Origin: a virus
Strand: one strand, 5' to 3'
Virus record (IMG/VR): IMGVR_UViG_3300034068_000230
Span: 1-29,172 of that record
DNA: 29,172 nt
Within the stretch, counting starts at the first letter, position 1. Each line of letters starts with the position of its first letter. A program made the position numbers and the translations under genes. This document shows, one piece after another, positions 1 through 29,172 of this stretch. The notes beneath the pieces were generated by a model. That model worked only from the letters and a program-made list of their open reading frames with translations. It was not told the DNA's origin and made no database searches.

Positions 1-395
1 CTCCTGCATCACCCGGCGCACCCAGTCGCCGGAGACCAGGCGCCGTTCCTTCTCGGCCTGGGTGATCACCTCGTCACGGGCCGACGTTAAGTTCTTGGCT
101 GCCGCGGCATGGATGGCCACCAGCCGGCCGGCGTCGGCTCGACCACCGCGAAGGGCATCGACCGCCAGGTCATAGGCCGCACGCTCGATTTGCCGCTGCC
201 TTTCGTAAGCGCCCTCAGGCGAGTCGGTGGCGGCGGTTGCGGTGTTGAGAGGGCTCTCGGCTTCAATGGGCCTGTAGGGGCCTTCCTGTTCGATTGCGGT
301 GGGGTCCGGTACGTTCTTCTGTTTAGGAATAGACTTAGCGCGTGACCTAACGTGTTGAGATCGCCAGAGGTCGGCTGACTCGGGCGAGTCCATGG
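1..395. repeat. Left copy of the imperfect 395-bp terminal overlap
   Basis: Bases 1-395 align without gaps to 28778-29172 (offset 28,777). They differ at 10 positions: 118, 151, 214, 217, 232, 235, 254, 259, 265 and 268. Positions 1-117 and 269-395 are identical. In the terminase reading frame nine changes fall at third codon positions and are synonymous; the one at 254 is a second-position change giving Ser here and Thr in the right copy. The pattern is what two strains of one gene look like, so the window ends are probably the same locus of a circular or permuted molecule. Confidence 0.93.
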
Positions 396-471
396 GCATC
401 CCCTGAGATATAAGCTGTGCGACCCGCGGCTGGCTTATACCGATGCGGTCGCCGTATTCCTTTTGTGTCAT
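1..471 (-). CDS. terS: Terminase small subunit, N-terminal part (runs off the left end)
   Basis: This is the 5' part of the small terminase gene, whose 3' part is at the right end of the window. Small terminase recognises the phage DNA and recruits the large subunit for packaging. Starting at the ATG at 471, the protein begins with a helix-turn-helix: MTQKEYGDRIGISQPRVAQL, followed by ISQGMPMDSPESA. This is typical of terminase small subunits, where the HTH binds the packaging site. The ATG overlaps the stop of the 74-aa gene as ATGA (468-471). The ATG at 393 would remove the whole HTH and is unlikely to be the start. Joined across the terminal overlap, the full protein is 208 aa. Only residues 1-157 are encoded in this copy, and residue 73 (Thr in the other copy) is Ser here. 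Confidence 0.85.
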   Translation of the reverse strand, partial: MTQKEYGDRIGISQPRVAQLISQGMPMDSPESADLWRSQHVRSRAKSIPKQKNVPDPTAIEQEGPYRPIEAESPLNTATAATDSPEGAYERQRQIERAAYDLAVDALRGGRADAGRLVAIHAAAAKNLTSARDEVITQAEKERRLVSGDWVRRVMQE

Positions 472-692
472 GGCTGCAAGGCGTCCTTGATCTCCTGGGG
501 CATCATTGAGTCGGGCAGGTTGCCTGCAAATTGGAGGGCTCGGAACACACCGTCGCGCCGGCTGTCGTAGTTGCTGGGCACCAGGGAACCGACGATCTGC
601 TCTGGAGTGGTGCCGCTTTTCATCAGCCGGATAAACCATGCGGTGTTGGCCAGGCCGAACTGGTCGACGAGGAATTGTATTTGGTTAGGCAT
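468..692 (-). CDS. Hypothetical protein, 74 aa, upstream of terS
   Basis: I do not recognise this 74-aa protein. It is mixed alpha-helical and soluble, with no cysteine motif or membrane segment. It contains the phrase FRALQFAGNLPDSM. Its stop overlaps the terS start as ATGA, so the two are probably translationally coupled. That places it at the head of the packaging operon after the early HTH gene at 776-1147. The start follows an A/T-rich stretch (TCAAATAATTTATG) with no Shine-Dalgarno. The 83 bases between it and the preceding gene (693-775) could hold a promoter, but I see no convincing -35/-10 pair. Confidence 0.6.
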   Translation of the reverse strand: MPNQIQFLVDQFGLANTAWFIRLMKSGTTPEQIVGSLVPSNYDSRRDGVFRALQFAGNLPDSMMPQEIKDALQP

Positions 693-775
693 AAATTATT
701 TGATGAAAGCATTACTCGCAGAAATTGATAGGGGTCTCGCGTTCACCTGTTATTGGAGATATGGCAAAAGATTCC

Positions 776-1147
776 TTACATATTTGCAGGTTTAACAGAG
801 GTGTCTATTGTACTATGCTCTATCCTTTGCTGCCTTAAATACATCTCATGGCCTTTCGCTATGATGTAAGCCACCGAACCACGGGCAACACCGCACGCCT
901 TGGCTACATCGTCGAGGCTTAGGTCACGCTCCCGTAGGTCGTAGGCCTTGCGACACACGTCGACATCCTGGGCGGTTGCGGTGATCTCGTAGTCCTCCTC
1001 CTCCTCGAGCACCACGACGGGCGTGCCTAAGGCACTGAGCTTGACGCTGCGAGGGTAGGACATCCAGCCACGCTTAATCGCCAGGGCAACCAGGTTGGGG
1101 GCTTCGTGCAGGAGTTTGATGCGGTCGAGGTCGTAGGGTATTTTCAT
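776..1147 (-). CDS. Small HTH protein, 123 aa
   Basis: The likely start is the ATG at 1147, which overlaps the stop of the DnaB-like helicase gene as ATGA. The longer reading from 1216 would run 70 bases into dnaB and gives an arginine/proline-rich N-terminus typical of a shadow frame. The C-terminal half has a helix-turn-helix, around LSLDDVAKACGVARGSVAYI, similar to those of phage regulators. An acidic run (VLEEEEDYE) precedes it. Gene position after the replicative helicase and before the packaging genes would suit a regulator of late expression, but this is inference. No catalytic motif is visible. Confidence 0.65.
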   Translation of the reverse strand: MKIPYDLDRIKLLHEAPNLVALAIKRGWMSYPRSVKLSALGTPVVVLEEEEDYEITATAQDVDVCRKAYDLRERDLSLDDVAKACGVARGSVAYIIAKGHEMYLRQQRIEHSTIDTSVKPANM

Positions 1148-2442
1148 TGGAAGGATGGTGATGGGTCGGTGAACCGGCAGAACTGGCCTTCGTACCAGAG
1201 GGGCACGAGGCCGCACTCGCCGTCTCGTTGTTTGGCGACAGCGATAATGGCCTCGCCGTTGGGTTGGTTGCGCTCCCGGTTGAGCAGCAGCACCAAGTCG
1301 GCGTCACGTTCGATCTGTCCTGAGTCGGCCAGGTCGGTGAGTCTAGGCACCCGGCCTTTGTCCTTTTCGTTCTCCCGGTTGAGTTGAGCCAGGGCGACCA
1401 CCGCGGTCTTGGTGTCGTGAGCCACGGCCTTGAGTCGGCCGGATACCTCGGCGATCTCGTAGGTTTTCTTTTCGGCTGCCTTGCTCCCGTGGATCTTCTG
1501 GAGGTAGTCGACCAGGACGAGTTTGACGCCCCATTTACGGACAGCCCGACGGATCACAGCGGTGATGGTGGCGATGCCGGACACACCGGAACCGGAGACA
1601 AAGTAGATCGGGCTGCCGGCCACCTTAGCGGAGGCACTGGCCATAGACTTCATTCCGCCTTCATCGAGGTCGCCGGTCTTGATGTCCTGCATTGGAATGG
1701 ATCCTACAGTAGAGACCATTCTCCGAACGATAGACTCGTCGGACATTTCCAACGAGATAAACAGGGTCGGCACCCGGTGCTCGATGGCTGCTGCCCGGGC
1801 TATTGCGATGGCGATGGCGGTCTTTCCGATGCTTGGCCTGGCCGCAATGATGGCCAGCTCGCCATACTGAAAGCCGTCGGTCATTGCGTCCAGGCGCCGG
1901 AAGCCGGAGGTGATGCCGGACAAGTGGCCCTTCCTGGCGAACCGCTCCTGGGTAGAGTCGATGAACCGACTCACTACCGACTTGCAGGGTTGCACCTCTT
2001 CCTTGGATGCCTCAACGGTGAGCCCTGCTTCGGCATTTGCGACGATTTGATCCACAGACAGGGTGGAGACAGCGGAATCGCGAATTAGACGGTCACCGGC
2101 GAATCGTAACTGCCGGCGGTGATGGGCCTCGAGGACAGCCTTGGAGAACTCGGGATGGTTGGACGGGCTGGCGCAGATCTCGTCGCACTTGTTTAGAGCC
2201 TCGAAAGGCACAGGAGTCTGGCCCATCGTGCGCTTCCACTCCTTGACCACGGTCGTCATGTTGACCGGATCGCTTTTGGCAACGAGGCCTTTGGCAATCT
2301 CGAACACATTGTACAGATCGCTGTCCTGTAGAGCCTCGCTCGGGATCTTGGCGAATACCTCGTGGCAGACATCGGAGCCACCGGATAGGCAGGCGCCCAG
2401 GAGGCCGAACTCGTCGTCCTCGGCAAAGTAGGGGTCGCTCAT
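1144..2442 (-). CDS. dnaB: Replicative DNA helicase, DnaB-like
   Basis: This is a hexameric 5'-3' replicative helicase that unwinds phage DNA at the fork. The 432-aa length is close to normal for phage DnaB proteins. The N-terminal helical domain (about residues 1-110) begins with the typical EFGLLGACLSGG segment. A RecA-like domain follows. Walker A is ARPSIGKT (residues 201-208), the segment TLFISLEMSDESIVRR corresponds to the conserved DnaB LEM region, and Walker B is LVLVDYLQKIHG (VDYLQ at 311-315). A later DLADSGQIERDADLVLLL segment is also typical. It overlaps the DUF1376 gene upstream and the HTH gene downstream, both as ATGA, forming a replication operon. Confidence 0.95.
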   Translation of the reverse strand: MSDPYFAEDDEFGLLGACLSGGSDVCHEVFAKIPSEALQDSDLYNVFEIAKGLVAKSDPVNMTTVVKEWKRTMGQTPVPFEALNKCDEICASPSNHPEFSKAVLEAHHRRQLRFAGDRLIRDSAVSTLSVDQIVANAEAGLTVEASKEEVQPCKSVVSRFIDSTQERFARKGHLSGITSGFRRLDAMTDGFQYGELAIIAARPSIGKTAIAIAIARAAAIEHRVPTLFISLEMSDESIVRRMVSTVGSIPMQDIKTGDLDEGGMKSMASASAKVAGSPIYFVSGSGVSGIATITAVIRRAVRKWGVKLVLVDYLQKIHGSKAAEKKTYEIAEVSGRLKAVAHDTKTAVVALAQLNRENEKDKGRVPRLTDLADSGQIERDADLVLLLNRERNQPNGEAIIAVAKQRDGECGLVPLWYEGQFCRFTDPSPSFQ

Positions 2443-3218
2443 AAATAGTCATTCAGGTCTGCACTGAGTGTTCCGCCCGCCCGGGACTCACCGATACCAG
2501 GAAGAAGACCGCTTCTAACCTTGTCGACCTCGCCGTTCCAGTTGTTCAGCAGAGCCATAGCATCTCGTCGAAGATATGGGTCCTTCGACTTGTAGCGTGC
2601 TTCGACAAGTAGGATGTCATCCTCCGGTGTGTTGAGCTCAAAGACCTCTTTCAAGGCCTTGATCTCCTTTGAGCTCCAGCGGGTGTCGTGGCGACGGCGA
2701 ACCATAGCACCGATTCGTAGGCGGAAGGCTTCAAGGTCAGGACTCAAGGCCTTCTCCTTCTTTGTATCTTCTTTAGGAGATGGAGACGGAGATGGAGAGT
2801 TGAATTCCGGTTGATCATCCGGTTGCAACACCGGTTGAACCGCGGTTGGATTCTGGTTGACCTGCTTTTGGCGTTCTAAAGCATCCAACCTGCGTTTTTC
2901 CGCGGATAACTTACCTTTTACCGATTGGCTCTGCAGAAACTTACCCTTTTCCGTCCTTACGGATTCCAGTCGGATGTTCCTAAGAAGCCCGTCTTCGCAT
3001 TCATCGAACTTAGCCAAGACGTCAACCGACACGCAACCGCCGGCCAACCGCTGTTGCTTTTCGGTTTCAACCGGAATTGAACCGCGGTTCCACTGGTGGC
3101 ACAGCAAACGAATTAACTGACCAACCTCGGCCTGCGACATATCAAGCGTGCCGGCTAGGAAGTCGTCGGTGTAAAGTTGGAAGGCTGGAGCCTTACGGGT
3201 TTTCTTCTCTTCTTTCAT
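2439..3218 (-). CDS. DUF1376 (YdaU-like) replication protein
   Basis: The N-terminus (APAFQLYTDDFLAGTLDMSQ, then AEVGQLIRLLCHQWNRGSIP) is a good match to the DUF1376/YdaU family. These phage proteins usually lie next to helicase genes and are thought to act in primosome assembly. The middle (about residues 95-160) is low complexity and charged, with a serine-proline run (SPSPSPSPKED). The C-terminal part is helical and may contact the helicase. Its stop overlaps the dnaB start as ATGA, which supports a helicase-loader or replisome-organiser role by context. A long inverted repeat lies in its 5' leader (3234-3297), just upstream of the ATG. Confidence 0.8.
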   Translation of the reverse strand: MKEEKKTRKAPAFQLYTDDFLAGTLDMSQAEVGQLIRLLCHQWNRGSIPVETEKQQRLAGGCVSVDVLAKFDECEDGLLRNIRLESVRTEKGKFLQSQSVKGKLSAEKRRLDALERQKQVNQNPTAVQPVLQPDDQPEFNSPSPSPSPKEDTKKEKALSPDLEAFRLRIGAMVRRRHDTRWSSKEIKALKEVFELNTPEDDILLVEARYKSKDPYLRRDAMALLNNWNGEVDKVRSGLLPGIGESRAGGTLSADLNDYL

Positions 3219-3401
3219 GTTTCAAACGGAAAACCCCACCCAGTCCGAGGTGAGAACTCGCGCAGAACCAACGCGACGTAACACGGAAAGGGTGGGGAAA
3301 AGTGGGTTGAACATGGGTTCTGGTTGTAGTGTCGGCGCTCACTTCTCACGGCTCACGCTGACGGTCTCTATCTATCTGCTGTCCTTGTGGATGTCCACCG
3401 C
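3219..3401. other. Intergenic region, 183 bp, before the DUF1376 gene
   Basis: This is the longest non-coding gap on the replication side other than the repeat loci. It holds the 64-base inverted repeat described separately and a short near-palindrome (GTGGATGTCCAC) near its distal end. I see no reading frame on the minus strand and no convincing sigma-70 promoter. It may carry a phage promoter that I cannot recognise. Confidence 0.5.
3234..3297 (-). promoter_or_regulatory. Two-tier hairpin in the leader of the DUF1376 gene
   Basis: On the minus-strand RNA an 8-bp stem CCCCACCC / GGGTGGGG (3297-3290 with 3241-3234) encloses a smaller stem TCGCG / CGCGA (3258-3262 with 3272-3276). The outer stem is followed at once by UUUUCC and, 15 nt later, by the ATG at 3218. 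It could act as a terminator for the upstream exonuclease transcript or as an attenuator of the primosome/helicase operon. Base pairing is seen directly; function is inference. Confidence 0.45.
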
Positions 3402-4064
3402 TTAGTAAGCCGGCATCAGTATGTCGGCCACCGCCTGGGTCAGCTTCACGTCCTGCAAGCAGTAGTTAATGGCCGCCTGCCTGTCGGTGTTCCACAGCAG
3501 GCTGAAGTCGGCGCCGTTGCCTGACTTCTCGCCGAGTCCCAGGTGCCTCGAGATGGACGCAAGGCTGCCGTGAGCCCGGTTGTCCCCGAGCTGCCACACC
3601 TCTCGAAGGTCGACCACCAGCTCCGACCAGTAACGGCCGTTCCGCAACCAGTAGGGCGGCATGATCTTGTGGCGCCAGGAGCGTTTGATCAGGAAGGGCA
3701 GGTCGAAGGCCTTGATGTTGAAGCCAATGAGCTGAGGCTGGCGCTCGTAATAGTTGAGCAGCGCCCACCATTGTCGCAGCAGGTGGGCCTCGCCGTCGGC
3801 ATCGGCGCAGAGGATGTTCTGCTCCTGATGGTCGACCCGGTAGCCGATGCACAGCACCTGGCCCGACAAGGCGTCCAGGGCGGCGTTGCGGATGTAGTCG
3901 GCCGTGTGGCTCTCCTCGGCCTTCTGGAGCTTCTCGGCGATCAAGTCGGGGTTCTTGATGTTGCCGAGCTTCACGTCGGCCGGGTTAAAGGCTGGGATGT
4001 TGAGCTGCTCGAGCGGTAGAGGCCCGGTCTCTATGTCGAAGTAAATGTTTGGATTGGCTGGCAT
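3402..4064 (-). CDS. DnaQ-like 3'-5' exonuclease
   Basis: The protein is a DEDD-type exonuclease with a ribonuclease-H-like fold, related to the exonuclease domain of family B polymerases. Motif ExoI is IYFDIETGPL (D10, E12). ExoII is around LIGFNIKAFDLPFLIKRS. The C-terminal motif is in NYCLQDVKLTQAV. At 220 aa it is a stand-alone exonuclease without a polymerase domain, and no DNA polymerase gene is seen in the window, so host polymerase is presumably used. It may edit or process DNA ends in replication or recombination. The leader upstream of ATG 4064 contains CAACAAC repeats and no Shine-Dalgarno. Confidence 0.85.
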   Translation of the reverse strand: MPANPNIYFDIETGPLPLEQLNIPAFNPADVKLGNIKNPDLIAEKLQKAEESHTADYIRNAALDALSGQVLCIGYRVDHQEQNILCADADGEAHLLRQWWALLNYYERQPQLIGFNIKAFDLPFLIKRSWRHKIMPPYWLRNGRYWSELVVDLREVWQLGDNRAHGSLASISRHLGLGEKSGNGADFSLLWNTDRQAAINYCLQDVKLTQAVADILMPAY

Positions 4065-4088
4065 TTGTCAGAGTTGTTGAGAGTTGTT

Positions 4089-4112
4089 GCGCGTTTGTCG
4101 GCCGATGCGCGC
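4089..4112 (-). promoter_or_regulatory. GCGCG/CGCGC hairpin upstream of the exonuclease gene
   Basis: An inverted repeat, GCGCG (4089-4093) and CGCGC (4108-4112), encloses the palindrome TCGGCCGA (4098-4105). It sits in the 94-base gap (4065-4158) before the exonuclease gene and is followed on the minus strand by a CAACAAC leader. A similar arrangement occurs at 9439-9457. The role is unknown; a promoter, protein-binding site or RNA hairpin are all possible. Confidence 0.35.
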
Positions 4113-4158
4113 CCCCGGCACTACGAGTCCCCGACAGCAACAGGCTGCCGGAAGGTGG

Positions 4159-4554
4159 TCAGATCTTTTTGCCGCAATGTGGGCAAACGAGGAAGTTGAT
4201 TGGCTCCCGGGTGGTCGGTACTTCAAGCCATTCGCAGATCTCGAAGTAGCTTACCCAACCGAATCCGCGAACAGCTCCTGGTCGAAGGTGGCCGGTGTTG
4301 TAGAGTTGCAAGGCCTCGTCGCGGCTTTTGACGCACAGCCTTTCGAGGGTGTTGAACGTCCTGACCGTAAACGGGAATCCCCATTGGCGCAGGATCTCCT
4401 CATGCATCTCGGCCGACTGCTCGATCTGTTTAATGCGCTGGCGAGACAGGTTAAAGTGCTGCCCGATCTCCTCGAGGGTCTTGCCTTCGGAGCGCATCCG
4501 AACCACCTCGGGCACTTTGTCGACCAGTTTGACGTAGGGCTTTCGGGTTTTCAT
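4159..4554 (-). CDS. Sigma region-4-like / alpha-CTD-like DNA-binding protein with a Cys pair
   Basis: The likely start is the ATG at 4554, one base after the stop of the SSB-like gene (TAAAATG); the reading from 4605 would intrude into that gene. The 131-aa protein has three parts. Residues 23-46 (GKTLEEIGQHFNLSRQRIKQ) closely match the helix-turn-helix of sigma-70 region 4. Residues 61-111 (FTVRTFNTLERL ... GAVRGFGWVSYFEICEWL) resemble the helix-hairpin-helix C-terminal domain of RNA polymerase alpha subunit. The end has CPHCGKK (124-130), a possible zinc site lacking a second obvious Cys pair. The combination suggests a transcription factor that mimics parts of host RNA polymerase. The domain reading is from motif recognition, not a search. 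Confidence 0.7.
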   Translation of the reverse strand: MKTRKPYVKLVDKVPEVVRMRSEGKTLEEIGQHFNLSRQRIKQIEQSAEMHEEILRQWGFPFTVRTFNTLERLCVKSRDEALQLYNTGHLRPGAVRGFGWVSYFEICEWLEVPTTREPINFLVCPHCGKKI

Positions 4555-4555
4555 T

Positions 4556-5302
4556 TTAGAATGGAATGTCTGAATCGGTGGGATCTTCCTGGGCGTTGAT
4601 CTCATCGATGCGCTTGGTAATGGCAGCGATAAGCTGGATGTCCTCCTGGGTCTTGCCCGGGCTAATCTTAGCCTTAGGCAGCCAGCGCTCGGCCAGGCCT
4701 CGCACAGCGTCGTCGGTCAGCTCCGAGATCGGCACACCCTTGAACTTGCCGACGTGTACCTGGGTGGCGCTTAGGTCAGGCGAGCGTTTGGTTGAACCGT
4801 CAGGAGTGATCGTCTTCACCTGGTCGTCATCCTTGGGCGGCCTGTCTTCCATCCGTACCCACAGGCCCGAGGGCTTGAGCGGCTCGCCGTTTTTGTGAGC
4901 CATGATCAGCTTGATGTTCGAGAACGTCTTGGTGCCGTCCTGGCTCTGCTCATGGACGATCACCACGGTAGCCGGTCGGCCGATAAGGCTGTCCAGGTCG
5001 AGGCTGGTGGTCTCCTCGGCAGTGAGGGCCCGACCGTGCCAGTCCTTAAGGAACTTGGTCAGGCCGGCCTTCTCGTGCAGGCTGGCGGTCATCGGCGCCG
5101 TCATGACCACCCAGGGCTGCACCGGGTTGCGTGTCTTGTCGATCATGTCCAACTCGAACGCGATCTTAAACTTTTGCTTTGGCCCATACTCGGTCTCATA
5201 GGTCTTTAGCGGTGTGATGTCGACGCACACCGCGCGGCCGGTGTACTCAGGGCACGGTGTAAAGGTGCCGCCTGTTTGTTTTGTTGATACTGTGATTCCC
5301 AT
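4556..5302 (-). CDS. Single-stranded DNA-binding-like protein
   Basis: The 248-aa protein has a beta-rich N-terminal region (about residues 1-135) compatible with an OB fold, with segments such as KFKIAFELDMID. It ends in an acidic tip, DPTDSDIPF, like the DDDIPF tail by which bacterial SSB recruits partner proteins. Before the tail there is a module around HVGKFKGVPISELTDDAV, resembling GK[FY]KG motifs in small phage nuclease-associated domains. The neighbours (exonuclease, primosome protein, helicase) support an SSB role. The leader from the previous stop to ATG 5302 is almost entirely CAA and CA repeats and lacks a Shine-Dalgarno. It could instead be another phage recombination cofactor. 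Confidence 0.65.
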   Translation of the reverse strand: MGITVSTKQTGGTFTPCPEYTGRAVCVDITPLKTYETEYGPKQKFKIAFELDMIDKTRNPVQPWVVMTAPMTASLHEKAGLTKFLKDWHGRALTAEETTSLDLDSLIGRPATVVIVHEQSQDGTKTFSNIKLIMAHKNGEPLKPSGLWVRMEDRPPKDDDQVKTITPDGSTKRSPDLSATQVHVGKFKGVPISELTDDAVRGLAERWLPKAKISPGKTQEDIQLIAAITKRIDEINAQEDPTDSDIPF

Positions 5303-5325
5303 GTTGTTGCTGTGTTGTGTTGTTG

Positions 5326-5517
5326 TTACTTAGAGGATTGCTTTTCAACCTCCGAAAGCTGTTTAGCCATTCTGTCATACTGCGACCAGTACTCAGGCCA
5401 GGCCGCCTTGATCTTCGCCAGATTCTCTGGGTCTGCCACGAGCGCCGCGGCGCCTAGTTTGCGAACGAATGACCCGCCATATTCGATCATTGTGAAGGCT
5501 ACATCAAAGTCTTTCAT
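5326..5517 (-). CDS. Hypothetical protein, 63 aa
   Basis: The start is set at ATG 5517, which overlaps the preceding stop as ATGA. The longer version from 5547 would run into the upstream gene. The sequence (MKDFDVAFTMIEYGGSFVRK, followed by an alanine-rich helix and FPEYW-like segment AAWPEYWSQYDRM) matches a small protein often seen in phage early regions, whose function I do not know. It is predicted soluble and helical. Confidence 0.65.
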   Translation of the reverse strand: MKDFDVAFTMIEYGGSFVRKLGAAALVADPENLAKIKAAWPEYWSQYDRMAKQLSEVEKQSSK

Positions 5518-5702
5518 TGGATAATGAAGTCGAAGTTGGTTTTCCAAGAGTCGCCCAGGCGATTGTAGGTGTCGTGCTTGATCTTCCAGAGTTTAGGATT
5601 GCGAGTCGTTCCAGTGTGTCTGCACCGGATTCTGACATCGATGTCCTGTATTGCGACGTTCCGCAGCCGGTGGTCTTCCGGCAGTTCGTGAAGGTGTTTC
5701 AT
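5514..5702 (-). CDS. Hypothetical protein, 62 aa
   Basis: A small basic protein with several histidines (MKHLHELPEDH...) and no motif that I recognise. Its stop overlaps the next gene as ATGA. Directly upstream, the string ATGAACCAAATAAAATGA could encode a five-residue peptide that overlaps this start as ATGA. That may be a coupling leader or chance. Low GC compared with the structural genes. Confidence 0.55.
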   Translation of the reverse strand: MKHLHELPEDHRLRNVAIQDIDVRIRCRHTGTTRNPKLWKIKHDTYNRLGDSWKTNFDFIIQ

Positions 5703-5738
5703 TTTATTTGGTTCATGGTTTAGGGTGTATCACTCACG

Positions 5739-5912
5739 CTATTTGTCCTCCCGCCAGAGCAGCAGATCCGCTCGCATTGCGTCGTTCTCCTGCTCCAGTT
5801 GTTTCACCCGATCCTCCAGCTTACGGACATCGAGAGCGATTGCGCGGAGTTGGCGGCGGTCGTTGTAATCGGCAAAAGCCGGCAGGTCCAAGATTCGTTG
5901 TTCTACGCTCAC
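5739..5912 (-). CDS. Small coiled-coil protein, 57 aa, GTG start
   Basis: The start is placed at GTG 5912, which overlaps the upstream stop as GTGA. The alternative ATG at 5954 would overlap the previous gene by 46 bases. The C-terminal half is a heptad-like helix (DVRKLEDRVKQLEQENDAM) ending in LLLWREDK, so it may dimerise. A similar coiled coil occurs in the gene just upstream (KRLEEDLMDAKNQ, IKQLEEALWL), so the two may be diverged duplicates or partners. Function unknown. Confidence 0.6.
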   Translation of the reverse strand: MSVEQRILDLPAFADYNDRRQLRAIALDVRKLEDRVKQLEQENDAMRADLLLWREDK

Positions 5913-6259
5913 GGCTTGTCCTCTTTGGCTGTGGAAATTGGCTGTTTCAACCACAACGCTTCCTCCAACTGTTTGATGCGCTCGCCCCTGTCCTCGTACA
6001 ACGCAACGTCAGCGACTAACACTGCGTACTGGTTCTTCGCGTCCATTAGATCCTCCTCCAACCGCTTGATGCGCTCCTCTTGCTCACGAATCTTGGTGGC
6101 CTGTGCGTCGTCCATCCATGTTTCTCGCATGATTTGTAACACCTTCGCTGCTGTCTCCGTAGGTTTAAGATGCTCGGCTGCGGTGATTGTTCCATCGGCG
6201 TGGATTGTGAGTAATTCTGCGTTGCACTTGTGTCTATCAAGAATAATTGTATCGTTCAT
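5909..6259 (-). CDS. Coiled-coil protein, 116 aa
   Basis: The start is placed at ATG 6259 because it overlaps the upstream stop as ATGA; the ATG at 6274 would give five extra residues and a 19-base overlap. The N-terminal third is beta-rich (MNDTIILDRHKCNAELLTIH, then ADGTITAAEH). The rest is a long charged helix with heptads (REQEERIKRLEEDLMDAKNQ). Proteins with this layout are common in phage early clusters, and I do not know their role. Confidence 0.6.
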   Translation of the reverse strand: MNDTIILDRHKCNAELLTIHADGTITAAEHLKPTETAAKVLQIMRETWMDDAQATKIREQEERIKRLEEDLMDAKNQYAVLVADVALYEDRGERIKQLEEALWLKQPISTAKEDKP

Positions 6260-6444
6260 TTGCATTCCTTCCATTTAAACTGAGCTTTACCGCTTGTGTC
6301 GGCCACCCACTCGGCATGGCCTGCTTGGACTGCTTGCTGCTTCATATTGTCAATTCCGCTCACCTCTCCGCAAAGGTTTGACACTGTGCATGCAAAGATA
6401 ACCAAGATGACGCATGGGATTATTAACGGTGCATATTCTTTCAT
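6256..6444 (-). CDS. Small membrane protein, 62 aa
   Basis: One N-terminal transmembrane helix (APLIIPCVILVIFACTV) is followed by a short soluble domain with the pattern AVQAGHAEWVADTSGKAQFK and WKEC. This A-x-x-x-G-H-A-x-W...F-x-W pattern recurs in small phage proteins of unknown function. The gene overlaps both neighbours as ATGA. It could be a membrane anchor or a host-takeover factor; there is no evidence for holin activity. Confidence 0.65.
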   Translation of the reverse strand: MKEYAPLIIPCVILVIFACTVSNLCGEVSGIDNMKQQAVQAGHAEWVADTSGKAQFKWKECK

Positions 6445-6650
6445 TTCGCCTTCTCCCTCGCTTTGAGCATTGCGTCGGCTAGTTGATAGGTGGCTTTGGA
6501 AATAGCATTAACATCCCAAGACTCGTATACTTTCCACGCTACTGGCAACGCCGCCGCAGCGAAGTAGTCGCGCATTAAAATGCCATCGTTGTGCTGTACT
6601 CCGACTGGTGTTGGAAACGCTGGTCCTCCGTCGTTGATTGGTGCGCTCAC
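6441..6650 (-). CDS. Conserved phage protein, 69 aa (NDGGPAFP type)
   Basis: The protein has the arrangement MSAPINDGGPAFPTPVGVQH, then GILMRDYFAAAALPVA and a C-terminal YQLADAMLKARE helix. I recognise this from many phage and prophage genomes, where it is annotated only as a hypothetical protein. It is coupled to the RuvC-like gene upstream by an ATGA overlap. No catalytic residues are evident. Confidence 0.75.
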   Translation of the reverse strand: MSAPINDGGPAFPTPVGVQHNDGILMRDYFAAAALPVAWKVYESWDVNAISKATYQLADAMLKAREKAK

Positions 6651-7102
6651 TTGATGCCCTCCGCAATCAAGGCGTGCTCCAACAAAAGCACCGCATCTGC
6701 CGTCTTAAGCGTAATGTGGAGGCTAGGCTGCCGTTGCTGCGCCAAGCCCTTCAGATGGCCCTTCCAGCGCGTTCCATGCGTCTTGCTGGTGCCTGCACCC
6801 AAAGTCCGCTGCCACCGCTGTGGTGTCACCTCGATGCACCTGGTGTTCATGCTGGCGATGAGGCCATGCAGGAAGCCGACATTGCGACCGAAGTTGAACA
6901 TGGCGCTACCCGGCGCCCCTTTGCCTCCGATGTAACCACCGACCTTTTCGATGTAGACCACATCCGACTGGCTCAGGAAGTTGACCAGGACATCTCGGAT
7001 GTCCCTGTCGGTCGTCGGCATGGGCTCCAGGGTGACCCGGTTGCCGGCGAAGTGCGCCAGGCCGCCGCTCATGCCTGGGTCGATGGCCAAGATCCGTTTC
7101 AT
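6647..7102 (-). CDS. RuvC-like Holliday junction resolvase
   Basis: The protein resolves four-way or branched DNA, probably before packaging. It has the ribonuclease-H-fold signature of the RuvC family: AIDPGMSGG (D8), VVYIEKV (E52) and KTADAVLLLEHA (D136) as acidic metal ligands. At 151 aa it is near the usual RuvC size. It lies between a predicted ribbon-helix-helix gene and small early genes, each overlapping by 4 bases. A phage with a replication module and no polymerase often carries such a resolvase. Confidence 0.88.
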   Translation of the reverse strand: MKRILAIDPGMSGGLAHFAGNRVTLEPMPTTDRDIRDVLVNFLSQSDVVYIEKVGGYIGGKGAPGSAMFNFGRNVGFLHGLIASMNTRCIEVTPQRWQRTLGAGTSKTHGTRWKGHLKGLAQQRQPSLHITLKTADAVLLLEHALIAEGIK

Positions 7103-7236
7103 CGGGCGGCCTTCTTTAGCCAGGCTAAGATTGCATGGTCGGCCACCGCCTGAATCTTGAGGCCGTTGACGAGGCAGTAGGCTCGCAGTTTTTGGTGGGT
7201 GGTTGGTGTCACGTTGATGGTCTTAGGCTTGTTCAT
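7099..7236 (-). CDS. Ribbon-helix-helix-like protein, 45 aa
   Basis: A short gene with overlapping ATGA junctions at both ends (7233-7236 and 7099-7102). The protein reads MNKPKTINVTPTTHQKLRAY, CLVNGLKIQAVADHAILAWL, KKAAR. The short beta strand (KTINVTP) followed by two helices with LRAYC and AILAWL is what Arc/CopG-type ribbon-helix-helix proteins look like, so it may be a dimeric DNA-binding repressor. No search was run. Its exact fit between two genes makes it very likely to be translated. Confidence 0.72.
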   Translation of the reverse strand: MNKPKTINVTPTTHQKLRAYCLVNGLKIQAVADHAILAWLKKAAR

Positions 7237-7709
7237 TGGGTAAGCTGCTTAGAGATCTCCTGGCCGAGGCTGGATGATGTTCTGCCCAGGAGGGCTACAC
7301 GGTGCGCCATCTTCTCGGTCACAGCCTCGTGCCTCTTCCTTTCACATTCCGACAGCAGGTTAAGGTTCGTCCTGGTGCCCAGGATTACCGATGCCTTAAG
7401 GCTGTTTACTGCCACGCGGTTCATGCGCTCCATTTCGTCGGCGTTGGTATTGGGAGGCGCGATATGGAAGCCAGCCCCGCGGAGACCCCTCTGGCTGAAG
7501 TTCATTCCTCGGTGCCGCAGCACCATCCGGATGTTCAAGATTTCCATGTTAAATTCCACGCTTCCGAACTTCTCCTCTAGTGCTGCCTCCATCTCCTCGG
7601 TGGTCACGGTCAGGCCATAGGCCAGCCGGTGCTCGTTGCGTTCGATCCAGTCCTTCCAGAGCGGAAGGCGCCGGACCTCTTCTTCGTTGATCATGTCTTG
7701 TGTTTCCAT
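7233..7709 (-). CDS. Possible winged-helix protein, 158 aa
   Basis: The function is not recognised. The middle, IRMVLRHRGMNFSQRGLRGA followed by GFHIAPP, resembles the recognition helix and wing of OmpR-type winged-helix domains (typically xRRxLxxxG...xRGxGYxIxPP). The first 40 residues are acidic, and the C-terminus is helical. The gene is preceded by three units of the GGCNN repeat, with the last hairpin ending 14 bases before its ATG. If those repeats are attenuators, this gene is the immediate target. Leader CACAACATG, no Shine-Dalgarno. Confidence 0.6.
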   Translation of the reverse strand: METQDMINEEEVRRLPLWKDWIERNEHRLAYGLTVTTEEMEAALEEKFGSVEFNMEILNIRMVLRHRGMNFSQRGLRGAGFHIAPPNTNADEMERMNRVAVNSLKASVILGTRTNLNLLSECERKRHEAVTEKMAHRVALLGRTSSSLGQEISKQLTQ

Positions 7710-7723
7710 GTTGTGAAAGTTGC

Positions 7724-7929
7724 CCGGTGTTACCGCACACCGGAAAGCGTTGTTGCCCTACCAAGCCGAGCCGAGCCCTGCCCTGCCAAGCCACGCCCTA
7801 CCGCTCCCTGAAAAATTGTCTGAGTTACCGTACCCAGTGACGTGTTGCCTGGCCATGCCCGGCCCTGCGAAGCCCAGCCGCGCCCTGCCGCGCCAATCCC
7901 TAAAAAATTGTCCCGGATACCGCGCCGGG
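7724..7929 (-). promoter_or_regulatory. Three hairpins with constant RCGGYA loops (locus 1)
   Basis: Stems are at 7724-7730/7737-7743 (7 bp), 7820-7825/7832-7837 (6 bp with one pair that is A/C on the plus strand but U-G in minus-strand RNA) and 7912-7916/7925-7929 (5 bp plus an internal mismatch). Stem sequences differ, yet the 6-nt loop on the transcribed strand is GCGGUA, ACGGUA and GCGGUA. After the second and third hairpins the RNA reads ACAAUUUUU(U), like a short intrinsic terminator. After the first it continues GCAACUUUC to the next gene. Covariation and wobble support a minus-strand RNA structure. Confidence 0.75.
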
Positions 7930-8000
7930 TCGCGTGTTGCCTTGCCTGGCCGCGCCGAGCCTGGCCGCGCCGCGCCTAGCCATACCCAGCCTTGAGAAAA
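7724..8000 (-). repeat. GGCNN composite repeat locus 1 (three units)
   Basis: On the minus strand each unit is a U-rich box, then GGC triplets exactly 5 nt apart, a 9-11 nt spacer and a hairpin. Counted on the plus strand as GCC-type triplets, the arrays start every 5 bases from 7755 to 7805, 7847 to 7897 and 7939 to 7989: eleven triplets each. The two spacer bases vary freely. Exceptions to GCC are ACC at 7760, 7800 and 7984, TCC at 7805 and 7897, and GCG at 7867. Units are contiguous (about 7724-7820, 7820-7913, 7912-8000). The locus begins directly at the stop codon of the 8001-8576 gene and fills the gap to the 7233-7709 gene. No reading frame is conserved through it. Confidence 0.9.
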
Positions 8001-8576
8001 TCAAACCACCTCGACAGTGAACCGGCCGAACTTCGGTCGCCAGTCGCCCAGGCCGACCAATCCGCCAGCCTCGCGTGTTGCGTCGATTACCTGCTCCTTT
8101 GAGACAACCGATTCGTCAAACTCAATGGTGCAGGTCGCCCACCAACCGGAAGGAACCATCGGCCGGACTCGAATGATTCCTAGGTCGACCCGCTTTCGCA
8201 GTGTGAATGCTGGGTCGGAGTAAATCTGCTCCTTGGTCTGGCCCATCTTGCGATGGTGAATCACCACCTCTGCCTCGGATAGGAGCACCGCGGCGTCGAA
8301 CTTCTTGCCGAGTCGCGCCTTCTTGGCGCCGTCCTTGAGGCACTTCTCGATGTTGTCGCACGGAAGGACCATGCCGTTCTCGATGTCTGACCAGTAAAGG
8401 CCGGCCTCCCATTCGAGGCGGTCGCGTTCGTCATGATCGCTTGGTGTCATGTTTTTGCTGCCCTTGACGGTGATCCGTTTGATCGCCACGACATAAGGGT
8501 TTTTGTGATCCACCATGTCGCCGTTGTGCATGATGAGGGGCCGCAGCCCGGTGAGTTTGACTTTGATTTGCTTCAT
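8001..8576 (-). CDS. Conserved phage protein, 191 aa, RAMP/Cas7-like by pattern
   Basis: I recognise the pattern from many phage genomes but know no assigned function. It starts with KVKLTGLRPLIMHNGDMVD, has a WEAGLYW...GMVLPCDNIEKC segment and ends with GGLVGLGDWRPKFGRFTVEV. The beginning (a beta strand leading into PLIMHNG), the middle PxxNIExxL and the glycine-rich GLGDWRPKFGRF end recall the ferredoxin-fold RAMP proteins (Cas5/Cas7), so an RNA- or ssDNA-binding role is possible. The gene is flanked on both sides by GGCNN repeat loci and is the only gene with that placement. Its leader is CAA-rich with no Shine-Dalgarno. The RAMP link is my inference from motifs. Confidence 0.6.
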   Translation of the reverse strand: MKQIKVKLTGLRPLIMHNGDMVDHKNPYVVAIKRITVKGSKNMTPSDHDERDRLEWEAGLYWSDIENGMVLPCDNIEKCLKDGAKKARLGKKFDAAVLLSEAEVVIHHRKMGQTKEQIYSDPAFTLRKRVDLGIIRVRPMVPSGWWATCTIEFDESVVSKEQVIDATREAGGLVGLGDWRPKFGRFTVEVV

Positions 8577-8619
8577 GTTGTTTTGCTTTGGTTGCCTTGT
8601 TGTTGTTTACCGAAAGTGT

Positions 8620-8743
8620 CCGGTGATACCGCCCACCGGCAGGCGTTGTTGCCTCGCGCTGCCGCGCCGTGCCACACCGCGCCGCGCCGTGCCTAGCCGT
8701 GCCGAGCCCGACCCTGAAAAATTGTCCTGGTTGCCGTACCAGG
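8620..8743 (-). promoter_or_regulatory. Two hairpins with RCGGYA loops (locus 2)
   Basis: Stems are 8620-8625/8634-8639 (6 bp plus a U-G pair in minus-strand RNA) and 8726-8731/8738-8743 (6 bp). On the transcribed strand their loops are GCGGUA and ACGGCA. The hairpin at 8726-8743 is followed by ACAAUUUUUC; the one nearer the 8001-8576 gene is followed by ACACUUUCGG and then the CAAC leader. The arrangement repeats that of locus 1: the hairpin nearest the gene lacks the U-run and the internal one has it. Confidence 0.75.
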
Positions 8744-8813
8744 TGACGTATTGCCTCGCCATGCCGAGCCAAGCCGTGCCAGGCCATGCTACGCCAAGCC
8801 GAGCCTCGGAAAA
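8620..8813 (-). repeat. GGCNN composite repeat locus 2 (two units)
   Basis: It has the same architecture as the locus at 7724-8000. Plus-strand triplets start every 5 bases from 8651 to 8711 (thirteen) and from 8753 to 8803 (eleven). Non-GCC triplets are GCG at 8656, ACC at 8676 and 8711, and GCT at 8788. The first unit is bounded by CTGAAAAATTGTC and the second by TCGGAAAATCA, which runs into the stop of the transglycosylase-like gene. Locus 2 therefore fills the gap between that gene and the leader of the 8001-8576 gene. Confidence 0.9.
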
Positions 8814-9143
8814 TCATTTGATGACCTTCTGCACCTTCGCCCAGTAAGCCACCGTCGAAGCCTTGCGGTCGCCAGTCGGGCCCCCATTCCATCTCCTGGC
8901 CAACTGCTCGGTGGTGGCGCCGCGGCCGTAGTGGGTCAGGTAGGCCTGGCAGACTGCTCGGGCTGCCACCCGGTTGGTCATGTCCTGGTGCCGGTAATGG
9001 CTGCCGGTGATCCGGTTGACGTCCAGGACAACGGCCTTGTGAATCTGGAGGCAGCCAATGGCGCGGCCTTGGTCACCGATGGCCAGGTCGTTATTGCTGC
9101 TCTCGACCAGCATCAGGGCGGTGATGAGGTTGGTCAGGTTCAT
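8814..9143 (-). CDS. Lytic-transglycosylase-like endolysin, 109 aa
   Basis: The protein probably cleaves the glycan strands of peptidoglycan at lysis. The start LITALMLVESSNNDLAIGDQ carries the ES[SG]-N motif of SLT/lysozyme-like folds, with E14 as the likely catalytic acid. GRAIGCLQIHKAVVLDVNRI matches the G-x-x-Q-I-H/T segment that follows, and RRWNGGP resembles the (Y/W)N(G/A)G motif. At 109 aa it is a minimal catalytic domain without a cell-wall-binding part or signal peptide, so it needs a holin. It is 10 kb away from the holin-like cluster at 18.7-19.4 kb. It overlaps the upstream gene as ATGA, and its stop abuts the GGCNN repeat locus. Confidence 0.75.
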   Translation of the reverse strand: MNLTNLITALMLVESSNNDLAIGDQGRAIGCLQIHKAVVLDVNRITGSHYRHQDMTNRVAARAVCQAYLTHYGRGATTEQLARRWNGGPTGDRKASTVAYWAKVQKVIK

Positions 9144-9403
9144 GGCTGGACGTAGCAGGAGATTCCATCGACCACGATGATGCCGTGGCCGCCGTCGATT
9201 ATGGCTACCACAGCGCTAGTCTCGGCCTCGACCAGTGTCGCCGGCCGGATGTACATCCCCGACTTGTAGTCGTGCAGGTCGCCGTTGGAATGGTCGAATG
9301 CCTGGAAGCAGGGCATCGAGCAGAAGTTGCCCATCTCTCGGTCTTCGGGCAGCGGTCCTTGGCAGTGGATGCAGGTGGTGGGTTGGAAGAGGATGTTACT
9401 CAT
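9140..9403 (-). CDS. Putative zinc-finger protein, 87 aa
   Basis: The N-terminus carries two cysteine pairs, TCIHCQG (C11, C14) and NFCSMPCFQ (C28, C32), which fits a small zinc ribbon of the treble-clef/FYVE-like size. The rest is a short beta-rich domain (AVVAIIDGGHGIIVVDGISC). Function unknown. The gene is coupled to the endolysin gene by ATGA. Its leader is CACCACC and CAAC repeats without a Shine-Dalgarno. Confidence 0.65.
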   Translation of the reverse strand: MSNILFQPTTCIHCQGPLPEDREMGNFCSMPCFQAFDHSNGDLHDYKSGMYIRPATLVEAETSAVVAIIDGGHGIIVVDGISCYVQP

Positions 9404-9438
9404 GGTGTTGCTGTTGTTTGCTTTGGTGGTGGTTGTTT

Positions 9439-9457
9439 GCGCGTTGGCCAGTCGCGC
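9439..9457 (-). promoter_or_regulatory. GCGCG/CGCGC hairpin upstream of the zinc-finger gene
   Basis: GCGCG (9439-9443) and CGCGC (9453-9457) flank a GGCC core. On the minus strand the element reads GGGGCGCG...GGCC...CGCGCAAACAAC, close to the element at 4089-4112 (GGGGCGCG...GGCC...CGCGCAACAAC). Both lie in gaps just under 100 bases long (9404-9499 here) directly before CAA-rich leaders. A shared promoter or binding site is possible. Confidence 0.35.
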
Positions 9458-9499
9458 CCCTGGTTGGGTGGTATTCGCCCCACCCGGGCGTAAATTGAA

Positions 9500-9733
9500 T
9501 TAGTTCCAATCGGGATGGTTGCTGGTCACAAGAGCCACCCGATCCCATCCGCGGCAGAGTGCAATGTGACCGCCACCAATGTGAACGTAAGCCGAGTTAA
9601 CTGCATTTCGCAGAATCTGAGCGGCTTGTTGGCGGGTCAATTCGCCAAGGTCTGCACCAGTTTTTAAAAGAACGATTGCAGTGCGCTCTTCTGTGGTGGG
9701 GGTGTTTTCGTATCGGACGGTGATCTTGCTCAT
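9500..9733 (-). CDS. Hypothetical protein, 77 aa
   Basis: Not recognised. It starts with a beta strand (MSKITVRYENTPTTEERTAI), followed by a helical part (GELTRQQAAQILRNAVNSAY) and a glycine-histidine turn (HIGGGHIALCRGWDRVALV). It is the first small gene after the 912-aa tail-tip gene. Leader AAACCAAAGCAAAACATG, without a Shine-Dalgarno. Confidence 0.55.
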   Translation of the reverse strand: MSKITVRYENTPTTEERTAIVLLKTGADLGELTRQQAAQILRNAVNSAYVHIGGGHIALCRGWDRVALVTSNHPDWN

Positions 9734-9801
9734 GTTTTGCTTTGGTTTGCTGTTTTTGTTGCCTTCGACGTGATCAAGATGGGCGATGCCCAGCCTTTCG
9801 T

Positions 9802-9827
9802 CTACAGAGAAAACTGTTTTTCTGTAG
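9802..9827. promoter_or_regulatory. Hairpin after the 912-aa gene
   Basis: CTACAGAGAAA (9802-9812) pairs with TTTTTCTGTAG (9817-9827) through 11 pairs including one G-T, leaving a 4-base loop. It begins 42 bases downstream of the stop of the 912-aa gene on the minus strand. There is no U-run after it in either direction, so it may be an RNA-stabilising or processing stem rather than a classic terminator. The rest of the 135-base gap (9734-9868) shows nothing else clear besides the tandem repeat at 9851. Confidence 0.5.
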
Positions 9828-9850
9828 ATTTGAGAGAAAACCCAATGTTT

Positions 9851-9872
9851 ACAGGGGTCAAACAGGGGTCAA
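9851..9872. repeat. 11-bp direct repeat over the stop of the 912-aa gene
   Basis: ACAGGGGTCAA occurs twice in tandem at 9851-9861 and 9862-9872. The stop codon (TGA on the minus strand, 9871-9869) lies in the second copy. The duplication could be a recent slippage event and shows a second, out-of-use TGA in the other copy. Confidence 0.7.
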
Positions 9873-12607
9873 ATTCCCTTAAGATCAACGAAGCTCAAGG
9901 TCATGTATTCCTGAGCGTTGGCCGTTGCGTCGAAGTAGGAGATGACCTTCTGCGTCTCTCGTTGCGAGTAGCTCCGGTAGTCTTTGACTCGGGTCGCAAC
10001 CACCGCAGGGAACTCGGTCGGCTGCCCGTTCTCGGTCTGCCAGTTGCCCGACGTGAAGCCGAACTTCCGGCACCAGGTCTGCAAGTTCTCAGGCGGCACA
10101 AAGAAATACTCGGTCGAAAAGCTGTCCTCGCCTCGGAAGCATTGGACGCCGTAGCCGCTTAGAAGATCGTAGCCGGCCTGGTCGAGATACCAGGCATCCA
10201 GGTCGAAGTCGGGCTCGTACCCGGTGCCAAAGAATGCAGGCAGGCCCGGGGCGAAGTTCTGCGTGCACAAGCACGGCGACTGCGTCCAAGAATCGAGGCG
10301 CCATTGCAGCAGGTTCCACAACCAGGCGCTCTTCGGGATCTTGTGGAAGAATGGGCCGCAGCCTGGTCCGCCGTTTAAAAGGTTACGGGCGACATAGGGT
10401 ATCGCGAAAATGTAGGTGTTACCTTCCCAGTCAAACTTGATGGACGTCAGATAATCAGCGTTTGCATTGACCGGCGAAGCCATTGAAAGCGGAAGTGTCG
10501 AAGCAAACCGGGCATTTCGTCGATCTCTGAACACGTCGTCGACGGCGACCTTAACCACGGTGACAAATGAGGAATTAGGCCCGTCGGGTTTGACGGCGAA
10601 CTTCGGAGTTTTGTTTGGACTACCTAGGATCCGAACCGAGGCATCCACACCGTTTGGACCGCCCCATTTGTTGACCCAGAAGTCGGCCTCGTAGCCACTG
10701 TTTGATTGATAGTCAGGGTCGCCATAGGTGGCTCGCATCAGCTCGTTGTCGTAGTTGCCTGAGCTGAATCCCCAAGGCCCTCCTGGTGGGATGTAGGCCG
10801 CATTGATGGCCCCTTGAAAGATTGTCGACGAGGTTGGAATCGAGTCCCCGATCTTGGTGGGGAACATATTCTGCCACGGTATCCCAGGAGATGTTGCTCC
10901 TGAATTTCTCGATGGAGCAATCAGGACCGTGTCGGTTTTTGATTCGAAATAGAAGTTGGTCCATGCACCGACGCCATATCCCGCGTTGCGGCTTTTGACG
11001 TAAAGCTGTGTAGACGTCGCGTAGGCTTCGAAATCAATCAGCAGATTACCGTCGATGCCTATCGGGCTTCCTACGCTACAGGCCAGCCCCTGGGGCGTAA
11101 GCCTGAGTAGGCCGACCCGATCCTCGGTGATGTCGTGGACGTCGTCGTAGTTGGCAAGGAATCCAGCTTCAACAGCCAGCTTTCGGCGCACATCCAGCGC
11201 CTTGTCAAAGATCGTTGCCTCATTGCCGGCAGACCAGAATGAGCTGGTGCCGCTGGATGGAGGGTAGACCGTCGAAATTGTTATTGGTGTCGTGCTAATC
11301 TCCCAGACTGGACTCTCTCCGTTGTTGAAGATGTTGCAGTCGATGGGTGTGATTTGGAAGTAACCGCGGCGGCTGGTGAGGGTGATGCTGGTCGGGTTTT
11401 GGACGACAGTAATGCCAAGCGCCTCCAGCCTTTGGACTAAGCTCCCAACACCCGGGAAGTTGACTTCGCGATCCTCATAGGTCGGATTGGTGCCATTTGG
11501 GTCGATGGTGTATCTGACTTGTGCGCGTCCCCAGGTGAACACCAGGTCGCCGAGCTGCTGCCTGTGGTCGCCGGGGTCGGCGTAGGTCTGGGGGTACACC
11601 TGCCGGATGTCGTGCTGCACCGTCGGATCGATCTGGGCGCCCATCGTGTGCAGCCAGTCGAACATGATGAACGGGTTGGCCACGTTGTTGGCCTGGGCCG
11701 ACCGTTCCAGCGCCAGGAACGGCGAGGTGTTGGGTATCTGCCAGCTCGGCGGTCCCTCGGCGAAATACGGCACGTCACCCGGGAAGTACGGGAAGAAATG
11801 GTAACAGAAGCCACCGTTAGGCCAGCGCGTGGCCCATGTGCCGTCCTTGCGGCGTCGGAATGCTCGGACCTGCCCTGGGCCTACAAACTCCCTATCGGCG
11901 TTGCCATCGGGTAGCTGGAGCAGCACCTGCACGGTGGTGGTGCCGCAGTTGTGCACCCGCCAGCAGTCGTAACGCTGGTAGGTGTTGAGGATACGAAAGA
12001 CGGTCAGGCCCTCGATGGCGATCTCGGCGACAGCCAGCTTGTGCTTGTGGATCCGACCAGGAGGCAGTGTGGGGTCGGAAGGCCCGAGGCTGCCTCGGAC
12101 ATAGGACGTCAGGCCTGAACCGGCCTGAGGATCCCAGCCGAGGTGCACGTCGTACTGGATGCCGGCCACCTCTCGGCGCAGCAGCTCGAAGCTGTAGTGA
12201 ATCGATCCGACGTCGGCTGTAAAAGGATCGCCAGATGTGCTGTGGTGGTCGACGTAGACCTGGCCTCCGGCTGTGTCCAGGTACTTGTTCTCCAGCTTCG
12301 ACAGGGCGATCTTGGCTGCCTGTTGGCTGTGCTCGTCGCGGTAGTAGCCGATGCCAGGAATGGACGGGTTAGGCACTCCTCCGTCGTCATGCAGGCGCAT
12401 GGCCGTCTGCGGATCGTTCCGGTAGACATACCACACACCGTAAGGGAACGGCGCCGACCATTGATCGAAGGGCTGGAATCTCGATTGGGCCCACAGCGGA
12501 CCCATCTCATTCAACGCTGCCCGACATTTCGCGTCGAACCGGCTGTACAAGGTGTTCAGGTTGTAGGCCGTGAACATCTTGTCTTTCCTGTCGGTAGCGT
12601 AGGGCAT
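9869..12607 (-). CDS. Large tail-tip/virion protein, 912 aa
   Basis: The longest gene in the window, at the end of the tail module. I recognise no family. It is rich in Trp, Tyr, Pro, Gly and Asn, with long beta-strand and loop stretches and few helices, as in extracellular virion proteins. The first 200 residues include a YRNDPQTAMRLHDDGG segment, a HH pair (VDHHSTSG) and a ...DVHLGWDPQAGSGL segment. The C-terminal 150 residues contain a Cys pair (SPCLCTQ) and WLWNLLQWRLDSW. By position (after tape measure and distal-tail genes, before lysis and small genes) it is probably a baseplate hub, tip or receptor-binding component. No peptidase or glycosidase motif is evident. Confidence 0.6.
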   Translation of the reverse strand: MPYATDRKDKMFTAYNLNTLYSRFDAKCRAALNEMGPLWAQSRFQPFDQWSAPFPYGVWYVYRNDPQTAMRLHDDGGVPNPSIPGIGYYRDEHSQQAAKIALSKLENKYLDTAGGQVYVDHHSTSGDPFTADVGSIHYSFELLRREVAGIQYDVHLGWDPQAGSGLTSYVRGSLGPSDPTLPPGRIHKHKLAVAEIAIEGLTVFRILNTYQRYDCWRVHNCGTTTVQVLLQLPDGNADREFVGPGQVRAFRRRKDGTWATRWPNGGFCYHFFPYFPGDVPYFAEGPPSWQIPNTSPFLALERSAQANNVANPFIMFDWLHTMGAQIDPTVQHDIRQVYPQTYADPGDHRQQLGDLVFTWGRAQVRYTIDPNGTNPTYEDREVNFPGVGSLVQRLEALGITVVQNPTSITLTSRRGYFQITPIDCNIFNNGESPVWEISTTPITISTVYPPSSGTSSFWSAGNEATIFDKALDVRRKLAVEAGFLANYDDVHDITEDRVGLLRLTPQGLACSVGSPIGIDGNLLIDFEAYATSTQLYVKSRNAGYGVGAWTNFYFESKTDTVLIAPSRNSGATSPGIPWQNMFPTKIGDSIPTSSTIFQGAINAAYIPPGGPWGFSSGNYDNELMRATYGDPDYQSNSGYEADFWVNKWGGPNGVDASVRILGSPNKTPKFAVKPDGPNSSFVTVVKVAVDDVFRDRRNARFASTLPLSMASPVNANADYLTSIKFDWEGNTYIFAIPYVARNLLNGGPGCGPFFHKIPKSAWLWNLLQWRLDSWTQSPCLCTQNFAPGLPAFFGTGYEPDFDLDAWYLDQAGYDLLSGYGVQCFRGEDSFSTEYFFVPPENLQTWCRKFGFTSGNWQTENGQPTEFPAVVATRVKDYRSYSQRETQKVISYFDATANAQEYMTLSFVDLKGI

Positions 12608-12610
12608 GGG

Positions 12611-12820
12611 TCAGTAGAACCAGGACTCCTCGGAGGTCTGCACCGTTGTCGACATCACCGGGGTCTTTAGGGTCGTGCCGTTGGCGTTCTGCTCGACCCG
12701 TTGGCCAGGCCCGGCGACGAGCTGGACCCGTCGAACAGCCTCGATGAGCTGGTTAATGGCCCGGGCATGGTCTGCCTTAAGGCCGGTCTCGGCCAGTTTG
12801 GAGGGCAGTTGAATGGCCAT
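12611..12820 (-). CDS. Small virion-associated protein, 69 aa
   Basis: A short protein (MAIQLPSKLAETGLKADHAR, then a helix AINQLIEAVRRVQLV, then a Gly/Asn/Thr-rich tail ending EESWFY). It lies 3 bases before the 912-aa gene and may be a minor tail or tip protein. Function is inferred from context only. A potential second ATG lies a few bases upstream in another frame and is not used in this reading. Confidence 0.6.
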   Translation of the reverse strand: MAIQLPSKLAETGLKADHARAINQLIEAVRRVQLVAGPGQRVEQNANGTTLKTPVMSTTVQTSEESWFY

Positions 12821-12826
12821 GGCTGG

Positions 12827-13183
12827 TTAGATCTCGCAGAACTGGGCAAAGATCTTGACGGGGCTGTTGGAGGCCTTGACGTACATGGTGGCATCGACCC
12901 ATGGGATCAGGATGAACTGCCCGGCAGGCACCTGAAACGAGTACGGTGAGGAAGGCCCGATAGAGACCGGGTTGACCAGGTCCAGGTTGACCACCAGGAG
13001 GCGGTAGGGCGTCCCCAGGTCAGCGGTGAGGTCCAGAGTCTCGTCGCTTGTACCGACCACCTGGGTCTGCTGTCCCATGTCGGTGCCGGTCATGTTGGCA
13101 ATCGCGCTATAGGACAGTGAGTTGATTACGGCGCCGCCCTTGGAGGCGTAAAGCCGCGCGGACATCTCGACTTCGTTAGCCAT
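12827..13183 (-). CDS. Tail-associated beta protein, 118 aa (paralogue B)
   Basis: This all-beta protein is a diverged tandem copy of the next gene upstream (13196-13555). Both begin MA[DN]E[IV]xxxARLYASK, share TDMGxQTQV, a central YxLLxxNLD, a PAGxxxLxP strand and the end xFCE[VI]. Identity is about 40% by hand. The length and beta content fit a virion decoration or tail-fibre-associated domain. The leader TTTAAACCACCAACACCATG lacks a Shine-Dalgarno and is nearly the same as the one before 19874. Confidence 0.7.
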   Translation of the reverse strand: MANEVEMSARLYASKGGAVINSLSYSAIANMTGTDMGQQTQVVGTSDETLDLTADLGTPYRLLVVNLDLVNPVSIGPSSPYSFQVPAGQFILIPWVDATMYVKASNSPVKIFAQFCEI

Positions 13184-13195
13184 GGTGTTGGTGGT

Positions 13196-13555
13196 TTAAA
13201 CTTCGCAGAAGGTGGCCTGGACGGTCACCGATGAGGTGTTGGCCAGGAGGTAGAGCGTGGCGCTGACATAGGGCATCAGCAGCGTCTCGCCGGCCGGGAT
13301 CCGCATCGTGTAGGTGCCGGACACGAATCCCATCTCGACATAGTTGGTAGTGTCCAGATTAGAGATCAGGAGTTTGTAGGGGCTGGTCACGTCGACCGGG
13401 ACATCGAGGGCCTCGACCGTCAGGCCGATGACCTGAGTCTGGCTGCCCATGTCGGTGCCGACCATCGTGCTGCTCTTGGTGTAGGTGACCGAGGGTAGGA
13501 AAGCGCCGTTTTTGGAGGCGTACAGCCGGGCCGTTAGTTGGATTTCGTCTGCCAT
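13196..13555 (-). CDS. Tail-associated beta protein, 119 aa (paralogue A)
   Basis: Paralogue of the 118-aa protein just downstream; see the shared motifs listed there (ARLYASKNGAF, TDMGSQTQVIG, YKLLISNLDTT, IPAGETLLMP, FCEV). It is probably a structural protein of the distal tail. Whether the two copies form a hetero-oligomer or serve different positions is unknown. Leader CTACCCACTAACACTATG. Confidence 0.7.
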   Translation of the reverse strand: MADEIQLTARLYASKNGAFLPSVTYTKSSTMVGTDMGSQTQVIGLTVEALDVPVDVTSPYKLLISNLDTTNYVEMGFVSGTYTMRIPAGETLLMPYVSATLYLLANTSSVTVQATFCEV

Positions 13556-13573
13556 AGTGTTAGTGGGTAGATG

Positions 13574-14410
13574 TTAGAAGAACGGATAGATTAGTGTGTC
13601 GTAAGGTGCGAAAGTCCATGCGATGACCTGCTCAACCTGGTTAGTTTTGTTGACCAGGCTAGTTGAGAAGTTGGTCTGCTTCCAGCCCCACACGGTGCCG
13701 AAGGGTGCTAATATTTGCCCCGTGGCCGGATCGGTTGGAACTTTAGGAAGCATTCTCGTCACCGCAAATGGCAGGTTCCAATTTACAGCAAACGATTCGG
13801 GCGTGTAGACAGGCGGGATTCCGTTGGGAACTTGAGGCAGGCCTAGGTTGCCTGAGAAAGTGGCTATTCTGGTCAGACTCACTCGAGCAATCGGGAAGGT
13901 GTCCTGGCCTCGGTAGAGCATCTGCCAGACTTTGTTGGCCATCGGGAAGGTGGTTGCGTTGCCCAGGTTGGTCTCGCTCTGCGATAGAAGCTCACCGTTC
14001 TTTGCTGCGGTCTCGATGACCGTCTTGTAGAGGTTTGGATTACCCGTGCTGTTGGCCTCCCGGTCGACCGCCGGTAGAGCAAACACCGACACATCGAGGT
14101 AGTCGGTTCGGAACTCGTAGCGGATGTCTGCTATTTCTCCAGGAATCGGTGCCGACTGGTCTTGGATTGGTGTACCCGGGTCGAAGGAACTTCCTCCGAT
14201 TGTGACGGTGGCCTCGGAATACGGGCCGTCCTCGCGGATGCTGTACTTGGCGCCCAGGGCCACCCATTGGGCCGATGCGATGCGGAGGGTGTCCTTGTCG
14301 CCGCGGAAAACTAACTGCACCACCCGGCCGTTGCCGTTGTTGTCGTAGGCGCGGCTGACCTCGATATACTCGAAGTTGTTTGGGTTTGGTGAGCCTTGGA
14401 GTGTTGCCAT
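13574..14410 (-). CDS. Putative distal tail protein, 278 aa
   Basis: No family is recognised with confidence. It directly follows the tape measure gene (one base between its ATG and the TAA), where distal tail (Dit-like) or minor tail proteins usually sit. The sequence is beta-rich with aromatic and proline-rich loops (FAVNWNLPFAVTRMLPKVP) and ends TFAPYDTLIYPFF. A SIREDGPYSEATVTIGG segment suggests a beta-sandwich. Role inferred from order. Confidence 0.6.
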   Translation of the reverse strand: MATLQGSPNPNNFEYIEVSRAYDNNGNGRVVQLVFRGDKDTLRIASAQWVALGAKYSIREDGPYSEATVTIGGSSFDPGTPIQDQSAPIPGEIADIRYEFRTDYLDVSVFALPAVDREANSTGNPNLYKTVIETAAKNGELLSQSETNLGNATTFPMANKVWQMLYRGQDTFPIARVSLTRIATFSGNLGLPQVPNGIPPVYTPESFAVNWNLPFAVTRMLPKVPTDPATGQILAPFGTVWGWKQTNFSTSLVNKTNQVEQVIAWTFAPYDTLIYPFF

Positions 14411-14411
14411 G

Positions 14412-15407
14412 TTATTCGACAGCCTGAGCTGTTCTGCCGGTGTTTACTCGGATCGCACGGGTCTCGTTGGTCTGAATCTTAATTTGACCCACCAGGGTGT
14501 TAACCCATCCAGGAGGCGCTTCCGTTGAGAACATTGAGGTCTCGCGTTTTGCCCTGCTGTCTATTGTGCCGATGGTTCCGCGCGGCATTGTCGATGCATC
14601 TAAACCTCCACCAACACCTTCAGATGGCCTTAGCGCTCCTCCAAAGCCAGTTCTATAAAGTTCATTGTTTTTTCTATACTTTGTAAAAAGCTCGTTGGAA
14701 GCCTGTTGTGTATTTATAATTTCTTTAAAATCACTTTCAAGTTGATCTCCAAGGTATGTGACTAAAGGTGTTGCAGCAACAGTACCACGTCTTTGTATCT
14801 CATCCATGCGGTCTGCTAATTTTCCAACCTGATCAATTTGTTCTTTAGAAATTACGTCAATTGGACCCATCTCTTTTATCTTAGACATTGCTCCGGCTGC
14901 CTTGAATGCCTTCTCGCCTAGGATGGCTATCATGGCAGCCTGAGTCTGTGCGCTGCTGCCTGCATCCTTGTGCGCCTGACCCATTCTCGATATCAGGTCA
15001 ATGTTAGAGATGCTCGCATCGTTAAGTTCAGCGACTGAAAATCCTAGTGTCTTGAAGTATTCCCGGGCTTTGCCTCCCTCCTCAATAGCCTTGAGGCGCT
15101 CCTGGCTGACCGCTGTGATAGACTTAGCCATAGCCTCGAAGGAAACACCCGTTTGGCCTGCCAGCACCTGGAGGCGCTGGACGTCGTCGGTGCTGATGTT
15201 GAGTTGCTCGGACAGGTCGCCGATGGCGTCGACTGTCTGAATCACCTTGGAGACAAAGGCGCCGATGGCAGCAACAGATAGCGCCGCACCGAGCTGAGAT
15301 CCTACCGATTGCCGGAACTTGTCGGTCGTGCTCGAAGCCTTTTTCAAGCCGCTTTCGTAGGCCGAACCGTCCAGGCCGAGCTTTGCGATGAGTGAGAAAA
15401 TGGCCAT
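14412..15407 (-). CDS. Tail tape measure protein, short (331 aa)
   Basis: The N-terminus (IAKLGLDGSAYESGLKKASS) and the following Ala/Gly-rich helix with AAIGAFVSKVIQTVDAIGDL are typical of phage tape measure proteins, which set tail length and occupy the tail lumen. RLQVLAGQTGVSFEAMAKSI also matches. It is unusually short: at roughly 1.5 Å per residue it would give a tail of about 50 nm. Bases 14640-14890 (residues about 172-256) are clearly richer in A and T than the rest of the gene, which suggests a recombined central segment. It lies between a putative chaperone and distal tail gene, as expected. Confidence 0.85.
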   Translation of the reverse strand: MAIFSLIAKLGLDGSAYESGLKKASSTTDKFRQSVGSQLGAALSVAAIGAFVSKVIQTVDAIGDLSEQLNISTDDVQRLQVLAGQTGVSFEAMAKSITAVSQERLKAIEEGGKAREYFKTLGFSVAELNDASISNIDLISRMGQAHKDAGSSAQTQAAMIAILGEKAFKAAGAMSKIKEMGPIDVISKEQIDQVGKLADRMDEIQRRGTVAATPLVTYLGDQLESDFKEIINTQQASNELFTKYRKNNELYRTGFGGALRPSEGVGGGLDASTMPRGTIGTIDSRAKRETSMFSTEAPPGWVNTLVGQIKIQTNETRAIRVNTGRTAQAVE

Positions 15408-15410
15408 TTG

Positions 15411-15977
15411 TTAGTTCCTTACTGTCTCCCGTTCTTGACCCAGGCGCCAGAGGGCATCGTTCTTATCGTTCCACAGCTCGACCTGACCGTGCATTTCTGC
15501 ATTGGTCAGGAAGAATCTTTCGGCATCGCTCACCGGCATATTTAGAACCGTCTGCTCGGTGAATCCAATGTCGACCAGGCCAACCAGCAGCCTTTCGGGC
15601 CAGGGCATGGCCGCCTCCCTGGATCCTGCACCGGGCTGCCTCAGAACCTCGGGACAGTCGGATTTGTCGCCGATCCACTCCTGGAGGGTGTGGCACTCCT
15701 TCACTATGTCGGACTTGCTGACCTTCTTGCGCATCAGCCGGAGCGGCACCCACCGGAAGACTGAGGCCATGGTCTTGACCGACTCCTCGGCAGATTGGCT
15801 GCACACGACGACAGCCTCGACCAGGTCGTTAGCGGTGGCCCGGCCTCCGGTGACGAAGGGGGATCCCAGCCGATGCAGCAGGATTGCGTGGCCGACAGTA
15901 AAGGGCACCATGCGGAGCCCGATCACCATCGGACAGGCCTTGGCTGTTGCGCTTAGGATGTCGGCCAGGCTGCTCAC
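15411..15977 (-). CDS. Putative tail assembly chaperone, 188 aa
   Basis: The protein lies between the putative tail tube and tape measure genes, the usual place for tail assembly chaperones (lambda gpG-like). It is mostly helical (LVEAVVVCSQSAEESVKTMA and AERFFLTNAEMHGQVELW) without motifs for catalysis. Only one ORF is present and the next gene follows after 3 bases, so I see no gpG/gpGT-style second frame. Its start overlaps the tail tube stop as ATGA. Confidence 0.65.
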   Translation of the reverse strand: MSSLADILSATAKACPMVIGLRMVPFTVGHAILLHRLGSPFVTGGRATANDLVEAVVVCSQSAEESVKTMASVFRWVPLRLMRKKVSKSDIVKECHTLQEWIGDKSDCPEVLRQPGAGSREAAMPWPERLLVGLVDIGFTEQTVLNMPVSDAERFFLTNAEMHGQVELWNDKNDALWRLGQERETVRN

Positions 15978-16441
15978 ACGTTCAGGGCGACAGCGGCAGC
16001 GGTGGTGAGGTTCTTAAATCTCTTCACGGTGATCGAGACCATAGCCTTGCCGCTCTGGGTCATTTTGACCGAACCACCTCCGGCATAGATGAACCGGCCG
16101 CTGTTTATGACGTCGGCTACACCCATCATCTTAATCACTGGAGCGCCGGTGATTGAAACCGTTCCATTGACCGGAGCCAGTGAACAGAAGGCCAGGGCGG
16201 CGGCTGCATTGGCGCCCGAGGGAATCATGTTCAGGTTCAGGGTCACTCGTTCGTTGTAGCCGATGTGACCCACCACTTCTCCACCGCTGTTGCGAACCTC
16301 CTCGGTGTCGGATTCGTGAGTCAGGTCGTAACTCTCAATCGAAGCCAGGGCGGTGAAAACTGCGGTTGCGTTGTCTGTGTCGAACATCGTCACCGAAGCC
16401 GGTGAACCAAATTGGTATGCGAGTCCTTGTGAATTAGCCAT
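15974..16441 (-). CDS. Putative major tail tube protein, 155 aa
   Basis: A beta-rich protein of the size of siphovirus tail tube subunits. A segment around LTHESDTEEVRNSGGEVVGH followed by IGYNERVTLNLNMIP looks like the exposed hairpin and strand typical of these proteins. The C-terminal SGKAMVSITVKRFKNL is also beta. Position directly before the chaperone and tape measure genes and after tail completion genes supports the call. Leader CCACCCACACACATG without Shine-Dalgarno, consistent with an independently translated, abundant protein. Confidence 0.75.
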   Translation of the reverse strand: MANSQGLAYQFGSPASVTMFDTDNATAVFTALASIESYDLTHESDTEEVRNSGGEVVGHIGYNERVTLNLNMIPSGANAAAALAFCSLAPVNGTVSITGAPVIKMMGVADVINSGRFIYAGGGSVKMTQSGKAMVSITVKRFKNLTTAAAVALNV

Positions 16442-16453
16442 GTGTGTGGGTGG

Positions 16454-16936
16454 TTAGGTGGTTGCCGAACAGTAGAGGGTGAAAGTCCTGGTGAACGTCC
16501 TGGACCGATTAGAGATTGAGGATGCACCAAAGTCCAGAGGTGCGGCGAATTGCGCCGTAAAAGGGCCGCTGGGGTCGTTTGATGGCGCGTTGAGAGCAGA
16601 GGCCCCGGTGTCGTCGAAGAGCGGCAGGATCCGGTTGTCGAGCACCTGGACGGTGGTCAGCACAGCAGCCTCGTCGGTGTCGTCGGCAGATAGCTGTAGC
16701 TCGACGGCGATCTCGATCTCACAGGTCAGATCGGTGCGCTGCATTGGCCTGGCTGAATTGGTCGAGACAACCAGGCGCGGGAAGTTGGGCATGACGTCCT
16801 GGTCGTCTGGGTCGTCGTAGAGGCCGCGGCTGTAGGACGTGAGGCAGGTGGGCGTGCCGGCGCCGGAGGCCGACCAGTTGGCGGCCGCCAGATAGTCAGC
16901 GACTGCAAGCTCTGCTCTTAGGGCTACGGCGTTCAT
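16454..16936 (-). CDS. Putative tail terminator/completion protein, 160 aa
   Basis: An alpha/beta protein with RLVVSTNSARPMQRTDLTCE and IEIAVELQLSADDTDEA, similar in layout to lambda gpU-like tail terminators. It sits between the HK97-gp10/gpZ-like gene and the tail tube gene. It overlaps the former as ATGA. Function is inferred from order and size. Confidence 0.6.
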   Translation of the reverse strand: MNAVALRAELAVADYLAAANWSASGAGTPTCLTSYSRGLYDDPDDQDVMPNFPRLVVSTNSARPMQRTDLTCEIEIAVELQLSADDTDEAAVLTTVQVLDNRILPLFDDTGASALNAPSNDPSGPFTAQFAAPLDFGASSISNRSRTFTRTFTLYCSATT

Positions 16937-17748
16937 TTGATTGAGATTCCGTTGTCTTCGAGAACCTTGCCGTTGGCCAGGAGGGCCTCGGTCATGTGGT
17001 TGACCATCTCGGTCGTCTCGTCGTCCATGGCCTTCTGCATTGCCTCGTTGTAGATTTGCGCCACTCGGTTGTACTGGTTGTCTGCCACACCTGTACGCAT
17101 CGAAACGAAAGCGGTGGGATTGAATCCAGGAACCGCCTGGAATCCATGTGCAACGGTGCCTTTGTGGATGCTTACATTCTCTTGAGGAAGACCATATTCA
17201 TTGGCCATTGCAACTAAAGCGCTGTTTGTTTTCTTGGGCGCTCTGTAGCTGGCAGGTTTAGAAAGCGGTTTCCATTTAGGACTTTGAAATTGGGTGAATC
17301 CTCGGTTGTAGATTCTGATGGATTTTACCACTGCGGACCTGAGGTATCCAACCGATGCGATGGATCTCTTCATCAGCGCCGAGGCTGCCGCCTTCATTCT
17401 TTTTCCGTAAAGACCATGGCCTCCGTTTAGGTTTGCTGTTGGGTTTTTAGCGGCTTTTGCTTGAACGATAAGGTGGACTCTCCTGAGAATTCTTGAGGTT
17501 CCAACCCGCTTGCCGGTCTTCTTAGACTTGCGGTTGATGTCACCAACCGGCGTCCCAAGGTAGTCAGCGATCCTCCGGCGCTCCTGGCCCGGGCTCTTGG
17601 GCGGCACCAGGACAAACAGCCGGACCATCAGGTAGAAGAACCGGCTGTTGATCGCCTTGTGCAAATCGCGCGATGTCGTCAGCAGATACTGCTTCATGGC
17701 AAGGTCGAACTTGCCGCTGTCGACCGTCATGTTAACTCCGAATTTCAC
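16933..17748 (-). CDS. Putative minor tail/neck protein (HK97 gp10 or gpZ-like), 271 aa
   Basis: A very basic helical and beta protein (KSKKTGKRVGTSRILRRVHL, AASALMKRSIASVGYLRSAV). Basic proteins in this slot between head-tail connector and tail terminator usually belong to the HK97 gp10/lambda gpZ group that completes the tail top. Longer than HK97 gp10 (about 120-150 aa), it has a central insert with PKWKPLSKPASYRAPKKT. It overlaps both neighbours as ATGA. Confidence 0.55.
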   Translation of the reverse strand: MKFGVNMTVDSGKFDLAMKQYLLTTSRDLHKAINSRFFYLMVRLFVLVPPKSPGQERRRIADYLGTPVGDINRKSKKTGKRVGTSRILRRVHLIVQAKAAKNPTANLNGGHGLYGKRMKAAASALMKRSIASVGYLRSAVVKSIRIYNRGFTQFQSPKWKPLSKPASYRAPKKTNSALVAMANEYGLPQENVSIHKGTVAHGFQAVPGFNPTAFVSMRTGVADNQYNRVAQIYNEAMQKAMDDETTEMVNHMTEALLANGKVLEDNGISIK

Positions 17749-18200
17749 TTGGTCTTTGCCCCCAGCTCGAGGTTGTAGTAGGCGCCGGAGGCATCCACGC
17801 GGCAGGACAGGATGCGGAGGGTGCGGCCTTGATAGACCAGAGTCCTACCGACCACCGGCCGAGGCTTGCAGAAGGTTAAGGCGATGCGGTCGCTGTTCTC
17901 CTGGAGAACGAACAGGCCGTCCTCCTTGAGTAGCCTAGAGAAGGTCGTCCCCTGGTCGAGCGTGTAGAGTGTCGAATCCATTGAGACCAGGGTGCTGTCG
18001 CAGGTCTTCCAGTCGGAGAACATGACCAGGATCCTCGATGTCACGTTGTCTTGGAACCCACCGGAGATGGGCACGTTGGCGTCGTTGACCGCTGCCGGGA
18101 TGCACCGGATCGACGTCCCCTGCCAGATGAACATCGGCGCCCCCAGCATTTGCTGGAGCACCGCCATGCCCTGCTGGAGACTCGAGCCGATGGTGGTCAT
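17745..18200 (-). CDS. Putative head-tail connector protein, 151 aa, with L-x-ED repeat
   Basis: By position (after a fibre-like gene, before the gpZ-like gene) this may be a head-tail joining protein. The N-terminus is helical (SLQQGMAVLQQMLGAPMFIW) and the remainder beta. The piece FSRLLKEDGLFVLQENSDRI is a near-repeat motif (LLKED...VLQEN) also seen in the 76-aa protein at 20879-21109. The end YQGRTLRILSCRVDASGAYY has the layout of connector C-termini (V-x-G-x-x-Y-x-V...). The start overlaps the upstream stop as TGATG. Confidence 0.55.
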   Translation of the reverse strand: MTTIGSSLQQGMAVLQQMLGAPMFIWQGTSIRCIPAAVNDANVPISGGFQDNVTSRILVMFSDWKTCDSTLVSMDSTLYTLDQGTTFSRLLKEDGLFVLQENSDRIALTFCKPRPVVGRTLVYQGRTLRILSCRVDASGAYYNLELGAKTK

Positions 18201-18700
18201 CAGGTTGTAAAGTAAGTGCCAGAGACTATTAGGCGGCTGGTGGCCTGGAGATGGGCGGCTAGGCTATCGGCGGCTCCGGTCTCAAAGTGCGACAGCTCGA
18301 GGTAGCTGGTGCCGGCGATTAGGCGAGCGATGATGGCGGTCTTGGCCTGGTTGGTTCCGTTGGTCAGCCACACCGCTGCGGCGGCCTCGTAGGTCACGGC
18401 GTCTGGCAGCGACAGCCGGAGGTTGCCTGTGGCGGATCCGCTCACCGAGTTGACGGTGACGTCCGCGGTGAAGGTAGTAACACATCCGATGGTGGTGTGT
18501 CGGGCGGTGTTGGTGGTGATGGCAAAGGTGCGGCCACCGCCGGAGTCGATGAGGGTCGGCACCCAGGTCGTCGGTGTGACCAACGGCAGGGCGGCATACA
18601 GCTCGGTAAAGTTGTCGTTTATCTTCTCGCCGGCGCCGCGGAGGGTGTCCCCGGTGTTGTCGTTGGCGATGGTGCCGATGTTGATCGTTTGCTGGGCCAT
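18200..18700 (-). CDS. Fibre- or tail-like structural protein, 166 aa
   Basis: The start (MAQQTINIGTIANDNTGDTL then RGAGEKINDNFTELYAAL) is a common N-terminal module of phage virion proteins, usually on tail fibres and related appendages. The rest is threonine-rich and beta-like. A small fibre-type protein located between lysis-like genes and neck genes is a little unusual. Function otherwise unknown. Confidence 0.7.
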   Translation of the reverse strand: MAQQTINIGTIANDNTGDTLRGAGEKINDNFTELYAALPLVTPTTWVPTLIDSGGGRTFAITTNTARHTTIGCVTTFTADVTVNSVSGSATGNLRLSLPDAVTYEAAAAVWLTNGTNQAKTAIIARLIAGTSYLELSHFETGAADSLAAHLQATSRLIVSGTYFTT

Positions 18701-18704
18701 AGTT

Positions 18705-18935
18705 TTATTTCTTGGGTAGGACGTACCAGCCGGCCGGGAGGGTTACCCGGGATGGCCCGACCAGCTTCTTGTCGGCATCGAAAGCATAGACGCTGGCCTT
18801 CACCGGCTTGGCCAGCATCACAGGATCACCGCTTGGCACCAGGATCACCCTGGTCATCTGGCAACCCAGGCAGATCGGCAACACGAGCAGCCAGATTATC
18901 CTTGAGGGGTTGAGGTGCTTGGCCGTGTTGAACAT
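18705..18935 (-). CDS. Small lipoprotein, possible outer spanin
   Basis: The 76-aa protein has a signal peptide (IIWLLVLPICLG) and a lipobox ending at C25 (CLGCQ), so the mature part of about 50 residues would be a lipoprotein. The mature part reads MTRVILVPSGDPVMLAKPVK and ends VTLPAGWYVLPKK, matching small lipoproteins in phage lysis clusters. Outer-membrane spanins (Rz1-like) are small lipoproteins, usually proline-rich, encoded next to or inside an upstream gene. This start lies within the 57-aa gene in a different frame, a nested overlap of 110 bases. A Gram-negative-type envelope is implied. The spanin call is inference. Confidence 0.65.
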   Translation of the reverse strand: MFNTAKHLNPSRIIWLLVLPICLGCQMTRVILVPSGDPVMLAKPVKASVYAFDADKKLVGPSRVTLPAGWYVLPKK

Positions 18936-18999
18936 CGGTAGGTGGTGTTTCGCGGAACCAGTCGAGCAGAGCCTTGAGGATCTGGTAGACCCAATTCAC
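18826..18999 (-). CDS. 57-aa lysis-cluster protein overlapping the lipoprotein gene, GTG start
   Basis: GTG at 18999 overlaps the upstream stop as GTGA. The product starts VNWVYQILKALLDWFRETPP and contains LKDNLAARVADLPGLP. The opening amphipathic helix with W-x-x-x-I-L-x-A-L and the later L-x-x-x-L-x-x-R-V helix recall small phage proteins encoded next to holin-like genes. The 3' 110 bases also encode the start of the lipoprotein in another frame. It has no clear transmembrane segment, so it is not a standard inner spanin. The fit of both ends to neighbouring genes makes translation likely. Confidence 0.65.
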   Translation of the reverse strand: MNWVYQILKALLDWFRETPPTDVQHGQAPQPLKDNLAARVADLPGLPDDQGDPGAKR

Positions 19000-19187
19000 G
19001 ACTTAGTTACTTCGGCTTCCTTGGCATCCTTGGCCCAGATCAGGCCGATACCAGCGGTGACCGCGGCGATAGTGGTAGTCAGGTCGAGGTTGGTTGTCGG
19101 GTCACCGTCGAACAGGGCCTTGAGAGCCCCACCAACAGCGACCAGAATAGCACCAACACCAGCGAGAGTTGTTTTCGTGTTTTTCAT
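18996..19187 (-). CDS. Holin-like small membrane protein, 63 aa
   Basis: Two hydrophobic segments (TLAGVGAILVAVGGALKAL, then TTTIAAVTAGIGLIWAK) with a lysine-rich N-terminus (MKNTKTT) and a charged C-terminus (KDAKEAEVTKS). This is a compact two-transmembrane protein like those annotated as holin-like in many phages. It lies in a row of small overlapping genes with another one-TM protein, a lipoprotein and the GTG-start protein, so a lysis role is plausible. Sequence alone does not prove it. Confidence 0.65.
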   Translation of the reverse strand: MKNTKTTLAGVGAILVAVGGALKALFDGDPTTNLDLTTTIAAVTAGIGLIWAKDAKEAEVTKS

Positions 19188-19354
19188 TTGGATTTGAACA
19201 GCCTATAGGCTCCGTAGATGGCGCAGGCTAAGCCAATGAGCGCGGTGATAAGGCGAACCCAGTCAGTGAGGGCTGGAATAAACGAAACAGCGGTGGCACC
19301 TGCCGCTGCTGCTAGGCTGAGTCCAGGGCTGGTGCTGCTGTTCGTTGGTTCCAT
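19184..19354 (-). CDS. Small membrane protein, 56 aa
   Basis: The product reads MEPTNSSTSPGLSLAAAAGA, then TAVSFIPALTDWVRLITALI, then GLACAIYGAYRLFKSK. There is at least one membrane helix (LITALIGLACAIYGAY) with a polybasic end, and a weaker hydrophobic alanine-rich stretch near the start. It overlaps the 49-aa gene as TAATG and the holin-like gene as ATGA. A holin or antiholin partner is possible. Confidence 0.68.
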   Translation of the reverse strand: MEPTNSSTSPGLSLAAAAGATAVSFIPALTDWVRLITALIGLACAIYGAYRLFKSK

Positions 19355-19503
19355 TACTCGGATTTAGGCTGTGCGGATGAGACTATGAGGTCCACAAGCG
19401 GAAGGGCTGCACGGGCGTTAGCAACGCCACCAGCCTTAACCGCAATGTCGATGAGTTGGAGGAGGCTATTGGCCTGCTCCTGGGTGAGTTCGATATTGAT
19501 CAT
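19354..19503 (-). CDS. Conserved small phage protein, 49 aa
   Basis: The product is MINIELTQEQANSLLQLIDI followed by AVKAGGVANARAALPLVDLI and VSSAQPKSE. Similar small helical proteins (xIxLTxEQAxxLLQLID...KxGGxxxAxxALPLV) are frequent in phages near tail or lysis genes; role unknown. Both ends overlap neighbours (ATGA at 19500-19503, TAATG at 19354). Confidence 0.72.
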   Translation of the reverse strand: MINIELTQEQANSLLQLIDIAVKAGGVANARAALPLVDLIVSSAQPKSE

Positions 19504-19874
19504 GCGGAGGGAGCGTCAGCGATAACAACAGGCTCCGCAACCTTAACCGGAGGCGGCACCGGCACCCACGGCAACGGCAGCGTCACCACAGGAGGATTGA
19601 TCTGGTCGTTGATCTGCTGCGTCACGTTCGCCTCAATAGCCACTTGATCGACTCCGTTGCTGTAGCACCAACCAAGCACCTGTTCCTGCGTGAGGTCGGG
19701 ATATGGCGTGAAACTACCAGACGGCGGTTGGAACGAGCATGAGCCGTAGCAGGTGCCGCTGTATTGATCCTGAGTGCCGTTGCAACGCCAGTCGGCGGTA
19801 ATCACGACATCGGGATTGCTGCCTTCGATGGGTTTAACGAGAAGGCGTTCGATGATCCAAGAGAGGGTAATCAT
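19500..19874 (-). CDS. Conserved phage protein, 124 aa
   Basis: The N-terminal half (MITLSWIIERLLVKPIEGSN, then PDVVITADWRCNGT) has the strand-turn-strand pattern of a small protein common in marine and freshwater phages. It has four cysteines (CNGT..., CYGSC, WCYSNG). The C-terminal 30 residues are proline- and valine-rich (VVTLPLPWVPVPPPVKVAEP). It is located between the fibre gene and the holin-like genes. I do not know its function. Leader TTTAAACCACCATG. Confidence 0.6.
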   Translation of the reverse strand: MITLSWIIERLLVKPIEGSNPDVVITADWRCNGTQDQYSGTCYGSCSFQPPSGSFTPYPDLTQEQVLGWCYSNGVDQVAIEANVTQQINDQINPPVVTLPLPWVPVPPPVKVAEPVVIADAPSA

Positions 19875-19885
19875 GGTGGTTTAAA

Positions 19886-20875
19886 TTAGGCGGCTGCGAT
19901 TGTGGTGATGGTGCCAGAGCTTCCACGGAACTTCAGCGCACCGGATTCGACGTAGAGTTGACCCATGCCAGCAGGAGAAGTGCTTGGAGCAGTAGCGTTT
20001 GCAAGACCGAGTACCTTAGCGGCAGAGGTTCCAAACGTGCTAACCCCCACGCCAACATTGCCGACGTTATCAAAAGTAATAACATCAAGACCCTGACGGC
20101 CAATTATCAACGAACCAGACGATCCGACATTATCTAAATACCAAGCACGGTTTGTGTATGTAGCATTAGATGAATCAAAAAGAATTCCAGTTCGACCAGA
20201 GGCGCGGACACCAATTCTGACCGTATCAGTCCCCTGTTGAGTGTACAGGTTGGCATTAGCAGAACCTCCAACTTGAAGATTTCCGATAGCACTTCCGGGA
20301 CTCACACCAATCCCCAACCCCGTAGAGTTGAGGGTCATGGCGGTGCCAGCGTTGGTGGCCCATGCGTGTTCGCCAGTCTGATTGATGATGTATCGGTTAC
20401 TTGCCGCAGTCACTGACCGAATAACAAATGAACTGTTTGAAGCACTGGGAATTCCAGCAGACAACGCAAACTCCTCACCACCGGCACCGCTGTTGACCAT
20501 ACGAATTCTTACGTTCGCATTGTCGTTTCCGCGAATCAAAATCGCGTCAGCCAGATTGTTTGCAAGAATATCAAGCGGCGCACCGGGAGTAGCGGTCAGA
20601 ATACCCACCCGATTGTTCGTCGAATCCACCTTCAGCGTCGAGGTATCCACCGTCAGATCGCCAGTGATGGTGGCGGAGCCAGCGGTAACTAGTCCGGTGA
20701 CAGTCAGTGCTCCACTCGCGGTTGGCGAGGATGAGAGGATGTTGTTTGCACTGATACGTTTGGTCGTACCAGATGCGGCCATCGACGTATCGGATACATC
20801 GACCACCGGAAACATATCGTTGACTGGATCGGCAGCAGTCAGTGCCGTTAGTGCTGTAATTTTAGAGTCTGCCAT
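19886..20875 (-). CDS. Tail-fibre-like protein, 329 aa
   Basis: The N-terminus (MADSKITALTALTAADPVND then MFPVVDVSDTSMAASGTTKR) is a well-known module in phage tail fibre or tail spike proteins. The body is a repetitive Gly/Ser/Thr/Asn-rich beta structure (LGIGVSPGSAIGNLQVGGSA, GVGVSTFGTSAAKVLGLANA) ending in LYVESGALKFRGSSGTITTI, as in fibres that form trimeric beta-prisms. There is no endosialidase-type chaperone at the C-terminus. Bases 20050-20600 are lower in GC than the neighbouring genes. It probably contributes to host recognition. Confidence 0.8.
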   Translation of the reverse strand: MADSKITALTALTAADPVNDMFPVVDVSDTSMAASGTTKRISANNILSSSPTASGALTVTGLVTAGSATITGDLTVDTSTLKVDSTNNRVGILTATPGAPLDILANNLADAILIRGNDNANVRIRMVNSGAGGEEFALSAGIPSASNSSFVIRSVTAASNRYIINQTGEHAWATNAGTAMTLNSTGLGIGVSPGSAIGNLQVGGSANANLYTQQGTDTVRIGVRASGRTGILFDSSNATYTNRAWYLDNVGSSGSLIIGRQGLDVITFDNVGNVGVGVSTFGTSAAKVLGLANATAPSTSPAGMGQLYVESGALKFRGSSGTITTIAAA

Positions 20876-20878
20876 AGG

Positions 20879-21109
20879 TCAGTTGGATTGGATTGCGAGT
20901 TTAAAGAGGTCTTCCTGTTGCAGAAAACCAGCGTCTTCTCGCAACAGAGAATCGAAAGTGCCAAAGGTGATGACGATTTTTCCGGTGCCGTCTTCTTGCA
21001 GCACAAAGAACTCGTCCTCTTGCAGAACGTCTCGACGCAGCACAGGCGCATCAGTGCCACCGGCTTGACCGGCAAACAACCGATTGAGTGCTATGCCGAT
21101 TGAGATCAT
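20879..21109 (-). CDS. L-Q-E-D repeat protein, 76 aa
   Basis: The protein contains two pairs of a short acidic repeat: VLQEDEFFVLQED, and LLREDAGFLQQED. Such L(L/Q)xED units form short beta repeats in phage structural proteins. A third example (LLKEDGLFVLQEN) is in the 151-aa protein at 17745-18200. The gene overlaps the upstream stop as TAATG. Probably a minor capsid or connector component; exact role unknown. Confidence 0.6.
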   Translation of the reverse strand: MISIGIALNRLFAGQAGGTDAPVLRRDVLQEDEFFVLQEDGTGKIVITFGTFDSLLREDAGFLQQEDLFKLAIQSN

Positions 21110-21369
21110 TAGCTGCGAGCGAGGAAAGCCACAACGCTACCGGATGAGATTTGAAAGCCGGTGATGTTACCAACCAGCGGGAAGCCAGCCGGAATTGTCT
21201 TGGATGTCCAAGTGCCGGATATTCCAAATCCCGTAATGGAAGTGAACACCGTCGGCTCGGTAGGAATCAAGCCAGCCCAGTTGCCGGTCTGAGCGGCGGT
21301 TGTAGTCACCAGCGCGAAGCCCTCTCGGCCCATGCTGTACTCTGTGGAAATGTCTGCTTGGACGGCCAT
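21109..21369 (-). CDS. Small virion decoration-like protein, 86 aa
   Basis: A beta-rich protein with the phrase FTSITGFGISGTWTSKTIPA, then GFPLVGNITGFQISSGSVVA. The pattern of alternating strands with PAGFPLVGNIT and a final SGSVVAF occurs in small phage capsid-associated proteins. It follows the capsid gene after the putative terminator at 21390. Its role as a decoration or head protein is inferred from context. Confidence 0.6.
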   Translation of the reverse strand: MAVQADISTEYSMGREGFALVTTTAAQTGNWAGLIPTEPTVFTSITGFGISGTWTSKTIPAGFPLVGNITGFQISSGSVVAFLARS

Positions 21370-21389
21370 AAAATTGTTTTTCGGTTAAA

Positions 21390-21422
21390 GGGGAGGCTGT
21401 CAGCGTATCCAACAGCCTCCCC
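21390..21422. terminator. Putative terminator after the capsid genes
   Basis: A perfect 11-bp stem, GGGGAGGCTGT (21390-21400) with ACAGCCTCCCC (21412-21422), and an 11-base loop. On the minus strand it is followed by UUUAACCG and further on by AAUUUU; on the plus strand by AGUUUUGG. The U-runs are weak, so termination may be partial, letting some transcription pass to the decoration gene. Placed after the capsid and 58-aa genes it could adjust the capsid protein dose. Confidence 0.65.
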
Positions 21423-21434
21423 AGTTTTGGTTGT

Positions 21435-21611
21435 TTAACCTTTGCGGATCTTCGGTGCCAGACTGCCCTGTATCCACAGGATCAGTTTGCCTCCCTCAGG
21501 AATAGTCGCGGTGTTGAAGGCAGTGCGCTGGAGTGACGCATCGACTTCGGGGCCGGCGACAATCTTAGCCTTGTCGTTTCGGTCCACCGAGATGGTTGTG
21601 GCGATTCTCAT
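21435..21611 (-). CDS. Small protein after the capsid gene, 58 aa
   Basis: The product reads MRIATTISVDRNDKAKIVAG, PEVDASLQRTAFNTATIPEG, GKLILWIQGSLAPKIRKG. It starts 8 bases after the capsid stop and ends 12 bases before the stem of the putative terminator. The layout is a small beta sandwich. It may be a capsid accessory or head-closure protein. I do not recognise the family. Confidence 0.65.
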   Translation of the reverse strand: MRIATTISVDRNDKAKIVAGPEVDASLQRTAFNTATIPEGGKLILWIQGSLAPKIRKG

Positions 21612-21619
21612 GGGTAACC

Positions 21620-23740
21620 TTAAGCGGTGACCAGAACTTCGGCCTGGGTCGTGTCCGCGGCCGCGGCGCCGAACATGATGTCGTAGGACGCCATGTGAGC
21701 GCGGGATGCGCGGCTGTACCAGACGGAGAGCAGGCAGCTCAGGCCGTTGGCGGTGGTGACAGCGCGTTGCTCGAGGAACTCACCGGCGATCATACCGACC
21801 GGCAGGCCGGAGGCGATGGCGATGGCATCAGGGCCGCAGACGAAGCCAGCGGTGTTAGTCTCGGCAGAGGTCCAGCGGTTGTTCTCGGCGACCACGTCGA
21901 AGCCGAACCGGCCGTTCGCCAGCAACTCCAGGCGGCTGTCGGGGAAGGTGTTGCTCGCGGCAGAGAACTGAAGGCGAGCGATGTGGCCACCGTCCAGGAT
22001 GAGGTTCTTGCTGCGGTAGTTTTTGGCCAGAGCCAGGATCGCAGGCAGATCCGAGGTGTCGAAGTTGGCCGCGGTGCCGATAACAGTCGCGGCGCCGTAG
22101 TTGCCCGAGACCATCAGGGCGGTCAGCACGTCGCTGATTCCGTAGGCAAACAGGTCGGCAGAACCGGCAGCCAGGTCGGACAACATGAAGCCTTGGTTAA
22201 GCTCCTGCTGGGTTACCGTGAAGTTCTTGCTGATCTGGTTCACGGTGACCGCGGTGGCGGCCAGCGTCGAATCGTTGTTGGTTTCCCAGGACGTCGGGTT
22301 GGTCTGGGCAGCGGTGCCGGTGGTATATTTCTTCACCTGCACGGACGCGCGGGGCCGGAGGTTGTCCAGGCCGACGTTGCGGCTGAAAGCGGAGACCAAG
22401 GCCAAACGAGTGGCGGCCACGGTGATCACTGCGTCGGCGAGATAATCGACAACCAGGCCCGAGGCGAACGTGTTGGCGTTCTGGGGGGCGTGGATGGCGC
22501 TCTGGCGCAACAGCTCGGAGTGGTTGGCCACCAGGAACTTGCGGCGGTCATTGCCGGCCTGAAAGCCCTTGTGCTTCTCGAGCAGTGCATTGCCGAGGTT
22601 CTCGATGCGAACCGGGGCGACGGGCTCCGGTGCAGGGGCGGCGGTGGGGGTCTTGGCGCTGATGGCAGCGGCCACGGCCTTGGCGACGATGGCGTCGATG
22701 TCGAGGGCGGTCGGCGCACTAGGAGCGGCCGCCACCACGGTGTTGGAATCAGTCATGTTGTGTGGTGTCTGCTGTGATGTCGGCGCGGTTGTCGCGCCAT
22801 CGTCGGCAGCGTTAGTGCTGCCGGTCGAAAGTGTTTTGTCTGTGGTTTCGCCCTCCTCGACTTCGAGCTGGGCATAAAGCGCCTTGAACCAGTCACGGCC
22901 TGCGGCACCTCCCCAGAGGTTGGCTGCAACATCGGCCGGGGTGTTGGCTTCGGCCTCGAGGAAGCGCTCATTGCGTCCCCACCAGGCGTTGGCTGTGCGG
23001 ATCTTGTCCTCGGTGGGCGCCTCACCGGCCACCAGGGCCTCGGCGTCCAGGACGGTCTGCTTCTCGAGGCCATCACCGGCCAGGCCTTCGGCATACTGCT
23101 CGAGGCCGCGGCGAAGATTGCTTCGGACGGTCTCGGGGGCGGTTTTGGTTACTGCCCGAGGATGCCAGCAGGCGGCCATGGCGAGCTGCTCGGTGGTCTT
23201 GTCGGCCAGACCGAACTGGATGGCCTCCTGGGCGGTGAACCATGTTTCCGCGGTCATTGCCGCGCGGATCTGAGCTGAGGTCTTGCCGGTGCGCTTGGTG
23301 TAGATGCCGGCCAGGATCTCCGCGTGCTGGTCGAGGGCGTTGGCCATCTTCCGCATATCGTCTGAGGTGCCTGCCACCATTCCAGACGGGTCATGGATCA
23401 TGAACAGCGAGGCCTCGGCCATCTCGATGCTGTCACCTGCCAGGGCTATAATTGAAGCAATCGAGGCGGCGATGCCGACCACCCGGGTGGTGACGGGCGC
23501 CTGCCGGCCTCGAAGCATATTGTAGATGGCCAGGCCGTCCCAGACGTTGCCACCTGGGCTGTTGATCTCGACCACCAGGGGGCCGGGGCCTACAGACTGG
23601 AGAGCATCGGAGAATGCCTTAGCAGAAATGCCTGAACCACCGAACCAGTCCTCGCCGATCTGGTCGAATATCTGGAGCACCGCCGGTTCATGGACCGAGG
23701 CTCGGGGGCTGTAGGAAAGCCAGTTGGTAACTTTAGTCAT
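21620..23740 (-). CDS. ClpP-like prohead protease fused to major capsid protein, 706 aa
   Basis: One continuous frame encodes two functions usually made by separate genes. The N-terminal part (to about residue 190) is a ClpP-type serine protease: VEINSPGGNVWDGLAIYNML, then GIAASIAS (catalytic Ser93), FMIHDPSG (His116), and TWFTAQEAIQFGLADK. After a linker of about 140 residues, an in-frame ATG at 22756 (residue 329) begins a 378-aa protein matching an HK97-fold capsid. It has an Ala/Pro-rich scaffold-like segment (VAKAVAAAISAKTPTAAPAP), then a capsid domain (ELLRQSAIHAPQNANTFASG ... VGLDNLRPRASVQVKKYTTG). The gene overlaps the portal stop by 8 bases. Whether the capsid protein is made by cleavage of the fusion or by internal initiation is not shown. 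Confidence 0.88.
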   Translation of the reverse strand: MTKVTNWLSYSPRASVHEPAVLQIFDQIGEDWFGGSGISAKAFSDALQSVGPGPLVVEINSPGGNVWDGLAIYNMLRGRQAPVTTRVVGIAASIASIIALAGDSIEMAEASLFMIHDPSGMVAGTSDDMRKMANALDQHAEILAGIYTKRTGKTSAQIRAAMTAETWFTAQEAIQFGLADKTTEQLAMAACWHPRAVTKTAPETVRSNLRRGLEQYAEGLAGDGLEKQTVLDAEALVAGEAPTEDKIRTANAWWGRNERFLEAEANTPADVAANLWGGAAGRDWFKALYAQLEVEEGETTDKTLSTGSTNAADDGATTAPTSQQTPHNMTDSNTVVAAAPSAPTALDIDAIVAKAVAAAISAKTPTAAPAPEPVAPVRIENLGNALLEKHKGFQAGNDRRKFLVANHSELLRQSAIHAPQNANTFASGLVVDYLADAVITVAATRLALVSAFSRNVGLDNLRPRASVQVKKYTTGTAAQTNPTSWETNNDSTLAATAVTVNQISKNFTVTQQELNQGFMLSDLAAGSADLFAYGISDVLTALMVSGNYGAATVIGTAANFDTSDLPAILALAKNYRSKNLILDGGHIARLQFSAASNTFPDSRLELLANGRFGFDVVAENNRWTSAETNTAGFVCGPDAIAIASGLPVGMIAGEFLEQRAVTTANGLSCLLSVWYSRASRAHMASYDIMFGAAAADTTQAEVLVTA
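22754..22775 (-). promoter_or_regulatory. Candidate internal start for the capsid protein
   Basis: The in-frame ATG at 22756 is preceded by ACACCACACAACATG, the same C/A-rich, Shine-Dalgarno-free leader seen before several stand-alone genes in this window. The protein from here, MTDSNTVVAAAPSAPTALDI, starts where a scaffold plus capsid would. A nested product from an internal start is known in lambda (gpC and gpNu3). The match to the local leader pattern is a good reason to suspect it here. Confidence 0.55.
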
Positions 23741-25277
23741 TGGTTTTCTTGGCTCTGGTTTTCCGCTTCTTGGGCTCGATCACCGCAACCACCTCTTCGA
23801 TGGGCTCGGCCGGGATCGGCTCGGGCATTTCTTCGGAAGGAGGCTGCTCGAGAGCGGCCGCGGCCGGCTCCGGCGCTATCGGCTGCTTTTGGGAGGTCGA
23901 GATCTGGGAGACATCGAGGCCGTACTTGACCGCCAGGTCTTGGATGTACCGGGCTTGTTGGGCCTTGGCCTCCAGGGCGGATCGCCAGTCGATGCCTCGG
24001 GCGCCGTAGATCTCATCGTAGGTCGTAATGCCGGCACCAAGCTCGTTTAGCTGGGCGGCAGAGTTGCGGCCGACGTCGACGTTAGGGGCTCGGGGCGCCT
24101 GGATGGCCACCTCGTACCAGTCGTCAGGGCTGTCCCTGAGAGTCGGGTCGGTGCGGATGGCGTATTCCATCACATATTCCCAGATACGTCGGGCGGCCGA
24201 GGCCATCACCTGATGCCGGCTGCGGAACCACACCGAAGACATATCGAGTGAGCCCCGGTAGACGGTGCCCTGCATCGACTCTGGAAAGACCAGGACGTAA
24301 GGGATGCCGACGCCAGCGCAGACCTTCTCGGTTAGGCTGCGCCAGTACTCGCGCATATTGACGTTGGGGCGGTCAGCGGCGAACTGCTCAAACTCGTCGC
24401 CAGTCTTCAGCACCTTGACCGAGGCGCCGAAAATGTTCTCGTAGTAGTTCTGGGCGGTCCCCTGGGAACCAGCAACACCGGATCGGAGGCTGGTGGCCTG
24501 CACCTCGCCGGAGCTCGTCTTGATCACCTGGGCCACGCTCGAGGCCAGCTTGCAGGATTCCATCTCGAGCTTCTGGAGATCGTCCAGGTCGTGCAGGTCG
24601 TTGATGACGCAGGCAACAAAAGGCAGGCCGCGGAGCTGGCCGGCACGCTGGGCCTCGTAGATGTGGACAACCGAGTCGGAAGAAATGGAGCGGATGTCGG
24701 TAAGTTGTCCCTGCTGCTGCTCCTGGCCGCAATAAAATGAGATGGCCCGACCCGTCTTGGGGTCGAACCGGACGCCGTCGAACACATCGGGAAGGCCCTC
24801 CTGGCCAGCGGGTGTCGACACTTGCTGCGGCTCAATGAGCTGCAATCGGGGCCGGCCGGTCTCGCCCTTGGTCAGGAGGATAAAGGATTCCCCGTCGTAG
24901 AACCATCCACGGGCAGCCAGCGACATCAGGGTGCCGAAAGACTGCCGGGATCCGATGTCAGGGTAGCGGCTCCAGGTGTCCCACCATTTCTTAGCTCGGA
25001 GATTCCAGTCGGGATTCGAGGAAGCCGGCTGCACCGAGAAGTTGCTGCCGACGGTGTAATTCTCGAACAGGTCGCCCAACCTGTTCATGACGGCGTTGTT
25101 CTGCTCGAAGAATCGGGACTTTCGGACGATCTGCTGCCGGGTAGAGGCAGTCACATCGAACCGCACCGAGGTGTAGCTGGTGTCCAGGAAGGACCGGCGG
25201 ATCGAGTTGGACGCGCCCTCGTAGCGGTCGACAGGTGCCGACCGGAACTTGCTCAGGATGGTATCGAGGAATCCCAT
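23733..25277 (-). CDS. Portal protein, lambda family, 514 aa
   Basis: The portal forms the dodecameric ring at one capsid vertex through which DNA is pumped. The protein is a good match to lambda gpB-type portals: SIRRSFLDTSYTSVRFDVTA near the start, RLGDLFENYTVGSNFSVQP, and KKWWDTWSRYPDI. The middle includes HIYEAQRAGQLRGLPFVACV, also typical. The C-terminal 60 residues are proline- and lysine-rich and end KKRKTRAKKTND, which may be an internal scaffold or capsid-contact tail. It overlaps the protease-capsid gene by 8 bases and the upstream small gene by 1 (TGATG). Confidence 0.92.
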   Translation of the reverse strand: MGFLDTILSKFRSAPVDRYEGASNSIRRSFLDTSYTSVRFDVTASTRQQIVRKSRFFEQNNAVMNRLGDLFENYTVGSNFSVQPASSNPDWNLRAKKWWDTWSRYPDIGSRQSFGTLMSLAARGWFYDGESFILLTKGETGRPRLQLIEPQQVSTPAGQEGLPDVFDGVRFDPKTGRAISFYCGQEQQQGQLTDIRSISSDSVVHIYEAQRAGQLRGLPFVACVINDLHDLDDLQKLEMESCKLASSVAQVIKTSSGEVQATSLRSGVAGSQGTAQNYYENIFGASVKVLKTGDEFEQFAADRPNVNMREYWRSLTEKVCAGVGIPYVLVFPESMQGTVYRGSLDMSSVWFRSRHQVMASAARRIWEYVMEYAIRTDPTLRDSPDDWYEVAIQAPRAPNVDVGRNSAAQLNELGAGITTYDEIYGARGIDWRSALEAKAQQARYIQDLAVKYGLDVSQISTSQKQPIAPEPAAAALEQPPSEEMPEPIPAEPIEEVVAVIEPKKRKTRAKKTND

Positions 25278-25681
25278 CAGCTCATGCCTCGATAGCTCGC
25301 CTCACGGCGGAAGTTGGAGAAGTCGCCGCCGAAACTGGTGGCTGCAACCAGAACCACGCCCACCATCTTGGTGTAGATCTGGGCATCGGTGGGCGTAAGG
25401 TTGCCGTCCTGCTCGAGGTAATAGACGGCCAGGTCGTAATCATCGACCAGGCTTTCCCACATCTCGACCATCTCGGATGGTGTGGGGGCACCTTTGCCGG
25501 GCTCGGCAAATTCTACCGACACATCGGAGGATGATGTCGACCGGACAACCTGGCCGGACTCGATCACTGTGGCCGCGGCGATGGACTTAGCAGCCAAGGC
25601 AGCCAGGAGCGTCACACCGCCCAGTGTCGCATAGACACTGCGGAGATAGGCCCTCTTGATGGCTACGGTAAACGTGAACAC
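25277..25681 (-). CDS. Protein in the head-joining (gpW-like) position, up to 134 aa
   Basis: The reading frame is open from GTG 25681 and ends one base into the portal start. In lambda-type modules the gene between terminase large subunit and portal is the small head-tail joining protein gpW. The C-terminal half (TPTDAQIYTKMVGVVLVAAT ... FGGDFSNFRREASYRG) is similar in size to such a protein, but identity is not recognisable. The first 35 residues are a hydrophobic Ala-rich stretch that may be a membrane anchor or an overextended start; no ATG is available before SEMVEMWES. Start site uncertain. Confidence 0.45.
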   Translation of the reverse strand: MFTFTVAIKRAYLRSVYATLGGVTLLAALAAKSIAAATVIESGQVVRSTSSSDVSVEFAEPGKGAPTPSEMVEMWESLVDDYDLAVYYLEQDGNLTPTDAQIYTKMVGVVLVAATSFGGDFSNFRREASYRGMS

Positions 25682-25722
25682 CTCGGGCGGATCTTCACCG
25701 ATCCCAGGGTGACTTCAATAGG

Positions 25723-27576
25723 TTAGCTGGGTATTGACTCACTTGACGTAACCAGATCATTCCAAAGCATGACCATGGCGAGCTGCATGATTTCGCAGTC
25801 GTGAAGATGGTCGGGCCACTTTTGATTGCGCTTAACCCAGACGTGCTTGATTCGGCCGGCTCGGTTGGCCTGGGGGCGTAGGACGTGTGAGTCTAGGTGG
25901 CGCCAGTACAGGTCGGGCTCGGCGATGTAGGCACCTTCGGCCTGGACGCTGGGCGGATCCTGATGGACGCCCCATTCCCGGTCGATGTCGCCCTTCCTTA
26001 GCCTGGAGAGCATATCTCGGAGGTGCTCGGTGTCGAACACCAGGAGGGGCTGCACCACGTCGGTCCTCATCGAGGATGATGTCGACAGGCCGAAAGGGTG
26101 CACCGCCCCGGTGGCTGCTGTGAACCGGGCGCCGGTCTCTCGGCCTTTGAGCGGCATCCAGCCGATCACCATGGGCTTGCGGAGGCCGCCTTCCGGTGGG
26201 TATCGGAGCCCACAAGGGAAGGTTATCGGGTTGGATGTCACCGAGGAATAGGAGGCACAGGCGTCGTAAACCGTCTGCGTGTTGAAGCCGCTGTCGATGC
26301 CGACATCCATGTCGTGGACCTCGAGGGCCACTTGCACCCGGCGGAGGGCTGCAAAGTCGTCGGCATGGCCGGCAGCAATCAGGGTCGAGTTGCCGTCTTT
26401 CCACTCGCGGCACACCCACCACAAGAACGGCGCCACGGCCTGAACGTCGGCGGTCAGGTAGCGACGGCCGCCATCGACGGTCACGGTGGCCGCGGTCTCG
26501 GTGCGCTCCTGCTGCACGTCCTGTTGCTCCCAGGGCTCTGCAAGGTTTCCATTAATAAAGCCCTGGAGGCCGGCCATAGATGCCTTGGCCTCGAGGAACG
26601 AGACAGCCAGATATCCCCAGGTACATTTGCGGTCGGGGCTGTAGAGGCTGCTTAGGTGGTAGGACCGCACACCAGGCATGGCGTTGGGATTCTCTGGGCG
26701 CCATTGGCCATGTCGGAGGGCTGCCACCTTGTGAGAGTCGGTGATTTTGCCCTGGCAGAGCTGGCAGACGTAATGAGCTGAGGCTCGGATCTTGGCCAGG
26801 TCGTGCTTGCCGTCCTCGGCCTTGGCGTCGTCCCAGGTCACCTGGCGCCATTCGAGCTTGATGTACTCCCGGCAGTGGGGGCACGGCAGGTAGTAGCGGC
26901 GCTGGTCACCGCGGAGGAAGCGCTGCCAGATCCGGCCTTCGACCACCGTGGGCGTTGAGGTCATGAAGGCCTTGGAGCTGGAGAAGCTCTTGAGGCGCTG
27001 CTCGGCTAGGTCGAGGGCGTCGGCCTCCCGGGCGGTGGCCTCGGCGAATTTGTCCACCTCGTCGGCGATCAGCACCCGAACCGGGCGGCTGGCTAGGTTG
27101 GCCGGGCTGTTGGATCCTACGAAAGTCAGGGTCGACCTGGTGAAGTTCTGCTCGAGGTTGGTGATTTTGTCGGCCTCGGCCGGGTAGCACTCGAGCATGG
27201 CCGGGCTGTCCTCGAGCATGGGCAGCCAGCGGCTCTTCGAGAATGACCTGGCCAAGGACTCGGTAGGCATCAGCCACAAGGCCGGGCTCGGCTCGTTGGC
27301 GATTAGCCAGGCCAGGCCGGCCATTAGGGTGGTCGTTTTCGAGGTCTGACTTCCCCAGCAGAGGGTCACCTCGTAGACCGTCGGGTCTTTCCAGCATTCC
27401 ATCGGCTCGCGGGTATACGGTCGAACCGAGGTTGAGAATGGCCCGGGGTGCTCGGTCTGCCGTTGGGTCAGCCGGAGCGATGCCTCGGCCCAGTCGACCA
27501 CGGTCTGCATCGGTGTCGGCCGGTAGAGGTTGCGTCGGTAGTCCAGGAGGCTGCGCTGGAGGTCGGTCAGGTTCAA
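25723..27576 (-). CDS. terL: Terminase large subunit, GpA family, 617 aa
   Basis: The ATPase and nuclease that cuts and packages DNA. The ATPase domain has a variant Walker A GSQTSKT (75-81), Walker B LIADEVDK (ADEVDK at 171-176) and a following SSSKAFMTSTPT coupling-like motif. A zinc-type segment with two Cys pairs (PCPHCREYIKLEW and VCQLCQGK) is typical of GpA terminases. A nuclease domain follows (from about residue 365, LTADVQAVAPFLWW, then later DVGIDSGFNT). The length is normal for the family. The start overlaps the methyltransferase stop as ATGA. GpA terminases are usually associated with cos-type packaging, so the terminal overlap reported here may also be an assembly effect. Confidence 0.95.
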   Translation of the reverse strand: MNLTDLQRSLLDYRRNLYRPTPMQTVVDWAEASLRLTQRQTEHPGPFSTSVRPYTREPMECWKDPTVYEVTLCWGSQTSKTTTLMAGLAWLIANEPSPALWLMPTESLARSFSKSRWLPMLEDSPAMLECYPAEADKITNLEQNFTRSTLTFVGSNSPANLASRPVRVLIADEVDKFAEATAREADALDLAEQRLKSFSSSKAFMTSTPTVVEGRIWQRFLRGDQRRYYLPCPHCREYIKLEWRQVTWDDAKAEDGKHDLAKIRASAHYVCQLCQGKITDSHKVAALRHGQWRPENPNAMPGVRSYHLSSLYSPDRKCTWGYLAVSFLEAKASMAGLQGFINGNLAEPWEQQDVQQERTETAATVTVDGGRRYLTADVQAVAPFLWWVCREWKDGNSTLIAAGHADDFAALRRVQVALEVHDMDVGIDSGFNTQTVYDACASYSSVTSNPITFPCGLRYPPEGGLRKPMVIGWMPLKGRETGARFTAATGAVHPFGLSTSSSMRTDVVQPLLVFDTEHLRDMLSRLRKGDIDREWGVHQDPPSVQAEGAYIAEPDLYWRHLDSHVLRPQANRAGRIKHVWVKRNQKWPDHLHDCEIMQLAMVMLWNDLVTSSESIPS

Positions 27577-28625
27577 AATAAGCGCCCTTCGTGTTGGTTG
27601 GAGATCCTGGCCTCGGAGATCTTGTGATATTCTGGGTCGCGTTCGATGCCGATGAACCGGAAGCCGTTGATGGTTGCGGCCTTGCCGGTTGAACCGGAGC
27701 CCATAAACGGGTCGAGGATGGTTCCGCCTGGTTGAGTTATCAGGCGGCAGAGGTAGGCCATTAGCATGGTAGGTTTGACAGTAGGGTGATTGTTCTCGGA
27801 TTCTCGATCCACTTTCCCAGCCTTGGCTGTGTAGAAGAACCGGGCGCCGGACTTCAGCGACAGGGCCGCCTCATTGCTGCCGTCGTGGATGATGTTGGCA
27901 GGCCAGCGGCCGGCGTGTTCTGACGCATTGCATCCGTTGAACCCAGCGGAATTGCCAACTGACGTAAAACTTGAACCTTTTTTCTTTTCAGCCGTTATAA
28001 TCGTTTCCGTCCCCACCCTGCACCCATCGACATTGATGGCGCCGGTGCCGTACTGGATCACATTCGCGGCCACCGTGCTGGAGAATGGCTTGCGGGCCAT
28101 GGTGATCGGCTCCAGGGCAGGCTTTAGGGCGGTGCCCCAGCCGGACCACTTCTGGGCTTCGGGGGTGGCGGGGGTGGTGATAAAAACGTCAGTTGCCGTG
28201 CCTGACTCGGTTGTGATGTAGCTGTTTGTGCTCTCTTTGCCGATGTTGCTGGCTCCTTTGTAACTCCCTATCACCTCCCTCTCAGCCCCGGCCGCCTTGT
28301 CGATAGCCTTGCTCACGTCCAGTGACTTAGGGAATCCCGACCCATACACCCAGGCGATCATGTCGCGGATCTCGAAGCCGGCGTCCTCGATTCTGCACGC
28401 CATCCGGTGTTGCGTCCTGGTGCCGGCAAATGCCAGCAGATGGCCTCCCGGCTTCAGTACCCGTAGACACTGCTCCCAGATAGCCACGCTCGGCACGTCG
28501 TAATCCCATTTCTTGCCCATGAAGGACAGGCCGTAAGGCGGATCGGTCACGATGCTGTCGACCGAGTTGTCCGGTAGAGTCGCCAGAACCTCTAGGCAGT
28601 CCCCCAGGTGTAGCTGGTAGGTCAT
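27573..28625 (-). CDS. DNA methyltransferase (N6-adenine or N4-cytosine), 350 aa
   Basis: It modifies phage DNA, probably to evade host restriction. The start is set at ATG 28625, which overlaps the terS stop as ATGA, rather than two codons earlier at 28631. The catalytic motif DPPY (residues 28-31, in VTDPPYGLSF) precedes the AdoMet-binding DPFMGSG (305-311), giving the order of beta-class amino-methyltransferases. The central part (about residues 120-260) is the variable target recognition region. The context inside the packaging module, between small and large terminase genes, is notable. The target base and site cannot be told from this sequence. Confidence 0.9.
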   Translation of the reverse strand: MTYQLHLGDCLEVLATLPDNSVDSIVTDPPYGLSFMGKKWDYDVPSVAIWEQCLRVLKPGGHLLAFAGTRTQHRMACRIEDAGFEIRDMIAWVYGSGFPKSLDVSKAIDKAAGAEREVIGSYKGASNIGKESTNSYITTESGTATDVFITTPATPEAQKWSGWGTALKPALEPITMARKPFSSTVAANVIQYGTGAINVDGCRVGTETIITAEKKKGSSFTSVGNSAGFNGCNASEHAGRWPANIIHDGSNEAALSLKSGARFFYTAKAGKVDRESENNHPTVKPTMLMAYLCRLITQPGGTILDPFMGSGSTGKAATINGFRFIGIERDPEYHKISEARISNQHEGRLF

Positions 28626-29172
28626 TTCCATGGGTCGGTGTTGTGTAGTGTTTTAAGCGCCACCTCCTGGACCCACCGGGTCAGCTCGCGCTCGGCGTGC
28701 TCGGGGTCATGCGGTGCAATACGGCCGGAGAGCTGCTTCGGCATGGCCTTGATCAGCGAGGCCACGGCGCCGTCGTGCTCCTGCATCACCCGGCGCACCC
28801 AGTCGCCGGAGACCAGGCGCCGTTCCTTCTCGGCCTGGGTGATCACCTCGTCACGGGCCGACGTTAAGTTCTTGGCTGCCGCGGCATGGATGGCGACCAG
28901 CCGGCCGGCGTCGGCTCGACCACCGCGGAGGGCATCGACCGCCAGGTCATAGGCCGCACGCTCGATTTGCCGCTGCCTTTCGTAAGCGCCTTCTGGCGAG
29001 TCGGTGGCTGCTGTTGCGGTGTTGAGAGGGGTCTCTGCTTCTATAGGCCTGTAGGGGCCTTCCTGTTCGATTGCGGTGGGGTCCGGTACGTTCTTCTGTT
29101 TAGGAATAGACTTAGCGCGTGACCTAACGTGTTGAGATCGCCAGAGGTCGGCTGACTCGGGCGAGTCCATGG
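28622..29172 (-). CDS. terS: Terminase small subunit, C-terminal part (open at the right end)
   Basis: The frame is open to the window end. The visible ATG at 29170 corresponds to an internal Met; across the join the real start is the ATG at 471 in the left copy, adding a 26-residue HTH start for a total of 208 aa. The encoded part includes an acidic/basic N-terminal linker (DSPESADLWRSQHVRSRAKS), a long helical region (ERQRQIERAAYDLAVDALRG) and a C-terminal EREVALKT-like end (WVQEVALKTLHNTDPWK). The helical centre is probably the oligomerisation domain. Its stop overlaps the methyltransferase start as ATGA. Confidence 0.85.
   Translation of the reverse strand, partial: MDSPESADLWRSQHVRSRAKSIPKQKNVPDPTAIEQEGPYRPIEAETPLNTATAATDSPEGAYERQRQIERAAYDLAVDALRGGRADAGRLVAIHAAAAKNLTSARDEVITQAEKERRLVSGDWVRRVMQEHDGAVASLIKAMPKQLSGRIAPHDPEHAERELTRWVQEVALKTLHNTDPWK
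28778..29172. repeat. Right copy of the imperfect 395-bp terminal overlap
   Basis: It aligns without gaps to 1-395 with 10 substitutions (see the left copy). The substitutions are confined to one internal stretch of 151 bases (28895-29045). Nine are silent and one is conservative (Thr here, Ser in the left copy). It is not an insertion sequence or direct repeat of another gene. Confidence 0.93.

Follow-up and report, generated by a model that had tools for sequence, protein, structure and literature searches.

The question raised by this locus is why a protein of only 131 aa, the two halves of which resemble the promoter-touching ends of two RNA polymerase subunits, sigma and alpha, should be encoded within the replication cassette of an uncultured phage, and what it does there. 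The window referred to below is the whole stretch of DNA analysed, an IMG/VR virus record of 29,172 bases. Because both modules show this resemblance, the protein probably binds DNA and regulates phage genes, and the evidence for its parts, for their conservation and for other possible roles is considered in the following.

The gene and its neighbours

The features identified, listed in the order of transcription, were as follows.

4556..5302, minus strand: upstream neighbour, replication-initiation-like protein (NCBIfam NF046043, 3.6e-27, 95 bits versus a cut-off of 75)
4159..4554, minus strand: coding sequence of the 131-aa sigma4-like/alphaCTD-like protein, stop codon (4159-4161) included
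4384..4527, minus strand: sigma region 4-like helix-turn-helix (HTH), residues 10-57 (Pfam, AlphaFold helices, VIA-align)
4216..4383, minus strand: alpha-CTD-like domain, predicted, residues 58-113 (C-half model, Foldseek, VIA-align, hhalign)
4171..4185, minus strand: CPHCG, a single zinc-knuckle-like CxxCG, residues 124-128 (conservation in 98 sequences)
4131..4151, minus strand: RNA stem 1, CCGGCAGC/GCTGTCGG, just past the stop codon (covariation)
4089..4119, minus strand: H-type pseudoknot of a 4-bp stem and a 5-bp helix, preceding the exonuclease gene (covariation)
3402..4064, minus strand: downstream neighbour, PolB-type 3'-5' exonuclease (PF10108, 1.4e-11)

The earlier note on this DNA had given the extent of the 131-aa open reading frame exactly, and to this the strand, absent from that note, can be added: the gene lies on the minus strand, and the plus strand at 4159-4554 does not encode the protein. 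The same note had put the gene between an SSB-like and an exonuclease gene; its position and the exonuclease stand, and the product of 4556-5302 matches NCBIfam's NGO0469 family of phage replication initiation proteins (NF046043) instead of an SSB. The 131-aa gene sits in a replication cassette, with primosomal and DnaB helicase-like genes next in it (Pfam, PHROGs), and all window proteins with family matches were encoded on the minus strand. In the protein, GKTLEEIGQHFNLSRQRIKQ corresponds to residues 24-43 and CPHCGKKI to the C-terminal end; start and length were kept in its relatives.

A scan of viral contigs revealed relatives of the protein in 74 of 75 loci, the 75th (L075) having a 29-residue HTH match only, and alignment-based scans confirmed 242 and 243 stretches, 80 being retained from each. 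For residue counts, 213 loci with the family were reduced to 100 distinct sequences and, after two truncated ones had been removed, to 98. The gene is under purifying selection, with a median dN/dS of 0.146 and a maximum of 0.243 over 189 usable pairs from 20 sequences. Among loci with room for the neighbour in question, some of them being the same contig with other flanks, the exonuclease was downstream in 206/209 and the replication-initiation-like gene directly upstream in 176/190; the spacing between the latter and the 131-aa gene was 2-6 nt in 58 of the 68 loci measured. A search started from the upstream neighbour gave 76 loci with room for the 131-aa gene, and 75 of them carried it, L450 being the sole exception; in 7 of these 76 it overlapped the neighbour's end (tblastn 9e-94 to 1.4e-73). 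Loci L292, L314 and L450 share one arrangement in which the gene is missing; since it is absent from this lineage, it is not indispensable. The protein is retained by a large group of uncultured phages.

Its fixed place between the replication-initiation-like gene and the exonuclease, with primosomal and DnaB helicase functions encoded next, and the synteny counted above over partly overlapping loci would be expected of a replication accessory, namely an origin- or initiator-associated DNA-binding factor, in which both modules serve the upstream replication-initiation protein and not transcription. However, both domains resemble DNA binders of the transcription machinery, and no replication initiator of such architecture was found in Pfam, PHROGs or NCBIfam. 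We therefore regard a replication accessory as rather unlikely.

One divergent relative (L134) was located in a contig of a Verrucomicrobiota MAG. The family alignment matched 31 of 387 Verrucomicrobiota genomes, strongly and over the whole length in this MAG only, the remaining matches being to the HTH part or weak; Verrucomicrobiota were considered as the host and set aside, the matches being too weak to name one. The annotated phage collection gave no near match for window 1-25000, and tblastn matches in it were confined to the HTH part of the protein. One weak plasmid match was also obtained.

The sigma4-like and alpha-CTD-like halves

AlphaFold placed the helices of the N-terminal half at residues 10-22, 27-34 and 38-58. 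Residues 16-48 matched Pfam Sigma70_r4 (PF04545) at E=3.5e-8, and with a whole-protein score of 33.3 bits versus a cut-off of 24.1 the protein belongs to this family, in agreement with the HTH of sigma-70 region 4 type described earlier. Sigma70_r4 was found at E<=10 in 23/23 members of alignment A1 (best 7.8e-9), and PDB sequence searches listed mostly sigma factors; pentatricopeptide matches in the PDB search were discarded as artefactual, being sums of repeats that score 3-10 bits each. In L134, Sigma70_r4 was below the cut-off (20.4 bits; cut-off 24.1) and another HTH family scored above it. By VIA-align, residues 11-57 of the model matched sigma4 chains at 32-37% identity (Z about 5). The N-terminal half also aligned to LsrR, DeoR, KorB and LuxR-type HTHs with Z up to 6.5, some of these exceeding sigma4; LsrR and DeoR equalled or surpassed it, and sigma4 is not the single best fold for this half. 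Thus, the label of sigma4-like HTH is firm, and that of sigma region 4 by function is not. No match to sigma region 2 was found within the 131 aa, where hits from Pfam, PHROGs and NCBIfam fell at residues 3-64 or in the cysteine tail, and the protein is therefore not a sigma factor. In the recognition helix, Q39, R40 and Q43 were each present in 98/98 sequences, position 42 being variable.

For the C-terminal half, helices were predicted near residues 64-72, 78-86, 92-95 and 100-109. The whole-protein model (A1, 23 sequences; pLDDT 72.5, pTM 0.55) gave no Foldseek match at E<=0.001, and its VIA-align rows over residues 58-113 were alpha-CTDs (7vpd_S, Z 5.2; 2max, Z 4.9). When residues 50-131 were modelled alone (A3, 26 sequences; pLDDT 81.5, pTM 0.67), Foldseek at E<=10 yielded three matches among 350,542 PDB chains, all of them RNA polymerase alpha subunits and all weak (E 1.6-7.6), and 9/9 VIA-align rows were alpha subunits with Z 4.8-5.9; middling Z values are common with VIA-align, and for the C half no other family was among the rows. 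The best row, 7vpd_S, had Z 5.9 over 55 residues at an rmsd of 3.0 and 27% identity; alignment to E. coli 1lb2_B gave Z 5.2 over 56 residues, and that to 3n97_C gave Z 4.9. A generic HTH or helix-hairpin-helix look was considered as the source of this likeness and rejected, Foldseek having given alpha subunits only for the C half.

Profile comparison by hhalign of the C half with 14 Verrucomicrobiota alpha-CTDs gave a score of 24.3 (P 3.6e-4, probability 37%), versus a mean of 10.0 (sd 2.06) and a maximum of 18.0 in 200 column shuffles, and 2max ranked best, weakly (E 0.15), when the C-half profile was searched against PDB sequences. PF03118 (RNA_pol_A_CTD; cut-off 23.8 bits) had no match to the window protein at E<=10; it was weak in 12/23 and 14/26 members (best E 0.033 and 0.027, none above the cut-off), the latter making it the family matched by most C-half members, and L134 reached 12.3 bits, under the same cut-off. 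A narrow alpha-CTD model built from Verrucomicrobiota, used in a plain profile search, was rejected as proof of homology, its best real score (6.2 bits) being lower than the best of 980 shuffles (9.2 bits). Residues 58-113 are predicted to fold like the C-terminal domain of RNA polymerase alpha. The alpha-CTD-like segment of the earlier note is thus upheld by the predicted fold and the profile-profile score, under the Pfam cut-off by sequence, and the two folds that it expected, sigma4 and alpha-CTD, are predicted in the right halves of the protein. Structure 3n97, a solved complex in which adjacent UP/-35 DNA is bound by alpha-CTD and sigma region 4, was among the structural matches of both halves.

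With the register between the phage protein and E. coli alpha taken from hhalign, R65 (alpha R265) was conserved in 98/98 and N68 (N268) in 93/98 sequences, and G99 (G296), S102 (S299) and E105 (E302) in 98/98, 97/98 and 98/98, respectively, the last three alpha residues being likewise part of the DNA-contact signature. The equivalents of alpha 259/261, which in E. coli are acidic residues through which alpha-CTD touches sigma, were Gly and Pro in 98/98, so that the acidic pair is missing. R265 and N294 of E. coli alpha enter the minor groove with K291/K298 contacting the backbone (PMC7822876), DNA binding by alpha involves R265 and N268 (PMC11434276), and R265, N294 and K298 are also named (PMC5101437). 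Not every DNA contact of alpha is retained, since the K298 equivalent was K/R in only 47/98 and that of N294 was Gly/Ser in 98/98, N294 being kept in 0/98.

The likeness of the domains to two polymerase ends would also suit a mimic directed at RNA polymerase. Its sigma4-like part would occupy the site on the beta flap, or its alpha-CTD-like part would compete with the alpha-CTD of the host, and host transcription would be shut off or redirected, with an effect like that of T4 gp33 or AsiA. T4 gp33, with 112 residues, can be viewed as such a sigma4 mimic on the beta flap (PMC2988020); the same source, however, gives gp33 no sigma sequence likeness and no reading of DNA sequence. Q39, R40 and Q43 are retained throughout, although a pure protein mimic need not keep them, and the Gly/Pro at the 259/261 positions also speaks against this role. 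Because this acidic pair is missing while most of the DNA-contact signature stays, plain DNA binding is favoured over polymerase mimicry, which we hold to be quite improbable. In our picture, the C half is a minor-groove binder that can do without the contact to sigma, because it is covalently joined to a sigma4-like partner.

The terminal CPHC of the earlier note was recovered within CPHCGKKI. In this tail C124, C127 and G128 were each present in 98/98 sequences and H126 in 95/98, and outside it C107 (helix 4) and H89 were each found in 98/98. There is a single CxxC (C124/C127), not the two knuckles of a zinc ribbon, and Zn_ribbon_3 was below its cut-off (E 0.13). Our guess is that a C3H site links the tail to the alpha-CTD-like domain.

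The RNA element downstream

The 97-nt stretch past the stop codon (4062-4158, minus strand) was conserved. In an alignment of 25 sequences, the hairpin and pseudoknot had pairs in 97.9% of cells, with a covariation of 0.305 versus 0.165 (sd 0.013) for shuffles, 0/500 of which reached it, and at most 0.096 for the slid model. All three RNA helices contained base pairs in which both partners had changed, although further pair types in them were no more numerous than in shuffles. The claim of an RNA rests on covariation, because the folding energy of the window sequence was no better than that of shuffles (z +1.0). RNA model R1 was found in 164 of 165 loci searched (79/80 and 85/85), the sole miss being L075, which lacks the full gene; it occurred once per record in 8/8 whole records, and L024 had two copies, the second adjoining a second copy of the gene. 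No Rfam family matched the RNA downstream of the 131-aa gene.

Loci L292, L314 and L450, which lack the 131-aa gene, lack stem 1 too, while they retain the pseudoknot sequence ahead of the exonuclease gene. By reason of this difference, separate roles are proposed: stem 1 may end the message of the 131-aa gene, and the next gene may have the pseudoknot as its leader element. The whole RNA was considered as part of the 131-aa gene and rejected as such, the pseudoknot surviving the loss of gene and stem 1 in these three loci, and another ORF following the RNA in L064 (an extra small one at about 3617-3909, between the RNA and the exonuclease gene in the group of L064).

An autoregulator that binds, with its HTH and helix-hairpin-helix-type domains, the structured RNA encoded right after its own gene appears very improbable. 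In its favour, the covarying hairpin of the window starts 7 nt past the stop codon, hits of the RNA model in the loci searched directly follow the gene, and stem 1 and the gene are absent together in L292/L314/L450. Against it, the pseudoknot persists in that lineage despite the absence of the gene, DNA is the usual ligand of HTH and alpha-CTD folds, and no RNA-binding family was matched.

A candidate promoter regulator and its counterparts

The reading preferred here, to which we give slightly better than an even chance, is that the 131-aa protein is a two-domain, sequence-specific DNA-binding promoter regulator that tunes transcription by the host polymerase. Made together with the replication genes, this small protein would read a major groove by the sigma4-like HTH; the alpha-CTD-like domain, which the model joins directly to the long recognition helix, would hold the neighbouring minor groove by its conserved Arg65 region, and the CxxC tail probably caps this domain. 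Bound at phage promoters, as we infer, the protein would act on host RNA polymerase by activation or repression, possibly at its own replication operon. Redirection towards late genes, an example given in the earlier note, would be a conjecture, the gene itself being placed in the replication cassette. No RNA polymerase was matched among the window proteins scanned, one 912-aa ORF having no family assignment, and sigma70-type promoters were not in excess in window 1-10000 (2 found versus 3.7 expected).

A single-chain stand-in for the sigma4/alpha-CTD pair, which would take the -35 and proximal UP elements of phage promoters with altered -35 specificity and recruit or re-aim host RNA polymerase, is in our opinion unlikely. 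The invariant Gln39 is at the position where housekeeping sigma has Glu585. The stand-in, if true, would represent promoter hijacking by environmental phages in a compact form. If the preferred proposal of a two-domain promoter regulator is right, the two upstream promoter-reading ends of the polymerase are packed into 131 residues, as a minimal system for how sigma4 and alpha-CTD share promoter DNA, and its carriage by many uncultured phages would provide a testable handle on the timing of their gene expression.

Compared with RNA polymerase alpha-CTD (PF03118), the C half has the same predicted fold and the R265/G296/S299/E302 signature, but it is under the Pfam cut-off, has three extra residues before the GFG loop and lacks the 259/261 acidic pair; unlike RNA polymerase alpha, the protein has no match in its 131 aa to the alpha N-terminal dimerisation domain (Pfam, PHROGs, NCBIfam). 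A close likeness in architecture is a protein of a Verrucomicrobiota genome (G005:C340, at L265), in which alpha-CTD (PF03118, 3.9e-13) and sigma region 4 (Sigma70_r4, 5.3e-7) occur in one chain, both above the Pfam cut-off. It differs in being bacterial, 356 aa long from the first Met, with alpha-CTD first (the opposite order), a long extra C-terminal region having no Pfam match, and no tail knuckle. Phage-encoded proteins with a C-terminal alpha-CTD, like the window protein, are Atraxi gp24 (139 aa; PF03118 4.5e-11) and Mazun gp26 (1.7e-13) of Microbacterium phages, Zenteno07 gp68 (1e-10) of a Mycobacterium phage and the 'RNA polymerase subunit alpha' (210 aa; 4.3e-22) of Bacillus phage Goe8; these, however, are clear PF03118 members with N-terminal parts lacking Sigma70_r4, and belong to different phage groups.

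MotA and AsiA of T4 have folds other than that of the window protein. They and gp33 are small phage proteins that act at the sigma4/-35 zone of the host polymerase (PMC2988020, PMC2988021), as the window protein would, MotA/AsiA being the case of sigma appropriation in T4 (PMC2988021). BREX systems contain an alpha-CTD-like domain in PglW and a sigma-HTH-like one in BrxL (PMC12839542). Borrowing of the alpha-CTD and sigma4 folds is thus known from G005:C340, the phage alpha-CTD proteins and PglW/BrxL. No phage sigma4/alpha-CTD fusion was found in the literature searched, within which the domain order, size, tail and phage group of the 131-aa protein are new to us. Bacterial fusions may reportedly be described in a 2012 paper on HARE-HTH.

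Several other features of the window were noticed. A 300-nt repeat, 97% identical, was present at its two ends (1-300 and 28778-29077), perhaps because the genome is circular or permuted and its assembly ran beyond one full turn, the joint carrying a strain variant. Obvious Shine-Dalgarno sites were few, and many starts followed A/C-rich, AACAAC-like leaders, e.g. at 4065-4090, 5303-5325 and 8577-8600. On the minus strand, arrays of GGCNN pentamers at 7712-8000 and 8600-8800 flanked the gene at 8001-8576, with 14 exact 5-unit matches versus 0 in 100 shuffles, and were interleaved with hairpins followed by ACAATTTTT; this pattern was present in 11 of 271 loci.
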